In this document: in pieces, positions 1-64,000 of the stretch | How positions within the stretch are numbered: position 1 is the stretch's first letter | Layout: every line of letters begins with the position of its first letter | NCBI GenBank assembly: GCA_019245755.1 | Contig: JAFARC010000082.1 | Coordinates: 62,001 to 126,000, forward strand | From: Mycobacteriaceae bacterium | GTDB lineage: Bacteria > Actinomycetota > Actinomycetes > Mycobacteriales > Mycobacteriaceae | Length of the DNA: 64,000 bases | Direction: 5' to 3' | The notes under the pieces: model-generated | What the model saw: only the letters and a program-made list of their open reading frames with translations | Databases searched by the model: none | What the model was told of the DNA's origin: nothing | Translations under genes and position numbers: made by a program

Positions 1-540
1 CCGGCGGGTGTCGACGAGGTGGGTGAGATTGTCTGCCGCGGTGACGTCGTCATGTGCGGGTATTGGAACGATCCGGGGGCCACCGCCGACACGCTGAAGA
101 ACGGCTGGATGTACACCGGCGACATTGGCTCATTCGATGTGCGGGGCTACCTGACGCTGCGCGACCGGTCGAGGGACGTCGTGATCAGCGGCGGAAGCAA
201 CATCTATCCCCGGGAAGTGGAGGAAGCGCTGCTGGAGCATCCGCGCGTTGGGCAGGCGTGCGTGGTGGGCGCGCCCGACCCGGAGTGGGGTGAAATCGTG
301 GTCGCGTTCATCGTGGGCCGTGCGAGTGAGCCGGATGCGGGTGAGCTGGATGCGGGTGAGCTGGATGCGGGTGAGCTGGATGCACATCTGCTGCAACGCA
401 TCGCCCGGTTCAAACGGCCGAAACGCTACGTGTTCGTTGACGACCTGCCCAAGAACAGCTACGGCAAGGTGCTCAAGCGTGAGCTCCGGGGCCGCGTCAC
501 GGACTCGCGGGTCGCACGTCAGGCCGGAAGGTCAAAGTAA
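1..540 (+). CDS. Acyl-CoA synthetase (AMP-forming), C-terminal part, cut by window start
   Basis: This is the C-terminal 179 residues of an ANL-superfamily acid:CoA ligase; the reading frame is open to base 1, so the real start lies upstream and the GTG at 19 is only an internal codon. The hinge and C-terminal lid are clear: YTGDIG, the DRSRDVVISGG hinge, the NIYPREVEEAL segment, and the NSYGKVLKREL motif whose lysine is needed for adenylation. The lid carries an unusual DAGEL repeat absent from the other four synthetases here. The last 22 or so bases overlap the convergent gene that follows. The substrate cannot be told from this fragment. Confidence 0.93.
   Translation, partial: PAGVDEVGEIVCRGDVVMCGYWNDPGATADTLKNGWMYTGDIGSFDVRGYLTLRDRSRDVVISGGSNIYPREVEEALLEHPRVGQACVVGAPDPEWGEIVVAFIVGRASEPDAGELDAGELDAGELDAHLLQRIARFKRPKRYVFVDDLPKNSYGKVLKRELRGRVTDSRVARQAGRSK
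334..383 (+). repeat. 15-bp tandem repeat inside the acyl-CoA synthetase
   Basis: Three exact copies of GATGCGGGTGAGCTG plus the start of a fourth. Because the unit is a multiple of three it encodes DAGEL-DAGEL-DAGEL without breaking the frame. It sits in a surface loop of the C-terminal lid domain, and copy number could change by replication slippage. Confidence 0.95.
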
Positions 541-1007
541 CGCCGGATGCCCGCGAGCATCGTGCGGTGAGCCTTGACCGCCTCGCGGATCGTGAAGCCC
601 GCCAGTGGCCGGGGCGCTTGGATGCGCAGGTGCTCGACGATCCGGGTGCCGGCTTCGATCGCCTCGAACGTCACCGTGCTGCGCAGGCGTACCCGGGGAA
701 ATTGCCGCGCCTCGGCGGCCACCGCACCGGTCAGTGGCACATACAGCCGCGCCGAGTAGCTGGTCGGGATCACCCACCAACCCAGGGGGATGCGATCACG
801 AACCCGATAGCTCTGGGTGTAGCCGTCGGCGGTTTCGCTGCGAGCCGTCGAGCGGACCTTCACCACGAGCGGGTGGACGAGCTTCATGTTGTTGAGGTCC
901 GCGTAAAAGCAGCGGACCGCCGCCGGCGCCGCCGGCACCTGCTCGATCAGCGTCTGCTCCGCACGGACGAGCCAGCCGCGCATGAACCTGACCGGCGAGG
1001 CGGTCAT
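519..1007 (-). CDS. SRPBCC / polyketide-cyclase-like protein
   Basis: A 162-residue protein of the START/SRPBCC type, a fold that binds hydrophobic ligands such as lipids or polyketides. The pattern fits: an opening strand with EQTLIEQVPAAPAAV, a helix that includes the VHPLVVKV stretch, a run of strands ending in TVTFEAIEAGTRIVEHL, and a long C-terminal helix. An in-frame GTG at 1034 would add nine residues; the ATG at 1007 is preferred because it begins closer to the domain. The 3' end overlaps the convergent synthetase gene. No catalytic residue can be named, so a ligand-binding or cyclase role is inference only. Confidence 0.75.
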   Translation of the reverse strand: MTASPVRFMRGWLVRAEQTLIEQVPAAPAAVRCFYADLNNMKLVHPLVVKVRSTARSETADGYTQSYRVRDRIPLGWWVIPTSYSARLYVPLTGAVAAEARQFPRVRLRSTVTFEAIEAGTRIVEHLRIQAPRPLAGFTIREAVKAHRTMLAGIRRYFDLPA

Positions 1008-1046
1008 TGCGGGGTACTGCGGACCGAACTGCACCGGCGCCGGGAT

Positions 1047-1391
1047 CTAAGGAAGAATTCCGGCCGCCCGGCACTGAGCCTGAACCGCAAGGGCGTGGGC
1101 ATCGTGCTGGACCGAGGCGGCGTGACACCAGTCGCGCGCGGCCGCACCGCAGGCATGCTCCACCGCGCCGCCCATCGAACTCGCGATCGACACATTGACA
1201 CAGCCATCCTCTGATCGTTCATGAGTGGTCAGCGCCCAGGCCGCCGCGCCCACCGCGATGGCGGCCGCGACGACCCCCGTCGCAATCACCATGACGCGGC
1301 GTTCGCGACCAGTCAGCGGTTCGGTCGGTGGCGTCTTGCCTCTGTTGACCGTCGGTGGGCTCCTTCGTGCGGCGAAATGGATGGCATACAC
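1047..1391 (-). CDS. Small membrane-anchored protein of unknown function
   Basis: About 114 residues. A basic stretch ending GRERR precedes one hydrophobic segment (VMVIATGVVAAAIAVGAAAWAL), followed by a short exposed domain with four cysteines (DGCVNV, EHACGAA, RDWCHAA, QCRAAG). It looks like a single-pass or secreted mycobacterial-type protein, perhaps with two disulfides. The start is uncertain: the GTG at 1391 is used here, an ATG at 1445 is possible, and an ATG at 1292 would start just at the hydrophobic segment. The longer ORF to 1658 is unlikely because it runs antisense through the next gene. Confidence 0.6.
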   Translation of the reverse strand: MYAIHFAARRSPPTVNRGKTPPTEPLTGRERRVMVIATGVVAAAIAVGAAAWALTTHERSEDGCVNVSIASSMGGAVEHACGAAARDWCHAASVQHDAHALAVQAQCRAAGILP

Positions 1392-1452
1392 ACTAAGGGC
1401 AATTCGACGGTCCGGCTGACACCGGCGACGGCCGCGGAATACCATCTTTGCT

Positions 1453-1731
1453 ATGAGGCGCGCTCCGGTAGCGGCCGTAGCCGCGGCGACTGTCGCGGCC
1501 GCGCTGTCCGGGGTGGCCCCGGCCGGGATCGGCAACGCGGACATCTGCGGCGGGTTTGGCCCCGGTGTGATCATCTCCGGTAACTGCGGCCCCTCGGACA
1601 ACAACGCGGGCACCGACGCGTCATCGCAGTCGGGGGACAGCAGCTGGCCGCCGGCCATCGACTACGGCTCGGACGACGACGGCGGAGGCACACCGGCCGC
1701 GCCGATCGTGCCGGTTTCGCCGGCTCCGTAG
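1453..1731 (+). CDS. Small secreted Pro/Gly/Asp-rich protein
   Basis: A 92-residue protein with a Sec signal peptide: two arginines, an alanine-rich hydrophobic core (VAAVAAATVAAALSGVAPAG) and a plausible cleavage near GIGNA-D. The mature part is short and acidic, with two cysteines (DICGGFGP and GNCGPS) that could pair, then an Asp/Gly/Pro-rich tail with no recognisable domain. It is divergent from the small membrane protein upstream. No function can be assigned. Confidence 0.65.
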   Translation: MRRAPVAAVAAATVAAALSGVAPAGIGNADICGGFGPGVIISGNCGPSDNNAGTDASSQSGDSSWPPAIDYGSDDDGGGTPAAPIVPVSPAP

Positions 1732-1750
1732 CGGGCCTCGGCTCGACCGG

Positions 1751-3046
1751 TTATTCGGTGGCGCCTGCCGTCGCCATCCTCTGGAGGTCGGATGCCTTGA
1801 TCGGGCCTTTCTGCTCGCCGTCGCGGCGCTGTGACCTGATCGAGACGTCGTGGCCCTCGACCTGCTTGCGCAGCGCGCCGACCGTGCAGTTCTCGCGGCC
1901 ACCCAGCACCGAGAACGGGTCGTAGTGGTAGTGCGTCATGGCGTTGCGGTGGGTGATCTTGTCGAGGTCTTCGTCGCTGACGCCGCCGATGGACTGGGCG
2001 AACACCTCCGGCGACTCGGGCCAGTTGGAGTCCGAATGGGGGTAGTCGCATTCCCAGGTCACCATGTCCTTGTCGAGCGTGTTCAGGCTGGCCACCCCGA
2101 ATTTGTCGTCGATGAAGCAGGTCAGCACGTGCTCGTTGAAAACCTGGCTGGGCAGCTTGGCGCCGAAGTCCTGACCGGTCCAAGCGTGGTGGCGGTCGTA
2201 GTTGTAGTCGATCCGCTCCAAGAAATACGGGATCCAGCCGATCCCACCCTCCGACAGCGCCACCAACAGGTCGGGGAACTTACGCAATGTCGGCGACCAC
2301 ACCAGGTCGGCGGCCGCCTGCACGATGTTCATCGGCTGCAGGGTGATCATCACATCCATCGGCGCGTCCGGCGAGGTGATCGTCAGCTGAGACGACGAGC
2401 CGATGTGCATGCAGACCACCACCGATTCGTCGCTGCACACCTTCCATACCGGGTCCCAGTGCTCGGAGTGAATCGAGGGCCAACCCAGTTTCGAGGGGTT
2501 CTCGCTGAATGTCAGGGCGTGACAGCCCTTCCTCGCGACCCGGCGCACCTCGGCCGCGAACACGTCGGGGTCCCAGATCGCCGGCAGCGCGCACGGGATG
2601 AACCGGCCGGGATGGCTCCCGCACCACTCGTCGAGGTGCCAGTCGTTGTAGGCCTGCACCATCGCCAGCGCGACGTCCTTGTCTTCGGTGCGGGCGAAGA
2701 GCTGTCCACAGAATTGCGGAAACGACGGGAAACACAGCGAGCCCAGCACGCCGTTGGCGCTCATGTCCTTCACGCGTTCGTTGTGGTCGTAGGTTCCCGG
2801 CCGCAGTTGCGCAATCGAGGTCGGTTCGATGCCGTATTCCTCCTTGGGCCGGCCGGCCACGGCATTGAGCGCAACGTTGGTCACCGTTTCACCGTTGTAC
2901 TTCCAGACGTTGGTGCCGTCGGGGTTGGTGATGAACTGCGGTGCGAACTCAACGTAGCGCGACGCCAATCGCCCCTCGAACAGATCGGGCGGCTCCACCA
3001 CGTGATCGTCGACGCTGACCATGACCATGTCGTTGACGTTCATCAC
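1751..3046 (-). CDS. Amidohydrolase-2 family metal-dependent hydrolase
   Basis: A 431-residue TIM-barrel protein of the amidohydrolase_2 (ACMSD-like) family, which hydrolyses or decarboxylates ring-cleavage products and related acids. Expected metal-site segments are present: VSVDDHVVEPPDLF at the N terminus, VVVCMHIGSSS near the middle, and the Asp in CDYPHSDSNWPES near the C terminus. It is one of four paralogues in the window and the longest; a C-terminal extension of about 50 residues follows the barrel. The start is MMNV, with a second Met as alternative. It stands alone on its strand under an AT-rich promoter resembling motif A. The substrate is unknown. Confidence 0.88.
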   Translation of the reverse strand: MMNVNDMVMVSVDDHVVEPPDLFEGRLASRYVEFAPQFITNPDGTNVWKYNGETVTNVALNAVAGRPKEEYGIEPTSIAQLRPGTYDHNERVKDMSANGVLGSLCFPSFPQFCGQLFARTEDKDVALAMVQAYNDWHLDEWCGSHPGRFIPCALPAIWDPDVFAAEVRRVARKGCHALTFSENPSKLGWPSIHSEHWDPVWKVCSDESVVVCMHIGSSSQLTITSPDAPMDVMITLQPMNIVQAAADLVWSPTLRKFPDLLVALSEGGIGWIPYFLERIDYNYDRHHAWTGQDFGAKLPSQVFNEHVLTCFIDDKFGVASLNTLDKDMVTWECDYPHSDSNWPESPEVFAQSIGGVSDEDLDKITHRNAMTHYHYDPFSVLGGRENCTVGALRKQVEGHDVSIRSQRRDGEQKGPIKASDLQRMATAGATE

Positions 3047-3071
3047 AAGCCCTTCCTCGGCAGGGTGGCAA

Positions 3072-3100
3072 TCATTATAAAAATATTATAAAAACGACAA
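3072..3100 (-). promoter_or_regulatory. Motif A-like promoter of the amidohydrolase gene
   Basis: Read on the minus strand: TTGTCG, exactly 17 bp of almost pure A/T, then TAATGA, followed by TTGCC. This is about 26 bases upstream of the ATG at 3046. Layout and the TTATAATGAT end resemble the site at 11.7 kb. It is the least certain member of the set because long A/T runs give chance matches. Confidence 0.45.
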
Positions 3101-3172
3101 CAATGGCCGTTCAACGAGTAACGAGCCCGGGGTGTAGATCGGCATTCGACGTGGCCGCAGGCGGTGGAAGAG

Positions 3173-4543
3173 TTAGCGTAGGGCGTTCACGAGATCGGTG
3201 ACGATCTGTCGAACGGCGCCGCCGTTGGGCAGCCCTTCGGTGACCGGAGCTATCTGGTCGACCAGATAGTCCAGCGCCGCCGGGCGGCGACCGCCGTCGA
3301 TCACCTCACGAACGCCGGCGACCATCGACGCCAGTTGTGCGGATTGCGGTTTCAGATTGGCCACCGCGGCCGCCAGGACATCGATCAGCTCCCAGTCCCG
3401 GTACAGCGCGATCGATCGCTCGTAGAACGCGAATCCGCTTACCGGCGTTCCGTGCAGCGTGCCGCGATACCGATACGGCCCTTCCATGTATTCGATCGGT
3501 AGGGCGTGGGCGGGCGCCGGCACCAACGGTTCTCCGGTCAGGTCGAGCTCAAGCTTGCGTGACGTGAGTCGGTGTCGATCAGGCAGGTAACGCGCCGCGG
3601 CCAACGGCGGGACCAGCGGGCGTACCGACTCCGGCCACCGCACGTAACCGGTGACGCTGACCTCGATGTCCTCGGCGCACTCCGGTTGGGCGTCGGGGTC
3701 GGCCGGGCTTGTCGTCGCACCTGAGAAGGGTTGCGCCGTGTTGCGATTCGTCCGGTCGAACTGGCGCCAAATGCTCAGGTCGACACCGTTGTCGAGGTTG
3801 ATCGTCCGCCACTCGTGTGCACGGGCGCGGACGTCGCCGTCGGTACCGCCCCCGTTGGCGACCAGCGGGAACCACTGCCGGTCGACGTGCCCCGCGCAGC
3901 CGGTGACCGCCTCGGTAAACGATCCCCACGACAGCGTCCCGGTCATTTTCATGCGGGTCTGGAAGTACGAGTACGTCCCGGCTTGCCCGAAGCACTCGAT
4001 CTTCCCGGCATGGGACGCGGCGCCCACCGGGACCGGCGCGCGCGATGGTGTGATGTGCAGGTTCAGCCGCATGGCGGTGCCGACGGAATCGGAGCCGACG
4101 AAATCGACGTCGTAGGTGTAGGGCACCAATCGGCCCCGTTCATCGCGGCAGGTCCGCCAGACGGCGGTGCCCGCGCCGCTGTCGTAGGCGATGTCGAGGT
4201 GGTCGTCGGCCACCGCCAACTTCGGGCGCGCCCCTGGCCGCATATTGCCCGGCGGCATGTCGTAGTCGGTATACGTCGCATACGTGCCGTTCTGCAGATC
4301 GAACAGTGCCAGCGTGTAGAAGTCGGCCACGATCGAGCGCCCAGGACGGTTCTTGTTGAAGATCGTCAGGAACGCGAAACTGCGCCCGGCTTCCCCGACC
4401 AGCTCACCGGCCAGGAACCAGGTATCGGACTCGCAGTCGGGGTGGCTGGCCTCGGCGGCGGGAAAGCGCAGCTGTGGGTCGCCGGGCACCAGCTCGAACG
4501 GATACCGACGCCAGTCATCACTCACGGTGGCCCCTTCGCTCAT
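3173..4543 (-). CDS. Lipocalin/CrtC (AttH)-like hydratase-family protein
   Basis: A 456-residue protein with features of the CrtC/AttH superfamily, a double beta-barrel, lipocalin-like fold that includes carotenoid hydratases and putative lipid-binding enzymes. Supporting segments are the strand-rich N half (WFLAGELVGEAGRSFAFLTIF), the central GKIECFGQAGTYSYFQTRM, and GHVDRQWFPL, which matches the conserved W-D/R region of that family. There is no signal peptide, so it is probably cytosolic. It is the last gene of a minus-strand run after an acyl-CoA synthetase, so a hydratase or binding role on a hydrophobic intermediate is plausible but not shown. Confidence 0.65.
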   Translation of the reverse strand: MSEGATVSDDWRRYPFELVPGDPQLRFPAAEASHPDCESDTWFLAGELVGEAGRSFAFLTIFNKNRPGRSIVADFYTLALFDLQNGTYATYTDYDMPPGNMRPGARPKLAVADDHLDIAYDSGAGTAVWRTCRDERGRLVPYTYDVDFVGSDSVGTAMRLNLHITPSRAPVPVGAASHAGKIECFGQAGTYSYFQTRMKMTGTLSWGSFTEAVTGCAGHVDRQWFPLVANGGGTDGDVRARAHEWRTINLDNGVDLSIWRQFDRTNRNTAQPFSGATTSPADPDAQPECAEDIEVSVTGYVRWPESVRPLVPPLAAARYLPDRHRLTSRKLELDLTGEPLVPAPAHALPIEYMEGPYRYRGTLHGTPVSGFAFYERSIALYRDWELIDVLAAAVANLKPQSAQLASMVAGVREVIDGGRRPAALDYLVDQIAPVTEGLPNGGAVRQIVTDLVNALR

Positions 4544-4577
4544 ACGGAGTTATCTCATACGGCGTTATTCGGCAATC

Positions 4578-6113
4578 TCACACGATCCGAGACATGCGCC
4601 CCCGCCAGTAGCGCTCGCGAATACGCCTCTTGTAGAGCTTGCCGTTCGGGTCACGAGGCAGCTGCGGATCGAATTCGACGGTTCGCGGGCACTTGTAGGC
4701 GGCAAGGTGCGCTCGGCAGTACTCGATGAGCTCGGCTTGGAGCGCAGGTCCCGCCGGTACGCCGTCGACCGGTTGCACGACGGCCTTGACCTCCTCGCCG
4801 AATTCGTCGTTCGGAACACCGAACACCGCCGCATCGACGAGCTTGGGATGCATGACGAGAACGTTCTCCGCCTCCTGCGGATAGATGTTCACGCCACCCG
4901 AGACGACCATGAACGTCGACCGGTCCGTCAGGTACAGATACCCGTCCTCGTCGACATAGCCCACGTCCCCCAGCGACCGCCACCCGCGCTCATTGGATAC
5001 CGACGCGGTCTTGTCCGGATCTTTGAAGTACTCGAAGGCCGGGCCGCCTTCGAAATACAGCTCCCCGGACTCCCCCACCGGCAGTTCTGTCCCGTCATCG
5101 GAGAGCACATGCACCGGGCTGAACGGCTTGCCCACCGAACCGGGGTGGGCAAGCCACTCCTGCGGCCCGATCACCGTGCCCGCGAACCCCTCGGTCCCGC
5201 CGTAATACTCGTGGATGATCGGACCGAACCAGTTCATCATCCGGTGCTTGACGTCCACCGGGCACGGGGCCGCCGCGTGGATCACACACCGAAGGCTCGA
5301 CACGTCGTACTTGCGCCGGACCGGCACGGGCAGCTTGAGCATCCGCACGAACATGGTGGGCACGAATTGGGCGTGCGTCACGTGGTGGGTCTCGATCAAG
5401 CGCAAAGCGGCCTCGGCGTCGAACCGGGGCATGAGGATCGAGGCGGCACCGACGCGGTGGACTGCCATGGTGAAGTTCACCCCGGCCGCGTGGTACAGCG
5501 GCGCCGGCGAGAGGTACACGCTCGACGCCGTCATGCCGTATCGCTGCGTAAGCGAGTACTGAAGCACCTTCTGCGCCCACGAGCCGTCGCCGTCCGTCGG
5601 AAGCGGCCGCCGCACGGCCTTGGGCCGGCCCGTGGTACCGGAAGAGTAAAGCATTTCGGATCCGTCGGAGGCCGGCGGCGCGTCACCCGCCGAAGCAAGG
5701 GCATCGACGTACGAACGCCAGCCGGGTGAGCTGCCCCCGACTTCGATGTGCACATCGACACCGTCGTTCCCCTGCAGGATTCGCTGCCCGAGTTCTGCCA
5801 TCGAAACGTCGATGAACACCGCTCTCGCGTCGGAGTCGTCGATGACATAGCCGACCTCATCCGGGGTAAAATGGGTGTTCACCGCCGTGTAGTACAACCC
5901 CGAAAGCTGGCAGCCCCAGGTTATTTCGAGGAACTCGCGGCGGTTGGGAAGTACCAGAGCCACCCCATCGCCGCGGCGCAGCCCCGCCTCGCACAGCACA
6001 GCGGCAACCCGTTGGCTGCTGGCGTACAACTCGCCGTACGAGATGGTGTCGCCGTCCGCGAGGATCAGCGCGGGGCGCCGCGCGGAGCTGATCGCGTGAT
6101 CGACGAAGTTCAC
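4578..6113 (-). CDS. Acyl-CoA synthetase (AMP-forming)
   Basis: A 511-residue ligase that adenylates a carboxylic acid and transfers it to CoA. Motifs in order: the phosphate loop YSSGTTGRPKAV near residue 160, YYGGTEGF near 290, the SLGDVGYVDEDGYLYLTDR hinge region near 385, SGGVNIYPQEAENVL, and the NGKLYKRRI catalytic lysine near the C terminus. The long ORF to 7085 is an artefact; the GTG at 6113 begins the usual N terminus (NFVDHAI) and overlaps the stop of the enoyl-CoA hydratase by four bases (GTGA), showing translational coupling. It resembles the FadD group of steroid and fatty-acid clusters; substrate unknown. Confidence 0.93.
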   Translation of the reverse strand: MNFVDHAISSARRPALILADGDTISYGELYASSQRVAAVLCEAGLRRGDGVALVLPNRREFLEITWGCQLSGLYYTAVNTHFTPDEVGYVIDDSDARAVFIDVSMAELGQRILQGNDGVDVHIEVGGSSPGWRSYVDALASAGDAPPASDGSEMLYSSGTTGRPKAVRRPLPTDGDGSWAQKVLQYSLTQRYGMTASSVYLSPAPLYHAAGVNFTMAVHRVGAASILMPRFDAEAALRLIETHHVTHAQFVPTMFVRMLKLPVPVRRKYDVSSLRCVIHAAAPCPVDVKHRMMNWFGPIIHEYYGGTEGFAGTVIGPQEWLAHPGSVGKPFSPVHVLSDDGTELPVGESGELYFEGGPAFEYFKDPDKTASVSNERGWRSLGDVGYVDEDGYLYLTDRSTFMVVSGGVNIYPQEAENVLVMHPKLVDAAVFGVPNDEFGEEVKAVVQPVDGVPAGPALQAELIEYCRAHLAAYKCPRTVEFDPQLPRDPNGKLYKRRIRERYWRGRMSRIV

Positions 6114-6994
6114 CGGCAGGTCGAGCTGGGGGCCGAAACGTCGGTCGGTGCGGCCGCCGCGGCCTGGCGCTGTGCCATCTCCGCGGGCAGGATCCGCCCC
6201 TTGAACACCTGCTGAATCAGGGCCTGCACGTCGGCGCTGATCGAGGCGAGGGCAACGAGGTCGTTGGAGCTCTGCCAGTGCACCCGCATGCCCATCAGCT
6301 CCCAGGCCCGCTTGATGTTCGCCTTGGTCGCCAGCAGTGTCGTGAGCGGGGCCTGGGCGATGTGGCGGGCGATCGCGTCGACGCGCGCGTCGAGTTCCTC
6401 GCGCGGGACAACCTCGTTGACGAGCCCGACCTCGAAGGCCTTCTTGGCGTCGATGACCTCGGCCAGGTACAGGTAATACGCCGCACGGCGCCAGTTCATG
6501 AAGACCCACGGCTCGATGGAGCACTCGCCCGACGGCATGCCGAAACCCTGCAGGGCCGGGTACTGAAAGTAGGCGTCCTCGGAGGCGATCACGATGTCGG
6601 TGGTCAACCCGTAATGAGTGCCGCCACCCACGCAGTAGCCGTGAACCTGCGCGATTGTCGGCTTGGAAAACTCCCACAGATTCAGGGTCGGCTTGACAAA
6701 CAGGTCGGTCTGAGGCTTCCAGGGCGTACCCATTCGCCGGTGGCCTTCGACAAACGCCGGATAGTCGTGTGCGTTGTTGCCGATGGCGTGCCCGGAGCAA
6801 AACCCCTTGCCGTTGGCCTTCAAAACCAGGACTTTGATGTCGTAGTCGCGGTCGGCGTCCAGCAGTGCGGCGTCGACCTCCTCGGCCAGCTTCTGGTCCT
6901 GGGCGTTCGCCTTCTCCGGCCAGTTGAGCGTGATGCTGGCGATGGGGCCGGCCTTCTCGTAGATGATTCTCTCGCGGGTCTCGTTGAGATCCAT
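6110..6994 (-). CDS. Enoyl-CoA hydratase/isomerase (crotonase family)
   Basis: A 294-residue crotonase-fold enzyme expected to hydrate or isomerise an enoyl-CoA. The oxyanion-hole segments are visible as KGFCSGHAIG and VHGYCVGGG. It is a close paralogue of the hydratase at 13.1 kb: both share the IKV-LKANG block, the GYCVGGG loop and KRAWELMGMRVH near the C terminus, and both run longer than a typical 260-residue hydratase. The Asp-rich loop (NNAHDYP) and the Gly-Glu pair in MPSGECS differ between the two, so they may act on different substrates. It is coupled to the synthetase downstream. Confidence 0.92.
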   Translation of the reverse strand: MDLNETRERIIYEKAGPIASITLNWPEKANAQDQKLAEEVDAALLDADRDYDIKVLVLKANGKGFCSGHAIGNNAHDYPAFVEGHRRMGTPWKPQTDLFVKPTLNLWEFSKPTIAQVHGYCVGGGTHYGLTTDIVIASEDAYFQYPALQGFGMPSGECSIEPWVFMNWRRAAYYLYLAEVIDAKKAFEVGLVNEVVPREELDARVDAIARHIAQAPLTTLLATKANIKRAWELMGMRVHWQSSNDLVALASISADVQALIQQVFKGRILPAEMAQRQAAAAAPTDVSAPSSTCR

Positions 6995-7021
6995 ACTTCC
7001 TCCTCGGGCGTGGGTTTTTCG

Positions 7022-7258
7022 TTATGGCGTTATGACGCCGATTCGAGCGCCGATGTCGTAGGTGATGCCGACCTCCCCGGTCCAATGCACGGTGCCCGAC
7101 GCACCGGCTTCGATTTCCTGTTCCGCCTTCGCGGTGGCGATGACATAGATCGGCGTGCCCTGCTCGACATGCTGACCGCCGTTGACGAGCAGCTCCACCA
7201 GCTCGGCTTCGGAGACGGCCACCGATACCCGCGGAATGCGAATGACGAAGTCAGCCAT
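7022..7258 (-). CDS. Free-standing lipoyl/biotinyl-attachment domain protein
   Basis: Only 78 residues: a complete biotinyl-lipoyl domain hammerhead (VELLVNGGQHVEQGTPIYVI, then ASGTVHWTGEVG). The swinging-arm lysine is in IATAKAEQEI, where most lipoyl domains have ETDKA/V; the acidic residues before the Lys are Ala here. There is no E3-binding domain and no acyltransferase core. The ATG at 7258 overlaps the end of the E1-beta gene by eight bases, so the three genes form one unit. It probably carries the acyl group for the E1 pair, but the partner that offloads it to CoA is not encoded here. Confidence 0.85.
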   Translation of the reverse strand: MADFVIRIPRVSVAVSEAELVELLVNGGQHVEQGTPIYVIATAKAEQEIEAGASGTVHWTGEVGITYDIGARIGVITP

Positions 7259-8258
7259 GCACTCTGGCCCTGGACCGATCAAGTGTTCGCTGCGCGGCCG
7301 CGACAATACCCGCCGGCGACGGGTAGATCTGCGCCTCCAGCGCCGCCGCGGCCGGAGCCGGGACGAACCGTGCTCCGACACGTTCGACGGGCGCCTCGAG
7401 TTCGCCGAACAGTTGGGCCTGCAGGATCGCGACGATCTCGGCCCCGGGTCCGGCGAACCGGACCGCGTCGTGCACCACCACGGCCCGTCGGGTTCGGCGC
7501 ACCGAGGAGACCATGGTCTGCACGTCGAGCGGCACGAGCGTGCGCAGGTCGACCACCTCGGCGCTCACCCCGTGCTGGTGCTGCAGCGTCGCCGCGGCCG
7601 CGAGCGCGTCGTGCACGCTGCGCCCGTAGCTGATCAGCGTGACGTCGGTGCCCGCCCGCTTGACGTCGGCTTGACCGAGCGGGATCGCGAAGCCGGGATC
7701 GACCGGCACCGAGCCCTTTTTGCCCTGCAGGCGGATCGTCTCGACGAAGAGACAGGGGTCCTCGTCGAAGATCGCCGACGTCAGCAGGCCCTTGCCGTCG
7801 CGCGGGGTCGACGGAACGATGACCTTCATTCCGGGAATGTGCATGAACCAGGCCTCGAGTGTCTGGGAATGCGTCGCACCGGTGGCCAGTCCGCCGTACA
7901 CCTGGGTGCGGACCGTGATCGGTGCCGTGGTCCGGCCGGCGGTCATGAAACGCAGCTTGGCCGCGTTGTTGATCATCTGGTCCGCGGCGATGCCGATGAA
8001 GTCCATGATCATGATCTCGGCGACCGGCAGCAGACCGCCGATCGCCGCGCCGATGGCGGCGCCGACGATCCCCGCCTCCGAAATCGGCGTGTCCAGCACC
8101 CGCTCGCGGCCGTACCTGGTCGACAGGCCGGCGGTCGGGCCGGCCGCGCCGGGGTCGGCGATGTCCTCGCCGAGCAGAAAGACCCGGTCGTCGGTATCCA
8201 GCGCCTGGGCGAGCGCAAGGCTCAGCGCCTCGCGCATCGTCATCTCCTGCTCGTGCAT
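7251..8258 (-). CDS. 2-oxoacid/acetoin dehydrogenase E1 component, beta subunit
   Basis: A 335-residue transketolase-type beta subunit, with GEDIADPGAAGPTAGL, the DTPISEAGIVGAAIGAA loop that supplies the conserved Glu for thiamine diphosphate activation, and a C-terminal transketolase domain (DVTLISYGRSVHDAL, VVDLRTLVPLD). It pairs with the alpha subunit encoded immediately upstream (7 bases apart). The ATG at 8258 (MHEQEMTMREAL) is chosen over the ORF start at 8303, which would run deep into the alpha gene. The pair should decarboxylate a 2-oxoacid or acetoin-like ketol and pass the acyl unit to the lipoyl protein. Confidence 0.93.
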   Translation of the reverse strand: MHEQEMTMREALSLALAQALDTDDRVFLLGEDIADPGAAGPTAGLSTRYGRERVLDTPISEAGIVGAAIGAAIGGLLPVAEIMIMDFIGIAADQMINNAAKLRFMTAGRTTAPITVRTQVYGGLATGATHSQTLEAWFMHIPGMKVIVPSTPRDGKGLLTSAIFDEDPCLFVETIRLQGKKGSVPVDPGFAIPLGQADVKRAGTDVTLISYGRSVHDALAAAATLQHQHGVSAEVVDLRTLVPLDVQTMVSSVRRTRRAVVVHDAVRFAGPGAEIVAILQAQLFGELEAPVERVGARFVPAPAAAALEAQIYPSPAGIVAAAQRTLDRSRARVHG

Positions 8259-8265
8259 GTTGTCC

Positions 8266-9246
8266 TCAGACGGGGAAGGTGATCGGGGTGGCGTAGACGT
8301 CACGGTCGAGTTCCTCGATCGACGGCGCGCCGGCGCTGATCACCGTCTGCAACGCCGTTTCGACCCGCTCGGCCGCGCGCGCCTCGACACGATCGAGCTC
8401 TTGATCGGTGGCGAGGCCGGCGTCGACGAGGTGAGCGCGGAACCGCGGCACCGGGTCGGCCGCCAGGGCCGCCTCGAGCTGATCCTTGGGGATGTACGGC
8501 ATCCGGTCGCCGAAGTAGTGCCCACGGAACCGAAACGTCACGCACTCGACAAAGGTCGGACCGTCGCCGCGGCGTGCCGTGTCCAGCGCCTCGTCCAGTG
8601 CCGTCACGACGGCCAGCGGGTCGTTACCGTCGACGCGAACTCCGGCCATACCGTACCCGGCCGCCCGGTCGGCGACGTGCTCGAGCTTCATCGTGTCCGC
8701 GGTCGGCGTCATCTCCGCGTAGAGGTTGTTCTGGCACAGGAAAATCACGGGCAGATCCCAGAGGGCGGCCATGTTCGCCGCCTCGTGGAAAGAGCCGGTG
8801 TTCGTCGCGCCGTCGCCGAGGCTGACCACCGTGACGCGGTCAAGCCCCTTGCGCCTGGCCGCCATCGCGAGCCCGACGCCCACCGGCGCGCCGGCCCCAA
8901 CGATCCCGGTCGAGAGCATCACACCCGCCTCCGGTTTGGCGATGTGCATGGTGCCGCCCTTGCCGCGACCGGCACCGACGGTGCGCCCCATCATCTCACC
9001 GTAAATTTCCTCCAGCGCAACGCCTTTGCCGATCAGGTCGTGCAGTCCGCGGTAGGTCGTCACAAGCTGGTCGTCTGCCCGCAGCGCGACGCCCATCGCG
9101 GCGGCGATCGCCTCCTGCCCGCGCGACGGCCAGTACACGCACAGGAACTCACCGGTGCCGATGCCCGTGGACAGCCGGTCGTCGGCCGCCTTCATCAGCA
9201 CCATCAGCGCGTAGATGCGGCGTTGGACTTCTGCGGGCTGCGTCAC
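8266..9246 (-). CDS. 2-oxoacid/acetoin dehydrogenase E1 component, alpha subunit
   Basis: A 326-residue thiamine-diphosphate-binding subunit. The cofactor motif is intact: GDGATNTGSFHEAANMAALW, starting GDG and ending with the NN of FLCQNN. GRGKGGTMHI and the FRFRGHYFGD region match acetoin-type and branched-chain E1 alpha proteins. Gene order alpha, beta, lipoyl protein is conserved for such complexes, but E2 and E3 genes are missing from the window. It overlaps the preceding small gene by four bases, so all members of this run are probably co-transcribed. Confidence 0.94.
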   Translation of the reverse strand: MTQPAEVQRRIYALMVLMKAADDRLSTGIGTGEFLCVYWPSRGQEAIAAAMGVALRADDQLVTTYRGLHDLIGKGVALEEIYGEMMGRTVGAGRGKGGTMHIAKPEAGVMLSTGIVGAGAPVGVGLAMAARRKGLDRVTVVSLGDGATNTGSFHEAANMAALWDLPVIFLCQNNLYAEMTPTADTMKLEHVADRAAGYGMAGVRVDGNDPLAVVTALDEALDTARRGDGPTFVECVTFRFRGHYFGDRMPYIPKDQLEAALAADPVPRFRAHLVDAGLATDQELDRVEARAAERVETALQTVISAGAPSIEELDRDVYATPITFPV

Positions 9247-9563
9247 GGTCCGTGCGACCCGATCTCACGGAAGACGCGCGGGATCGGCGGCGGATCCATC
9301 GCGAGCAGCTCGAGGGACGACAGCTGCCCGCGCGCACCCAGCTCCGCCAGCCGCTGCGTGGTGGCGTCGAGGTCGTCGCAGTCGAGCTCGTAGATGGCGA
9401 TGAACGGTCCGTTCCCGTCGGTCGGCGCGAAACGGCGGGCGGAGACGATCCCGTCGACCGAGGTGATCTCCGCCAAATGCGTGTCGTTGTACCACTTGTG
9501 GTAGTCGGCTTCCCGGTCCGGTGAGACCGGCATCGTCTCCACGTAGATGATGCCTTTGGGCAT
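9243..9563 (-). CDS. Small dimeric alpha/beta-barrel (EthD/DUF4286-like) protein
   Basis: About 106 residues with a ferredoxin-like, dimeric alpha-beta barrel pattern: an opening strand (GIIYVETMPV), the helix DREADYHKWYNDTHLAEI with the conserved W-x2-TH segment, then VSARRF and an IAIYELD strand. This resembles proteins of the EthD/antibiotic monooxygenase superfamily that accompany catabolic clusters. The ATG at 9563 (MPKGIIYVE) is a better start than 9602. It sits between the SDR and the E1 alpha gene, with a four-base overlap with the latter. Its role is unknown. Confidence 0.75.
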   Translation of the reverse strand: MPKGIIYVETMPVSPDREADYHKWYNDTHLAEITSVDGIVSARRFAPTDGNGPFIAIYELDCDDLDATTQRLAELGARGQLSSLELLAMDPPPIPRVFREIGSHGP

Positions 9564-9586
9564 ACTCGCGTCTCCCCTCCGCGGCC

Positions 9587-10450
9587 CTAGGGCCCTGACC
9601 ACGGCTTCACCTTCAAGAAGCCACCCGCATCAACGCGCAGCTGCTGCCCGGTGATGTAACGGGCCGCGTCGCTGGCGAGAAACACCACCGCTTCGCTGAT
9701 GTCCTCGGGCTCGACGTAGGGGATCGGCATCCCCTGGATCACCGGGAAAACCACTTCGGCGTCCTCGCGGCTCGGGTGCTGCAGATCGGGGCGGAACGCG
9801 CGATACATCGGCGGGCTGTGCAGCATGTCGGTGTTGCAGTTCGTCGGGTGGATCGCGTTCATGCGGATGTACTTAGGGGCGAGCGCCAGGGCGAAGTCGT
9901 TGACGTAATGGGCCACAACCTGTTTGGCGAACGCATAACCGCCGCCGCCGGGACCGCCGTCGATACCGCTGGTGTTCATCGAGGCCATGAACGCCGCAAC
10001 GGATCCCGTTACGATGATCGACGCGCCGGCTGATAGGTGTTTGAGGCTCGCGTGCACGAGGTTGATCACGCCGACGAGGTCCACGTCGACGGCGTCGGCG
10101 AACGCCTGCGGGGGCAGACCGGCCGTCAAGGGGCAGATGCCGGCGTTGGCCACCACGATGTCGAGGTGTCCCAAGTCGGCGACGCCCCGATCGATGGCCG
10201 CGGACAGCGCCGCACGGTCGCGGACGTCGGCTATCGCCGTGAACGCGCGCCGGCCCTCCTTCTCCACCAGCCGGGCGGTCTCATCGAGGTCCTCGGGCCG
10301 CGCGAGCGGATACTCGTTGGTCTCGATGTCCGCGCAGATGTCCACGGCGATGATGTCGGCGCCCTCGGCGGCGAGCATCCGCGCGTGTGATCGCCCCTGA
10401 CCGCGCGCGGCTCCGCTGATCAGCGCTACCTTGTCCGTCACCCTGCCCAT
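9587..10450 (-). CDS. Mycofactocin-coupled SDR oxidoreductase
   Basis: A 287-residue short-chain dehydrogenase. It has the nucleotide motif SGAARGQGRSHA, the NAG segment VVANAGICP, and the catalytic YAFAK. The long insert after the second strand (CADIETNEYPLARPEDLDET) is the hallmark of the actinobacterial mycofactocin-linked SDR group, whose NAD is thought to stay bound and be recycled through mycofactocin. It should oxidise or reduce a hydroxyl/keto group on the pathway intermediate. It follows the thiolase-like gene with a 13-base gap in one minus-strand operon. Confidence 0.92.
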   Translation of the reverse strand: MGRVTDKVALISGAARGQGRSHARMLAAEGADIIAVDICADIETNEYPLARPEDLDETARLVEKEGRRAFTAIADVRDRAALSAAIDRGVADLGHLDIVVANAGICPLTAGLPPQAFADAVDVDLVGVINLVHASLKHLSAGASIIVTGSVAAFMASMNTSGIDGGPGGGGYAFAKQVVAHYVNDFALALAPKYIRMNAIHPTNCNTDMLHSPPMYRAFRPDLQHPSREDAEVVFPVIQGMPIPYVEPEDISEAVVFLASDAARYITGQQLRVDAGGFLKVKPWSGP

Positions 10451-10463
10451 GGCCCGTCCTTTC

Positions 10464-11603
10464 TCACACCGTCAATACACACGACCCGCATTGCGGCCCG
10501 AAGCCGTTCGCCACCACCGCGACCTGCGCCGCAGGCACCTGCCGCGGCCCACACTCGCCCCGCAGTTGCGCGACACCCTCGGCCAGGAAGCCCAGACCGT
10601 GCAGCCGTCCCTCCGCCAGCTGCCCGCCGCTGGTGTTCAGCGGCAGTGCACCGCCGGGACCGATGGTCGCGCCGCCCTCGACCCAGTCCCCGAACTCGCC
10701 GACCCCGCAGAGGCCCATCGCCTCCACCCATGCCATCGCGACATGGGTGAACCCGTCGTACAACTGCGCTACGTCGACATCGGCCACGGTGACCGAGGAT
10801 CGGTTCCACATCGTCGACGCGCACTGCCGGGTGCCCCCGAACAGGAAGTCGTCGGAGTAGGTGAAATCCGGTTTCCACCCCATCCCCATGGCGATGGAGT
10901 CGATCCAGACCGGGCGTTTCGGCGCGTCCGCCGCCCGGTCGGCGGTCGTGATGACGACCGCGCACGCACCCGTTACCGGGTAGTCACAGTCGTGCAGCCG
11001 CAGCGGCTCGGAGACGTAACGCGAACCCAGGTAGTCGTCCATGGTCAGCGTCTCGCGCATGACCGCGCGCTCGTTGAGGGCTGACCAGCGTCGCCCGTTG
11101 ACCGAGATCCGGCCGTAGTCCTGTTCTTCGGTGCCGAACGTGGCCATTCGACGCTGCTTCTTCATGCCCATGATCGGGATGATCCCGCCGGCCATCCCGT
11201 ACGGAAACTCCCACTGCCACGGGCCGGCCGCAGCCGGTAGGGCCCGTCCGCTCATCTGGCCCCATTCCCGGGTCACCGAACGCACGACCAGCGCCACATC
11301 GCACGCTCCGGAGACCACAGCCATGTGCGCGCCCAATGCCGCGGCGAGACCGGACGGCCCGCGCGGCGTGTAGTCGCCGTAGACGGATATGCGGTCGATC
11401 CCCACCATGCGGGCGATGTCCATCGCCTGCTCGTTGCCGGCGTATTCGAACACCGCATCGACGTCCCGGACAGTCAGACCCGCGTCGGCGATCGCGGTCC
11501 GCGAGGCCTCGACGGCAAGCGGCCGCCCGTCGATGCCTTTATCCCGGACAATTCTCGAATAACCGACACCCACGATGGCTGACCGGCCGGCCGATCTGAT
11601 CAT
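10464..11603 (-). CDS. Thiolase-fold protein, SCP-x/Ltp type, apparently lacking the Cys nucleophile
   Basis: A 379-residue member of the thiolase superfamily closest in outline to sterol-carrier-protein thiolases and lipid-transfer proteins (Ltp). The first Rossmann-like half is clear (SAIVGVGYSR, SGACDVALVV), as is LYDGFTH in the second half. At the place where thiolases carry the catalytic Cys, the sequence reads YTPRGPSGLAAAL and has no Cys; the usual C-terminal GGHPxGATG is replaced by GGQLAEGRLHGLG. In this family such losses are known in retro-aldolases such as Ltp2, which work with DUF35 partners. The ATG at 11603 is used; the ORF extends to 11636. Confidence 0.85.
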   Translation of the reverse strand: MIRSAGRSAIVGVGYSRIVRDKGIDGRPLAVEASRTAIADAGLTVRDVDAVFEYAGNEQAMDIARMVGIDRISVYGDYTPRGPSGLAAALGAHMAVVSGACDVALVVRSVTREWGQMSGRALPAAAGPWQWEFPYGMAGGIIPIMGMKKQRRMATFGTEEQDYGRISVNGRRWSALNERAVMRETLTMDDYLGSRYVSEPLRLHDCDYPVTGACAVVITTADRAADAPKRPVWIDSIAMGMGWKPDFTYSDDFLFGGTRQCASTMWNRSSVTVADVDVAQLYDGFTHVAMAWVEAMGLCGVGEFGDWVEGGATIGPGGALPLNTSGGQLAEGRLHGLGFLAEGVAQLRGECGPRQVPAAQVAVVANGFGPQCGSCVLTV

Positions 11604-11696
11604 CCAGCCGCGCCGCCCACTCGGGGAAGGGTGCACGCCATCGAAACGCCGTCCAGGAAGTTGTGCCGCACCATTGCAGCCAACTGTAACGGCTGC

Positions 11697-11727
11697 GGTG
11701 GCTATACTACCTAAAATTATAAAGATG
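11697..11727 (+). promoter_or_regulatory. Motif A promoter upstream of the CoA-transferase operon
   Basis: GGTGGC, 17 bp, then TAAAGA. The core CCTAAAATTATAAAGATG matches the sites at 22.8 and 34.1 kb almost base for base. It points toward the CoA-transferase and hydratase genes with a leader of about 180 bases that contains the acyl-CoA dehydrogenase remnant, so the promoter may originally have driven that lost gene. Confidence 0.6.
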
Positions 11728-11755
11728 CCGTTTTCGGATCGATCCCGACGGGACA

Positions 11756-11820
11756 GCGCTCAACGTGATCGGGATGAACAACATCGCGCCGGCGATCATG
11801 AGATACGGCAACGACGCCTG
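11756..11820 (+). pseudogene. Fragment of an acyl-CoA dehydrogenase gene
   Basis: The plus strand encodes LNVIGMNNIAPAIMRYGND, matching residues of the intact acyl-CoA dehydrogenase at 52 kb (LNVIGMNNIAPAIMQYGNE). Over 39 bases (11762-11800 against 52321-52359) only one base differs. No start or remaining domain flanks it, so this is a relic left by deletion or recombination rather than a gene. Confidence 0.85.
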
Positions 11821-11903
11821 GGGCGCCTGCCGGGCTGGGGCTCTCCGTCGGCGAACAGCTCGTCCGGTCCGCCAGGGACGCAATCGGATTGAGAGGATAG
11901 GCG

Positions 11904-13124
11904 ATGTCGGAGGTGCTGCGCGGCGTGCGTGTGGTTGAGCTGGCTTCGTGGACATATGTGCCCTCTGCCGGCGCAGCGCTGGCGGACTGGGGCGCGGACG
12001 TCATCAAGGTGGAGGATGTGACCGCCGGTGACCCGGGCCGGGCACTGGTAATCGGCGGTTTCACTCGCGAGGCGGCCCGCGCTGACGTGGACTTCATTCT
12101 CGAGCTGAGCAACCGCGGCAAGCGCAGCATCGCGATCGACATCAAAACCGACACCGGCCACGCGTACTTCGGTCGCTTGCTGGCCACCGCGGACGTGTTC
12201 CTGACCAACTGGCTGCCGGCAGCGCTGGAACGGGCGCGGCTGACGGTCGAAGAGATCCGGGCGTGCAATCCCGACATCATCATCGCCCGCGGCACCGCCA
12301 CCGGAGTTCGCGGGCCAGACCGCGACAAAGGCGGATTCGACGCGGCCACGTACCTATCCCGCGGCGGCGTGGCCTACACCCTGACGCCGTTCGGCGCCGA
12401 GACGCCCGCCGTGCAAGGTCCGGCATTCGGTGATCTGCAGGGCGGGATAACGCTCGCGGGTGGCGTCTGCGCCGCACTCTTTCACCGGGAACGCACCGGC
12501 GCGCCATCGACGGTCGATTCGTCACTGCTGGCCCAGGCGATGTGGTCCATCGCCCCGTCGATCTCCGTCGCCGACCTCTTCGACATCGACGGCATCCCGG
12601 GGGCGCCACCCGGTCTGGCGATCAACCCCCTCGTCAATCGGTACAAGACGCGCGACGACAGGTGGATCCAACTGGTCTTCCTGCAGCCGGATCGCTTCTG
12701 GGCCGGCTTCTGCGATCGGATCGGCCTGCCGGAGCTTGCCACCGACCCACGCTTCGTGCCGTCGAGCAATCTCATCGCCAACGCCGCCGAGGCGTGCGCG
12801 CTGGTCGCCGACGCGTTCGCCGGGCACGACCTGCAGCACTGGCGCAAGGCGCTCGAAGACGAGCCGGGCGTGTGGGCGGCCCTGGCGACCCCGAAAGAGA
12901 CGTTGCACGATCCTCAGGTCGAGCCGAACGGCTACGTCGTCAACAACCTCGACGACCACGGCACCACGTACCAGATCGTCTCGGCACCAGTGCAATTCAA
13001 TGAAAGGCCACCAGCGCCGGCGCGGGCTCCCGAACATGGCCAACACACCGAGGAGATCCTGTTGGAGCTCGACGTCGACTGGGAGGCCATCACGCGGGCC
13101 AAGGACAGTGGTGCGATTCTCTAG
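11904..13124 (+). CDS. CaiB/BaiF (family III) CoA-transferase
   Basis: A 406-residue family III CoA-transferase, which moves CoA between carboxylic acids through an aspartyl-CoA intermediate. The N terminus (LRGVRVVELASWTYVPSAGAALADWGADVIKVE) is typical, as is the FDAATY segment near 146 and the GDLQGG segment, whose Asp near residue 177 matches the catalytic Asp of formyl-CoA transferase by pattern. It is followed 9 bases later by an enoyl-CoA hydratase, so the two probably activate and hydrate the same acid. The start ATG follows GAGAGGATAGGCG, a reasonable ribosome site. Confidence 0.93.
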   Translation: MSEVLRGVRVVELASWTYVPSAGAALADWGADVIKVEDVTAGDPGRALVIGGFTREAARADVDFILELSNRGKRSIAIDIKTDTGHAYFGRLLATADVFLTNWLPAALERARLTVEEIRACNPDIIIARGTATGVRGPDRDKGGFDAATYLSRGGVAYTLTPFGAETPAVQGPAFGDLQGGITLAGGVCAALFHRERTGAPSTVDSSLLAQAMWSIAPSISVADLFDIDGIPGAPPGLAINPLVNRYKTRDDRWIQLVFLQPDRFWAGFCDRIGLPELATDPRFVPSSNLIANAAEACALVADAFAGHDLQHWRKALEDEPGVWAALATPKETLHDPQVEPNGYVVNNLDDHGTTYQIVSAPVQFNERPPAPARAPEHGQHTEEILLELDVDWEAITRAKDSGAIL

Positions 13125-13133
13125 GAGAGGCCA

Positions 13134-13982
13134 ATGAGCATGGAGCGGCGCATCCTCGAATCGGTCATCTATGAGCGCGAACCGCCGATTGCGCGGATCA
13201 TCCTCAACCGCGCCGACAAGGCCAACACCAAGGACGCGATTCTCGTCCAGGAAGTGGACCGGTGCCTGCGCGAGGCCGACCGGGACAAAGACATCAAGGT
13301 CGTGATCCTCAAGGCCAACGGCAACGGCTTCTGCGGCGGGCATGTGGCCAGGTGGGGGCCGGACGAGAACCCTTATCCGGACTTCGGAGAGACATTCGAG
13401 GACCTGTACAAGGGCACCGCCGACCTGTTCCTGTGGCCGACGCTGTACTTGTGGGAGTTCCCGAAGCCGACGATCTCGCAGATTCACGGCTACTGCGTCG
13501 GTGGGGGGATCTATCTGGGTCTGTTGACGGACTTCTGCGTCGCATCCGAGGACGCGTACTTCCAGATGCCCCTTGCGCAGAGCCTCGGCGAGCCCGGCGG
13601 GCACACCATGATCGAGCCGTGGTTGATGATGAACTGGCACCGCACGATGGATTGGCTGCTCCTAGCCCCAACGCTTTCGGCGCAGCAAGCCCTCGATTGG
13701 GGACTTCTGAACAAGGTGGTGCCGCGACGCGACCTCGAGGAGACCGTCGAGGAGATGGCCGGCAAGATCGGCCAGATCCCGCTGACCACCCTGATGGCGG
13801 TAAAGGACAACGTGAAGCGGGCCTGGGAACTGATGGGTATGCGAGTGCATCTGCAGGTGAGCCACATCCTGACCAACATGGTGGGCGCGGCATCCGATGT
13901 CCGGGCGCGACGGGCAGAGCTCATCCAGTCAGGCCTGAAACCAAGGGATTTCGTCGACCGTGGTGGCGAAAACAGCGGCTAG
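13134..13982 (+). CDS. Enoyl-CoA hydratase/isomerase (crotonase family)
   Basis: A 282-residue crotonase. Oxyanion-hole segments are NGFCGGHVA and IHGYCVGGG. It is a paralogue of the hydratase at 6.1-7.0 kb, sharing the IKVVILKANGNGFC block, LWEFPKPTI, and KRAWELMGMRVH. Differences around the loop after the first oxyanion residue and in LAQSLGEPGGH suggest a different substrate. AGGAGAGG lies just upstream of the ATG. The stop abuts the stop of the convergent flavoprotein gene with no gap. Confidence 0.93.
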   Translation: MSMERRILESVIYEREPPIARIILNRADKANTKDAILVQEVDRCLREADRDKDIKVVILKANGNGFCGGHVARWGPDENPYPDFGETFEDLYKGTADLFLWPTLYLWEFPKPTISQIHGYCVGGGIYLGLLTDFCVASEDAYFQMPLAQSLGEPGGHTMIEPWLMMNWHRTMDWLLLAPTLSAQQALDWGLLNKVVPRRDLEETVEEMAGKIGQIPLTTLMAVKDNVKRAWELMGMRVHLQVSHILTNMVGAASDVRARRAELIQSGLKPRDFVDRGGENSG

Positions 13983-15677
13983 TCAGCGAGTCCTGTCTCC
14001 GGCGACCCTACGGCCGGCGGCGTGGCGTGCCGCAACGTAACCGAACACCATCGAGTTGGCGATGCTCGCGCCGGCACCCGGATAGGTTCGGCCCATCACC
14101 GTGGCGGTCGTGTTGCCCGTCGCGTAGAGACCGTCGATCACCCGGTCGTGCTGGTCGAGAACCTGAGCGTATTCGTTGGTGAGCACTCCCCCGCACGTCC
14201 CGACGTCGGCGGGCACGACCCTAGTGGCGTAATACGGCGCACGCTCGAGCGGGCCGAGCGCGGCGTTCGGCCGATACCCCGGATCGCCGAGGCAGTCGTT
14301 ATACGCCGACTGGCCGCGCCCGAAGTCGGGATCGAGGCCCTTGGCCGCGAAACCGTTGAAGCGCTGGATCGTGCGCTCCAGTTCGTCGGCGGGAACGCCG
14401 ATCTGGCGTGCGAGGTCGCCAACGGTTCTGCCGCGCACGACGGCGCCCCGCTCGACGAGCTCGTCAGGGAGCCCGCGCTTGTTCAGCGGGTTTGCACCGG
14501 ACACATATCTGCCCACATAGCCCTCGTCGAAGACCATCCAGCATGGCACCGCCTTATTGGCGTACATCGCCTTGCCGACCTCGACGTAGGAGTTCGACTC
14601 GTTGCAGAACCGCCGTCCGGTCGAGTCGACGTAGATGGCTCCGGGTCGCTGTCGCCCGGCGCCGAGGGACGCGGCGGCGGTGCCACCGTTGGCGATGAAA
14701 ACCGATGGCAACCACCAGGCTTCGTCCATCAGGTCCGTCTTGGCGCCAAGGCGCATGGCGGCCTGCAGCACTTCGCCCGTGTCGCCGGCGTTGGCGATCG
14801 ACCACTGCGCCTCATTGGGCTGGTCGCCGCAGTAACGGCGGCGCATGTCGGCGTTGTGGCCGAAGCCGCCGGCGGCGAGCAGGACCCCCTTACGGGCGTG
14901 TACGTTGCGCGTTGACCCGTCGCGGGTGATGCGTGCGCCGACCACCCGCTCGTCGGCGATGATGAGATCCGTCATCGCGGCGTTGGTCCAGAGCGCAGGA
15001 ACGCCACCGTTCAGGTCGATCAGGACCTTCAACATCTGACCGATCAACGATGCCCCGTTGGTGAGCATCTCGCGACGCCGGAGCCGGGCTGCGTTGGTGC
15101 GCAAGAACACGCGTAGTGCCACGATGAGCGCGCGCGGAGCGCGATTGAAGTACTGCACCGTACGCAGCTCGTTGGTCTTGACCACGAACCCATAGTTCCT
15201 GGCGAGTGCCGGCTGGATTTTGTCATGCCAGCTTCCGAGTCCGGCGGCATCGAACGGGATCGCCTCGACGGCGCGGCCCGCCTCGTTGCCGCCCCGGTGA
15301 TTGGGGTAGTAGTCGCTCCAGCCCTGGCACCGCACGAGACGAACACCCTTGCGGAGCAGGAAGTTGACCATCTCGTAGCCGGCGGTGAGGAACATCTCAC
15401 GGCGCGCGGGCGACGAGGCCGCACCGACGTCGCCGACAACATCGGCGAGGTAGGCCAGCCCGTCCTCGTGGGAATCGGGGATGCCCTGCGCCCGCATCAA
15501 CGGATTGTTCGGCAGCCAAACGATGCCTCCGGACAGCCCCGTCGAACCACCGACCAGGGCTTGCTTCTCGACGATCAGCGGCTCGATGCCCGAGTCGAGC
15601 GCCGCGAGCGCCGCCACCATTCCGCCACCGCCGCTGCCCACGATGAGAAGGTCGACAGACGAGTGCCAATTGACCAT
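13983..15677 (-). CDS. FAD-dependent 3-ketosteroid dehydrogenase-like oxidoreductase
   Basis: A 564-residue flavoprotein of the KstD/fumarate-reductase group that introduces a double bond next to a ketone or acts on similar polycyclic substrates. The FAD motif is LLIVGSGGGGMVAALAALDSG, followed by GGSTGLSGGIVWLPNN. The C-terminal signature includes TRVVPADVGTCGGV, YATGNTTATVMGRTYPGAGAS and NSMVFGYVAAR, close to delta-1-dehydrogenases. The ORF to 16535 is an artefact running antisense through the Rieske gene; the ATG at 15677 begins the domain cleanly. The Rieske oxygenase gene lies 17 bases upstream, so the two enzymes probably work on the same ring system. Confidence 0.92.
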   Translation of the reverse strand: MVNWHSSVDLLIVGSGGGGMVAALAALDSGIEPLIVEKQALVGGSTGLSGGIVWLPNNPLMRAQGIPDSHEDGLAYLADVVGDVGAASSPARREMFLTAGYEMVNFLLRKGVRLVRCQGWSDYYPNHRGGNEAGRAVEAIPFDAAGLGSWHDKIQPALARNYGFVVKTNELRTVQYFNRAPRALIVALRVFLRTNAARLRRREMLTNGASLIGQMLKVLIDLNGGVPALWTNAAMTDLIIADERVVGARITRDGSTRNVHARKGVLLAAGGFGHNADMRRRYCGDQPNEAQWSIANAGDTGEVLQAAMRLGAKTDLMDEAWWLPSVFIANGGTAAASLGAGRQRPGAIYVDSTGRRFCNESNSYVEVGKAMYANKAVPCWMVFDEGYVGRYVSGANPLNKRGLPDELVERGAVVRGRTVGDLARQIGVPADELERTIQRFNGFAAKGLDPDFGRGQSAYNDCLGDPGYRPNAALGPLERAPYYATRVVPADVGTCGGVLTNEYAQVLDQHDRVIDGLYATGNTTATVMGRTYPGAGASIANSMVFGYVAARHAAGRRVAGDRTR

Positions 15678-15694
15678 GCTGCGTCCTTGGGTGA

Positions 15695-17074
15695 TCAGGC
15701 GTGGAACGAGACGCGCTGGGTGAGCCCAAGGTCGGCGATCGGCACGTCGATGGTGGAGTTCGTCTCGTGGATGGCCGGCACGAGCCGCTCGTACGGCAGG
15801 CCGGCAAGGAACCCGTCGATGACACGTTCGAAGTTCGAGATCAATCCCTCGAGCTGATTGGACAGCCGCATGTACTCGAAGCGCTTGGCGTGCAGCCCGT
15901 CCTGCTGTCGCGGGAGGTTGGAGAAATCCTGCGCCGGGATGGTCGGCCAACTCGGGTCGTCGGGTGCCACCGGTTCCGGCGGAACCGGCTTGTCCGGGCA
16001 GTGGTCGTTCGGGAACCGGGTGAGAGACCAGATCTCGAAGAGCGTCTGCTCGGGACCGAGTGGACGAATCCGGTAGGACGCGGCACTGCTGTAGGTGGGC
16101 AGGATGAAGTAGTGCGGGAAGCAAAACCCGATGGCGTCCGTCACACCCCGTCGAATCAGATCGTTGAGGTCGGGGAAGTCGCAGCCGCGGGCCCGGTGCC
16201 ACCGCGTGATCGCGTCGTTGAGCGCGCCGCGCCAGGCCGACATCGCCGCTGTGGGGTCGTCGGGAAGCGAGATGCTCTGCAATCCCTCGGCGATCCGGAT
16301 GTCGTTCTGGTGTGTCATGCCGCCCATTCCGGAGCCCAGTGTCCGCATGAAATGCAGGCTCGTCTCGACGACGGGATGCACGGACGTCGAGTTCGGGCGG
16401 TGCGACGACGGCAGCAGCTGCGGATGGGTCTGCGGCACGTGGTAGCCCTCCATGAACGCTTCGGTCGCCAGCTTCCAGTTCACCGGCAGCAGGCACGACT
16501 TCCACCACTCGGTGCGCAGCCCTTCGACCTTCCATTCGTCATGTATGGAGGCGAACGGCTCGATGCATTCACGCAAGGGCGGCGCGCCGTCGTCCAGGTT
16601 GATCCACGCACACCCGCCCCACACTTCGCACCTGACCGGGGCGAGGCTCAGATCGTCGGCGCACAGGTTGTTCTCGTCGAAAACCTCCGGCCGCAACACG
16701 AACGTGTTTTTGCCGTCGAGGCCCCAACACCAGCCATGAAACGGGCAGACGAAGCTGCGGCGAGACCCGTGGCCCTCGACGATCTTCATCCCCCGGTGGC
16801 GGCAGGAGTTGTAATACGCGCGGACGTCGTCAGCGCCCTCGAGCCGGACGACGATGATCGACTGGTCCAGAATTTCGTATTCCACGAAGTCGCCAAGTTC
16901 GGGGATCTCCTCCAGCCGGCACGCCATCTGCCACACCCGGGGCCAGAGCAACTCGGCCTCCAGCGTGTAGAACTGTCGGTCGTAGTAGCGCTGCTTCGGT
17001 ATCCGGTCGGCTCGCTGGACCGCCCAGGGCACCGGACGCGGTCTGGGATCCACAGTGCTCGACTGGCGGACCAA
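15695..17074 (-). CDS. Aromatic-ring-hydroxylating-type Rieske oxygenase, large subunit
   Basis: A 459-residue terminal oxygenase. The Rieske [2Fe-2S] ligands are intact: CRHRG near residue 93 and CPFHGW about 18 residues later. A catalytic domain follows with the mononuclear-iron segment NWKLATEAFMEGYHVPQTHPQ, giving the expected two His (Asp later). No reductase or small subunit is next to it; the window's Rieske ferredoxin at 33.6 kb or a general ferredoxin could supply electrons. It precedes the KstD-like flavoprotein in one operon. Confidence 0.94.
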   Translation of the reverse strand: MVRQSSTVDPRPRPVPWAVQRADRIPKQRYYDRQFYTLEAELLWPRVWQMACRLEEIPELGDFVEYEILDQSIIVVRLEGADDVRAYYNSCRHRGMKIVEGHGSRRSFVCPFHGWCWGLDGKNTFVLRPEVFDENNLCADDLSLAPVRCEVWGGCAWINLDDGAPPLRECIEPFASIHDEWKVEGLRTEWWKSCLLPVNWKLATEAFMEGYHVPQTHPQLLPSSHRPNSTSVHPVVETSLHFMRTLGSGMGGMTHQNDIRIAEGLQSISLPDDPTAAMSAWRGALNDAITRWHRARGCDFPDLNDLIRRGVTDAIGFCFPHYFILPTYSSAASYRIRPLGPEQTLFEIWSLTRFPNDHCPDKPVPPEPVAPDDPSWPTIPAQDFSNLPRQQDGLHAKRFEYMRLSNQLEGLISNFERVIDGFLAGLPYERLVPAIHETNSTIDVPIADLGLTQRVSFHA

Positions 17075-17115
17075 TCTGCTCCACCCTTCTGCCCGCGTTG
17101 AGGCAATCGGCGAGA

Positions 17116-17147
17116 GGTTGCTATCTTAGCAAAAATAGCAAAAGTGC
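17116..17147 (+). promoter_or_regulatory. Motif A-type promoter of the aldehyde dehydrogenase gene
   Basis: GGTTGC, 17 bp, CAAAAG, reading toward the aldehyde dehydrogenase. The stretch GGTTGCTATCTTAGC aligns with GGTGGCTATACTACC at 11.7 kb. The same bases contain the inverted repeat GCTAT-N10-ATAGC, so a regulator could also act on the divergent Rieske operon. Confidence 0.55.
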
Positions 17148-17176
17148 ATTCAGCGGGCGACAGGGCGGTGGCACGC

Positions 17177-18634
17177 ATGAGATCCCTTTCTTACCAGCAA
17201 CTTTTCATCGGAGGCCGCTGGCAGGCGCCGGCCACCGGGCAGCGGATCCGGGTCATCTCGCCGCACACCGAGGAACCGATCGGGGAAACGCCCGCCGCCT
17301 CCCCCGCCGACGTCGACAGGGCGGTGAGGGCCGCGCGTGACGCTTTCGACAACGGCGGTTGGCCGCGGTTGACTCCATTGCAGCGGATGGAGAAAATCGA
17401 GAAGCTTGCGGCGGTCTACGCAGGTCACATGGACGAGATGGCCGACCTGATCACCGCCGAAATGGGATCTCCGCGCAGTTTCAGCAGGCTGGGGCAGGCG
17501 GCGGGAGCCGCCGCACAGATGCACCTGGCGATGGCGACCGCGCGCGAGTTTCCGTGGGTCGAGCGACGGCACGGCCTGTTCGGCGAGGTTCAGGTGCGCC
17601 GCGCGCCGGTCGGCGTCGTCGGGGCGATCGTGCCGTGGAACGTCCCCCAGTTCCTGATCATGCCGAAGCTCATTCCGGCCCTGATCGCCGGCTGCACGGT
17701 CGTGGTCAAGCCGGCACCGGAAACGCCGCTCGATGCGTTGTGGTTGGCCGAGATGCTCGACGAGGTCGACTTACCCGAGGGTGTGGTGTCGATACTGCCC
17801 GGCGGGCCCGAAACCGGAGAGAGCCTGGTCACCCATCCGGGCGTCGACAAGATCGCGTTCACCGGTTCTTCGGTGGTGGGCCGCCGCATCGCGGCGCTCT
17901 GCGGCGAGCAGCTCAAGCGGGTCAGCCTGGAGCTGGGCGGTAAATCCGCGGCGATCATTCTCGATGACGCCGACGTCGAGCGCACAGTCAAGAGCCTCAA
18001 GACGGCGAGCCTGATGAACAACGGCCAGGCATGCGTCGCGCAAACCAGGATCCTGGTCAGCGAACGCCGCCACGACGAGGTCGTCGATGCGCTCGCGGAC
18101 ATGATCTGCGAACTGCGGGTCGGCGACCCCACCGACGAGGCCACCGACGTCGGTCCCCTGGTGGCGCAACGTCAGCAGCACCGAGTGCAGGGCTACATCC
18201 AGTGCGGCGTGGACGAGGGTGCACGCATCGTGGTCGGCGGCACCGACGAACCGCACGACCGCGGGTGGTACGTGCGGCCGACGTTGTTCGCGGACGTGAC
18301 CAACGACATGCGCATCGCGCGCGAGGAGATCTTCGGGCCGGTCCTGGCGGTGCTGACATATTCCGACGAGCGGGATGCCGTGCGGATCGCGAACGACAGC
18401 GATTACGGCTTGGCCGGGTCTGTGTGGACCAGCGACACCGCGCACGGACTCGAGATCGCCGCGGAGATCCGCGCCGGCACCTACGGCATCAACATGTATA
18501 CGCTCGACACCAGCTGTCCGTTCGGCGGGTTCAAACAATCCGGTATCGGACGCGAGTTCGGGGCCGAGGGCCTTGCGGAATACGTGGAGCTGCAATCGAC
18601 GGTCAGCGCCGGCAAACTACCGCGGCTGAATTGA
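17177..18634 (+). CDS. Aldehyde dehydrogenase (NAD(P)-dependent)
   Basis: A 485-residue ALDH that should oxidise an aldehyde to its acid. Motifs: IVPWNVPQF with the conserved Asn, TGSSVVGRRI, the ELGGKSA base, NNGQACVAQTR with the catalytic Cys, and EIFGPVLAVLTY. Several starts are possible (17144 ORF start, GTG 17168, ATG 17177); the last starts 10 residues before the first conserved strand (LFIGGRW). It is divergent from the Rieske operon and alone on its strand. Its 3' end overlaps the convergent dehydratase gene by 18 bases. Confidence 0.95.
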   Translation: MRSLSYQQLFIGGRWQAPATGQRIRVISPHTEEPIGETPAASPADVDRAVRAARDAFDNGGWPRLTPLQRMEKIEKLAAVYAGHMDEMADLITAEMGSPRSFSRLGQAAGAAAQMHLAMATAREFPWVERRHGLFGEVQVRRAPVGVVGAIVPWNVPQFLIMPKLIPALIAGCTVVVKPAPETPLDALWLAEMLDEVDLPEGVVSILPGGPETGESLVTHPGVDKIAFTGSSVVGRRIAALCGEQLKRVSLELGGKSAAIILDDADVERTVKSLKTASLMNNGQACVAQTRILVSERRHDEVVDALADMICELRVGDPTDEATDVGPLVAQRQQHRVQGYIQCGVDEGARIVVGGTDEPHDRGWYVRPTLFADVTNDMRIAREEIFGPVLAVLTYSDERDAVRIANDSDYGLAGSVWTSDTAHGLEIAAEIRAGTYGINMYTLDTSCPFGGFKQSGIGREFGAEGLAEYVELQSTVSAGKLPRLN

Positions 18635-19069
18635 CACGTCGAGGGTGACCTCCGCGGGACAGCACAGTTCGCCGCGCTGGTTGAAGACCGTGATCTTCAG
18701 GTTCACCAGGTATCGCGGTACGCCGCCGGACGTTTCGCACCGTTTGTCGATGACGCGGCCCCGCCCGACCATCGAGTCGCCGGCGTAGACGGATCCGAGC
18801 AGCTCCATCTTGCGGCGCACCACTCGGCTGTACGGACCGGCCCAATCCGTGGCGATGCGGTCGACGAACCCGGCCAGATGCATCGTGTTGACGAAAACCG
18901 TTGGGTGCCCGTGGTTACGGGCGTACACCGGATCGTAATGACCGGGGAAGTAATCCCACGTCGCGCCGGCGTTCATCACCACGCGTTGGTAACTGATCTC
19001 GTCGATCGTCTCGGGAAGATCGGCCGGGACGATGATCTCATCCCAGGCCAGTCCGCGATAATCCGTCAC
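18617..19069 (-). CDS. MaoC-like (R)-specific hydratase/dehydratase
   Basis: A 150-residue hotdog-fold protein. WDEIIVPADLPETIDEISYQR followed by the substrate region DPVYARNHGHPTVFVN matches MaoC-type enoyl-CoA hydratases, but the Asp/His catalytic dyad is not certain. The GTG at 19069 overlaps the stop of the upstream gene by four bases (GTGA). The longer ORF to 19411 is rejected because it runs through that gene. It pairs with the FAS1-like gene, as two half-size hotdog subunits often form one hydratase in actinobacterial sterol clusters. Confidence 0.82.
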   Translation of the reverse strand: MTDYRGLAWDEIIVPADLPETIDEISYQRVVMNAGATWDYFPGHYDPVYARNHGHPTVFVNTMHLAGFVDRIATDWAGPYSRVVRRKMELLGSVYAGDSMVGRGRVIDKRCETSGGVPRYLVNLKITVFNQRGELCCPAEVTLDVSIQPR

Positions 19070-19593
19070 GACGGCGCCACGGGGGTGAATCGAAACAACG
19101 TGTTCCGGTTGACCGCGACCAGGGTGCCGTCGTCTTTGTGGTAGCGCTCGCAGGTCTCGACGAAATGCCCGATGCCCAGTCGCGTTCGTTTCTCCGGTGA
19201 TACGGACACCACTTCCTCGACGACGCTCAGCCGGTCTCCCTCCAGGATCGGCGTCACAAACTCGACATCGTTGGCCGCGTTGACCATTGTGGTGCCCGGC
19301 AGGGGGACTCGGATTGCGATCGATGCCACGCGCGGTGCTTCCGACGGCAGCCACGGCGGTGGGATCAGCAGGCCCATCAGCATCGCCGGCGGGGCAACCA
19401 GACCGCCCCACACCCGGTGGGCGAACGTGGCGTCCCAGTACGACGGATTGCCGTCACGCACCATCGAGGCGAAGTGCTGGATGCTCGCGGCGCTGACCGC
19501 GGTGCACGCAAACCGGGGTCGGCTCCGCACGCCCACCATCTGCACGGCGTCCTGGAAACTGCCGAAGGCGAACTCGTAGCTGATCTCCGACAT
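19066..19593 (-). CDS. FAS1-like dehydratase domain (MaoC N-terminal) protein
   Basis: A 175-residue hotdog protein resembling the N-terminal dehydratase half of MaoC-like enzymes: SAASIQHFASMVRDGNPSYWD near the start, VAPPAMLMG, NAANDVEFVTPILEGDRL, and ERYHKDDGTLVAVNRNTLFRF at the end. The gene overlaps the MaoC-like gene by four bases; together they probably form a two-chain (R)-enoyl-CoA hydratase. The ATG at 19593 (MSEISYEF) is chosen over the ORF start at 19671. Confidence 0.85.
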   Translation of the reverse strand: MSEISYEFAFGSFQDAVQMVGVRSRPRFACTAVSAASIQHFASMVRDGNPSYWDATFAHRVWGGLVAPPAMLMGLLIPPPWLPSEAPRVASIAIRVPLPGTTMVNAANDVEFVTPILEGDRLSVVEEVVSVSPEKRTRLGIGHFVETCERYHKDDGTLVAVNRNTLFRFTPVAPS

Positions 19594-19600
19594 TGCGGCG

Positions 19601-20014
19601 TCACACCGATACGGCGTCTTTGCGTGGTACGGGATCCCACTTGAGTTCTCGCGACGTGAAGTACCAGCCACCCCGTTCGTAAGTCAGCTGGTCGAGGAAG
19701 GTTCCAGTGGCGCACAAGTCGGTTCGGCTCCACAGCAGCGCGACACAGCGCTGCGTCGCATCGACACCGTCGACGCCGATCTCGTGGTCGAGCGTGCACA
19801 GTCGCTTGCCGCTGCCACCGTCGAAGGCGGCGCGCAGATCGGTGAACGTCTCCCCCGCGCGGACGAACGTCGCCCCGGAATGGCGGAAGGTCGCGATCCA
19901 GCCGCCGAGGTCTCCGGCCGAGTACAACCGGTTGTGACGCGCGCTCAGGTCGAGTATCGCGGCGCGCCCCGCCAGGCCGTTCAGCAGGTACTGCTGTTGA
20001 TAGGTCATCGTCAT
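19601..20014 (-). CDS. SnoaL/NTF2-like protein
   Basis: A 137-residue NTF2-like fold, seen in the starting helix AAILDLSARHNRLYSAGDLGGWIATF and the later strands DHEIGVDGVDATQRCVALL and GTFLDQLTYERGGWYFTSREL. Members include ketosteroid isomerase-like and SnoaL enzymes and pure binding proteins. Starts are MTMTYQ at 20014 or MTYQ at 20008. It lies 8 bases upstream of the dehydratase pair in the operon that begins with the Rieske oxygenase at 22.7 kb. A second SnoaL-like gene lies at 31.0 kb. Confidence 0.8.
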   Translation of the reverse strand: MTMTYQQQYLLNGLAGRAAILDLSARHNRLYSAGDLGGWIATFRHSGATFVRAGETFTDLRAAFDGGSGKRLCTLDHEIGVDGVDATQRCVALLWSRTDLCATGTFLDQLTYERGGWYFTSRELKWDPVPRKDAVSV

Positions 20015-20035
20015 ATGCGTCCTCCCGTCACGGTG

Positions 20036-21643
20036 TTATCGGCTCAGCTGATAGCCGTGGGCTTCCCGGTCCCAGGCACGGGCGCCCACACCTCTGCCGC
20101 GCAGCACGTCCTTGCGGACCCGCCCGATCGCGTTCTTGGGCAGCCCGTCGAGCACTTCCAGGTACCTCGGCACGCAAAAGTACGGCATGCGTTCCGAGCA
20201 GAAATCCAGCAACTCGACGCAGTCCAGAGTCGCCCCGGGCTGCAGTGTGACGACCACCAGGATGTCGTCCTCGCCCAGCTCGCTGGCGACCCCCACCGCC
20301 GCTGCTTCGAGCACGGCGGGATGACGCATCACCGTCTGTTCGACTTCAACCGACGAGACGTTCTCTCCTCTGCGGCGCAGCGCATCCTTGACCCGGTCGA
20401 CATAGGTCAGGTTCTGGTCGCCATCCAGCCTGCCGAGATCACCCGTGCGGAACCACGGTGGATGTGGCTCGACCGGCAGCCCCCCGCCAGTCGCCGACAC
20501 GTACCCCTCGCTCATCACGTGTGGCGACGTTGGGCGGCAGATGATCTCACCAACCCCGCCGGCCGGTACCGGCGCTCCGCGCGGGTCGACGATGCGGACG
20601 TCGAACGCCGGGTTGATCTTTCCCGACGTTCCCGGCACCCCCTCGTCGGATACCGCCTTGACCGCGATCGGAAAGGCTTCGGTGAGCCCGTACATGGTCA
20701 CGACGCGGCAGCCGTACCGCTTCTCGATGCCACGGTAGATGTCCGCGCCGATCGGTGCCGCCGAGATGAAACGCAGCGGCAGACCGGCGTCGCGGGGGTC
20801 GGGTGGCTGATTCCACAGCATCGACACCATCGCGCCCGCCCCCGCGAAACCGGCCGCGCCGCAGGCTCTGATCTCAGCGGACGCGCCACCGGGATGAAAC
20901 CCGGCAGCCACCACGCTGGTCCCGCCGACCAGCATCGGCGCCAAGACCGTGGGGGCCGCACTGAGGTGAAACAGCGGCATCGCGGTCCACAGCACGTCGC
21001 CGGAACCGAACTCCCATGCCGATGCGGCGGTCGCGGCCACACAGAACAGGTAATGCCAGGTCGTCGCAACGGCTTTGGAGGGGCCCGTCGTGCCCGAGGT
21101 GAAAAACAGCGCGCCGACCTCGTCCGGCTCGATGGTGAAGGTTCGCGGCGCTTGCGTCGACACGCTGTCGAGCAGATCGGTGAGCGAGTCGCCCTCGACC
21201 AGGACCGAATCGACGGTCTCGACGCCGCCGGCCACCTCATGCAGGCGGGCCCGTCGGGTCGCATCGGTGACGATGACCTTCGCCCGGGACAACCGCAGCG
21301 CGTGCTCGAGGAACTCGCCCTTGTTGGCCGCATTCACGGCGGCGGTCACCGCCCCGATCCGCGCGGCACCGAGCCAGAAATACACCCACGCCGGGCACGT
21401 GCCGGTGAACAACGCAACGGTCTCACCTCGGTTCAGCCCGAGTCGGGTCAGCGCGTTGGCCGCGGCGCAGGAACGATCGCGCATCTGCGCGTAGGTCACC
21501 GGGATGCCGGCGATGGACATCATGACCCGGTCGGGGAACTGCTCGGCACGCGCATCGAGCACCGCCGGCACCGAGAATCGGTCGACACCGAACGCTGCCG
21601 GGCCCGCGCACGCGCGAGGTGCCCCGACGGGTTCGGCACCCAT
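20036..21643 (-). CDS. Acyl-CoA synthetase, CaiC/FadD-like
   Basis: A 535-residue ligase with FFTSGTTGPSKAV, MYGLTEAFPIAV, WFRTGDLGRLDGDQNLTYVDRVKDALRRRGENVSS and NAIGRVRKDVL as its core motifs; the RVKDALRRRGENVSSVEVE form is like crotonobetaine/carnitine-CoA ligases. The ATG at 21643 shares one base with the stop of the Rieske gene (TGATG), a tight coupling. The ORF to 22075 is an antisense-free but wrong extension through that gene. It probably activates the acid made by the Rieske/hydratase steps of this operon. Confidence 0.93.
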   Translation of the reverse strand: MGAEPVGAPRACAGPAAFGVDRFSVPAVLDARAEQFPDRVMMSIAGIPVTYAQMRDRSCAAANALTRLGLNRGETVALFTGTCPAWVYFWLGAARIGAVTAAVNAANKGEFLEHALRLSRAKVIVTDATRRARLHEVAGGVETVDSVLVEGDSLTDLLDSVSTQAPRTFTIEPDEVGALFFTSGTTGPSKAVATTWHYLFCVAATAASAWEFGSGDVLWTAMPLFHLSAAPTVLAPMLVGGTSVVAAGFHPGGASAEIRACGAAGFAGAGAMVSMLWNQPPDPRDAGLPLRFISAAPIGADIYRGIEKRYGCRVVTMYGLTEAFPIAVKAVSDEGVPGTSGKINPAFDVRIVDPRGAPVPAGGVGEIICRPTSPHVMSEGYVSATGGGLPVEPHPPWFRTGDLGRLDGDQNLTYVDRVKDALRRRGENVSSVEVEQTVMRHPAVLEAAAVGVASELGEDDILVVVTLQPGATLDCVELLDFCSERMPYFCVPRYLEVLDGLPKNAIGRVRKDVLRGRGVGARAWDREAHGYQLSR

Positions 21644-22758
21644 CAGGCGCCCGCGGCCGCCGGGTCCGGCGTGCCGTCGGGGGTGTAGCCGAAATCCTGC
21701 GGCGAGGCCGCCGTGCCCGGGTAGAAGCGATGCGCCCACCGGCGGAGCGCCGCGTAGTCCCGGGCCTCTTCGGGTGCCAGGTTCGGCTTTTCCAGGTATT
21801 TCATGTTCTCCCAGGTGAAGAAGTCCTGCTTGATGACTTCCTGTTGCAGCTGCAAGAACCTCGCCGCGCGCCCGGCTGGTTCGTCGCCCGAGTCGCCGGG
21901 TTCGCGCACGGAGGCCTGGGTGTAGAAGTAATCGGTGTAGTCCTCGTCGACCGGAGTCTGGCCGGTGACCTGGATCGTCGCGACGAGCTCCGCCGGGAAG
22001 CGCACGATGCCAAGGCCCAGTGAATAGTTGTCGTAGCTGATTTTGGCGTCCACGGGCCCGTCGGGGGTGAGCCATGTCGTTGGCCGTCCACCACCAAAAT
22101 TGGCGTTCACCGTCGCATGCAGGTGATAGCCGCTGACCTCGAAGGAGGCCGTGTGCGCAGCGCTGTCGGCCTTGTGCACGTACTGCACGTGATACGGATC
22201 GGCGGCGTTTTCGATGATCATCTGGACGTGCACCTTGACCCGGTTGAGCATCCGGGAGCGGGGATGCAGCGGGTAGTACTCGCCGGTCTCCAGCTCGGGC
22301 AGCACCGGAGGCTGCCAGTACGGCGGCCGGCCGTGGCGCTCATGCCACACCAGGACGAAGCCATACCACTGGGCGGTCGGGTAGGTGCGGATCCGGACGT
22401 TCTGCTTGCAGCCGATCTTGCTGTACGGGATCAGCGCGTTGGTCCCGTCGACGTTCCAGTGCCACCCGTGCCACGGGCAGACGATCTCTTCGCCCTCGAC
22501 GGTTCCCCCGACGCCCAGGTTCGCGCCGAGGTGCTGGCAGTAGGCGTCGAGCACGCTGATGCGGCCGGACTCGGTGCGAAACATCACCAGCTCTTGACCG
22601 AAGTAATGGGCTCGCTTCACCTGCCCGGCGGCCAACTCCGACGCGAACCCGACGATGAACCAGCCGGTCGGGAACCGATAAGGCGACAACCCAATTCCGC
22701 TGGGCCCGAACTCCCGTTCCGAAGGATCGATGGCCGAGTCCGAGACTGTGTCCGTCAC
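21643..22758 (-). CDS. Rieske [2Fe-2S] oxygenase, KshA-like
   Basis: A 371-residue terminal oxygenase. It has the Rieske pair CQHLGANLG and CPWHGWHW, then NAADPYHVQYVHK with the His ligands for the mononuclear iron. The N-terminal PTGWFIVGFASELAAGQVK and its length match 3-ketosteroid 9-alpha-hydroxylase oxygenases better than ring dioxygenases. The start is a GTG (MTDTVSDSA), 36 bases from a well-formed motif A promoter. It is the first gene of an operon with a CaiC-like ligase, a SnoaL protein and the hydratase pair. Confidence 0.93.
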   Translation of the reverse strand: MTDTVSDSAIDPSEREFGPSGIGLSPYRFPTGWFIVGFASELAAGQVKRAHYFGQELVMFRTESGRISVLDAYCQHLGANLGVGGTVEGEEIVCPWHGWHWNVDGTNALIPYSKIGCKQNVRIRTYPTAQWYGFVLVWHERHGRPPYWQPPVLPELETGEYYPLHPRSRMLNRVKVHVQMIIENAADPYHVQYVHKADSAAHTASFEVSGYHLHATVNANFGGGRPTTWLTPDGPVDAKISYDNYSLGLGIVRFPAELVATIQVTGQTPVDEDYTDYFYTQASVREPGDSGDEPAGRAARFLQLQQEVIKQDFFTWENMKYLEKPNLAPEEARDYAALRRWAHRFYPGTAASPQDFGYTPDGTPDPAAAGA

Positions 22759-22793
22759 TGTCTTCTCCAGTTCAACGACTCGCGCGTTGCGTA

Positions 22794-22822
22794 TCTTTAT
22801 TATTTTAGGCAGTCTAGGTCAA
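22794..22822 (-). promoter_or_regulatory. Motif A promoter of the KshA-like operon
   Basis: Read on the minus strand: TTGACC, exactly 17 bp, TAAAGA, about 36 bases before the GTG at 22758. The core CCTAAAATAATAAAGATA differs at two of 18 positions from the site at 34.1 kb, including the spacer, which ordinary promoters do not conserve; this implies an overlapping operator. Confidence 0.8.
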
Positions 22823-22875
22823 GGTGGTTCCCGGTCGGTAGCGGCGGGAGCGCAGCGCGGACCGAGGGATGGCAG

Positions 22876-24114
22876 ATGACCACGACCGCTGGGGTGGACC
22901 TTTCGAACATCGCGTTGTGGCGGAATGGGTTTCCCGACGACCTGTTCGCCGAATTGCGCCGCGACAAGCCCATCTTCCACCACGAACTCACCGAGAGCGT
23001 GGCTCGCACCGTGCGGCGCGATTTCTGGATGACGACCAGGCATCAGCACGCGGTGCGCCTCCACCGCGACACCGACGCGTTCACCGCCGTGGACGGACCA
23101 CTCATCCAGGGCGTGGGACCGGTCTCGTCAGTCCCGACCATCATCAACATGGATCCGCCCGAGCTCAACAGGCGCCGCAGGGTCATCTCGAGCGCATTCA
23201 CCCCACGCGCCATCGCCAGGTTGGAAGCGGGCATCCGCTCGCGGGCGGCATCGATGGTCGACACACTGCTGGTCAATCGCGGGGGTGACTGGATCGCCGA
23301 TGTCGCCGACGCGCTCCCGATGACGGTCATCGGCGACATCATCGGCATGCCGGAGGAAGACCGTCCCCGCATCTTCGAGTGCTTCGACCGCATCCTGAAG
23401 GCCAACTCGCCGAAGGCGCGGTTGAGCGAGCGGGAACAGCTCGAGCTGTTCGGCACGGTCTTCGCGTATGCGCAGGAACTGACCGCCGAGAAGCGGCGCA
23501 ACCCCTCCGATGACATCTGGAGCACCCTGGCCTCGGCGGTCATCACCGGTGAGGACGGCGAGAAGCTGTCGCTGTCCGCGAACGAATTGGAAATCTTCTT
23601 CTTCGTGCTGGCATTCGCCGGCAGCGACACCACCAAGAACGCCCTAGCCGCCGGCCTGCAGGCTTTTGTCGCCAACCCCGAGCAGATCAAGCGGTATCGC
23701 GCCGACGAGCAGACGCGGCCCGGCGCCGTCGAAGAGGTGCTGCGCTGGTCGACCCCGGTGACGTTCTGGACCCGCACCGCGAAGGTCGACGTCGAGATGG
23801 ACGGCCTCACGATTCCCAAGGGCGATCGGGTGGTGTCGATGCTGCGCTCGGCGAATCGCGACGAGGACGTCTTCGCCGAGCCCTTCGTGTTCGACATCGG
23901 CCGCACACCCAATCCGCACGTCGCGTTCGGTGGCGGCGGACCCCACCACTGCCTCGGTGCGATGCTTGCGCGCGCGGAGATCCGCGCCGTGTTCGACGAG
24001 CTGCTCCTGCGCGCCGACGACATCAGCCTCGGGCCGGCGCAGGTGGCCTACCCCAGCCTGACCAACAACATGTACATCTTCGACGCGATGGCGATCTCGT
24101 TGACGCCCCGCTAG
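22876..24114 (+). CDS. Cytochrome P450
   Basis: A 412-residue P450 monooxygenase. The I-helix oxygen-binding motif is AFAGSDTTKNAL, the K-helix ExxR is EEVLR, and the heme-thiolate loop is FGGGGPHHCLGAM. It should hydroxylate a hydrophobic substrate with electrons from a ferredoxin system elsewhere. The ORF to 22117 is an antisense artefact across the Rieske gene; the ATG at 22876 starts MTTTAGVDLSN. It is divergent from the KshA-like operon. The stop is 5 bases from the convergent haloacid dehalogenase gene. Family number cannot be assigned without alignment. Confidence 0.95.
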   Translation: MTTTAGVDLSNIALWRNGFPDDLFAELRRDKPIFHHELTESVARTVRRDFWMTTRHQHAVRLHRDTDAFTAVDGPLIQGVGPVSSVPTIINMDPPELNRRRRVISSAFTPRAIARLEAGIRSRAASMVDTLLVNRGGDWIADVADALPMTVIGDIIGMPEEDRPRIFECFDRILKANSPKARLSEREQLELFGTVFAYAQELTAEKRRNPSDDIWSTLASAVITGEDGEKLSLSANELEIFFFVLAFAGSDTTKNALAAGLQAFVANPEQIKRYRADEQTRPGAVEEVLRWSTPVTFWTRTAKVDVEMDGLTIPKGDRVVSMLRSANRDEDVFAEPFVFDIGRTPNPHVAFGGGGPHHCLGAMLARAEIRAVFDELLLRADDISLGPAQVAYPSLTNNMYIFDAMAISLTPR

Positions 24115-24119
24115 GTATG

Positions 24120-24890
24120 TCAGCAGCCGAGCCGGTCGGCCAGATCCAGGAAGTCCGAAGCGTTGACGTCGAAGTCCTGCTCGTAGCGAAGGTCGACCGG
24201 GACGGCGGGACCCAATTCCAACGGCCGCGCGACGAAGGCGGTCTGAAACCCAAGACGGCCGGCGGCACGCAGGTCGTACTTGTGGCTGGCGACCATCATG
24301 ATCTCGGCCGGCCGCACACCGAGGTATGCCGCGGCCATGTGGTAGACGGCGGGATCGGGTTTGAAGACGCCAGCCATCTGCGCGGTGAAGATCGCGTCCC
24401 AGGGCAGGCCGGCCCGCTTGGAGAGGTTCACCACCGCGGCAACATCCGCGTTCGACAGGGTGGCCAGTGTGAACGTCCGCTTCAGCCGCACCAGCCCGGG
24501 GACAACATCGGGCCACGGGGCCGGGCGCTGCCAGGCCAACGTGAGTTCTTCGCGGTCGGTGCCGGACAAGTCCGTGATCGCGTACTCGTTCAGCAGAGTG
24601 TCCAGCGCCCGCCGGTACACCGAATGCACGGAAACCCATGGCGTGGCGGCGCTTGGCGAATTGTTCAACGCGGCGAAGTAACCGTCGCGCCAACGTGACA
24701 CGAACTGCGCCCAGTCGACGTCGGGGTGGCGGCCGGCGGCCATCCGCCGCGCCTCGTCGCGCACGGTCGTGTGGAAGTCCGTCGCCGTCCCATGCACGTC
24801 GAACAGCAGCGCCTTCGGCGGCGCAGAGGCGCGGGAACCGCAGTTCGCTTCGCACCGCGACTTTTCGACTTCCACGCCCACGGTTTTCAC
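24120..24890 (-). CDS. HAD-family (haloacid dehalogenase type II-like) hydrolase
   Basis: A 256-residue HAD enzyme close to 2-haloacid dehalogenases. The nucleophile motif reads ALLFDVHGTATD, motif 2 is TLATLSNAD, and motif 3 and 4 are KPDPAVYHMA and MMVASHKYDL. Family members hydrolyse halo-acids or phosphates. It overlaps the stop of the two-domain CoA-transferase by four bases and is the last gene of that operon. The role in the pathway is not evident. Confidence 0.88.
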   Translation of the reverse strand: MKTVGVEVEKSRCEANCGSRASAPPKALLFDVHGTATDFHTTVRDEARRMAAGRHPDVDWAQFVSRWRDGYFAALNNSPSAATPWVSVHSVYRRALDTLLNEYAITDLSGTDREELTLAWQRPAPWPDVVPGLVRLKRTFTLATLSNADVAAVVNLSKRAGLPWDAIFTAQMAGVFKPDPAVYHMAAAYLGVRPAEIMMVASHKYDLRAAGRLGFQTAFVARPLELGPAVPVDLRYEQDFDVNASDFLDLADRLGC

Positions 24891-27250
24891 AAACCCTTCG
24901 GTCGGGTGCCGATCACCGATTGGGCCGCAAGCCGGTCGATGTCCTCATCGGTGAGCCGGCACCGTTTCTTCAACACTTCCCGGTTGTGCTCGCCCAAGGT
25001 GGGCGCGGCACGAAACAGCCACCTGCGCGCCCCGGACAGCGGGGTGAACGGCGGACAGGGGTACCAGGCGGGACCGGTGCGCGGGTGTTCCAGGCGCTCG
25101 AAGAACCCGCGGTGGCGCAGCTGCGGGTTCTCGGTGACCAGCGACGGCGACACCACCGCGGCCGCGGGGACGCCGGCCGCCGCGAGACGTTCGACGACCT
25201 GGGTCAACTCCTGCGTCAAGAACCAGCCGCACAGCCCGCGGTCGATCTCGTCGGCGTGTTCGCGGCGGCCGGCCACCGTCGACACGGTCGGGTCGGCGGC
25301 CCACGCCGGCCGGCCCATCAGCTCGGTCAGCGACTGCCATTCCGTGTCGGTCCGGACCGTCAGCGCGATCCAATCGTCATCACCACCGCAGCGGTAGATG
25401 TTCTGCGTCGTGCCGGGGTGGCCCCTGTTGCCGCGCCGCTGCAGCGTCACCCCGAAAACCTCGGATTCGATTGGCTGCGCAGCGGTCACGTTCAGCACGG
25501 TCTCAATCATCGGCAGCTCCACCAGCTGGCCGCGACCGGTGCGGTCGGCGAACTCGCACGCCGCGACAAGCACGAACGCGGCGTGCACGCCGGCCAGGGG
25601 GTCGCAGGCGCCGCGCGGCGCGACGGGCGGCCCGTCCGGAAACCCCGTCGCCCACGCCAGGCCGGCGATCTGTTCCATCGTCGGCGCAAACCCGACGCGG
25701 TCGCGCCACGGACCGTGCAGCCCGAACGCCGGCATCCGCACGATGACCAGCCGCGGGTTCCGCTCGAGCAGGACCGGAGCGTCGAGCCCGAACTGCTCCA
25801 TCACCCGGGGTGAGAAGTTTTCGATCACCGCGTCGGCGTCACCGATCAGCTCCAGGAAAAGCCTTACGCCTTCGGCGCACCGCAGATCCAGCGTCACCGA
25901 GCGCTTGTTGGTGTTCACGCCCTGAAACAGCCACCCGTACTCCCACCAGTCGTCCACGTCGGTGCGCATTCCGCCCGAGTACCGGATGCCGTCGGGCCGC
26001 TGGATCGACTCGATCTTCACCACGTCAGCCCCGAACGCCGCGAGCGAATGCGTCGCAGACGGCCCCGCCCAGAACGCGGTCAGATCGACGATCCGCAGCC
26101 CGTCCAGGGGCAGCGCCCACCCGGACGCACGCGGCGGTTGCGGCCTTGGCGGCCAGGGGGTTCGGTTGTCGGTCTCCCCCACGGCCGGCACGCGGCGGAC
26201 CGGCGCCGGCTGCGCGGCCGACATCAGCCACGGGGTGCGTGGCTGGTGGAAGCCGGCGGGGTTGGCCACGAAGACGTTTCGTTCGCGCATGTATTCCATG
26301 CCCGGAATCGTCGCGCCATTGCCCAGCGAGGCGATCGGCAACCGGAACAGCCGGCCAAGCTCGACGATCTCGACTACCGTACGTTCCCGCAGCCACGGGC
26401 CGATGAGCTGCCGTATCCGGTCGCGGTGCTTCCACCGGCCGAGCTGGAAGCGCAGCTCGGGCAGGTCGGTGAGTTCCGGGCACTGAACCATCGCCGCGAA
26501 GTCCAGCCACTGCTGGCCGGTGACCAGGGTGATGCCGACGTAGCCGTCCTTGGCCGGCTCGATCGACGGCACCTCGATGGAGCGCGTGACCGGGGGCACC
26601 CGCATGAGCTGCGAGTGCAGCCACTCACCGCTCTGCATCAGTGTCATCGCTTCCAGCATCGACAAGTCGAGGTGTTCACCGTTACCGCCGCGGCGAACGC
26701 GCCGACGAACGGCCAGTGCGCCGAACGCGGCGAACGCGCCGGCCATGTACTCGCCCAAGTCGCCGCCGATCGAGATCGGCGGGCCGGCGGGGTCGCCACG
26801 GAAGCCGGTGCACCCCGCCCACGCCTGCAGGGTGAACTCGGTGGCGGCGCGCTGCGCCCAGGGACCCGTCCAGCCGAAATCGGAGATCGTCACGACGACA
26901 CAGGTCGGCGCCTCCTGCAAAATCCGTTGCGGATCGATGCCGCACTCGATCGCCGAGGACCGCGTCGCGGTAATGACCACGACGTCGGCGCGTTGTAGCA
27001 GATCCTGCCAACCGGTTGTCACGCTGCGCTTTCCGGCGTTGAGATAGCCGAAGAGCGGCGCATCACTGCCACCCGGTGGCTCGGCACCGGTAAGGGTGTA
27101 GCGGCGCAACGGGTCTCCGCCTGCCGGCTCCACCTTCAGCACATCAGCGCCCGCGTCGACCAGCAGCTTGCCGCAGTACCCGCCGGCGATCCGGTCACTG
27201 ATCTCGAGGACGCGCAGATCCCGCAGGGGGGTGCGTGGCCCGTCGCTCAC
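24887..27250 (-). CDS. Two-domain fused CaiB/BaiF CoA-transferase
   Basis: A 787-residue protein with two complete family III CoA-transferase domains: one starting LRDLRVLEISDRIAGGYCGKLL near residue 10 and one starting LDGLRIVDLTAFWAGPSATHS near 385. Both keep an Asp that matches the catalytic Asp by position (GGDLGEY near 164 and ACDPLAGV in the second). A Pro-rich linker joins them (PPRPQPPRA). Normal family members are about 400 residues and dimerise as interlocked rings, so the fusion may fold as an internal heterodimer. The GTG at 27250 is used; the ORF start at 27265 is TTG. Confidence 0.9.
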   Translation of the reverse strand: MSDGPRTPLRDLRVLEISDRIAGGYCGKLLVDAGADVLKVEPAGGDPLRRYTLTGAEPPGGSDAPLFGYLNAGKRSVTTGWQDLLQRADVVVITATRSSAIECGIDPQRILQEAPTCVVVTISDFGWTGPWAQRAATEFTLQAWAGCTGFRGDPAGPPISIGGDLGEYMAGAFAAFGALAVRRRVRRGGNGEHLDLSMLEAMTLMQSGEWLHSQLMRVPPVTRSIEVPSIEPAKDGYVGITLVTGQQWLDFAAMVQCPELTDLPELRFQLGRWKHRDRIRQLIGPWLRERTVVEIVELGRLFRLPIASLGNGATIPGMEYMRERNVFVANPAGFHQPRTPWLMSAAQPAPVRRVPAVGETDNRTPWPPRPQPPRASGWALPLDGLRIVDLTAFWAGPSATHSLAAFGADVVKIESIQRPDGIRYSGGMRTDVDDWWEYGWLFQGVNTNKRSVTLDLRCAEGVRLFLELIGDADAVIENFSPRVMEQFGLDAPVLLERNPRLVIVRMPAFGLHGPWRDRVGFAPTMEQIAGLAWATGFPDGPPVAPRGACDPLAGVHAAFVLVAACEFADRTGRGQLVELPMIETVLNVTAAQPIESEVFGVTLQRRGNRGHPGTTQNIYRCGGDDDWIALTVRTDTEWQSLTELMGRPAWAADPTVSTVAGRREHADEIDRGLCGWFLTQELTQVVERLAAAGVPAAAVVSPSLVTENPQLRHRGFFERLEHPRTGPAWYPCPPFTPLSGARRWLFRAAPTLGEHNREVLKKRCRLTDEDIDRLAAQSVIGTRPKGL

Positions 27251-27277
27251 GCGCACAACCTCCAACGTTTCTTTGTC

Positions 27278-27306
27278 ATCTTAGTTACTTTTGCCGAATA
27301 GCCACC
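27278..27306 (-). promoter_or_regulatory. Motif A-type promoter of the fused CoA-transferase operon
   Basis: Read on the minus strand: GGTGGC, 17 bp, TAAGAT, ending 28 bases before the GTG at 27250. The GGTGGCTAT start equals that of the site at 11.7 kb, and the ACTAAGATG end resembles the TAAAGATG end of the other sites. Confidence 0.6.
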
Positions 27307-27341
27307 CCATATGCCGCTGCCCGGGGGCCCACCACGTTACG

Positions 27342-27355
27342 ATTGTCAAGACAAT
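27342..27355 (+). promoter_or_regulatory. Perfect palindrome upstream of the GntR gene
   Basis: ATTGTC-AA-GACAAT, six-base arms around two bases, 57 bases before the regulator start and in the gap between divergent operons. It has the TTGTNnACAA-type symmetry found in operators of FadR-subfamily GntR regulators, so it is a candidate autoregulatory site. No other good copy was seen in the window. Confidence 0.5.
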
Positions 27356-27412
27356 GGGCGTGACGGCTGCAGCACCGCCGCGCTCACCCAGTTACGCTGT
27401 TGCGGGACTCGG

Positions 27413-28222
27413 ATGACGACGCTTGGAATCGGCCCGGAGGCCCGGCGCCGGTTGTCGGCGCGCAGGATCGCCGAGATCGTCGCCGACGAGCTGCGCCGAC
27501 AGATCATCGACGGGGAACTGGCCGACGGTGACCTGCTGCCGCGCCAGGAAGTGCTCGTCGAGCAGTTCAACGTCAGCCTGGTATCCCTGCGCGAGGCGCT
27601 GCGGATCCTGGAGACCGAAGGCCTGGTGTCGGTCCGCCGAGGCAACCGCGGCGGCGCCATCGTGCATGCTCCCGCCAAGGCGAGCGCCGCATACATGCTG
27701 GGGCTGTTGCTGCAAAGCGACTACGTGCCGCTGGGCGATCTCGGCATGGCGCTGCAGGAGCTGGAGCCGATCTGTACGGCCATGGCGGCCCGGCGCACGG
27801 ACAGGGCCGACGCGCTGATCGGTAGGCTCAAGGAGATCAACGAGGCGATGGCCGCGCATATCGACGATGGCGCACGGTTCACCGAAATCGGCGGCCAGTT
27901 CCACGACGAAGTGGTGCGCAACTGCGGCAACCACACGATGATCGCGGTGGTCGGCAGCCTGGAGACGCTGTGGACCGGTCACCTGCAGCAGTGGGCCGAC
28001 GAGACCTCGGCACGTGGCGAGTACCCGTCACTGAGCAAGCGTCGTGTCGCTCTGAGCACCCACAACAAGATCACCGACGCGATCGAGGCCGGCGACGCCG
28101 AACGGGCGCGACGGCTGGCCGCGCGGCATCTCTGCGACACCCGCACCTACTTGCTGGCCGGCGATCCCGAGCAGCGAATTGTGGCGCTGTCGCCCCAAGC
28201 GCTGGCGCGCCGTCGCCGCTGA
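27413..28222 (+). CDS. GntR family (FadR/FCD) transcriptional regulator
   Basis: A 269-residue regulator. Residues 15-90 form the winged helix-turn-helix (ADELRRQIIDGELADGDLL, LRILETEGLVSVRRG), and the rest is an all-helical FCD-type ligand domain (MALQELEPICTAMAARR, FHDEVVRNCGNHTMIAVVGSL, HNKITDAIEAGDAERA). FCD proteins bind small acids or metal-bound ligands. The ATG at 27413 is used. It is divergent from the fused CoA-transferase operon and is followed by an SDR and a synthetase on the same strand, so it could control either set. Confidence 0.93.
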   Translation: MTTLGIGPEARRRLSARRIAEIVADELRRQIIDGELADGDLLPRQEVLVEQFNVSLVSLREALRILETEGLVSVRRGNRGGAIVHAPAKASAAYMLGLLLQSDYVPLGDLGMALQELEPICTAMAARRTDRADALIGRLKEINEAMAAHIDDGARFTEIGGQFHDEVVRNCGNHTMIAVVGSLETLWTGHLQQWADETSARGEYPSLSKRRVALSTHNKITDAIEAGDAERARRLAARHLCDTRTYLLAGDPEQRIVALSPQALARRRR

Positions 28223-28232
28223 AAGGTGCGGT

Positions 28233-28961
28233 GTGCGAACAGCGTTGGTCACTGGCGGCAGCGGCGGTATCGGTAAGGCCTGCGGTCGCAAGCTCGTTGA
28301 GCTCGGCTATGACGTGGTGCTGACGGCCCGGCGTGAGGCGCCGCTACGGGCGGCCGCGGAAAAGATGGGTGCCCGGTATGTGGTCTCCGACGCGACCGAC
28401 CCGGCGCTGTTCGAGCCGGCCGTGCGGGCGGCGGGCTCGATCGATCTGCTCGTGCACGCGGCCGGCATACTCGGCGGAACATACGCGCGCAAGCAGACTT
28501 TCGAGCAATGGCGCGCCACAATGTCGGCCAACCTGGACTCGTGCTTCGTTGTAACATCGGCCGCGCTGCCCCGGATGAAGGCGGGCTCTCGGTTCGTGTT
28601 CATCTCGTCGTCGGCCGCCCACGAACCGATGCGGGCGCGAACGGCGTACTCGGCGTCGAAGGCCGGAATGAACGCGTTCGCCCGTGCGCTGGCCCTCGAG
28701 GTGGACCGCGACGGCATCAACGTCCACATCGTCACGCCCGGACCGGTCGAAACCGGCATGCTGCAAGACGTTCCGTTCGAGATGTATGCGATCAGGGCCA
28801 CCGACGTCGCCGAGGCCGTCGCGTGGCTGGACACCGTCGACCCGTCCGTCGACCTGCCAGAGATCCGGCTCAACGCGGTCACACGAGGTCCCGCCGCACG
28901 CGACCCGGTGGTGCCGATCGAGGTTGCGCGCCGCGCGGCGAAGTCGGCAAACACGTCGTAG
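28233..28961 (+). CDS. SDR family oxidoreductase
   Basis: A 242-residue classical short-chain dehydrogenase: TGGSGGIGKA nucleotide motif, VHAAG, and the catalytic Tyr-Lys in YSASKAG with ISSSAA before it. The start is the GTG at 28233, with GAAAGG as ribosome site at 28221; the ORF start at 28179 lies inside the regulator gene. It is 4 bases from the following acyl-CoA synthetase. It probably reduces or oxidises a keto/hydroxy-acyl intermediate. Confidence 0.92.
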   Translation: MRTALVTGGSGGIGKACGRKLVELGYDVVLTARREAPLRAAAEKMGARYVVSDATDPALFEPAVRAAGSIDLLVHAAGILGGTYARKQTFEQWRATMSANLDSCFVVTSAALPRMKAGSRFVFISSSAAHEPMRARTAYSASKAGMNAFARALALEVDRDGINVHIVTPGPVETGMLQDVPFEMYAIRATDVAEAVAWLDTVDPSVDLPEIRLNAVTRGPAARDPVVPIEVARRAAKSANTS

Positions 28962-28965
28962 CGGT

Positions 28966-30474
28966 ATGGAACCACACGTGACTGAACGCGAGGTCCTCGC
29001 GCCCGGACCCGGCACCGACGACGCGGTCGGTTTCGGACCACAGCTGCACCGCCGCGCCGTCGCCGACCGCGATGGCATCGGCGTGGTCACGGTGGCACCC
29101 GACGGCGCGGAACACGCACTCACATGGGACCAACTCGACCGCCGCGCCAACCAGTGGGGACGCGCGCTGGCCGCGTGCGGCGCGCAGCACGGCGCACTGG
29201 TCGCGCTCGCGATCCCCAACTCGGCGGATCTGGTGCTGGCCACGCTGGGCTGCTGGAAGATCGGAGCGGTGCCGGTCCCGATGCGATGGGACATCCCGGG
29301 CTGGGAACGAAACAGGCTGCTCGCCGTCATCGCGCCCGCGGTCATCCTCGACGAGCAGAATCGCCAGGCAGTGGCGACCACCGCGGCAGGCCTTCCGGAT
29401 GGTCCGCTCCCGGACGTGGTATCACCCAATGTCAACGGAATCTGCAGCAGCGGGTCCACCGGTCTGCCCAAGGTCATCGTGAACCTGACACCCGCGCTGT
29501 GGACACCGCAGCACAGCGAACCCTTTCTCGCGCACTGGGCCGACGTGTCCCAGCCGCAGGTCATCCTCGTGCCGGCACCGATGTATCACACCAACGGCTT
29601 CAACACCTTCCACTACCTGCTCGGCGGGGACCGGCTGATCGTCATGGAGAAGTTCGGTGCCGAAACGGCTCTCGACGCCATCGAGCGGCATCGGGTCACC
29701 AACTTCACCGCGACCCCGACCATGCTCAAACGTATGGCGGCGGTCCCTGGGGTGGAACGCCGCGACCTGTCGAGTGTGGAGTGGATTCTGCAGGGCGCCG
29801 CGGTGATGCCCACTGGTTTGCTGCGCAAATGGTTCGAACTGCTGGGCCCGGAGCGAGTCGTGATGGCGTACGGCATGACCGAGAACCTGGGACTAACCGC
29901 GTTGCGGGGTGACGAGTGGCTGGCCCACCCCGGCAGTGTGGGCCGCGGCTTCCGCGACACCGAGGTCCGCGTCCTCGACGAGAACCGCGAGCCGGTGCCC
30001 ACCGGGGAACTGGGCGAAATCTACCTTCGCGCCCCGATGAGTGCGGCATACCGGTACATCGGCGGCGCACCGCCGCTGCCCGCGACCGAGGACGGGTTCC
30101 ATTCGGCCGGCGACATCGGCCGCCTCGACGCGGACGGCTACCTCTACATCGCCGACCGGCGCACCGACATGATCGTCAGCGGCGGGGCGAACGTGTATCC
30201 GGCCGAGGTCGAATCGGCGCTCGCCGAGCACAACGACATCGCCGACGTCGTCGTGATCGGGCTGTCGGACCCGGAGTGGGGCCGCCGCGTTCACGCGGTG
30301 ATCCAGCCGGCCGATCCGGCCCGACCCCCGAGCGAGCAGCAGGTGATCCGGTACGCGAAAAGTCGGCTCGCCGCCTACAAGGTTCCCAAGACCATCGAAT
30401 TCGTCAACGAAATCCCGCGCACCGCGGCCACCAAGGTGAACCGGTCGGCCATGATCGAAGAGCGGGGCGGATGA
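28966..30474 (+). CDS. Acyl-CoA synthetase (AMP-forming)
   Basis: A 502-residue ligase with the phosphate loop CSSGSTGLPKVIV, MAYGMTENLGL, SAGDIGRLDADGYLYIADRRTDMIVSGG, NVYPAEVE, and a C-terminal RTAATKVNRS that should hold the adenylation lysine. It lacks some of the usual N-terminal length. It follows an SDR with a 4-base gap and the GntR regulator, in one plus-strand run. An in-frame GTG at 28978 is an alternative start. The substrate is not evident. Confidence 0.92.
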   Translation: MEPHVTEREVLAPGPGTDDAVGFGPQLHRRAVADRDGIGVVTVAPDGAEHALTWDQLDRRANQWGRALAACGAQHGALVALAIPNSADLVLATLGCWKIGAVPVPMRWDIPGWERNRLLAVIAPAVILDEQNRQAVATTAAGLPDGPLPDVVSPNVNGICSSGSTGLPKVIVNLTPALWTPQHSEPFLAHWADVSQPQVILVPAPMYHTNGFNTFHYLLGGDRLIVMEKFGAETALDAIERHRVTNFTATPTMLKRMAAVPGVERRDLSSVEWILQGAAVMPTGLLRKWFELLGPERVVMAYGMTENLGLTALRGDEWLAHPGSVGRGFRDTEVRVLDENREPVPTGELGEIYLRAPMSAAYRYIGGAPPLPATEDGFHSAGDIGRLDADGYLYIADRRTDMIVSGGANVYPAEVESALAEHNDIADVVVIGLSDPEWGRRVHAVIQPADPARPPSEQQVIRYAKSRLAAYKVPKTIEFVNEIPRTAATKVNRSAMIEERGG

Positions 30475-30494
30475 TCGCTGGCCGGTCAGGTCGG

Positions 30495-30956
30495 TCAGGC
30501 ACCCGCCCGCGGCTCGCGGACCGGGCGAAACTGCGGCAGCGCGAAGTTCCCGCGCTGTTCGAACACCACCTCCATCGGCAGGCCGCAACGCAGTTCACGC
30601 GGCTCGGCGTCGACGATGTTGGTGAGTATCCGCACTCCCGGCGCATCGTCGAGCTCGGTCAGCCCGATGATCAACGGCATCGCGTCCACGAAGCCAGGGT
30701 GAAAGGGCTGGTGAAGGATCGTGAACGCGAACAACGTGCCACGGCCGCTCACCTCGACCGCGATCGGCTTGCCTTCGGCACCGCCCGGCACCTCCGGCAC
30801 CGGGCTCGGCGGGTGCTGCAGGATGTCGGTCCCCTCGAAACCCTGGATAGTCAGCTTGCCGTCTTTGGCGTTGCGCCAATAGAATTCGCTCACCGCATCG
30901 GGGATCGGGGCGGGACGAACGTCGAGTTGGTTCGCATTTCCTTCGCCGGCGGTCAT
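30495..30956 (-). CDS. DUF35/OB-fold protein without the usual zinc-ribbon cysteines
   Basis: A 153-residue protein with the outline of DUF35 acyl-CoA-associated proteins: FYWRNAKDGKLTIQGFEG at the N terminus, PVPEVPG where the rubredoxin-like zinc ribbon would end, then the OB-fold (KPIAVEVSGRGTLFAFTILH, VDAMPLIIGLTELDDA, LRCGLPMEVVFEQRG). In usual members LxxQRCxxCG and CPxC motifs give four Cys; here the only Cys is in LRCGL. DUF35 proteins partner with SCP-type thiolases and Ltp2-type aldolases; the thiolase-fold gene is 20 kb away. It overlaps the upstream gene by four bases. Confidence 0.8.
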   Translation of the reverse strand: MTAGEGNANQLDVRPAPIPDAVSEFYWRNAKDGKLTIQGFEGTDILQHPPSPVPEVPGGAEGKPIAVEVSGRGTLFAFTILHQPFHPGFVDAMPLIIGLTELDDAPGVRILTNIVDAEPRELRCGLPMEVVFEQRGNFALPQFRPVREPRAGA

Positions 30957-31402
30957 CGCAGCCGCTCGCGGTCATCCGGCCCAAGATAAACCTGCGATTC
31001 CATCTGGTGAAAGATCCGCAACCGGCCTTGGCGGCGGATCAGCAGCCAGGTGATCCAGCTCGCGCCGGTGCGCTGCCGGTCTGATTCTCGGCCGGTCAGC
31101 CGCCACCGAGAAAGCAGCAGGGCACGCACGATCGCATCGTCCACCACGTCGAACGCGTGCAGGGTCGACGAGAGGGTTGCCGCTTTGAGCCGGCTACTGA
31201 CCCGGGCCCAATGCCGGTCGAGCTCGTCGGCACCCATCAGCGGCGCGGCGTACTCGTCGCCGAGATACATCGGTGCAGGACTGTCGTGCTCCCAAAGCTG
31301 GGCGATGCCACCGAAATCCAGGCTGGACCAGCGCTTGTCGTGTTCAGCCACCACATCCGCCAGCGCCGCCGCGACGGCGTCAGCCTCAGACGGCAGGGAC
31401 AC
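30953..31402 (-). CDS. SnoaL/NTF2-like protein
   Basis: A 149-residue NTF2-fold protein: DKRWSSLDFGGIAQLWEHDS, ADELDRHWARVSSRLK, then strands TLHAFDVVDDAIVRALLLSRWRL and GASWITWLLIRRQGRLRIF. It is related in fold, not closely in sequence, to the one at 19.6 kb. It overlaps the amidohydrolase upstream by 17 bases and the DUF35 gene by 4, so it is part of the operon starting with the Rieske ferredoxin. A ligand-binding or isomerase role is possible. Confidence 0.8.
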   Translation of the reverse strand: MSLPSEADAVAAALADVVAEHDKRWSSLDFGGIAQLWEHDSPAPMYLGDEYAAPLMGADELDRHWARVSSRLKAATLSSTLHAFDVVDDAIVRALLLSRWRLTGRESDRQRTGASWITWLLIRRQGRLRIFHQMESQVYLGPDDRERLR

Positions 31403-32555
31403 CGGCGCCAGCCTGTTCTCCGGGCAGCGCCTTCACCGTTGAAGGCAGGCCGTAAAGATCCGTGGCGTTGCCGCGCATAATGCGTTCGCGCTGAGCCGGC
31501 GGGAACCGGTTGACCGCCCAGGCCGGCGAGTCGTAACTCCAGTGCGGGTAGTCGGTCGAGAACATGATGTTGCCGCCCAGGTCCATCAGCTCCAGGTAAT
31601 CCCGGAAATCGCCGAGCGTGACATCTTCGAGCGGCTGCGTGGTGAACCGCACGTGTTCTCGGACGTACTCCGATGGCCGGCGGCGCACGTGCGGCAGGTC
31701 ACCCTTGCGCTGCTCCCAGATCCGGTCCATGCGCCACATCACCGGCATTGCCCAGGTGAAGCCGCCCTCGACGAACACGATCCGCAGATCGGGGTGCCGG
31801 TCGAACGCGCCGTCGAACACCAGGCTCATCAGGTGCGACACATACAGCAGCGGCCATGACGCGAAAAAGTCATGCCAGTGCGCCGGATTTCCGACCGGGT
31901 AGAGCGGAATCAGCTCGAACGGTGTCTGTCCCATCAGATGGGTGGCGACCGGTAAGCCGTGTCGCGCCGCGGCGTCATACAGCGGGTCGAAGTGCGGGCT
32001 GCCGAACGGGATGCCCCTGGTCTGGGGGGTTATCAGCACCTGGGCCATGTACGGGTGACCGGCCCACCGCTCGACTTCACGTGCCGCCTGTTCGGGGACC
32101 TGCGCGCTGACGCTGATCGACCCCCGCCAGCGTCCGTGCCAGTTGTTCGCGCACAGCCACACGTCGGCGAGCCAGTCGTTGTAGGCCGATTTCAGGACGT
32201 GTTCGGCCTGCGGAAGCTGCGCGTCGCACATCGGCTCCAGCGTCGCGATGCCGACCCCGGCGTCGAGAAGCAACTGCTTTGCGGCGAAGTCGGGATCGCT
32301 GCCCGCCATGCCACCGCCGGGCGGAGTGGCGTCGACCCGCAGGGACATCGTCTTGTAGGAGTCGGGCGTGTCGTAGAAATGCGGGGTCGGGGTTACCGCA
32401 TGGCCTCTCGGCCATACCGTGTCACGCCACTCGGCCGGCGCGTACGACTTCAGCACGTCGGCCGACACGGGCAACGGGTGCACGTCGGTGTCGACGATCG
32501 TCACCTCGATGTCGTTGGTGAGTACGTCGTCTTCGGCTGGTCGCACGCTCGTCAT
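31386..32555 (-). CDS. Amidohydrolase-2 family hydrolase
   Basis: A 389-residue TIM-barrel hydrolase with intact predicted metal ligands: IVDTDVHPLP near the N terminus, LPVATHLMGQ near the middle, and FSTDYPHW near the C terminus. It is about 40 residues shorter than the 1.8 kb paralogue. The gene directly upstream is a paralogue with changes at these positions, and the two overlap by four bases. The ATG at 32555 (MTSVRPAEDD) is chosen over the ORF start at 32735. Confidence 0.9.
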   Translation of the reverse strand: MTSVRPAEDDVLTNDIEVTIVDTDVHPLPVSADVLKSYAPAEWRDTVWPRGHAVTPTPHFYDTPDSYKTMSLRVDATPPGGGMAGSDPDFAAKQLLLDAGVGIATLEPMCDAQLPQAEHVLKSAYNDWLADVWLCANNWHGRWRGSISVSAQVPEQAAREVERWAGHPYMAQVLITPQTRGIPFGSPHFDPLYDAAARHGLPVATHLMGQTPFELIPLYPVGNPAHWHDFFASWPLLYVSHLMSLVFDGAFDRHPDLRIVFVEGGFTWAMPVMWRMDRIWEQRKGDLPHVRRRPSEYVREHVRFTTQPLEDVTLGDFRDYLELMDLGGNIMFSTDYPHWSYDSPAWAVNRFPPAQRERIMRGNATDLYGLPSTVKALPGEQAGAGVPAV

Positions 32556-33619
32556 GACAGACTTCCTTCGACTTCGGCACCGACCCCGTAGAGCTCTCTT
32601 GCGTTGCGCGACAGGACTTTTTCGCGTTGCACGTCGCTCAGCCCCGCGGTGGCGGCGGTTGGGCTGGTCGTTGACCAGTGTGGGTAGGCCGACCCGTACA
32701 TCAGCAGCTCGGTCTTGTCGGTGAAGTCCAGCCACCGCGCGGCGTGCGTGTCATCGGTGGGCCCGTCGAACGCCGACGAGCAGAATCGCACGTGGTCGCG
32801 CAGGTATTCACTGGGATAGCGGTCCACCCAGGGCGTCTGGTCACGCATCGAGACCCAGAAGGTATCCAGCCGCCACATCAGCGGGGTGAGGATGTCGTAG
32901 CCGCCATCGGCGAACACGAACCGAAGATCGGCATGCCGGCCGAAGACTCCCTCGATGATCAGCGTCGCCAGGTGCACGAAGGAGTTCAACGGCATGAACG
33001 CCGCGTAGCCGGGATAGGTGTGGGCGTGGCCGGCGAACGTGGGCGGGTGGTCGACGCCGTTGCCGCCGTTGATGTGCACGGCGACCGGGAGATTGTGCGC
33101 GGCGGCCGCCGCCCAGATCGGCTCGAACACCGGCTTGCCGTAGGGTTCCCGCGACTGCAGCGGAATGCCGACTTGCACCATCTTCGGATGGGCGGCAAGC
33201 CTTTCGATCTCCGCGACGGCGCCCCTGGGGTCCTCCGGATTGACGCGGATCGTGCCCCGCAGCCGCCCCGTCGCGTCGGCATCCAGCCACCGCTCCACCA
33301 GCCAATCGTTGACCGCCGCGCAGATTCTGCTGTTCAGCAGGTAGTCGGCGATGTTGCCGCGGGTCAGCGGGTTGAGGATCGCGCAGGCGGCACCGCCCTC
33401 GTCGAACAGGTGCCGGCACAACGTCTCCCGGTCAGAAGCCGGATAGTGTTCGCCGTAGAGATCCTGGCGGTAATCGCCACCGGGAGCCTGATACCACTGC
33501 TGCTCGACGTCGGGAATCGCGCGCAGCCGATAGGACGGCGGCAGGTATCGCCGGATTTCGGCGTTGTAGCGGAAGTGCGGCGAGACGTTGGCGTCGATGA
33601 CCGGGTAGGGGTTACTCAT
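32552..33619 (-). CDS. Amidohydrolase-2 family paralogue with altered metal-binding motifs
   Basis: A 355-residue barrel protein like its downstream neighbour, but two of the three conserved metal-site segments are changed. The usual D-x-H reads VIDANVSPHF, and the usual SDYPHW reads YGSAYPHW, so the conserved Asp is Ala. The central His in LPVAVHINGG is kept. It may have lost hydrolase activity and act as a partner subunit, or use a different chemistry. Coding looks intact, with no stop or frameshift. It overlaps the ferredoxin gene by four bases. Confidence 0.88.
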   Translation of the reverse strand: MSNPYPVIDANVSPHFRYNAEIRRYLPPSYRLRAIPDVEQQWYQAPGGDYRQDLYGEHYPASDRETLCRHLFDEGGAACAILNPLTRGNIADYLLNSRICAAVNDWLVERWLDADATGRLRGTIRVNPEDPRGAVAEIERLAAHPKMVQVGIPLQSREPYGKPVFEPIWAAAAAHNLPVAVHINGGNGVDHPPTFAGHAHTYPGYAAFMPLNSFVHLATLIIEGVFGRHADLRFVFADGGYDILTPLMWRLDTFWVSMRDQTPWVDRYPSEYLRDHVRFCSSAFDGPTDDTHAARWLDFTDKTELLMYGSAYPHWSTTSPTAATAGLSDVQREKVLSRNARELYGVGAEVEGSLS

Positions 33620-33981
33620 GCGGTGAGATACACCTGCCCATCGGTGACGTCGACCTGGTAGATACGGACCCGCTTGGCCGCATCGGCGACGGTCTGACCG
33701 GTGGTGATGTCGAATTCCCACTGGTGCCAGGGGCACCGCAGGATCCGCCCCTCCCGCACGTAGCGGAGATGACCGGGCGCGTCGGGCGCGAATTCGTTCG
33801 TGCCACCCACAAAACCCGCACACAGCGGCGCGCCCTCGTGCGCGCAGTAATTCGCGATCGCATGCAGTGAACCGCCGATGTTGTACACGCCGACACCGTA
33901 CTTGCCCACCGGGACCAATTTCATGGTCCCCGGCGGAAGATCCTCGACCGCACACACCGGCCGTCGGCGCATCACCGGCAT
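33616..33981 (-). CDS. Rieske-type [2Fe-2S] ferredoxin
   Basis: A 121-residue single-domain Rieske protein, with CAHEGAPLC and, about 30 residues later, CPWHQW giving the Cys/His ligands. Short Rieske ferredoxins shuttle electrons to P450s and ring-hydroxylating oxygenases, of which several are in the window. It is the first gene of a minus-strand operon with two amidohydrolases, a SnoaL protein and the DUF35 protein. Start at 33981; ATG at 33972 is an alternative. Confidence 0.92.
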   Translation of the reverse strand: MPVMRRRPVCAVEDLPPGTMKLVPVGKYGVGVYNIGGSLHAIANYCAHEGAPLCAGFVGGTNEFAPDAPGHLRYVREGRILRCPWHQWEFDITTGQTVADAAKRVRIYQVDVTDGQVYLTA

Positions 33982-34052
33982 TCACCGCCTCATCGCAAAC
34001 CGATTACCGACCAACCAGCGAGCAGGCCGATTGCCACGGCTGTGGCCATTGC

Positions 34053-34084
34053 TTGACCTAGAATACCTAAAATAGTAAAGATAG
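34053..34084 (+). promoter_or_regulatory. Motif A promoter of the P450/alcohol dehydrogenase operon
   Basis: TTGACC at 34053, exactly 17 bp, TAAAGA at 34076. The core CCTAAAATAGTAAAGATAG is shared with the sites at 11.7 and 22.8 kb. It reads toward the P450 GTG at 34166, about 80 bases away. Confidence 0.82.
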
Positions 34085-34165
34085 GACCACAGCGAGGTCG
34101 AAAGAGCGGGGTGATTCGTCGCTGCATTTGCGCGTCGGCCCGGCTCTGCTGCTCTGGAGGCGCGG

Positions 34166-35374
34166 GTGACGATCAGCACCGATCCCGACGAGGGACCGAT
34201 CAGTCTGGACATGTCCGGTGATCCCTACCCGTTTTTCGAATACATGCGCAAGACCGAGCCGGTTTGGCGCGGCACGCTCATGGACCACTCGAACGCCCCT
34301 CCGGAGCTGATACCCGCCGAGGAGTGGACGCTGTTCGACTTCAACAGCGTCTTCCACGCGTTCCGCAACGACGAGGTGTTCAGCTCGCACGGTTACGACC
34401 AGACCATCGGCCTGGTGCTGGGGCCGACGATCCTCGCCATGCACGGCAAGCAGCATCACGACCACCGGAACCTCGTCTCGAAGGCCTTCCGGGCGCACTC
34501 GCTGGAGCGGTGGGAGCCCGAGGTCATCGACCCCATCTGCGACGAGCTGGTCGACGAGATCAAGAACGACGGAGCGGCGGATCTGGTCAGGGCCATCACG
34601 TTCGAATTCCCGACCCGCGTCACGGCCGCGTTGCTCGGGCTGCCGAACGACGACCTGGACCTGTTCCGGCGGTTGTCGTTCGAGCTGATCTCGATCCAGG
34701 TCGACATCGAAGCCGGGCTAAGGGCGTCGCTCGAGCTGCACGACTACTTTCTCCACCAAGTCGAACAGCGCCGCCAACATCTGACCAACGACATCATCGG
34801 CGACCTGGTCGCCGCCGAGATCGACGGCGAAAAGCTCACCGACGACGCAATCATCTCGTTTCTGCGGTTGCTTCTTCCGGCCGGGCTGGAAACCACCTAC
34901 CGGTCCTCGGGCAACCTGCTGTACCTGCTGCTCACCCATCCCGACCAGCTGTATGCGGTGCAGCACGAGCGCTCGCTGATCCCGGCGGCGATCGAGGAAG
35001 CACTGCGTTACGAGACTCCCCTGGTCAGCGTGCCGCGGACAACCACGCGGGCCGTCGAAATGCGCGGCGTCGCCATCCCGGAGGGTGCCACGGTCAACCT
35101 GTGCACGGGCTCGGCCAACCGCGACGAGACGCGGTGGTCGGAGGCCAACGCGTTCGACATCCACCGGCCGCGGCACGCGCACATCGCGTTCGCCGGCGGC
35201 ATCCACAGTTGCCTGGGCATGCACCTGGCCCGGGTCGAGACCCGCGCGATGCTCACCAGCCTGTTCGACCGGGTAACCGATCTGCAGCTGGTTGCCGACG
35301 ACGACACGAAGATCACCGGAATGCCGTTCCGCTCGCCGATCAAACTTCCCGTGACGTTGCGTCCGGTGTCATGA
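34166..35374 (+). CDS. Cytochrome P450
   Basis: A 402-residue P450. The I-helix motif is LLPAGLETTYRS, the K-helix has EEALR, and the heme loop is FAGGIHSCLGMH. It starts at a GTG with TGGAGG six bases upstream. It resembles the P450 at 43.1 kb (LRLLLPAG-ETTYRS, SLIP-AIEEA) more than the one at 22.9 kb. An NDMA-type alcohol dehydrogenase gene follows by 7 bases, so an alcohol made by the P450 could be oxidised next. Confidence 0.95.
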   Translation: MTISTDPDEGPISLDMSGDPYPFFEYMRKTEPVWRGTLMDHSNAPPELIPAEEWTLFDFNSVFHAFRNDEVFSSHGYDQTIGLVLGPTILAMHGKQHHDHRNLVSKAFRAHSLERWEPEVIDPICDELVDEIKNDGAADLVRAITFEFPTRVTAALLGLPNDDLDLFRRLSFELISIQVDIEAGLRASLELHDYFLHQVEQRRQHLTNDIIGDLVAAEIDGEKLTDDAIISFLRLLLPAGLETTYRSSGNLLYLLLTHPDQLYAVQHERSLIPAAIEEALRYETPLVSVPRTTTRAVEMRGVAIPEGATVNLCTGSANRDETRWSEANAFDIHRPRHAHIAFAGGIHSCLGMHLARVETRAMLTSLFDRVTDLQLVADDDTKITGMPFRSPIKLPVTLRPVS

Positions 35375-35381
35375 TCGGCTC

Positions 35382-36539
35382 ATGAGGAGCCGCGCGGCCA
35401 TCCTGCACGACGTCGGCGGCCCGTGGTCGGTCGAGGAGTTCGAACTGGATCCCCCGCGGTCCGGAGAGGTCCTCGTCCAGATGGCGGCGGCGGGACTGTG
35501 CCACTCCGACGACCACGTCCTGAAGGGCGACATGTCCGCGCCGAACGACGTGCTGCGATCCCTCGGCCTGCCAACGATGTTCCCGCTGATCGGCGGGCAC
35601 GAAGGTGCAGGCATCGTTGCGCAAGTCGGCGACGACGTGACGGATTTCGCGTCCGGTGACCACGTCGTGATGTCGTTCATATCGGTCTGCGGCCGGTGCC
35701 GCTGGTGCGCATCCGGCATGGAATACCTGTGCGACAACGGCGGACAGGTCCTGACTCCGGGGATGCCGACCGACGGGACGTTTCGCCACCACACCGCCGG
35801 CCGCAAGCCGCTGGGTCACATCTCCAAGATCGGTGCCTTCGCCGAACACACCGTGGTGTCGGCGAATTCGCTCGTCAAGATCGAGCCGCACCTGCCCCTG
35901 GTCGCCAGCGCCCTGTTGTCGTGCGCGATCCCGACCGGATACGGATCGGCCGTCAACCGGGCCGGGGTGCGCGGCGGCGACACCATGGTGGTCATCGGCG
36001 CCGGCGGAATCGGGACCGCCGCTATCCAGGGCGCCCGCATCAACGGCGCGGCACAGATCATCGCGGTGGATCCGGTCGAGTTCAAGCAGAAGGCCGCGCT
36101 GCGCTTCGGCGCCACTCACAGCGTCGCCGGTGCGGCCGAGGCCACGGAGTTGGTCCGGGAGCTGACCTATGGCGTGATGGCCGACAGCGTCGTCGTCGCA
36201 CCCTCGCTGATCTCCAGCGACGACGTCCACGCGGCGGTCAAGCTGACCCGCAAGGGCGGAACGTGCGTGCTCACCGGGATGACACCGCAGACAACGCGAT
36301 CGGTCAAGATCGCACTGCAGGATTTCATCCTGTGGAACAAGAACCTGCTCGGCACCGTGTTCGGGTCATGCAACCCCAGGGCCGACATACCGCGGTTCGC
36401 CCGCATGTACGACGCCGGCCAGCTGCTGCTCGACGAGATGATCACCCAACGCTACCGGCTGGACGACGTCAACCAGGCCTACCGCGACCTGCTGAACGGC
36501 GAAATCATCCGCGGTGTCATCGACTTCGGGCTCGGCTGA
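35382..36539 (+). CDS. Zinc alcohol dehydrogenase, NDMA-dependent type
   Basis: A 385-residue medium-chain dehydrogenase. The catalytic-zinc residues are in GLCHSD and GGHEGAG, the structural zinc Cys in CGRCRWCASGMEYLC, and the NAD motif is VIGAGGIGTAAIQGA. The N terminus (AAILHDVGGPWSVEEFELDPPRSGEV) fits the NDMA-dependent actinobacterial group linked to mycofactocin, where NADH is not freely released. It is 7 bases from the P450 and probably oxidises its product. Confidence 0.94.
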   Translation: MRSRAAILHDVGGPWSVEEFELDPPRSGEVLVQMAAAGLCHSDDHVLKGDMSAPNDVLRSLGLPTMFPLIGGHEGAGIVAQVGDDVTDFASGDHVVMSFISVCGRCRWCASGMEYLCDNGGQVLTPGMPTDGTFRHHTAGRKPLGHISKIGAFAEHTVVSANSLVKIEPHLPLVASALLSCAIPTGYGSAVNRAGVRGGDTMVVIGAGGIGTAAIQGARINGAAQIIAVDPVEFKQKAALRFGATHSVAGAAEATELVRELTYGVMADSVVVAPSLISSDDVHAAVKLTRKGGTCVLTGMTPQTTRSVKIALQDFILWNKNLLGTVFGSCNPRADIPRFARMYDAGQLLLDEMITQRYRLDDVNQAYRDLLNGEIIRGVIDFGLG

Positions 36540-36545
36540 GTTGAG

Positions 36546-37610
36546 TCAATCGAGGCCGTAAAAGCGCTGCGCGTTCGACGCGCCGATCTTTTCTCGGGTC
36601 TGCTCGCTGATGTCGCGGCGGGTACGCAGATGCTTTGTGCTCTCGGGCCACTCGCCGTCCCAGTGCGGATAGTCGCTGGCGAACATGATGAAGTCGGCAC
36701 CGAGCACGTCGATGACCCCGGGCAGGATCGGCTCCTCCGGCTCGCAGGTTGTCCAGATGTTGCCGGCTTGCAGGTATTCCACCGGATCGCGTCGCCAACC
36801 GCGTTCGATCCAGTTGCCGCGTTTCTCGAAATGCTCATGCAGTCGGTCGATGAAGAAGGGAACCCAGCCGACGCCGGCCTCGAGGAAGGCGACTTTCAGT
36901 GCGGGGTGTCTGTCGAAGACACCGCCCGAGACCAGCGCGGTCATCGCGGTCATCTGGTCGAACGGGAAGCTGATGCAGTGGACCTGAATGTAGTTGGTGA
37001 AGCGGTCCACGCCGATCTTGGGCAGGTGCATGCCCGGCGCGCCGTGAATTCCGAGCGGCATCTCCGATTCGACCGCGGCCGCGTAGAAGGGGTCGAGGTC
37101 GGGGTGATCGAGGTTGCGGGCCTTGAGTGCCGGCGGGATGTGGGTCGCCACCAGGCCTAGGCCCTTCGCCTCGCGCATGATGTCGATCGCGACGTCGCCG
37201 TGCTCGATCGGGGTCACGGCGACGCCGCGTAGCCGGCCACCGGCCGGGCGGCAATAGTCGGCGATCCACTCGTTGTAGAGGCGGGCGAAACCGGCCGCGA
37301 ATTCGGGATCCTCGAGGGTGGGGGTGGCCAGCCCGAGGCTGGGATAAAGGACCATCGTGTCGATCTGATCGCGATCCGCGTCGCCAAGCACGCCTTCGGC
37401 GGACGCCAGGTTTATGCCCGGCGCGGTGCTCAGCCCGTGCTCAGTCGGGCAGCCGGCACCCGGGCCGCTGGACTCGGGATAGTTGCGCCCCTCGATCACC
37501 AGGCCGGGCGCATCGGTACGCGGGCTGATGTGCCGCGGCCAGCGCTGCATCGCCTCAACCGCGAAGGACGCTGCCTCCGCGACATGCCCGTCGGCGTCGA
37601 TGATTCGCAT
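36546..37610 (-). CDS. Amidohydrolase-2 family hydrolase
   Basis: A 354-residue TIM-barrel hydrolase. Metal-site segments are IIDADGHVAE at the very start, LGIHGAPGM and ASDYPHWDGEWP, all of which keep the expected His and Asp. It is the fourth paralogue, closer to the 1.8 kb gene in the DYPH-W-ES block. The ATG at 37610 (MRIIDADG) is chosen; the ORF to 38048 is an artefact over the VOC gene. It is convergent with the dehydrogenase gene, stops 6 bases apart. Confidence 0.9.
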   Translation of the reverse strand: MRIIDADGHVAEAASFAVEAMQRWPRHISPRTDAPGLVIEGRNYPESSGPGAGCPTEHGLSTAPGINLASAEGVLGDADRDQIDTMVLYPSLGLATPTLEDPEFAAGFARLYNEWIADYCRPAGGRLRGVAVTPIEHGDVAIDIMREAKGLGLVATHIPPALKARNLDHPDLDPFYAAAVESEMPLGIHGAPGMHLPKIGVDRFTNYIQVHCISFPFDQMTAMTALVSGGVFDRHPALKVAFLEAGVGWVPFFIDRLHEHFEKRGNWIERGWRRDPVEYLQAGNIWTTCEPEEPILPGVIDVLGADFIMFASDYPHWDGEWPESTKHLRTRRDISEQTREKIGASNAQRFYGLD

Positions 37611-37630
37611 ACGTCCCTCCACAACCTCGA

Positions 37631-38074
37631 CTACAACTGCGCCATCGGACGATTCAGCAATTCGACGGTCACCCCGTCGGGGTCGACGACCGTGGCGGTG
37701 AGCTGTCCGCCGGGTCCGGTCAGCACCCGCGGCGCCCCGCCCAGCCCGAGGGCGGCGAGGCGATCCAGCGCCGCACGCACCGGCGTTTGGAACGACAGCA
37801 AAAACACCCCGCGGGCAGGCGTTCCCGTGCCTATCGGGTCGTCGGCGAACCCTGCGCCACCCAAATCCAGGAGTTCCAGCATTCCGGCGTCGCGGCTGGT
37901 GCCCGAACCGAGGAAGACGGCTCGGACCCGGCTCGTACGCCGGCCCAGCAGCGGCTCCAGATCGGCATCCACCGTGAAGTCGGCGAGAACCGTCAAGCCG
38001 ATCCCATCGCGGTAAAACCGCAGCGACGAGTCGAAATCCGCGGCGCACAGACCGGCGTGATGCAGCGGAATCAT
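37631..38074 (-). CDS. VOC superfamily (glyoxalase-like) protein
   Basis: A 147-residue protein with two beta-alpha-beta-beta-beta modules of the VOC fold: LHHAGLCAADFDSSLRFYRDGIGL, then ARGVFLLSFQTPV and TATVVDPDGVTVELLNRP. His and Glu at the ends could be metal ligands (HHAGL, VTVELL). Members are extradiol dioxygenases, epimerases or glyoxalases, so it may act on a CoA epimer or ring-cleavage product. It lies 20 bases upstream of the amidohydrolase and its ATG overlaps the stop of an upstream SDR pseudogene by four bases. Confidence 0.82.
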   Translation of the reverse strand: MIPLHHAGLCAADFDSSLRFYRDGIGLTVLADFTVDADLEPLLGRRTSRVRAVFLGSGTSRDAGMLELLDLGGAGFADDPIGTGTPARGVFLLSFQTPVRAALDRLAALGLGGAPRVLTGPGGQLTATVVDPDGVTVELLNRPMAQL

Positions 38075-38440
38075 GTCGGTGTGCGCGGAGTCGGCCGGTG
38101 CCCGGTGGATGCGGCAGTGAGGCGCTGCACCTGTCCGTACGCGTCGATCGGGCGGTGCCGTGCCAGGCCGCCGTCGGCGGGCTCGCCCAGCCGACCGAGC
38201 GCGGTGCGCTCGCTGAGGCCGTCCACCCAGCCCGGTAATCGCCCCGGTTCGGCGAGCATGGGTGTCCGGGTCACCCCGGGCCCACGGCGTTGACCCGGAT
38301 CCCGTAGCGGCCCCACTCGACGGCCGCCACCTTCGACCCACCGACTCCCGCATCGACGATCGCCTGTGCGCCGGCCCGCAGTGTCAACCAGGTGCCGGTC
38401 AGATTGACCCACCTCGACTCGACTCCATCCGCCCCCAGCA
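38071..38440 (-). pseudogene. SDR oxidoreductase pseudogene with frameshift and internal deletion
   Basis: On the minus strand WVNLTGTWLTLRAGAQAIVDAG is followed directly by KVAAVEWGRYGIRVNAVGPG, so the segment with the active-site Ser and Tyr is missing. After that a one-base shift is needed to continue with VTRTPMLAEPGRLPGW and GRLGEPAD, typical SDR C-terminal text. The remaining frame runs to a stop overlapping the VOC start by four bases. The gene is clearly broken. Confidence 0.82.
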
Positions 38441-38511
38441 CTCGCTAACCACCAATTTTAACGATGTTAGTATCCGGTGCGCCGGGAAACGGAGGGGCGG
38501 GTGCGGCAAGC

Positions 38512-40086
38512 GTGACCGAGACCATCCAGCAGCTGCTGCGGGAACTCGCAATCATGGACACCGTCGCGGTCAAGTACGGCGATCAGCGCTGGACCTGGCG
38601 CGAGCACCTACGAGGCGCGTCGGCTCGTGCCGCCGCCCTGCTCGCGGTCGCCGACCCGGGCCGGCCGGCACACGTGGGCGTCCTGCTGGGAAACACCCCG
38701 GAGTTCCTGTACCAGCTGTCCGCCGCGGGGCTGGGCGGGTATGTGCTCTGCGGGTTGAACACCACGCGCCGGGGAGAGGGCCTGTTGTCGGACATCAGGC
38801 GGGCCGACTGCCAGATCGTCGTCACCGATGCCGAACATCGAGGTCTACTCAAAGGTCTTGAGCTAGAAAACATCCGGGTGATCGACTCGTCGGGTGGCGA
38901 GTGGACGCGCCTCATCGAGGGGGCCGGCACATTGACGCCGTACCGCGAAGTCGAGCCGATGGACACGTTCATGCTGATCTTCACGTCGGGAACGAGCGGC
39001 GACCCCAAGGCCGTGCGGGTGTCCCATTTCATGGTGTTGATGTCGGGACGAAACCTGGTGCAGCGCTTCGCGGTGACCGCCGATGACACCTGCTACCTCG
39101 CTATGCCGCTGTTTCATTCCAACGCGCTGGTCGCCGGATGGGGGGTGGCGGTGGCAACCGGCGCCGCGATGGCGCCGGCGAAGTTCTCCGCCTCCGGGTT
39201 TCTCGCCGACATCCGCCGATACGGCGCCACCTACATGAACTATGTGGGCAAGCCGCTGGCCTATATCCTGGCCACGCCGGAACGACCCGACGACGCCGAC
39301 AACCCTCTTCGGGTGGCGTTCGGGAACGAGGCCAGCGATCGCGACATCGAGGAGTTCGGGCGCCGCTTCGACGCGGTGGTCTGGGACGGCTTCGGCTCCA
39401 CCGAGAACGCCGTGATCATCACCCGTGAAGCCGGGACACCGAAAGGCTCGCTCGGCAAGGGCTTTCCGGGCGTCGCCGTGTACAACCAGGAGACGATCAC
39501 GGAGTGCCCGCCGGCCCGTTTCGACGCCGCCGGTGCGCTGGTCAACGCCGACGAAGCGGTCGGCGAGCTCGTCAACACATCCGGATACGGCTTTTTCAGC
39601 GGCTACTACTCAGACGACGAGGCGACTGCCGAGCGCATGCGGCACGGCATGTACTGGTCGGGTGATCTGGCGTATCGCGACGCCGACGGCTGGATCTACC
39701 TGGCCGGCCGTACCAGCGACTGGATGCGCGTCGACGGCGAGAACATCGCGGCGGCCCCGATCGAGAGGATCCTGGTCCGGCTTGGGGAGATCAGCAGGGT
39801 CGCCGTCTACGCGGTGCCCGACGAGAACGTGGGCGATCAGATCATGGCCGCGCTCGTCTTGAGGGATGGATCGCGGCTCACTCCGCACGGATTCGAGGCG
39901 TTTTTGGCCGCGCAACCCGACCTGTCACCGAAGGCATGGCCGCGGTACGTGCGTATCGCCGCCGACCTGCCGACCACCGCAACGCACAAGGTCCTCAAGC
40001 GCCAGCTGGCCGCACAAGGACCTACTGCCGGCTCCGGCGAGCTGTGGGTGCGCGAACCGCGGGGTACGCGGTACGTCGTCAGTTGA
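38512..40086 (+). CDS. Acyl-CoA synthetase, FadD17-like
   Basis: A 524-residue ligase. Motifs: FMLIFTSGTSGDPKAVRVSH, MPLFHSNALVAGW, FGNEASDRDIEEF, WDGFGSTENAVII, SGDLAYRDADGWIYLAGR, and WMRVDGENIAAAPIE. The combination, with MPLFHSNA and SGDLAYRDADG, closely resembles mycobacterial FadD17, which activates a steroid side-chain-type acid. The GTG at 38512 starts the usual N terminus (VTETIQQLLREL); the ORF start at 38464 falls in the AT-rich promoter region. The DoxX-like gene follows by 43 bases. Confidence 0.92.
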   Translation: MTETIQQLLRELAIMDTVAVKYGDQRWTWREHLRGASARAAALLAVADPGRPAHVGVLLGNTPEFLYQLSAAGLGGYVLCGLNTTRRGEGLLSDIRRADCQIVVTDAEHRGLLKGLELENIRVIDSSGGEWTRLIEGAGTLTPYREVEPMDTFMLIFTSGTSGDPKAVRVSHFMVLMSGRNLVQRFAVTADDTCYLAMPLFHSNALVAGWGVAVATGAAMAPAKFSASGFLADIRRYGATYMNYVGKPLAYILATPERPDDADNPLRVAFGNEASDRDIEEFGRRFDAVVWDGFGSTENAVIITREAGTPKGSLGKGFPGVAVYNQETITECPPARFDAAGALVNADEAVGELVNTSGYGFFSGYYSDDEATAERMRHGMYWSGDLAYRDADGWIYLAGRTSDWMRVDGENIAAAPIERILVRLGEISRVAVYAVPDENVGDQIMAALVLRDGSRLTPHGFEAFLAAQPDLSPKAWPRYVRIAADLPTTATHKVLKRQLAAQGPTAGSGELWVREPRGTRYVVS

Positions 40087-40128
40087 TTGGGCTGTCACTT
40101 TCCGTGCGGCTGCGTCGTCCTTGGCTTC

Positions 40129-40518
40129 ATGACAACCGCCTATTTCACCGTAACCCTGATCGCCGTGGTCGCCGACGGGTTCTCCGGCATCGCGGCGCTG
40201 GCACACTTCAAGCCGATCCTGGCGGGTATGGAACGGGCCGGCGTGCCGCTGTCCTGGCTGACGTTTCCCATCGGAACGCTCAAGACCGCCGGTGCGCTCG
40301 GCCTCGCGGCCGGTCTGGCGTTGCGCCCGGTCGGCGTGGCGGCGGCGATCGGGCTGGTGCTGTTTTTCGTCTGCGCGGTGTACACGCATGTGCGGGCCAG
40401 CGACTACGGCGCGCAGTTCTATCTGGCAAATGGGTTCTTGGTGCTGAACGTCGCTGTGCTGGTGGTTTCGCTGGGCGATATGGGTGTCGATGCGACGACA
40501 CTGAACTGGCTGAGATGA
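40129..40518 (+). CDS. DoxX-like membrane protein
   Basis: A 129-residue protein with four hydrophobic helices (YFTVTLIAVVADGFSGIAAL, LKTAGALGLAAGLALR, GVAAAIGLVLFFVCAVYTHV, NGFLVLNVAVLVVSL). The length, four helices and the HFKPILAGMERAGVP segment match small DoxX family proteins, whose roles include redox-linked membrane functions. It is 43 bases behind the FadD17-like gene on the same strand. No specific substrate is known. Confidence 0.85.
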   Translation: MTTAYFTVTLIAVVADGFSGIAALAHFKPILAGMERAGVPLSWLTFPIGTLKTAGALGLAAGLALRPVGVAAAIGLVLFFVCAVYTHVRASDYGAQFYLANGFLVLNVAVLVVSLGDMGVDATTLNWLR

Positions 40519-40550
40519 CGCGCAGTCCTTTCGCGAAAGTTCAGAGTCTC

Positions 40551-40579
40551 ACGCTATCAGAGAACATATATTTGGTCCG
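40551..40579 (-). promoter_or_regulatory. Motif B site, orphan copy
   Basis: The core GAACATATATTTGGTC lies at 40562-40577 (reverse of GACCAAATATATGTTC). On the minus strand the layout CGGACC, 17 bp, TAGCGT is complete. No gene begins downstream in that direction; the DoxX gene ends here, so it may be a relic or drive an RNA. A short ORF begins to its right on the other strand. Confidence 0.6.
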
Positions 40580-40602
40580 GAAAGTCGCAGCTTCCCAGGA
40601 CG

Positions 40603-40713
40603 GTGTCGCTCCGCAAATCGGCGCACCGGATCACCGCCAATGAACTGAGCGTGTCCCTGGTGGTGCACCTCGATGCTCCCCTGGAGCCAGTGCGGGCGCA
40701 CTTGGCGGCGTAG
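40603..40713 (+). CDS. Possible 36-residue peptide or gene remnant
   Basis: A GTG start is followed by SLRKSAHRITANELSVSL and VVHLDAPLEPVRAHLAA, then a stop, between the orphan motif B site and the acyltransferase gene. There is no clear ribosome site and nothing recognisable in it. It could be the decayed end of a gene. Listed because nothing else explains these bases. Confidence 0.25.
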   Translation: MSLRKSAHRITANELSVSLVVHLDAPLEPVRAHLAA

Positions 40714-40718
40714 CGCGG

Positions 40719-41525
40719 TCATCCCAGAACAGGCAACCGGCGCTTGCGGGCCAGGGAGTTGAGCGCCGACTGCATCAACGACCGCACCCGGGCATCGACT
40801 GTGTCAACATCGGGGTCAGGGCCGAATTCAGCGTAAAGGTCGATCGGTTTGAGGACCTCGGTGACGATCTTGGTGGGCAGGGGGATGTTGACAGGCAGCA
40901 CTGCGCTGAGGCCGAACGGGAATCCCACGGTGAGCGGCAGGATGTCCGAGCGCAGACGCCGCAGGCCCAGCTTGTTCGCCAGCCAGGTCCCGCGGGTCAG
41001 GAAAAGCTGGCTTTCTTGCCCGCCGATCGAGACGCTCGGCACGAGCGGAACAGCGGCTTGAAGGGCGGTCCTGACGTACCCGGTGCGACCTTTGAAGTCG
41101 ACGACGTTTTGGGTCAGCGTCGGACGGTAAGAGTCATAGACGCCGCCCGGGAACACCAGCACAACTCCTCCGGAACGCAGCGCCTGTGCGGCGTTGTCGG
41201 GCCCGGCATGGATGACGCCAATGCCGGTAAGCCATCGTGCGAGCGGGCCGACGAACAGCGCGTCGTGGCCGAGCGTATACAGGGGACGGTCGAAGCCGAA
41301 CGCGTCGTAGAAGGCGGCGGCGAACAGCAGCACATCGACGGTAAGCATCCCGCCTGAGTGGTTGGACACCACTAGCGCGCCGCCCGAGGATGGGAACGAC
41401 TCGAGGCCCTGCACCTCGGCGCGAAACCAGCGCCGGGCCAGTGGTCCTGCCGTGTTGATCATCTTCTGGGTGAGCCCGGGGTCCCACGTGACGATCTCCG
41501 GGCCCGCGTTGCCATGGGTGCTCAA
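40719..41525 (-). CDS. Phospholipid/glycerol acyltransferase (PlsC-like)
   Basis: A 268-residue LPLAT-family acyltransferase. The His motif is VVSNHSGGMLTVD, where the Asp lies further from the His than in the usual HX4D; this spacing resembles the MGAT-like branch. GGVVLVFPGGVYDSYRP matches the FPEG block, and LVPSVSIGG follows. It is probably membrane-associated and acylates glycerol, a phospholipid or a related alcohol. It lies 55 bases downstream of the P450 gene, probably co-transcribed. Confidence 0.88.
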   Translation of the reverse strand: MSTHGNAGPEIVTWDPGLTQKMINTAGPLARRWFRAEVQGLESFPSSGGALVVSNHSGGMLTVDVLLFAAAFYDAFGFDRPLYTLGHDALFVGPLARWLTGIGVIHAGPDNAAQALRSGGVVLVFPGGVYDSYRPTLTQNVVDFKGRTGYVRTALQAAVPLVPSVSIGGQESQLFLTRGTWLANKLGLRRLRSDILPLTVGFPFGLSAVLPVNIPLPTKIVTEVLKPIDLYAEFGPDPDVDTVDARVRSLMQSALNSLARKRRLPVLG

Positions 41526-41580
41526 CGCTGTTCCGGTCTGTGCCGATTAGTCATCCGCATCAGCGCGCGCATCCTGACGC

Positions 41581-42843
41581 TCACCGCGCCGGATCGAACT
41601 CGAGGTGCAGCTCGGTCAGGCCGCGCAAGATGAATGTCGGTTCGTAGCTGTAGCGCACATTGTCCGCCGGCCCGTGCGACGCATCGGAGATCTTGATATC
41701 GGACATCCGGTCGAGGATCCGGTTCAAAGAAATACGACCTTCAGCGCGGGCGAGGGGTGCGCCGGGGCAGGAGTGGTTGCCGCGCCCGAACGCCACGTGC
41801 TCACGGACATTGGGCCGGTCGACGCGAAATTCGTGTGGCTGATCGAATTTGCGGGGGTCGCGATTGCTCGCGCCGGGCAAAAGCATCATCGTGGTGCCCG
41901 CCGGTATGGGGACGTCGCCAACGGTGGTTGACGTGCGCGCCAAGCGGAAGTGGCTCTTGACGGGGCTTTCCATCCGCAGTGTTTCCTCGAGGAAGACCGG
42001 GATGCGGCTGCGGTCCTCGCGCAGCGTTTTCTGAAGGTCGGGACGCTCGCCGATCACCCGCATGGCGGCGCTGAGCAACTTGGTGGTGGTTTCTTGGCCT
42101 GCGGTGAACAGAAACGTCGCCACTCGCACGACGTCGATGATCTCCGGAGTGGATCCGTCGGGGTATTTTGCCTCAGCAAGCTCGGTGAGCACGTCCCCAC
42201 GGGGCTCGCGCCGGCGGTCGACGACGTAACCGGAAAATTTGTCGTCGAGCCACTCCAGCGGATGGTGGGTGATGGCCTCGTCGTCGATCGCCCCGACAAG
42301 CTGATGGGCCAAAACTTCCCGGAACTGTTCGTGGTCCTCTGCGGGGACACCCAGCAAATCCGCAATCACCAACATCGTGAACGGTTTGGCGTAATCTTGC
42401 AGGAATTCACAATTTCCGCGGGACACGAACTCGTCGAGCTGCCGATCGGCTAACCGCCACATGAACTCTTCGTTTTCCTTGAGGCGCTTGGGTGTCAGCA
42501 GCCGGCTCAACAGGCCTCTGGTGCGGGTGTGATGCGGCGGGTCTTGGGTGACGATGTGTTCGCTCATCGGGATTTGATCACGGCGTTGTTCGATCAGCTC
42601 GCCGAGGTCATCCCCAGCGGCTGAGAGTGAAACACCCGAAAATGGACCCGCCACGGCGACGCACGAGGAGAACGCTGCGTCCTTGTACACCGACAGCGCT
42701 TCGGAATATCCGGTGACGGCCATGACCTCAAACGGCGTCTCCCGCGACACCGGGCACTTCGAACGCAGGTAATCGAAGTAGGGATATGGGTCGGCGATGA
42801 GGGACTCGTCGGTGAAGAAGTCAACCGATTCGAAATCACGCAC
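41581..42843 (-). CDS. Cytochrome P450
   Basis: A 420-residue P450. The I-helix motif is FLFTAGQETTTKLL, the K-helix is EETLR, and the heme loop is FGRGNHSCPGAPL. N-terminal text (DPYPYFDYLRSKCPVSRE) is that of soluble bacterial P450s. Its promoter carries a motif B site about 70 bases upstream. It is more distant from the other three P450s than they are from each other. It is followed by the acyltransferase gene. Confidence 0.95.
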   Translation of the reverse strand: MRDFESVDFFTDESLIADPYPYFDYLRSKCPVSRETPFEVMAVTGYSEALSVYKDAAFSSCVAVAGPFSGVSLSAAGDDLGELIEQRRDQIPMSEHIVTQDPPHHTRTRGLLSRLLTPKRLKENEEFMWRLADRQLDEFVSRGNCEFLQDYAKPFTMLVIADLLGVPAEDHEQFREVLAHQLVGAIDDEAITHHPLEWLDDKFSGYVVDRRREPRGDVLTELAEAKYPDGSTPEIIDVVRVATFLFTAGQETTTKLLSAAMRVIGERPDLQKTLREDRSRIPVFLEETLRMESPVKSHFRLARTSTTVGDVPIPAGTTMMLLPGASNRDPRKFDQPHEFRVDRPNVREHVAFGRGNHSCPGAPLARAEGRISLNRILDRMSDIKISDASHGPADNVRYSYEPTFILRGLTELHLEFDPAR

Positions 42844-42908
42844 GAAAAGCCTCCTGGGTGTTCACGCGACGCTGCGGTACACGGCCGTGGTCGGCTCGCC
42901 TCAACGTC

Positions 42909-42937
42909 AATGTAGGACTGAACAAAAATTAGGTCAA
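42909..42937 (-). promoter_or_regulatory. Motif B promoter of the P450/acyltransferase operon
   Basis: Minus strand: TTGACC, 17 bp, TACATT, reading toward the P450 start at 42843. The core is GACCTAATTTTTGTTC, with the semi-palindrome preserved at the outer arms. Confidence 0.8.
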
Positions 42938-42971
42938 GGTGGTGCTCTTGTGGAGGCGGTCGGGTGGTCGG

Positions 42972-43079
42972 TCACTGTGAAACGGAGTTGGTGGTCGCGA
43001 CTCGGGCATCGCTGGTGATGGCATCGAGGTTCTCGGCGACGTCTTCGGCGGTGAGCGGTCCCTTCTCCCCTCGTGCCGA
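42972..43079 (-). pseudogene. Possible remnant of a gene tail
   Basis: The minus strand ends with KGPLTAEDVAENLDAITSDA, SVSQ and a stop. The GP(L/V)TAEDVAENLD pattern recalls C-terminal tails seen in some SDR-type or similar oxidoreductases. No start or further domain is present. The call is weak. Confidence 0.3.
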
Positions 43080-43104
43080 TATCCTGCGCACACGTGTCGT
43101 ATGC

Positions 43105-44322
43105 CTAGCTTGCCTGCGGGTCGAACAGGACCGGCAACGACGTTGGTGATCGGAAAACCTGGCCGCGGATGTGCGGGTCGTCGCCCTCGCGATCCAGTCG
43201 CAGATTGGGTAGCCGATCACATAGCAAGTTGAGCGCGACGCGCATCTCGAGCCGGGCGAGATGCATTCCCAGGCAGACGTGTACCCCATGCCCGAAGCCG
43301 ATATGCGCACGTGCCGAGCGGAAGATGTCGAAGCGGTCCGGATCGGGGTAGCGCTCCTCCTGCCGGTTGGCCGCCCCCAGCACCGGCATCACAGAAGAGC
43401 CGGCGGGGATCGGCACACCGCCCAGTTCGGTGTCGCGGGTCGCCACGCGGGTGATGGTCAGCAGGGGAGCCTCCCAGCGGACCGCTTCCTCGATCGCCTG
43501 CGGGATCAGCGAGCGGTCGGCACGCACGGCGTCGAGCTGATCCGGGTTGGTCAGCAAGCCCAACAGCAGATTTCCCAGCGAGCGGTATGTGGTTTCCACT
43601 CCGGCGGGCAGCAGCAGCCGCAAAAACGAGAAGATTTCCTCGTCGGTGAGCTTCTCCCCGTCGATCTCGGCCTGGGCGAGGCCACTGATGAGGTCATCGC
43701 GTGGTTCCCGGCGCCGGTCGGCCAGGATCGGAACAAAATATTCGCGCAACGCTTCCGAAGCCGCGAGGCCGCGCTCGCGATTGAACAGGATGGCCAACAG
43801 CGCGAGCGACCAACGTTGGAATTGCGGATAATCCTCGCGCGGCAGGCCCAGCAGGCTGGCGATGATCTGCGTCGGATACGGAAAGGCGAAGTCCCGCCGA
43901 AGATCGGCACGCCCGTTTCTGGCAAACCGGTCAATCAGCTCGCTGGCGACCTTGCCGACCAGCTCGTCCTCCCACCGCGCAAGCGCCTTCTGGGAGAAGG
44001 CCTTTGACACCAGCGCGCGGTGGCGGCCATGCTCGGGCTCATCCATCCCGAGCATGACGTGTTTGCCCAGGGCATCGCCGAACGCATCGATGATGATGGC
44101 AGAGGAGAACGTCTCGTTGTCCCGCAACATTTGGGCCACCTCTTCGTGGCGGTACACCATGAAGACCGGTTTTGACTCCGCATGCGGCATGCCCGACATG
44201 TCGATGCGCTGCACGGGCTCCTCCCGCCGCAATCGGGCCAGCTCGGTATAGGGGTCGCGAACATCGCCCGACACAACGTCGTCGAATGTGCCGAAGTCCT
44301 CGAGATCGTCGAACAGCTCCAC
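43105..44322 (-). CDS. Cytochrome P450
   Basis: A 405-residue P450 paralogous to the one at 34.2 kb: shared SFLRLLLPAG-ETTYRS I-helix region and SLIP-AIEEA block. Heme loop FGHGVHVCLGMHLARLE. The GTG start at 44322 is preceded by GAAGGAG seven bases upstream; the ORF to 44580 is an antisense extension. The aldehyde dehydrogenase is 10 bases upstream, and the whole run from 49.1 kb appears to be a single operon. Possible order of reactions is hydroxylation, then oxidation by SDR and ALDH. Confidence 0.95.
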   Translation of the reverse strand: MELFDDLEDFGTFDDVVSGDVRDPYTELARLRREEPVQRIDMSGMPHAESKPVFMVYRHEEVAQMLRDNETFSSAIIIDAFGDALGKHVMLGMDEPEHGRHRALVSKAFSQKALARWEDELVGKVASELIDRFARNGRADLRRDFAFPYPTQIIASLLGLPREDYPQFQRWSLALLAILFNRERGLAASEALREYFVPILADRRREPRDDLISGLAQAEIDGEKLTDEEIFSFLRLLLPAGVETTYRSLGNLLLGLLTNPDQLDAVRADRSLIPQAIEEAVRWEAPLLTITRVATRDTELGGVPIPAGSSVMPVLGAANRQEERYPDPDRFDIFRSARAHIGFGHGVHVCLGMHLARLEMRVALNLLCDRLPNLRLDREGDDPHIRGQVFRSPTSLPVLFDPQAS

Positions 44323-44332
44323 TGGTGCTCCT

Positions 44333-45817
44333 TCAGCTGGCGGGGTAGCCCACCGACTTGATCTGGGTGTATTGATCGAAACCGGCGACACCGTTCTGAC
44401 GCCCGACACCGCTGGCCTTGTAGCCCCCAAACGGGGTGTCGGCGCCGTAGGGCGCCGCACCTTGCACACCGATGAACCCGGCCCGCAGCCGGCGCGCGAC
44501 TGCCAGCGAGTGCTCCACCGAGCCCGACATAACGTTGCCGGCCAAGCCGTAGGCACTGTCGTTGGCGATGCGGATCGCATCCTCCTCGTCGTCGAACGGG
44601 ATCACTGCCAGCACCGGACCGAAAATCTCCTGCTGCGCGATGGTCATCGCGTTGTCGACATCTACGAAAAGCGTTGGCGGCACCCAGAATCCCTTGTCGA
44701 ATCCCCTCGGCGCCTCGGTGCCGCCGACCAAGCAGGTGGCGCCCTCGTCGATGCCCTTTTCGATGTAGCCGAGAACACGTTTGCGTTGCTTGTCGGAGAT
44801 CACCGGTCCGCACAAGGTAGCGGCATCCTGCGGATCGCCCGGAGAGACGTTCTCGTACATCCCCTTGAGGATCGCGACGCCCTCGTCGTAGCGAGACCGG
44901 GGCAGCAGCAGGCGGGTGGGATTGGCGCAACCCTGTCCGGCGTGCATGCACGGTGCGATCCCGATAGCACACGCCAGCCCGAAATCGGCGTCGTCCAACA
45001 CAATGGTGGCCGACTTGCCGCCCAGCTCGAGGAACAGGCGCTTCATCGTCGCCGCGCCTTTTTCCATGATCCGCTGCCCCACGGCGGTGGAACCGGTGAA
45101 AGAGATAAGGTCGACCTTCGGCGAGAGCGTAAGCTCCTCGCCCAGCAGGTGATCCGACGCCGTAACGACGTTGACAACCCCGTCGGGTATGTCGGTGGCT
45201 TCGGCGATCAACCGTCCCATTCGAGTGGCGTTAAACGGGGTGTCGGGTGCGGGTTTCAGCACCACAGTGTTACCGGTGGCCAGCGCCTGGGCCAGCTTGT
45301 GGATGGTGACCTCGAACGGAAAGTTCCACGGCACGATCGCGCCAACCACCCCGACCGGTTCGCGCCAGACCTTACGGGTGGTGTTCTGAGCGGTCAACGC
45401 GACGAAGGCATCGCCGAGGTCGGTCTCCCATGGGTATTCATCGATGAGCTTGGCCGGATAGGTCAGCGCGTCGGCTAGTGGCGCGTCGAGCTGGGGCCCG
45501 TAGGTGATTGCGCGCGGGCAGCCGGCTTCGGCGATGAGTTCCTCACGCAGCGCTTCTTTTTCAGACTCCAGTGCCTGCTGGAACTGCTCAAGGCAGCGCT
45601 TGCGCAAACCGTGGTTTGTGGACCAGTCGGTGTCGTCGAACGCCCGCCGCGCGGAGTCGATGGCACGGTGCATGTCGGCCGTCGACGCGTCGGCGACTTC
45701 CCCGAGCACCTCCTCGGTGGCTGGGTTGATGTTGGTGAACGTGCCCGCAGCGCCGCCGACGAGCTTGCCGTCGATGAGCATCCGCGACTCGTGATCGACC
45801 TTCGCAGTGTCAGCCAT
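44333..45817 (-). CDS. Aldehyde dehydrogenase (NAD(P)-dependent)
   Basis: A 494-residue ALDH. Motifs: IVPWNFPFEV, FTGSTAVGQRI, LELGGKSATI with the general base, and MHAGQGCANPTR with the catalytic Cys. GYKASGVGRQNG near the C terminus fits. It overlaps the upstream SDR gene by eight bases. It is about 9 residues longer than the 17.2 kb ALDH and not closely related. In this operon an SDR and a P450 flank it. Confidence 0.95.
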   Translation of the reverse strand: MADTAKVDHESRMLIDGKLVGGAAGTFTNINPATEEVLGEVADASTADMHRAIDSARRAFDDTDWSTNHGLRKRCLEQFQQALESEKEALREELIAEAGCPRAITYGPQLDAPLADALTYPAKLIDEYPWETDLGDAFVALTAQNTTRKVWREPVGVVGAIVPWNFPFEVTIHKLAQALATGNTVVLKPAPDTPFNATRMGRLIAEATDIPDGVVNVVTASDHLLGEELTLSPKVDLISFTGSTAVGQRIMEKGAATMKRLFLELGGKSATIVLDDADFGLACAIGIAPCMHAGQGCANPTRLLLPRSRYDEGVAILKGMYENVSPGDPQDAATLCGPVISDKQRKRVLGYIEKGIDEGATCLVGGTEAPRGFDKGFWVPPTLFVDVDNAMTIAQQEIFGPVLAVIPFDDEEDAIRIANDSAYGLAGNVMSGSVEHSLAVARRLRAGFIGVQGAAPYGADTPFGGYKASGVGRQNGVAGFDQYTQIKSVGYPAS

Positions 45818-46868
45818 CGTTCTCGCTTTCTTCAGTCGGCGGGTTGTCGCCGACCGGTGCGGCCATGCCGTCAGCCGGGCGGTGACGCGAAAACCTCATT
45901 GCCAGCGGTGCTGCCCGCTGCACCACCGGTGCCGGCAGCACGCGAGCGGCGAGCAGCATCGTCCGCTGGCGCAGACTCAGCGCGCCGGCAGCTGCCGACC
46001 CGTCCCGCAGCGCGCCGGGGCGCGGGATGCCCATCGCTAGCCGGGTCAGCTGGTGAAGGACCAGTGTGGGCAGGAGGCGATTGCTGATCAGCAGCATGCG
46101 CGCGTCGATGCCGACCGCATGCCGGGCGAACGGGGCCTTGTCCTCCACAGCCTTGGTAAGTCGCGTGGCGAAGCGGTCGGGCGGGGCGGCGAAGCGCATC
46201 GCGAAACGGCCCCGGCGGTCGATCGTGGCATGGTGCCGGGCGTAGGGGCCGGTGAAGTCCCGGTAGTCTTTGACACCGTTGTCGGTGATGATGTCGGTGT
46301 CGAAGGTTCCGGCTACCAGCACGGTGACGCCCAGTCCAAACGGGGCGACTTCGCCCGCCAGGGATTCGGCCCACCGCTCGAGCGCGCCCTTGGCGGCGGA
46401 ATAGGCTGCGATCTCCGGCATGCCCCGCACGCCGCCCTGGCTGGATATCATCACGATCCGGCCTCGGCCCGCAGCCCGCATGGCCGGCAGCAGCGCCTGA
46501 GTGAGCGCCACCGGCCCGAAAAGGTGAGTACAAAAGATCTGCTCCCATACGTCGCGCGGCAGCTCCTCGACAGACCCGGCGGCGGCGATCCCGGCGTTGT
46601 GCACCAAGGCGTCCGGCGCGCCGACGGCCGCCTCGATGGCTTTGGCGGCCGTGTCGACAGATGCCCGGTCAACCAGGTCGAGTTGGATGCCGATCAGGCG
46701 TGGATCGTCGGCGGTTGCGCCGGCTGCCGCCCGCAGCGCCGCCAGTCCCGTGTCCAGCGAGCGCATGGCCGCCACCACCCGCCAGCCCTGCTGGTAAAAA
46801 CGGATGGCCGTTGCGAGACCGAGTCCGCGGGAGGCGCCGGTGATCACCACGGTGCGTGGCTCAGCCAT
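45810..46868 (-). CDS. SDR oxidoreductase with long C-terminal extension
   Basis: A 352-residue protein: the first 250 are a classical SDR (TGASRGLGLATA, HNAG in LVHNAGIAAA, ISSQGG, YSAAKGA), and about 100 more residues follow (helical, IDARMLLISNRLLPTLV, RQRTMLLAARVLPAPVVQRAAPLA). Such long-tailed SDRs often act on lipids or steroids in actinobacteria. It overlaps both neighbours by eight bases: the ALDH downstream and the AveC-like membrane protein upstream. Confidence 0.92.
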   Translation of the reverse strand: MAEPRTVVITGASRGLGLATAIRFYQQGWRVVAAMRSLDTGLAALRAAAGATADDPRLIGIQLDLVDRASVDTAAKAIEAAVGAPDALVHNAGIAAAGSVEELPRDVWEQIFCTHLFGPVALTQALLPAMRAAGRGRIVMISSQGGVRGMPEIAAYSAAKGALERWAESLAGEVAPFGLGVTVLVAGTFDTDIITDNGVKDYRDFTGPYARHHATIDRRGRFAMRFAAPPDRFATRLTKAVEDKAPFARHAVGIDARMLLISNRLLPTLVLHQLTRLAMGIPRPGALRDGSAAAGALSLRQRTMLLAARVLPAPVVQRAAPLAMRFSRHRPADGMAAPVGDNPPTEESENDG

Positions 46869-47997
46869 GGGCCGCCCCGCACCGCCCGCCGTCGGCCGGC
46901 GGCGTCACGTCCGGGCGTCCGTGCGGTTGGCCGCTCATCCAGGTCGACCAGATCCCCACAGAGTACGGGCCCGGCTGGCCGTTCTTCTCGTAGAAGCCCT
47001 GCGGGTCATAGACTTTGGCCTCCGGATACGGCCAGGGGCAGGCCACGGAGGTCGCCGTGCGCGACCACTTGATCGCCGTGAACCAGCCGCCGTAAGCGAA
47101 GAAGTAAGCGGCATTGAGGACGATGAACAACACCACGAACGTGCCGAGCACCGGGCGTCCGACGAAGATGGCTGCCCGCCGAGCCAGTTTCTCGGCGACC
47201 GTGCGGCCTGTGTCGTCCCGGTACACCAGCACCCCCGCCGGAATCATCACAAAGGTCACCGACAGCGACTCCCACAGCAGCGGGAACTGGAAGGGCGTGC
47301 CGGTGAAGATGGACCCGAAGGGGATTATCTGGTCATAGATGTAGAGCCCGGTACGGATCATCGAAACTTCGAGGAACGCGTCGAAGACGAAACCGACGAC
47401 CAGGATCAGCCCGGCCAGACAGATCAGCGGGTGGCGCCACACGAACGAATCGACGGGCCGGCGGCCCTGAATCCGGCGCAGTATCCAGACTGCCGGGAAG
47501 TACGGCGTCGCATAAAACATCGCGTACCCGAAAACGATAAACGGTTCCACAGTGGGCGACAATGACACCAGCGGCCAGTCCTCTGGCCAGTGCCACAGTC
47601 GCGGGTTGTAGACCGCATACGGCGCCCAATTCATGATCGGGTCCTGCCACACGATCAATGTCGTGACGAGCACCATCAGCAGGACGGGGTGAGCGGGATG
47701 TCGTCGCCAAGCGATCACGAAAACCCCGATGACGATGGCCATCGCGATGGCGGTGCCGATCTGATTAATCGTGAGCCACGTCGAACTGTTCAACCCCAGC
47801 AGGTAGTGCACCGGGCGTGGTGCGCCGCTGACCCGTGGATTGCGGATCCGGTCGGACACGGCGCCCGAGCGGGCGTAGTAGGCGACCACCGCGACAGCAG
47901 CGACGGCGAGGATGGCCCACAGCGCGGTGAGTGCCGAGCGCGTGCTGGGCTTGGGATGCTGAGCGAGGGCGGACGGCGTGGTCTGCTCCGTGGTCAT
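46861..47997 (-). CDS. AveC-like integral membrane protein (putative spirocyclase family)
   Basis: A 378-residue protein with about seven membrane helices, for example LWAILAVAAVAVVAYYA, INQIGTAIAMAIVIGVFVIAW, HPLICLAGLILVVGFVFDAF and PVLGTFVVLFIVLNAAYFFAY. The pattern, with GLYIYDQIIPFGS and conserved acidic residues between helices, recalls AveC, the bifunctional spiroketal cyclase/dehydratase of avermectin biosynthesis, and related proteins annotated in actinobacteria. That AveC proteins make spiroketals is known for Streptomyces; in this catabolic context the reaction is unknown. The ATG at 47997 is used. It overlaps the SDR gene by eight bases. Confidence 0.75.
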   Translation of the reverse strand: MTTEQTTPSALAQHPKPSTRSALTALWAILAVAAVAVVAYYARSGAVSDRIRNPRVSGAPRPVHYLLGLNSSTWLTINQIGTAIAMAIVIGVFVIAWRRHPAHPVLLMVLVTTLIVWQDPIMNWAPYAVYNPRLWHWPEDWPLVSLSPTVEPFIVFGYAMFYATPYFPAVWILRRIQGRRPVDSFVWRHPLICLAGLILVVGFVFDAFLEVSMIRTGLYIYDQIIPFGSIFTGTPFQFPLLWESLSVTFVMIPAGVLVYRDDTGRTVAEKLARRAAIFVGRPVLGTFVVLFIVLNAAYFFAYGGWFTAIKWSRTATSVACPWPYPEAKVYDPQGFYEKNGQPGPYSVGIWSTWMSGQPHGRPDVTPPADGGRCGAAHG

Positions 47998-48001
47998 GGG
48001 T

Positions 48002-49120
48002 CTATTCCTGACCGAACCGGTCGACGAGATGGGAGTTGATGCCGTCGGTATCCAGCGTGCGGGCGACCAGATAACCAGCACCCATCCAGGCCCGCCGCGT
48101 CCACTTTCCGAACGACACCCGGGTGCCGGGCGCGCCGGCCGCAGCGGGCAGCATCTTGACCCGCTCCAAAGCCTCCTTGACCCCACGGGGACTCAGTGGG
48201 TGGGCATCGGTGAACGCACGCAACAGCGTGGCCGCCACGTCACGGTTCACCACCGGCACGCAATACTGCGGGCGGCGGCCGTGGTTGCCCTGGTATTGAT
48301 CGAGGAACCGCTGGCCGACCGGATTGCTCTCGTCGTACTGATCGATGCCGGTCCATCCCATGAATGCTTTCCACATCACCGGATTGACCCATGCGTTCTG
48401 GAAAGCCGTGCTGGTGTACCGGGGCGGATCCCAGTTCAAGGCCTGCAGGGCGGGGTTGATGAAGACAATCCCGAACCCGAAGCCGCAGTGCACAACCGCT
48501 TGTGCCTTGGCCTCATACAACGTGCGCACTGCGTCGTTGACGTCCTGCGCGGTCTGTGCAATCTGCGCCTCGGCGACGATCCGGATGCCTTTACGCCGGC
48601 AGGCGTTTCGAAAATTCTTGAGATAGCTCTCGCCGACCAGCGACTGCTCGACCAGGACACCGACCTCGGTGTGGCCGCCTTTCGCGAGCAGGTCGGCCCA
48701 GAAGATGGGTTCATCGGTCATCGATCCCTGCGGGAACGAAAACGTCCACTCCCCCAGCCAGTCGTCGGTGCCCGTGACGCTGATCGCCGGCACCCGGAAT
48801 CGGTCCTCGATCGCCTCGCGGGTCGGCACGGCATTGTCGGTGATGTGCGGACCGAACACGACGAGGCAACCTTCATCAACGAGTTCGCCGTAGGCATCGA
48901 TAACCGCCTTTACCGTTCCTTTGGGAAGGCCCTCGACTTCCCGGTACACGATGTCGACGGGGCGGTCGATAATCCCCTGCTCCAGGCCTTCGCCGAACAC
49001 CAATTCGAACGGAATGGTGAGGTCGTCCCGCATCTCCTGCGGGTAGCCCTCCGGCAGCAGAAAGTCAAAGAGGTAGCCAATCTTGATCGGCTCCGCCGTG
49101 CTCTCGTAGGACATTGACAT
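48002..49120 (-). CDS. Periplasmic-binding-type protein without signal peptide
   Basis: A 372-residue two-lobed ligand-binding protein of the branched-chain amino-acid/amide group (Peripla_BP_6): IKIGYLFDFLLPEGYP near the N terminus, VVFGPHITDNAVP, TEVGVLVEQSLVGES, and AQAVVHCGFGFG. It starts MSMSYESTAEPIKIG, so there is no signal sequence or lipobox, and no ABC permease or ATPase is adjacent. It may be a cytosolic sensor, as AmiC is, rather than a transporter component. It is the first gene of the five-gene operon. Confidence 0.88.
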   Translation of the reverse strand: MSMSYESTAEPIKIGYLFDFLLPEGYPQEMRDDLTIPFELVFGEGLEQGIIDRPVDIVYREVEGLPKGTVKAVIDAYGELVDEGCLVVFGPHITDNAVPTREAIEDRFRVPAISVTGTDDWLGEWTFSFPQGSMTDEPIFWADLLAKGGHTEVGVLVEQSLVGESYLKNFRNACRRKGIRIVAEAQIAQTAQDVNDAVRTLYEAKAQAVVHCGFGFGIVFINPALQALNWDPPRYTSTAFQNAWVNPVMWKAFMGWTGIDQYDESNPVGQRFLDQYQGNHGRRPQYCVPVVNRDVAATLLRAFTDAHPLSPRGVKEALERVKMLPAAAGAPGTRVSFGKWTRRAWMGAGYLVARTLDTDGINSHLVDRFGQE

Positions 49121-49158
49121 TCCACCCTCCGTGGACCAGCCAGTCAGTCCCGGCGATC

Positions 49159-49188
49159 TAGACCTAAAATTTGTTCTGACCCTAGACC
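49159..49188. promoter_or_regulatory. Motif B site before the five-gene operon
   Basis: Core GACCTAAAATTTGTTC at 49161-49176, flanked on both sides by CTAGAC-type repeats that make the region nearly symmetrical (TCTAGACC to GACCCTAGA). It lies about 40 bases upstream of the ATG at 49120. The canonical -35/-10 layout reads away from the gene, but the symmetry leaves the working orientation open. Confidence 0.65.
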
Positions 49189-49223
49189 CGGGAGTGTCTC
49201 ATCGTCAATCGCCTCGGCGTGGC

Positions 49224-50060
49224 TCAGTGGCCGGTTAGGTAGGCGTCGATCATTTCCACCAGCCCGCTCGTCACGATCGAGTCGTCGGTCAGTGGCGCGG
49301 CCACCGCCGCTCGGGCGGCCTCGCCCGGGTTGAGCCCTTCGGCGATGAGCTGTGCGGCCGCGATCAGCACCCTCGTGGATGCGACCTCGCGCAGCCCCGC
49401 TGTCTGCAAGCGGCGAATCGCCTGCCCCAGCCGTACCAGCTCGGCGGCCGTCGCATGGTCGACGCCGGCCTCATAGGCGATGATCTTCTCTTCGATGTCC
49501 GGTGCCGGGAAGCCGAACTCGATGGCGATCATGCGCTGGCGCGTCGAGTCCTTGAGGTCTTTGAGGACGCTTTGGTAGCCCGGGTTGTAGGACATGACGA
49601 GGCAGAAACCCTGCGCCGCGTCGAGCGTCACGCCCAGCCGCTCGATCGGAAGCTGGCGGCGGTGATCGGCGAGCGGATGAAGAACGACCGTGGTGTCCTG
49701 CCGAGCCTCGACGACCTCGTCGAGATAGCAGATGGCGCCTTCGCGCACCGCGCGCGTCAACGGTCCGTCGACCCATTCAGTTTCGCCGCCGCGGAGCAGA
49801 AAGCGCCCGACGAGATCGGCGGTGGTCAAGTCGTCGTGGCACGCCACCGTGATGAGCGAACGCTCCAGGTCATATGCCATGGCCTCGACGAAGCGCGTTT
49901 TCCCGCAGCCCGTCGGGCCCTTGAGCAGAACCGAGAGGCCTTGCCGGAACGCCGCCTTGAACACGCGTTCCTCGTTGCCGATCGGCACGTAGTACGGGCG
50001 CTGCGCCGGCGTACCCGTGTCGGGACGCGCGGTAGGAATGCGGTCGCCCGACACTAGCAT
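49224..50060 (-). CDS. MoxR-type AAA+ ATPase, CbbQ/NorQ-like
   Basis: A 278-residue AAA+ protein. Walker A is LKGPTGCGKTRF near residue 47, Walker B is GAICYLDEVVEA, and sensor regions follow (VMSYNPGYQSVLKDL, STRQRM). CbbQ/NorQ proteins work with a VWA partner (CbbO/NorD) to remodel or insert metals into an enzyme such as Rubisco or NO reductase. The VWA gene is upstream on the same strand, 194 bases away. No obvious client metalloenzyme of those types is here. Confidence 0.93.
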   Translation of the reverse strand: MLVSGDRIPTARPDTGTPAQRPYYVPIGNEERVFKAAFRQGLSVLLKGPTGCGKTRFVEAMAYDLERSLITVACHDDLTTADLVGRFLLRGGETEWVDGPLTRAVREGAICYLDEVVEARQDTTVVLHPLADHRRQLPIERLGVTLDAAQGFCLVMSYNPGYQSVLKDLKDSTRQRMIAIEFGFPAPDIEEKIIAYEAGVDHATAAELVRLGQAIRRLQTAGLREVASTRVLIAAAQLIAEGLNPGEAARAAVAAPLTDDSIVTSGLVEMIDAYLTGH

Positions 50061-50160
50061 CGGGCCTTCAGCGCTTCAGCGACGGTTTTGGTGCCGACGC
50101 CCCCGCCATCCAACATTGTGTGCTCCGCCTAGTCAATTCTGCTGCCGTGCCAGTTCGGGC

Positions 50161-50189
50161 AGCGTAGCGCGGAACAGATGTTTGGCTCA
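50161..50189 (-). promoter_or_regulatory. Motif B promoter of the AAA+ gene
   Basis: Minus strand: TGAGCC, 17 bp, TACGCT, about 100 bases before the ATG at 50060. The core is AGCCAAACATCTGTTC. It lies in a 194-base gap between the VWA and AAA+ genes, so the AAA+ gene has its own promoter. Confidence 0.75.
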
Positions 50190-50254
50190 AGTACGCCAGT
50201 GGATCGCCGCCAATCCTCCGGCGACCGCGTTGACCGACCGCTGCTGAGGGGTGC

Positions 50255-51955
50255 CTACGACACCCGTCGGCGAAGTTCGGCGGAGCCGAGCGCCTGACGG
50301 AATAATGGGCCCACCAGATGGCTCAACTGGTCAAGCCGCGGGATCGTGGCGTGCGCCGCGGTGCCGAACACCCGCTGTAGCTCGTGGGCATCGGTGCCGG
50401 CGCCGATCGTGAGGCACAGGCAGCCGGTTCCCCGGCGGTGCGCCTCGGCGAGGGCGCGACGGGCGTCGGCGGCGCCGTACACGCGTTCGTAGCCGTGGTC
50501 ATAGGCAAGGCCGTCGGACAGCACCACAAGCAGCCGGCGAGGCGTGCCGCCGTGGCGCTCCAACACCGCCGTGCCGTGGCGGATCGCCGCGCCCAGCCTC
50601 GAGTACGCGCCGGGTGTCAGGCCGCGCAGACGTCGCATCGCCAGCACGTCGATGTGGTCGTTGAAGCGCTTGACCGGCATTAATTGCACGGCAAAGCGCC
50701 CGTGTGAACGAAACGCATACAGGGCTACTCGGTCTCCCAGGTCATGGAGCGTGACGGTAAGGGCGGCGGCCGCCGACAGCTGTTGCTCGTGCACGGTCTG
50801 GCCGACATTGCCCGGTTCGGCCACCGAGCCCGAGGTGTCGAGCAGGATCAGCACCGCCAGGTCACGCCGCAGCCGCGGATTGTCGAGGTAGACGGCATCA
50901 TCGGGCGCCGACCCGGCCATGACCTCCACTTGGGCCTCGACCGCGGCGTCAATGTCGATGTCGTCGCCCTGAGACTGGCGGTGACAACGCTGGGGGCCCA
51001 TGCCGAGGCGCGCCAGCGGCCGACGCAACCCATATCCGTTCATCGCGCCCAGCGACGTGTCCTCGGCCTTGGGGCGCGGCTGTACCTCGTAGACCGTGCA
51101 CCAATCGGGCCGATAGCGCCGTCGGTGACTGTCCCACTCGGGGTATGTGGTCGCGTGCGGGTCGCCGGTGTGTTCTGCAAAAGCGTCCGCCTGCGCGGTC
51201 GAGGACACGGCGGCGGCGCCGCGGATGCCAGAGCGGGCCCGGTGGGTGGGCGCGTCGGCGCCCGGCGGTCCGCCGTCACCCAGTGAACGCACCACGCTGA
51301 GCATCTTCTGGAGAAATTTGCCCAGTGCGCCCCCTCCTCCCACCGGACTGGAGAAGATGTCGAGGGCGTCGCCGCCGTCGTCGTCTTCGTCGATATCGCT
51401 CAGCACCGCGTCGCGCCGGCGGCGCGGAATATGCTCACCCGCCGAAGCTGAATCGCCGGTGCGTGTGCCGGCTCCCAGCAGTTTGCGGGCGTGGATGACC
51501 CCAAAGCTTGCCGGCGGGCTGGGGACCGTCTCCCGGCTGAGCGCCACCGCCAGCGATGCGATGGGCGAATCGGTGCGACGAGCGACGTCCGAGTCGATCA
51601 TCGAGCGCACCATCGGCGGCAGCAGCTCGTCGTTGGCTGCCAGCGCCCGGTGCCCTTCCACGGCCAGGTATCGCCTAGCCACTCCCGGGCGCCCCCTGAA
51701 CCTGCGCACGACCGCCTGCTCGAGGCTTCCGGCCGCGAGCAGCGAGGCCTGGACAGAAAGCGTTGCGATCTGCTCTTCCGGATCGGCCTCGGCGTCGACG
51801 TAGACTGTGCGGCCATCCGTCCAGGCCGGCTCGCTTGATTCGACCGGGGCCACCTGCAGGGACGCGCCGGCCAGCGCCGAGGCAAGCAGGTCAAGCCGCT
51901 TCAACCCCCTGTTCCCATCGTCGCTACGATCCGTCGTCAACGCGTCCTGCTGCAT
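50255..51955 (-). CDS. VWA-domain protein, CbbO/NorD-like
   Basis: A 566-residue protein. The C-terminal von Willebrand A domain has a MIDAS motif LLDTSGSVAE, with later VVLSDGLAY and TIGAGTDAHEL. The N-terminal half is helical and acidic in the middle (DIDEDDDGGD), typical of NorD/CbbO proteins that act with a MoxR ATPase. The ATG at 51955 (MQQDALTTD) is chosen because the ORF start at 52099 runs into the divergent acyl-CoA dehydrogenase gene and its promoter. It is divergent from that gene across a motif B site. Confidence 0.9.
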   Translation of the reverse strand: MQQDALTTDRSDDGNRGLKRLDLLASALAGASLQVAPVESSEPAWTDGRTVYVDAEADPEEQIATLSVQASLLAAGSLEQAVVRRFRGRPGVARRYLAVEGHRALAANDELLPPMVRSMIDSDVARRTDSPIASLAVALSRETVPSPPASFGVIHARKLLGAGTRTGDSASAGEHIPRRRRDAVLSDIDEDDDGGDALDIFSSPVGGGGALGKFLQKMLSVVRSLGDGGPPGADAPTHRARSGIRGAAAVSSTAQADAFAEHTGDPHATTYPEWDSHRRRYRPDWCTVYEVQPRPKAEDTSLGAMNGYGLRRPLARLGMGPQRCHRQSQGDDIDIDAAVEAQVEVMAGSAPDDAVYLDNPRLRRDLAVLILLDTSGSVAEPGNVGQTVHEQQLSAAAALTVTLHDLGDRVALYAFRSHGRFAVQLMPVKRFNDHIDVLAMRRLRGLTPGAYSRLGAAIRHGTAVLERHGGTPRRLLVVLSDGLAYDHGYERVYGAADARRALAEAHRRGTGCLCLTIGAGTDAHELQRVFGTAAHATIPRLDQLSHLVGPLFRQALGSAELRRRVS

Positions 51956-51972
51956 CCCATACCACCGCGCGA

Positions 51973-52001
51973 GTTTGACCAAATATCTGTTCCAGGGTAG
52001 A
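51973..52001 (+). promoter_or_regulatory. Motif B promoter between VWA and acyl-CoA dehydrogenase genes
   Basis: TTGACC, 17 bp, TAGAGT, reading toward the GTG at 52045, 43 bases from the -10 box. Core GACCAAATATCTGTTC. The 90-base divergent gap holds this one site, so it may control both directions. Confidence 0.85.
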
Positions 52002-52044
52002 GTTCTGGCTTGGCCGCAGTCAATGTTATGAAGTTGACGGGAAC

Positions 52045-53202
52045 GTGGATTTCTCATATCCGGCGCGGGCGGAGCAGTTCCGCAAACAGCTGCATGCATG
52101 GCTGGCCAGCAATTTGACCGACGAGGTGGTGGCGGCCGGGCGTCGCGGCAGCAGCGAGGATGCCGCGTTCGAAACGCTGCGCGCGTGGAACTCGGCGATG
52201 GCCGACGCTGGTTGGGTGGCCGTGAGCTGGCCGCAGCGGTACGGCGGGCGCGGTGCCACGGTGCTCGAGCAACTGGTGTACGCCGAAGAGACCACTCGCG
52301 CTCGCGCCCCCCTTCCGCTGAACGTGATCGGGATGAACAATATCGCGCCGGCGATCATGCAATACGGGAACGAGTCTCAAAAGCGCAGGCTACTGCCCCG
52401 GATGATCCGGGCAGACGACATCTGGTGCCAGGGGATGTCGGAGCCCGAGGCCGGATCCGACCTCGCCTCGTTGCGCACCGGCGCGAAGGTCGACGGCGAC
52501 AACTTCATCGTCAACGGCCAAAAGATCTGGACCTCGCTCGGGCACCGCGCGAACTGGTGTCAGCTGTACGTGCGCACCGATCCAAAAGCAGCCAAGCACA
52601 AGGGCATCTCCTGTCTGATCGTCGACATGGCACTGCCCGGCATCGAGGTCCGCCCGCTGGTCACCCTCAACGGCGACGCCGACTTCGCCGAGCTGTTCTT
52701 CAACGATGTGCGCGTGCCGGCGCACGCGCTGCTGGGCCCGCTCAACGCGGGGTGGCAGGTCGCCACCACCACGCTGCGCCACGAACGGGCCGGGGCGGCG
52801 CGCCTGTATGCAGAAATGCAGGTACGGCTGGAGGATCTGGTGGCAGACCTGGCAGGCAATCGGATCGACGGCCTCCGCCCGCTCGACGATCCCACCACGC
52901 TGCGGCGCCTCGGCGAAATAGCCGTGCAAATCAAATATCTGGAGGTGCTGTGCCAGAGGTCGATCTCCGCGACGATCCACGGCGGCGATCCGCTGGCATC
53001 GGCCAGCCTGGCCAAGACGGTGTGGGGTGAGATCGGCCAAGACATCGCCGCGCTGGCTTTTGACGTGCTCGGACCGCACGCTGCCCACGGCCGGTGGGGC
53101 CAATACCGCCTGACGTCGCGCTCGCTGACCATCGCGGGGGGCACGACGCAGATCAACAAGAACATCACCGCTCAGCGGGTCCTCGGGTTGCCCCGCGGAT
53201 GA
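52045..53202 (+). CDS. Acyl-CoA dehydrogenase, subunit without the catalytic Glu
   Basis: A 385-residue FadE-type protein. N-terminal and middle domains are normal (SWPQRYGGRGATVLEQLVY, CQGMSEPEAGSDLASLRT, VNGQKIWTSLGHRANW). At the place where most ACADs carry the catalytic Glu, the sequence reads LGPHAAHGRWGQYRL. It ends IAGGTTQINKNITAQRVLGLPRG. The next gene overlaps by four bases and has a Glu in its equivalent loop, so the two probably form an alpha2beta2 dehydrogenase like those of mycobacterial sterol degradation. The start is the GTG at 52045. Confidence 0.92.
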   Translation: MDFSYPARAEQFRKQLHAWLASNLTDEVVAAGRRGSSEDAAFETLRAWNSAMADAGWVAVSWPQRYGGRGATVLEQLVYAEETTRARAPLPLNVIGMNNIAPAIMQYGNESQKRRLLPRMIRADDIWCQGMSEPEAGSDLASLRTGAKVDGDNFIVNGQKIWTSLGHRANWCQLYVRTDPKAAKHKGISCLIVDMALPGIEVRPLVTLNGDADFAELFFNDVRVPAHALLGPLNAGWQVATTTLRHERAGAARLYAEMQVRLEDLVADLAGNRIDGLRPLDDPTTLRRLGEIAVQIKYLEVLCQRSISATIHGGDPLASASLAKTVWGEIGQDIAALAFDVLGPHAAHGRWGQYRLTSRSLTIAGGTTQINKNITAQRVLGLPRG

Positions 53203-54326
53203 ACCTCGAGCTGACCGATGAGCAGGTGGCCCTGCGCGGCACCGTCCGGCGCTTCCTCGCCGAGAAGGCGTCTATCCCCGGGCATGTGCGCCCGCTGCTC
53301 GACGACCCGACGGGAACGACGGATGCGGTGTGGCGCGGGCTGGCCGGCCTCGGCACAACGGGGCTACTCGTCCCCCAGGAATACGACGGCGCCGGGATGA
53401 CGATGGTCGAGGCCGGCATCGTCGCCCAGGAGCTTGGTGCTGCGCTTCACCCCGGGCCGTGGATTTCCACCGCGGTGGTCGCGCCGCGGGCATTGGCACG
53501 GCTGGGCGTCGACGGCACGGCCGCCACGCTGTGGGCCGGGATCGCCGACGGCTCCACGATCGCCACAGTGGGTCCCCTCAGCGGCGGGTGGCCGACCGCC
53601 GCCGAGCGCGGCGACGGCACCGTGCTCAGCGGCGAGATCCGGTCCGTCCCGGACGCGGCCGCCGCCCACGTCATGCTGGCGTTGGCTCGCGATAGCGTCG
53701 GCGCGGCGCTTGTCGGGGTGGACATGTCGGCGCCGGGCATCGTCGTGGCGCCGGAGGCCGGTGTCGACGGCACGCGCAAAGAGTTTCGGGTGACATTCGA
53801 GGGTGCGCCGGCTCGGCGTCTCGCCACCCCGTCGCCCGACGCGGTCGCGGCGCTCATCGACGACGTGCTTGTGGCCAGGGCGGCCGACGCGCTGGGCGCG
53901 GCTACGGCGGTGCTGGGTTTGGTGATCGAGTACGCCAAAGTGCGGCGCCAATTCGGTCAGCCCATCGGTTCATTTCAGGCGGTCCAGCACCTGTGCGTGG
54001 ATATGTACGAAACGGTCGAGCTGGCCCGTGGCGGTGTGCTTCACGCGCTGTGGGCTGCCGACCGCGGCGACGCTTACGAGCGGCATTTGGCCGCGGTGCG
54101 GGCGAAAGCCTACGCCGGGCGGCTGGCCACCGTCGGCGACACCGCGATCCAGGTCCTCGGCGGTATCGGTTACACCTGGGAGCACGACGCGCACCTGTAC
54201 CTCAAGCGCCTACTGAGCTGGAACGCGTTCCTCGGCGGACCGGACCGCTACCTGCGGGAGGTCGGCGCATCGCTGAGCAGGTCCGGTTTTCATCAAGAAC
54301 TTAAAGGGGGATGTGGGCGTCGGTAG
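53199..54326 (+). CDS. Acyl-CoA dehydrogenase, second subunit
   Basis: A 375-residue FadE-type protein, ATGA overlap with the first subunit. VPQEYDGAGMTMVEAGIVAQELG is typical of the N-terminal domain, YAKVRRQFGQPIGSFQAVQHL of the C-terminal domain, and GIGYTWEHDAHLYLKR contains the expected catalytic Glu. FAD-binding residues may be shared with its partner. The pair should form an unsaturated acyl-CoA on a bulky substrate. A strong stem-loop lies about 80 bases past the stop. Confidence 0.92.
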   Translation: MNLELTDEQVALRGTVRRFLAEKASIPGHVRPLLDDPTGTTDAVWRGLAGLGTTGLLVPQEYDGAGMTMVEAGIVAQELGAALHPGPWISTAVVAPRALARLGVDGTAATLWAGIADGSTIATVGPLSGGWPTAAERGDGTVLSGEIRSVPDAAAAHVMLALARDSVGAALVGVDMSAPGIVVAPEAGVDGTRKEFRVTFEGAPARRLATPSPDAVAALIDDVLVARAADALGAATAVLGLVIEYAKVRRQFGQPIGSFQAVQHLCVDMYETVELARGGVLHALWAADRGDAYERHLAAVRAKAYAGRLATVGDTAIQVLGGIGYTWEHDAHLYLKRLLSWNAFLGGPDRYLREVGASLSRSGFHQELKGGCGRR

Positions 54327-54408
54327 GTCATCGAGCAGTGTCACCAACGCCGGCATCTTCACCAGCCGGCTTTCTCAAAGTGATCAAGCCTGAGCTGGTG
54401 GTGCCGAC

Positions 54409-54447
54409 GGTGGCTTTTCGCAAGTCGAACTTGCGATTTCAGCCACC
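54409..54447 (+). terminator. Stem-loop downstream of the acyl-CoA dehydrogenase pair
   Basis: GGTGGCT pairs with AGCCACC and, inside, CGCAAG pairs with CTTGCG around the loop TCGAA; unpaired TTT and ATTTC lie between the two stems. It has no long T tract after it, so it may be an intrinsic terminator of the mycobacterial kind or a protective hairpin. Confidence 0.55.
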
Positions 54448-54504
54448 AGAACTATTCGGCCTGCGCCGCTACCCCGCGACGCGCGCGGCAGGTCTGGTAG
54501 CCTC

Positions 54505-54520
54505 AAACATATATTTGGTT
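54505..54520. promoter_or_regulatory. Motif B site upstream of the double-TetR gene
   Basis: AAACATATATTTGGTT, equal to the reverse of the motif B core except at its two ends. It lies about 260 bases before the regulator start. If real, it suggests autoregulation. Confidence 0.65.
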
Positions 54521-54777
54521 ACAGCGACAACGTTTACGGGAGAGGGTGACCGAGAGAAAATCGGTCTGCAGCTTGGCCGGGCGACTGCAGTACACCACTG
54601 CCATCTCAGTCGTGAGGATCGCGGACCGTAGAATTTCGATTGGCGTCACTTTCCACGATCATGAGAAAGTGCAATTCAGGTTGACGAATACACGACGGGA
54701 GTCGATGGCCGTGCAGAAGGCGTCCGGCTTGTGCAGCTATCCCGGAGCGTACGCGTCTGAAGCGTTGCAGCACTCGC

Positions 54778-56175
54778 ATGTCCAATGCTGAAGCGTTGAG
54801 ACCCGGCCAACCCACGCGGTCGGCCCGAACCTCGACGCGGCGGAACCTCCGTCCGGGCAACACCGACGATGAGGATCGGCTCGCCGGCGCCGACGCCGAT
54901 TCCACCCGCCGCAGCGAGATTCTCCAGACTGCGGCATCGCTGATCGCCGCCTCGGGCCTGCGCACGTCACTGCAGGAGATCGCCGACGCCGTAGGCATTC
55001 TCCCCGGAAGCTTGTATCACCATTTCGAATCCAAAGAGCTAATCCTCGTCGAGCTGATGAGGCGGTACCACGCTGATTTGGATCGCATCGCCGAAATCGC
55101 GATCAGCCGCTTAGACGAACCCGACTCCCGACCCGTTGCCGACCAAATTATCGAACTCGGCACGGCGATCGCCGAATGTGCCGTGAGACATCGCGCCGCC
55201 CTGCAGATGTCTTTTTATGAGGGGCCCAGCACCAGTCCCGAACTGACGGGATTAGCGCAACGGCGCCCGACAGCGATCATCGAGGCGATGCTGCAAACGT
55301 TGCGCGCCGGCAGGTGGAGTGGCTACATCGGGTCAGACATCGATCTGCCCACCCTCGCCGACCGTATTTGCCAGACGATGCTGCAAGTCGGGCTCGACAT
55401 CATCCGGCGCAACAGCCCGACAGACCAGGTGGCCACGCTGCTGTGCCGCATCATCTTGGACGGACTAGCGAGCCGGCCGCCTAACGACGCTGAGTTGGAT
55501 CGGTCTGGCGCGCTCAAAGCAGCCGACGAGGCCATCCAGACGTGGACCGACGACAGCGAAGCCGATCCTCATGACAAGGCCGCCCATATCCGTGCGGTGG
55601 CCAGAGTCGAGTTCGGTCGCCGGGGATATGAGGTCACCACGGTCAGGGACATCGCGTCCGCAGCGGGACTGGGCACCGGCACCGTGTACCGGTCGATTGG
55701 CTCAAAAGACGAGCTTCTGGCCTCGATCATGCGGTCGTTCGGCAGGAAAGTGGCGGCCGGGTGGATCAGTGTGCTGCGCTCGGAGGCCACACCCGTCGAA
55801 AAGCTGGACGCGCTGAGTTGGGTAAATATCAATGCGCTGGATCAGTTCGCCGACGAGTTCAGGATCCAGCTGGCCTGGATGCGCCAGTCGCCTCCGGACA
55901 CGCCCAACCCAGGCTGGTCCTTCACGACGCGGGTGCGGCAGATGAAATCGCTGTTGTCCGAGGGAATGCGCTCCGGCGAGATACGCATCGACGGACCATC
56001 CAACGAAGTTTTGTCTCGGTGCGTGATCGCCGTGCAATGGATTCCGGAGAATATCCTTCAGGAGTTGGGAACCCGTAATTCGCTGATCCACGTCCGCGAC
56101 ACCGTTTTGCGGGGAGTCACCGCACGCAGCGGACCCGGCCAGTCCGGCGTCGGGCTCAAGACCATCAAGAAATGA
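54778..56175 (+). CDS. Transcriptional regulator with two TetR-type domains
   Basis: A 465-residue protein with two TetR DNA-binding domains in one chain. The first spans about residues 43-100 (TRRSEILQTAASLIAASG, SLQEIADAVGILPGSLYHHF, ESKELI); the second about 262-323 (AHIRAVARVEFGRRGYEV, TVRDIASAAGLGTGTVYRSI, GSKDELL). Each is followed by a helical ligand-type segment. Normal TetR proteins have one such domain and dimerise. The N-terminal 40 residues are Arg-rich and unusual. Nearby motif B sites with partial palindromy are plausible targets. Confidence 0.93.
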   Translation: MSNAEALRPGQPTRSARTSTRRNLRPGNTDDEDRLAGADADSTRRSEILQTAASLIAASGLRTSLQEIADAVGILPGSLYHHFESKELILVELMRRYHADLDRIAEIAISRLDEPDSRPVADQIIELGTAIAECAVRHRAALQMSFYEGPSTSPELTGLAQRRPTAIIEAMLQTLRAGRWSGYIGSDIDLPTLADRICQTMLQVGLDIIRRNSPTDQVATLLCRIILDGLASRPPNDAELDRSGALKAADEAIQTWTDDSEADPHDKAAHIRAVARVEFGRRGYEVTTVRDIASAAGLGTGTVYRSIGSKDELLASIMRSFGRKVAAGWISVLRSEATPVEKLDALSWVNINALDQFADEFRIQLAWMRQSPPDTPNPGWSFTTRVRQMKSLLSEGMRSGEIRIDGPSNEVLSRCVIAVQWIPENILQELGTRNSLIHVRDTVLRGVTARSGPGQSGVGLKTIKK

Positions 56176-56335
56176 CCCCCATGCTGGCGGCGTGGGTTTG
56201 GGGCGCCTACCGCCGGAGCACCCATGTCGAGGCCCGATCGTGAACACTGGCGTCCCCTAGCGCTCAACCGAACGTTGTGCCGTGTGCGGTAGGACTGCTC
56301 GCCTCCGCTGACAGCGTCTTCGCGGCAGCGGTCCT

Positions 56336-56364
56336 TTCGCCAAACATATGGTCCTGACTAGAGT
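56336..56364 (+). promoter_or_regulatory. Motif B promoter of the SDR gene
   Basis: TTCGCC, 17 bp, TAGAGT, 38 bases before the ATG at 56403. From CCAAA to TAGAG it aligns base by base with the site at 51.97 kb (CCAAACATATGGTCC against CCAAATATCTGTTCC). Confidence 0.8.
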
Positions 56365-56402
56365 GCGTCTGGTGGTCTACCCGACGGTTTGGGAGGGGTG
56401 CA

Positions 56403-57248
56403 ATGGTGGCTAGCATCGAGCAGTTCCGCTACGACGGTAAGCGGGCGCTTGTGGTGGGTGGTGCTACCGGAATGGGGGCGGCAGCGGCCCAAACGGCAGC
56501 GGCGCTGGGCGCCGAGGTCGTGGTAATGGACTGCGCGCCGGTGACGTACGACGTAGCCGACGCAGTGAACGTCGACCTCACGGATCCTGGTTCCATCGAT
56601 GCGGCGCTCGATGAACTCGACGGACCGATCGATGCACTCTTTTCCGCGGCTGGTGTTGCTGGTGGGCCTGATCTGATGAAAGTCAACTTCATCGGTCACC
56701 GCTACCTCATCGAGCGGCTGCTGAGCGCTGGGCACCTGCCCCGCGGCTCGGCGATCTGCTTCATCTCGTCGGTTGCCGGCATCGGCTGGGAGAATGATCT
56801 GCCTCGGCTGCAGGAGTTCTTGGCGACGCCCGACTACGAGGCGGCCAACGCGTGGGTTTCCGACCACGAGGCCGAGGGCATCATCCACTACGGCTTTTCC
56901 AAGCAGGCCATCAACGCCTACGTGGCGACGCAGGCGTATCCGTTGTTGAGGCTGGGTGTGCGTATCAACGCGATCTGCCCCGGTCCCACCGATACGCCGC
57001 TGGCCCGCGCCAACGCCGACCTGTGGCTATCGTTCGCTCAGGATTATCGCGATGCCACTGGCTGCGACGTCCATACGGCCGAGCAAATGGGCAACGTCAT
57101 GGTGTTCCTCAACAGCGCGGCGGCCTGCGCCATCAGCGGGGTCACCTTGCTGGTTGACAACGGTCACGTGATGTCGTCGCTGACGGGATCGTATGCGCCT
57201 GGTAAGCCCCTCATCGACCTCATCATGGGCCGCGTATCGCTACCTTAA
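56403..57248 (+). CDS. SDR oxidoreductase, steroid/bile-acid dehydrogenase-like
   Basis: A 281-residue SDR. The nucleotide motif is VVGGATGMGAAAA, NAG is changed to FSAAGVAGG, and the catalytic residues lie in ISSVAGIGW and YGFSKQAI. The long YEAANAWVSDHEAEG loop and the C-terminal NAICPGPTDTPLA, VFLNSAAACAISGVTLLVD text resemble 3-alpha-hydroxysteroid dehydrogenase/carbonyl reductases. GGGAGGGG precedes the ATG. It is the last gene of the motif B set. Confidence 0.93.
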   Translation: MVASIEQFRYDGKRALVVGGATGMGAAAAQTAAALGAEVVVMDCAPVTYDVADAVNVDLTDPGSIDAALDELDGPIDALFSAAGVAGGPDLMKVNFIGHRYLIERLLSAGHLPRGSAICFISSVAGIGWENDLPRLQEFLATPDYEAANAWVSDHEAEGIIHYGFSKQAINAYVATQAYPLLRLGVRINAICPGPTDTPLARANADLWLSFAQDYRDATGCDVHTAEQMGNVMVFLNSAAACAISGVTLLVDNGHVMSSLTGSYAPGKPLIDLIMGRVSLP

Positions 57249-57631
57249 GCCGCTCAGCACACCGCATGGTGGGGCACCGTGACTACAGCTCACGTGAACT
57301 GAGCAGCCGGGAGCGGCCTGCGCCACATCGGGAATGGGCTTCACGACGCGCATCTTCCAATTGATCGCGACGCATTCCAGCCGCGGCAACGCGTCGCACA
57401 CATGCGGGGATTCCACGCGGCGGCCCCGTTCGGGTACACCCAACCCGGAACCCGAAGGGCACTAGAACCGATCGCCGGACGTGAGTCGGTGATCAGGCTG
57501 CGCCATCGGCCGATTGGCAATTCCGATTGGCCAATGCCGATTGGCAATAGGGGCTCAACGGCGTCTGGAGCGACCTACGCTGATGGTTCAGAATGAGCTG
57601 GCGAGAAGCGGACCCTGACGGAGGGCGGGAC
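57249..57631. other. Gene-free region with short repeats
   Basis: A 383-base stretch between the SDR and the small secreted protein. Only a cluster of three 12-13 base repeats near 57.53 kb stands out. The overlapping ORFs in three frames show no domain and no conserved start, and are taken as chance. Confidence 0.6.
57510..57548 (+). repeat. Three near-identical CCGATTGGCAAT repeats
   Basis: Copies at 57510 and 57537 are CCGATTGGCAAT; the middle one (57523) has an extra C and so contains the palindrome ATTGGCCAAT. They lie about 85 bases before the next gene and are spaced 13-14 bases apart, which places them on nearly the same side of the helix only for alternate copies. Confidence 0.85.
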
Positions 57632-58012
57632 ATGAAAATCATGGCTGTGGTCGTGTTGGGTTGCGGGCTCTTGGCCGCGCCGGTGATCGGTGCCGGTCCT
57701 GCGTCGGGCGAGCCGTCGTCGTGTGATGGCGCGGGCTGCGTCCCGTACGTGGCGCAGAATGTCACGGCGGGCGCGCAGTGCTCGGCTCGCACCCGGTACG
57801 ACTTCGGCCTGGACTCGTCGGGCGCCACGTTGATCTGCGCTTCGGTAGGCAAATGGGCACCGACCAGAGCCTTGACCGGTGTCCGGCCCCTAGGGGCGCC
57901 ATGCTATGGAAGCGCAGGTTCGGCACAGTCACCCGACGGCCTGCCGATGACCTGCAATGGGTGGGGCTGGACCGGCAACTACCCCGACATGTACGCCGCC
58001 ACCGCGGCTTGA
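57632..58012 (+). CDS. Small secreted cysteine-containing protein
   Basis: A 126-residue protein with a signal peptide (MKIMAVVVLGCGLLAAPVIGAGPASG, cleavage near ASGEP) and five to six cysteines in the mature part (SSCDGAGC, GAQCSA, LICASVG, APCYGSAG, MTCNGWGW), so disulfides are likely. GGAGGGCGGG lies upstream of the ATG. No domain of known function is recognised. It is a type common in mycobacterial secretomes. Confidence 0.8.
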   Translation: MKIMAVVVLGCGLLAAPVIGAGPASGEPSSCDGAGCVPYVAQNVTAGAQCSARTRYDFGLDSSGATLICASVGKWAPTRALTGVRPLGAPCYGSAGSAQSPDGLPMTCNGWGWTGNYPDMYAATAA

Positions 58013-58180
58013 GATCAGAGACTGCGCATCCGGCGGATCACACGGGTGAACCGGCGACAACGCGTGTGTGACGGTTTCGGGTTCCAGGCCGGAAGACCGG
58101 CACACCCAACAGGGGGTGGTGGACGACGGTCCGCGGCTATTCCGCAACTGAAACTTCCAGTGGAAAACCGCTATTGGGCG

Positions 58181-58753
58181 TTATGCCGGATTTTTTTGGA
58201 ACCAGTCGAGCACCTGCCCGGCGTGCGTGTTCGGCGGGAAGACGGGATAAAAGACGTGCTCAACTGTCCCGTTATTGACGATCAACGTCAGGCGTGAATA
58301 CAGGCGGCTGTGGCCCGGTGCCGCGAATGTCGGGAGGTCGAGGACATCGGCCACGGTGAACTCGGGGTCGGAGAGCATTTGAAACGGCAGGTGCAGCCGC
58401 TCGACAACTTCGGCCTGATACGGCGGAGACTGGCTTGACATCCCGTAGATTTCGGCGGCCCCGGCTTGATGTAGTTCGTCGTAGTGGTCCCGAAAGCTAC
58501 ACGCTTCGGTGGAGCAACCACGCGCGCCGGGAATCGAGTCCCATCCGTCGGGAAGGTCGACACCGGGTTGGCCCGTGAGCGGATACAGATAAATGACGGT
58601 ACGCCCCGCGGGCAGAGCGGCGAGGTCGACACGGTTACCGTCGCTGGTGGACAAGACGACTCTGGGCATTGGCAGTCCCGGCAAGTGCGCCGCGCGACCA
58701 TCGTCTTCGGGCACAGGGAGATCGGCCGGCAAAGTCGTGTAGTCCTCCGACAT
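58181..58753 (-). CDS. Peroxiredoxin (BCP/AhpC-TSA-like)
   Basis: A 190-residue thioredoxin-fold peroxidase. GARGCSTEACSFRDHYDEL places Cys near residue 80 as the likely peroxidatic Cys with a second at 85, as in BCP proteins. The Thr three residues before it in most members is Ala. The rest (VIYLYPLTGQPGVDLPDGW, IYGMSSQSPPYQAEVVERLHLPF) fits. It should reduce organic hydroperoxides, perhaps useful beside P450s and Rieske enzymes. The ATG at 58753 is chosen over the ORF start at 58768. Confidence 0.9.
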   Translation of the reverse strand: MSEDYTTLPADLPVPEDDGRAAHLPGLPMPRVVLSTSDGNRVDLAALPAGRTVIYLYPLTGQPGVDLPDGWDSIPGARGCSTEACSFRDHYDELHQAGAAEIYGMSSQSPPYQAEVVERLHLPFQMLSDPEFTVADVLDLPTFAAPGHSRLYSRLTLIVNNGTVEHVFYPVFPPNTHAGQVLDWFQKNPA

Positions 58754-58809
58754 GGTGACACCCTCCATTTGTGCGGTTCGTGCGCGGCGGCCAGTCAGAC
58801 ACTCGGGGT

Positions 58810-59241
58810 CTAAAGATCTGCGGAGTAGTCGGCGGTGAACCAGCGGTCGGGACGGACGGTGAACAGCACACTCTCCCGGCCATCAAGCGCGCGGGCGAAC
58901 TGACGTCCGCCCGTTTCGCCGAGATAGCGGATAGCGATGGCTTCCCGTACCTCCAGTGGGGAGGGCGTGACGGCGTCGACCACCGTGCCCTCGACGGCCA
59001 CATATTGGTAGGGCAACTCCTCGCGCTGCACGACGAGCGTCACCGCGCCGGCCCGCTCGATAAGCTTGGCCTTGCGTCGAGACGCGCCGGTGTTGATCCG
59101 GATGTTGCCGCCTGGTGTGTAGTCGTACCAGATCGGCACGCTGGCCGGCGGGCGGCCGTCGGTTGCGGCGACAGACAGGACGGCAACGTGCTTTTCGGCG
59201 AGAAAGTCCTGGCGTTCGGCTTCGGTGAAATCTTTTGGCAT
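58810..59241 (-). CDS. PPOX-class flavin or F420-dependent oxidoreductase
   Basis: A 143-residue split-barrel protein of the pyridoxamine-phosphate-oxidase-like class: LAEKHVAVLSVAATDGRPPASVPIWYDY, IRINTGASRRKAKLIERA, TLVVQREELPYQYVAVEG, and VRPDRWFTADYS at the end. Mycobacterial members use FMN or F420 or bind heme. It is 56 bases from the peroxiredoxin gene on the same strand. Which cofactor it uses cannot be told here. Confidence 0.88.
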   Translation of the reverse strand: MPKDFTEAERQDFLAEKHVAVLSVAATDGRPPASVPIWYDYTPGGNIRINTGASRRKAKLIERAGAVTLVVQREELPYQYVAVEGTVVDAVTPSPLEVREAIAIRYLGETGGRQFARALDGRESVLFTVRPDRWFTADYSADL

Positions 59242-59303
59242 GTCCGCTGAACATGCTTGCCTGCAGCGATATTCCCGCGCCGCGGAAGCCGGCCCATTTG
59301 CTA

Positions 59304-61223
59304 TCAGACGGGCCGGCCTTGTTGGCTGTAGGCGACGCGGCCAACCCGCCAGGCGCCTTCGCCCAGCAGCTCCAAGTGGTGTTGGTGGTGCTGTTCGACG
59401 CAGCTGTTATGACCGACGCTGACAACGATGGTTTGCGGCAGCTCCGTGCGCAGCAGCTGGTACAGCGCGTGCTCCAGCCCCTCATCCAGTGCGGAGGTGG
59501 CCTCGTCAAGGAACACGGCCTTCGGTCTGGTCAGCAGAACACGGGCGAACGCGATGCGCTGCTGCTCACCGGGTGAGAGCACCTTGGCCCAGTCCCGCTT
59601 CTCGTCAAGCCGGTCGCGCAGGTGGGGCAGGAAAACCTGGGTGAGCACATCGCGCAACCGTTCGTCGTCGATGTCACCCGCTGTGTTCGGGTAGGACAGC
59701 ACCGTGCGCAGATTCCCCAGCGGCACATACGGCAGCTGAGACACGAACATGGTCTGGCGGTCGCCGGCGGGCCGAAGCCAGAGGCCGGTGGTGGCCGGCC
59801 ACAACTCGGCCAGGCTGCGCAGCAGCGTGGTCTTTCCGCTCCCCGACGAGCCGGTGATCACCATCGACTCCCCCGGCTGCAGGCGCAGGTCGAGCGGGTC
59901 GATCAGCTGATCGCCTGCCGGTGTGCGCACCTCCACGCCGTCCAGCTCAACCGTGTCACCGAGGCTCGGCTCGGTGGTCAGCACCGGCAGTCGGCGGGCG
60001 CGCTCGTTGGCCTCGACGAGCCCGTACAGTCGGATGATCGCGGCGTTGTAGCTGGCGAACTGGCCGTACGCGTTGCGGAAGAACGACAATCCGCTCTGGA
60101 TCTTGCCGAACGCGGTCGCCGACTGCGTCACGTCGCCCAACTTGATGGTGCCGGCGAACAGCCGCGGTGCCTGCAGCAGGAACGGCAGCGGGACGATCGC
60201 CTGGGTAACCGAAAAGTTCCACCCGACCAAGCCGACCGTGCGGCGAACGTAGCGCCGGTAATTCGAGATGATGGCCGCAAACCTGGTGTCGAGTTGCTCG
60301 CGCTCGGCTTGCTCCCCGCGGTAGAACCCCACCGCCTCTGCGGCGTCGCGCAACCGCACCAGCGCGTAGCGAAACGCGGCGTTGGTCTGCTCGTTGCGGA
60401 AACTCAGCCGGATCAGCGGGCGACCGATCCGAAACGCGATCACCGAGGCGACCAGCACGTAGGCCAGAACAATCCAAAACAGCGCCTTCGGGATGGTGAG
60501 CCCAACCAGGCTCAGCGGCCCCGAAAGCTTCCACAAGATCACCGCGAACGACCCGACCGAAACCACCGAATCCACCGCGCCGAACAGCAACGTGCTCTGC
60601 GAGTAGTACGACGGAACGTTGGGGCCGGTACCCACCCCGGTAGTGAAGATGTCGATGTCCTGCTGAATGCGTTGATCGGGATTGTCGATGGCGGGCTCGG
60701 CGAAGCGGCCCCGGTAGTACGCGCGGCCGGCAAGCCAGTCGCCAGTGAGCCGATCGGTCAACCACACCCGCCAACGGATGATGAAGCGCTGGGTCAGGTA
60801 GGTGTCGAACACAATCCGCGCGATGTGGATCGTCGCAAGGATGCAAAAGATCCCGATCGCGACCCAGAAGCCGTGCACTCCCGAGCCGCGCAGCGCCGCG
60901 TTGTGCGCGCCAGCACCCTGGAACGCCATTTGGAGGGCCGAGTACAGGTCGTTGTTGTAGTAGCTGAGCAGCACCTCGAGGCGCACCGATGCGATCACCG
61001 ACAGCAGCAACACCGCAACCATGCCCCACACCGGCACACTCGCCGCGCCGGTGAAATACTCCCCGGTGATCCGCCAGAACCGCCATCCCCATCTGCTGTA
61101 GCGGATCAGCAGGACCGCGAACACCAACACGCATCCGGCGCTGATCGCCCAGGCGCCGAGGATCCACAGCAGGGACGCGACCAGCTCGTTGCCCCAATCG
61201 ATCGAGGGCCTGAACTTCTCCAA
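59304..61223 (-). CDS. bacA: BacA/SbmA-like ABC transporter (Rv1819c type), fused permease-ATPase
   Basis: A 639-residue protein with an N-terminal SbmA/BacA-type membrane domain of about 400 residues ([42 protein letters not shown]) and a C-terminal ATPase: Walker [14 protein letters not shown], signature [12 protein letters not shown], Walker [14 protein letters not shown]. Length and architecture match the mycobacterial BacA protein, which takes up peptides and other hydrophilic compounds. It is divergent from the following ABC transporter across 84 bases. Confidence 0.93.
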
Positions 61224-61307
61224 CGGATCACCCTCCTGAGCGGTGGCGCTGGGGACTAACGGTCCCTGGCCGGCGGTTTACCTGAGGGATGAGTATCGAC
61301 TCCCGTT

Positions 61308-63200
61308 GTGAACAATGTCGAAACACGGCTGATGGCGATCTCGCGGGGGCGGCGAAGACGGCCCGCGCGGTCGCCGACCGCTGCTACGGTTCTCCTAGAC
61401 GGGGACCGCAACGAGGAGGCGCCTGCCGTGCCGCCGCTGCTTCGTGAACTGCTGCGTCCGCGCCGGCGGATGCTGGCCGTCATTTTGGCCGCGATGCTGG
61501 TGCAGATGGCGATGGGCCTGGCCACGCCCTGGCCACTGAAGGTCATCATCGACAACGTCGTCGGAAACCACCGTCCGCCGGCCTGGATCGCTTGGCTGTT
61601 GCCGATCCTCGGCGGCCCCAGCAAGGCCCACATCGCGGCGGCCGCCGGGATCGTGACCGTCGTGATCGCCGCGGCGACCGGAGCCGCGATGTATGTCGCC
61701 AGCTACTTCACCGAGAGCTTGAGTCAGGGCATCGGAAACGATCTGCGCGTGCGGCTCTATCACCACCTACAACAGCTGTCCCTGGCCTATTACGACACCA
61801 CGCGGGTCGGCAGCATCCTGAGCACGCTCACCAGTGACGTCCAGACGATCCAGAGCTTCGCGTCGGTGTCGACCCTGAACATCGTCACCGACACCCTGAC
61901 GCTGGTCGGGATGACCGTTGTGATGTTCCTGCTGCGGTGGGATTTCGCGTTGATCGCGCTGGCGGTAACACCGGTGCTGGCGATCTTCGTCCTGCGGGTC
62001 AACAAAGCTGTCCGCGCGGCCGTCAAGGAGGTACGCACCCGACAATCCGATCTGCTGGCCACGCTGCAGGAGGGCCTGCAATCGATCGAAGTGGTGCAGG
62101 CGTTCGGGCGCGAGGACCTCGAGGAACAGCAACTGCGCAAGGTCAGCATGGAGACCGTGACGGCCTGGCTCAAGGCGCGGCGGGTGTCCTCGCTGCTGTC
62201 CCCCATCGTCGCCCTGGTGGTTGCGATGTGCACCGGCCTGGTGCTGTGGCGGGGTTCACTGCTGATCCTGGCCGGCACGATGACGCTGGGCGCGCTCACC
62301 GTTTTCCTCACCTACCTGGCCAAATTCTTCCAACCGGTGCGCGACCTCGCCCAGATGACCAACACCATCGCGCAGGTTTCGGTGGGGTTTCAGCGGGTCC
62401 TGGCGGTCTGTGACGCCGACAAAGTCATCCCGGAGCGCGCCGCGCCTACCGATCCGCCGCCGTTTCGCGGCGAGATCGCCTTCGATCGGGTGGCCTTCGG
62501 CTATGACCCGGCGGTGCCGGTGTTGCGCGACGTCAGCTTCACCATCAGCCCGGGTGAAATGGTCGGCATCGTCGGCCCGACCGGCAGTGGCAAATCCACC
62601 GCCGTCTGCTTGATCCCACGCTTCCGTGACCCGGACGCCGGGTCGATCAAGATCGACGGCGTGGACATCTGTGATTTCACGCTGCACGGACTTCGCTGCC
62701 AGATCGGCTTTGTGCTGCAGGACACCGTGCTGCTGCGCGGGACCGTGCGCGACAACATCGCCTTCGGCCGGCCCGACGCCACCGACGACGAAGTCATCGA
62801 AGCGGCCAAACTGGCCAACGCACACGAGTTCATCATGCGCATGCCCGACGGCTACGCCAGCCTCGTCGGCGACCGTGGCATGACGCTCTCCGGCGGGCAA
62901 CGCCAACGCATCGGAATCGCCCGAGCCCTCATCCGCGACAACCCCATCCTCATCCTCGACGAGCCCACCGCGGCACTAGACGCCGAATCCGAAGAGCTGG
63001 TGATCGAAGCCCTGGAACGGCTGATGCAAGGCCGCACCGTCATCACCATCGCCCACCGGCTGAGCACCCTGCGCGCCGCTGACAAGATCATCGTGATCAA
63101 GGACGGCGTGGTGGCCGAAAACGGCAGCCACGAGCAGTTGCTGGCCCGCGACGGGGTCTACGCCCAACTGCACCACCTGCAGTTCGACAAGCCGGCATGA
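61308..63200 (+). CDS. ABC transporter, MsbA-like half-transporter
   Basis: A 630-residue exporter with an N-terminal transmembrane domain starting near VILAAMLVQMAMGLATPW and a C-terminal ATPase: Walker A IVGPTGSGKSTAV, signature LSGGQRQRIGIA, Walker B ILILDEPTAALD. It lies divergent from the BacA-like gene. The GTG at 61308 gives a 30-residue basic leader; an ATG at 61332 is possible. The substrate is unknown and no partner half-transporter is next to it, so a homodimer is likely. Confidence 0.93.
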   Translation: MNNVETRLMAISRGRRRRPARSPTAATVLLDGDRNEEAPAVPPLLRELLRPRRRMLAVILAAMLVQMAMGLATPWPLKVIIDNVVGNHRPPAWIAWLLPILGGPSKAHIAAAAGIVTVVIAAATGAAMYVASYFTESLSQGIGNDLRVRLYHHLQQLSLAYYDTTRVGSILSTLTSDVQTIQSFASVSTLNIVTDTLTLVGMTVVMFLLRWDFALIALAVTPVLAIFVLRVNKAVRAAVKEVRTRQSDLLATLQEGLQSIEVVQAFGREDLEEQQLRKVSMETVTAWLKARRVSSLLSPIVALVVAMCTGLVLWRGSLLILAGTMTLGALTVFLTYLAKFFQPVRDLAQMTNTIAQVSVGFQRVLAVCDADKVIPERAAPTDPPPFRGEIAFDRVAFGYDPAVPVLRDVSFTISPGEMVGIVGPTGSGKSTAVCLIPRFRDPDAGSIKIDGVDICDFTLHGLRCQIGFVLQDTVLLRGTVRDNIAFGRPDATDDEVIEAAKLANAHEFIMRMPDGYASLVGDRGMTLSGGQRQRIGIARALIRDNPILILDEPTAALDAESEELVIEALERLMQGRTVITIAHRLSTLRAADKIIVIKDGVVAENGSHEQLLARDGVYAQLHHLQFDKPA

Positions 63201-63236
63201 TCCGCCGCCGCGGGTGCGGCCGTGGCCGGCTAGCCA

Positions 63237-63264
63237 CCGTCGGCCGTTAACGGCGCGCCGACGG
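63237..63264 (+). terminator. Stem-loop downstream of the MsbA-like transporter
   Basis: CCGTCGGC pairs with GCCGACGG around 12 bases that include the small palindrome GTTAAC. It lies 36 bases after the stop and has no T tract. A terminator is likely but not certain. Confidence 0.5.
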
Positions 63265-63398
63265 CGGGTGAACGTTGGGGATGGCGGCGGTTGGCGATGA
63301 TCGTTATCTGACCAATCGTGTCGGTGACGGGTGTCACGCTGTTAGCATCCGGCTAGCCCTGCTCTTTGGAATTCTCTTCGCGACGAAGGAGATAAGCG

Positions 63399-64000
63399 AT
63401 GTTGACGATGCGCGATCACGGCGTTGAGGACTACGCGGGATTGGCCGACATGGACGCCACCGACGTCGGTGTGCTCGGCGATGACGACCGCGCCTGCCTG
63501 CAGGAGCTGGGCCACTACCTGGCCGACGCCGATGCCTGGCAGCGTTTCGGGGTCTGGCTGCTGCACAAGCATTTCGAACCGGCCCCCGGAGAGGTTTTCG
63601 TCGAACGCGCCAGCACCGCGGCGCGAAAGACCCAAACCACTCCGGTAGCGCGCTCGGCGTTCGGCCAGCAGGCATTGCACACGACCGCGATCCGGTTCGA
63701 CGACTCGGTCAGCAGCGGGCTGGGCGTGATCGGCATGGAGTTCGCCGAGCCGGGCGACTTCGGCGAGATCTCGCCACTAAGCGATGACGACGAGGCCGTG
63801 TTGGCCGGCATCGCCGAGCGGCTGGCCGCCCACGGCAAGACCGAGCGCTTCGGGGTGCGGCTGATCCGCAACCCGCTGGGCCTGGCCGAGCACCAACTGC
63901 TCCACGAGACCTGCGACAGCACCCAGCGGATGCTGCAGTGCACCGTCGGTGAGCGCGACGCCCTGCTCGCCGACCACACCATCGTCCAAACGGCCTGGCG
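63399..64000 (+). CDS. Protein of unknown function, cut by window end
   Basis: The frame from the ATG at 63399 stays open to the window end, giving 200 residues so far. The start is supported by GAAGGAG seven bases upstream. The sequence is acidic and has no recognised motif; LLHKHFEPAPGEVFVE and a repeated LG/AE-type helix region suggest a globular cytosolic protein. It is missing from the ORF track because it runs off the end. No function can be assigned. Confidence 0.8.
   Translation, partial: MLTMRDHGVEDYAGLADMDATDVGVLGDDDRACLQELGHYLADADAWQRFGVWLLHKHFEPAPGEVFVERASTAARKTQTTPVARSAFGQQALHTTAIRFDDSVSSGLGVIGMEFAEPGDFGEISPLSDDDEAVLAGIAERLAAHGKTERFGVRLIRNPLGLAEHQLLHETCDSTQRMLQCTVGERDALLADHTIVQTAW

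Follow-up and report, generated by a model that had tools for sequence, protein, structure and literature searches.

The adjacent PF04909 genes H1 and H2 in the window (the whole stretch of 64,000 nucleotides that was analysed) most likely encode, by analogy with characterised systems, two subunits of one oxygen-using enzyme that is supplied with electrons by a small iron-sulfur protein. We are fairly confident that H2 is a Rieske-fed oxygenase and that H1 is a metal-free pseudoenzyme subunit, the two together making a heteromeric member of the amidohydrolase-related dinuclear oxygenases (AROs), a recently recognised oxygenase class with unusual Fe/Fe or Mn/Fe chemistry. The sequence-only reading had called the pair amidohydrolases; this label is misleading, since structure matches and phylogeny place both proteins in the part of PF04909 occupied by Rieske-linked oxygenases, apart from its hydrolases and decarboxylases. 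If our interpretation is true, the label is functionally wrong for these genes.

Five tightly packed genes lie on the minus strand in the order Rieske [2Fe-2S] ferredoxin (33616..33981), H1 (32552..33619), H2 (31386..32555), a 149-aa protein (30953..31402), and a ChsH2-type OB-fold protein (30495..30956; PF01796, 4.4e-19) that ends the run. The ferredoxin occupies an AibG-like position, matches PF00355 (4.3e-15), and carries the cluster residues C46-x-H48 ... C83-x2-H86. Because ATGA overlaps join the ferredoxin to H1 (33616 to 33619) and H1 to H2 (32552 to 32555), we infer that these three genes share one transcript. As had been proposed from the sequence, the 355-aa frame of H1 (33619..32552, minus strand) is intact and translationally coupled, upstream to the ferredoxin and downstream to its paralogue. 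The 149-aa frame overlaps the end of H2 by 17 bases and shares a further ATGA overlap with the OB-fold gene; its product appeared NTF2/SnoaL-like by eye, gave no match in a Pfam search, and was detected in 14 of 80 loci.

A genome scan recovered these 80 orthologous loci, all from Mycobacteriaceae and 74 to 85% identical. Every one had the small ferredoxin, H1, and H2 in identical order, with the Cys and His residues of the ferredoxin cluster invariant. A divergent cytochrome P450 (34166..35374, plus strand) adjoins the triad in 75 of the loci, and the NDMA-dependent alcohol dehydrogenase beyond it (35382..36539, plus strand; TIGR03989, above cut-off) is kept in 74; this conserved arrangement suggests a catabolic module. 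No dedicated reductase or AibF was found adjoining the triad in the window, and a search of the same genome for an AibF-like reductase gave weak matches only, including to the RHA1 oxidoreductase.

The closest characterised arrangement is that of AibH1H2, which together with AibG and AibF forms the 2-aminoisobutyric acid monooxygenase of Rhodococcus wratislaviensis (PMC7782822, PMC10401708). The protein assembles as a heterotetramer: catalysis takes place in AibH2, and AibH1 holds one metal, apparently structural (PMC7782822, PMC10401708). It works only as a pair, although AibH1 is itself noncatalytic (PMC7782822). Published work characterises AROs by a dinuclear site built from six ligands and, as their hallmark, a small Rieske protein encoded nearby (PMC10811679, PMC10401708). 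Like AibH1H2, the window combines two paralogous PF04909 subunits with a Rieske ferredoxin, and a similar split into one catalytic and one noncatalytic subunit may apply. The six AibH2 ligands (D25, H27, H211, E265, D337, and H340; PMC7782822) are the same residues in H2 (D24, H26, H206, E263, D335, and H338), and they are present in every complete H2 copy among the 80 loci. The observation that this paralogue keeps both metal-binding motifs therefore holds.

At the same six positions H1 has N S H D A H and thus lacks the ligand set of an ARO catalytic subunit. In alignments to SfbO and AibH2, the D-x-H ligand pair falls on N11-V-S13 (codons 33587..33589 and 33581..33583, minus strand), and both ligands are lost. 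The sequence-only reading was right that the D-x-H motif has gone, but the Asp of the "DANV" that it placed there is not at a ligand position. It had also reported the conserved Asp of the C-terminal motif as Ala, which we confirmed: H1 has GSAYPHW with Ala311 (32687..32689, minus strand), where H2 has STDYPHW with Asp335. The barrel Glu of catalytic AROs is Asp238 in H1 (32906..32908, minus strand). H182, D238, and H314 remain, as does the Tyr-Pro-His-Trp of the loop. AibH1 retains its five Site 0 ligands (D24, H26, H201, E255, and D328) and binds Zn/Mn, whereas in H1 three of these are gone and the Glu is changed to Asp, leaving only the His201 equivalent.

Related pairs were recovered in other settings. 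A second operon in the same genome, on contig C70 (L101, 8795-11439), has the order H1b-H2b-Rieske, with S H H D S H at the ligand positions of H1b and a complete H2b that carries Thr at the position of AibH2 Asp342. It is followed by genes for an alpha/beta hydrolase, a NuoF-like NADH/FMN protein, an OB-thiolase fusion, two hydroxyisobutyrate-dehydrogenase-like proteins, and a P450, a candidate reductase and CoA-thioester pathway; the NuoF-like protein could be the reductase of the C70 pair. Rhodococcus jostii RHA1 (plasmid pRHL2) and Rhodococcus USK10 have the order H2 (complete, Asp at the 342 position), Rieske, H1 (C T H D N H), followed on pRHL2 by an annotated PDR/VanB oxidoreductase. 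More pairs occur in other families of the order, one of which (L162) has an H1 reading S Q R D G A. A Sinorhizobium fredii plasmid (L145, 3844-6497) encodes two PF04909 subunits, one complete and one degenerate (A H H D R Y), along with a Rieske protein and a PDR/VanB oxidoreductase; this pair is probably an alphaproteobacterial member, although its H1 is a long branch. Across the 80 orthologues and the paralogous and distant pairs, the paired H2 always has six ligands and H1 is always degenerate. Six ligand-type residues in both subunits were seen in the AibH1-like rows and in three alphaproteobacterial plasmid pairs. The latter, from Microvirga, Mesorhizobium, and Roseomonas (L144, 4803-6982; L146, 4983-7155; L147, 4980-7159), are related to AibH1/AibH2, adjoin sugar ABC transporters, and have Gln at the 342 position of the first subunit. 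Haloarchaeal plasmids also carry PF04909 genes whose products have the full ARO ligand set, with Rieske genes close by (L137, 5950-7484; L138, 5932-11575).

The metal site of H2 departs from that of AibH2 in its second shell, where Ser340 stands at the position of Asp342. This Ser is found in all 79 readable H2 orthologues; the second mycobacterial H2 type has Thr. The Asp342-type acid is a proposed mark of binuclear sites and is not a metal ligand in AibH2 (PMC7782822). Since RHA1-type H2s still have the Asp, the change to Ser probably occurred within this lineage. It is conceivable that H2 is an oxygenase subunit with a single metal and the pair a mononuclear variant, given that AibH1, which has six ligand-type residues and no Asp342-type Asp, is mononuclear (PMC7782822). 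We consider this unlikely, because none of the six residues that coordinate the two metals in AibH2 and SfbO is missing from H2, RHA1-type H2s of the same clade retain the Asp, and the AibH2 D342A variant, although less active, still takes up the full metal complement (PMC10401708). The lower activity of that variant, together with Ser340, suggests that H2 may work differently from AibH2.

Sequence searches against solved structures returned SfbO (8sm6; 7.6e-56) as closest to H1 and 8sm7 (3.6e-63) as closest to H2. SfbO and three other AROs led for both proteins, in differing order, with AibH2 and AibH1 following or mixed in and the decarboxylases and PtmU3 far behind. A fold search with the predicted structure of H1 (pLDDT 75, pTM 0.82) also placed SfbO, other AROs, and AibH1H2 first; the prediction for H2 (pLDDT 60) was too poor to use. 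Both proteins match Pfam PF04909, and NCBIfam has no model for either. The 5-carboxyvanillate and gamma-resorcylate decarboxylases of the LigW type share the fold and the Pfam family, but their matches are far weaker. LigW-type decarboxylases are mononuclear and non-redox. PtmU3 (6omp), likewise of PF04909, is a monooxygenase with a dinuclear site, but it is far more distant (8.9e-12 to H1 and 2.7e-15 to H2) and has no auxiliary subunit (PMC10401708). SfbO and the other single-gene AROs (8sm6 to 8sm9; PMC10811679) share with H2 the Rieske neighbour and the six ligands; unlike H1/H2, they are encoded by one PF04909 gene without a degenerate partner and carry Asp at the 342 position.

In a tree of 82 rows, moderately sampled and with a model that may mislead on deep branches, both H1 and H2 fell in the ARO clade (100/99), H2 together with SfbO, 8sm7, 8sm9, and AibH2, and away from the other amidohydrolase paralogues of the genome. 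PF04909 does include ordinary metal hydrolases, hydratases, and decarboxylases, and a P450 that the ferredoxin might serve lies next to it in most loci, so that a pair of such an enzyme and an inactive partner could be imagined. This is quite improbable, considering the shared ARO clade, the coupling of the ferredoxin within the H1-H2 operon, and the ferredoxins of the C70-type, RHA1-type, and rhizobial pairs, which accompany the pair in other genomic contexts.

Losses in H1 are focused on the active site. We compared 18 H1s at the 24 columns where conservation among H2 and other AROs reaches 95% or more. Nine of these columns were lost in half or more of the H1s (D24, H26, E263, W268, Q307, P308, D335, D342, and P344 in H2 numbering), including four of the six ligands, while most others were kept; taken alone, the over-representation of ligands in this lost set is not significant (Fisher P = 0.15). 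A further thirty positions show conservation confined to H1, which fits a protein that has taken on a new noncatalytic role. These positions, with D238 and H314 each invariant in 80 of 80 orthologues, might also be taken to mean that H1 binds another metal or ligand through H182, D238, and H314 and has its own chemistry, an option the sequence-only reading had raised. We regard this as very doubtful, as the residual His residues are replaced in some homologues. H182 is Arg in four of the 80 orthologues and in other H1s, and the four orthologues indicate that it is dispensable; some family members have Ala, Ser, or Asp in place of H314 (Asp or Ser in those of L170 and L177).

Phylogenetic analysis placed H1 and H2 rows as sister clades (together 100/99), with AibH1-like and AibH2-like rows forming a separate pair of sister clades (together 100/99); therefore, two-subunit ARO pairing arose at least twice. 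When the degenerate H1 rows and the AibH1-like rows were constrained to a single clade, the tree was 44 log units worse (AU P = 0.048); with the long-branch S. fredii H1 left out and more pairs added, the same constraint cost 33 log units (AU P = 0.003). The possibility that H1 is an AibH1 orthologue is rejected by this test and by the ligand set. Loss of the metal ligands thus appears to belong to one paired lineage, that of H1/H2, which comes from a duplication separate from that of AibH1H2 and differs from it also in gene neighbourhood, in the absence of AibF beside the triad, and in the Ser of H2. The branching of the H1 subtree is for the most part mirrored in that of H2, and the two genes are co-inherited. 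An independent role for H1 as a sensor or carrier, and not as a subunit of H2, is very unlikely in light of these mirrored trees, the fixed adjacency of the genes, and the AibH1H2 precedent.

The degeneration of H1 is ancient. Among the 80 orthologues, canonical residues are absent throughout at positions 11 (N in 63, S in 10, C in 6, and G in 1), 13 (Q in all), 238 (D in all), and 311 (S in 39, G in 22, A in 16, N in 2, and H in 1), so the expectation that orthologues might retain them, which would have pointed to an error or a recent mutation, was not borne out. H1 is degenerate in all of roughly 100 relatives examined, and of 199 species sampled from the genus, 160 carry an H1-family member. 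Purifying selection acts on H1 (dN/dS about 0.13), as it does on H2 (0.10) and the ferredoxin (0.15) in the same comparison. Only Ser13 is particular to the window, nothing else favours a sequencing error or recent mutation, and orthologues and dN/dS together rule out both error and pseudogene for the H1 substitutions, the chance of which is practically nil. In one triad, that of M. genavense (L077, 5998-8185), an in-frame stop interrupts H1 and H2 is split over two frames; this is likely a decayed locus.

The suggestion that H1 is a pseudoenzyme partner is thus well supported by invariant pairing, losses centred on the active site, co-inheritance, orthologues that are never canonical, and purifying selection on a gene whose catalytic residues are lost beside an intact paralogue. 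By analogy with AibH1H2 and SfbO, H1 and H2 would form a heteromeric ARO, probably alpha2/alpha'2, in which the coupled ferredoxin hands electrons to H2. H2 would bind a two-metal site, Fe/Fe or Mn/Fe, and may activate O2 for hydroxylation or oxidative dealkylation of a small catabolic substrate. H1, presumably without a catalytic metal, would keep its barrel and contact surfaces and is probably a support or control subunit; as a guess, it might support the active-site loop of H2 (STDYPHWSYD), ferredoxin docking, or both. Metal-free packing in H1 would take the place of the structural metal of the AibH1-type partner. Because AibH1H2 becomes insoluble upon substitution of Site 0 residues (PMC10401708), loss of the partner's metal is not trivially tolerated. 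Interface contacts of AibH1 described in a review (K282 and Y287; PMC12141560) are not conserved in H1 (Thr and Met), and no contact could be transferred.

More tentatively, H1/H2 could represent an independent class of two-subunit ARO with a metal-free partner and a catalytic subunit lacking Asp342, in which H1 shapes or gates O2 chemistry, for example by completing the active-site loop of H2 or by controlling electron entry. If so, H2 would depend on a metal-free paralogue in order to function. The reason that AibH2 requires AibH1 is unsettled in the ARO literature, and a literature search, with preprints and most subscription papers outside its range, found no described degenerate or metal-dead ARO partner. 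The H1/H2 lineage is a natural experiment on this point: with a partner apparently free of metal and co-inherited with the catalytic subunit, it makes the question of scaffold versus metal testable.

Other genes were observed in the window. A third PF04909 gene (36546-37613, minus strand) has six complete ligands and Asp at the 342 position; it is without an adjacent Rieske gene, lies outside the ARO clade, and is syntenic in 5 of the 80 loci. Two more P450s, an aldehyde dehydrogenase, an SDR, and an AveC-like spirocyclase homologue stand in series at 41581-48186, which suggests a specialised catabolic or biosynthetic cluster. At 49224-52099 (minus strand), a CbbQ/NorQ-type AAA+ protein adjoins a VWA-domain protein, a chaperone-like pair.
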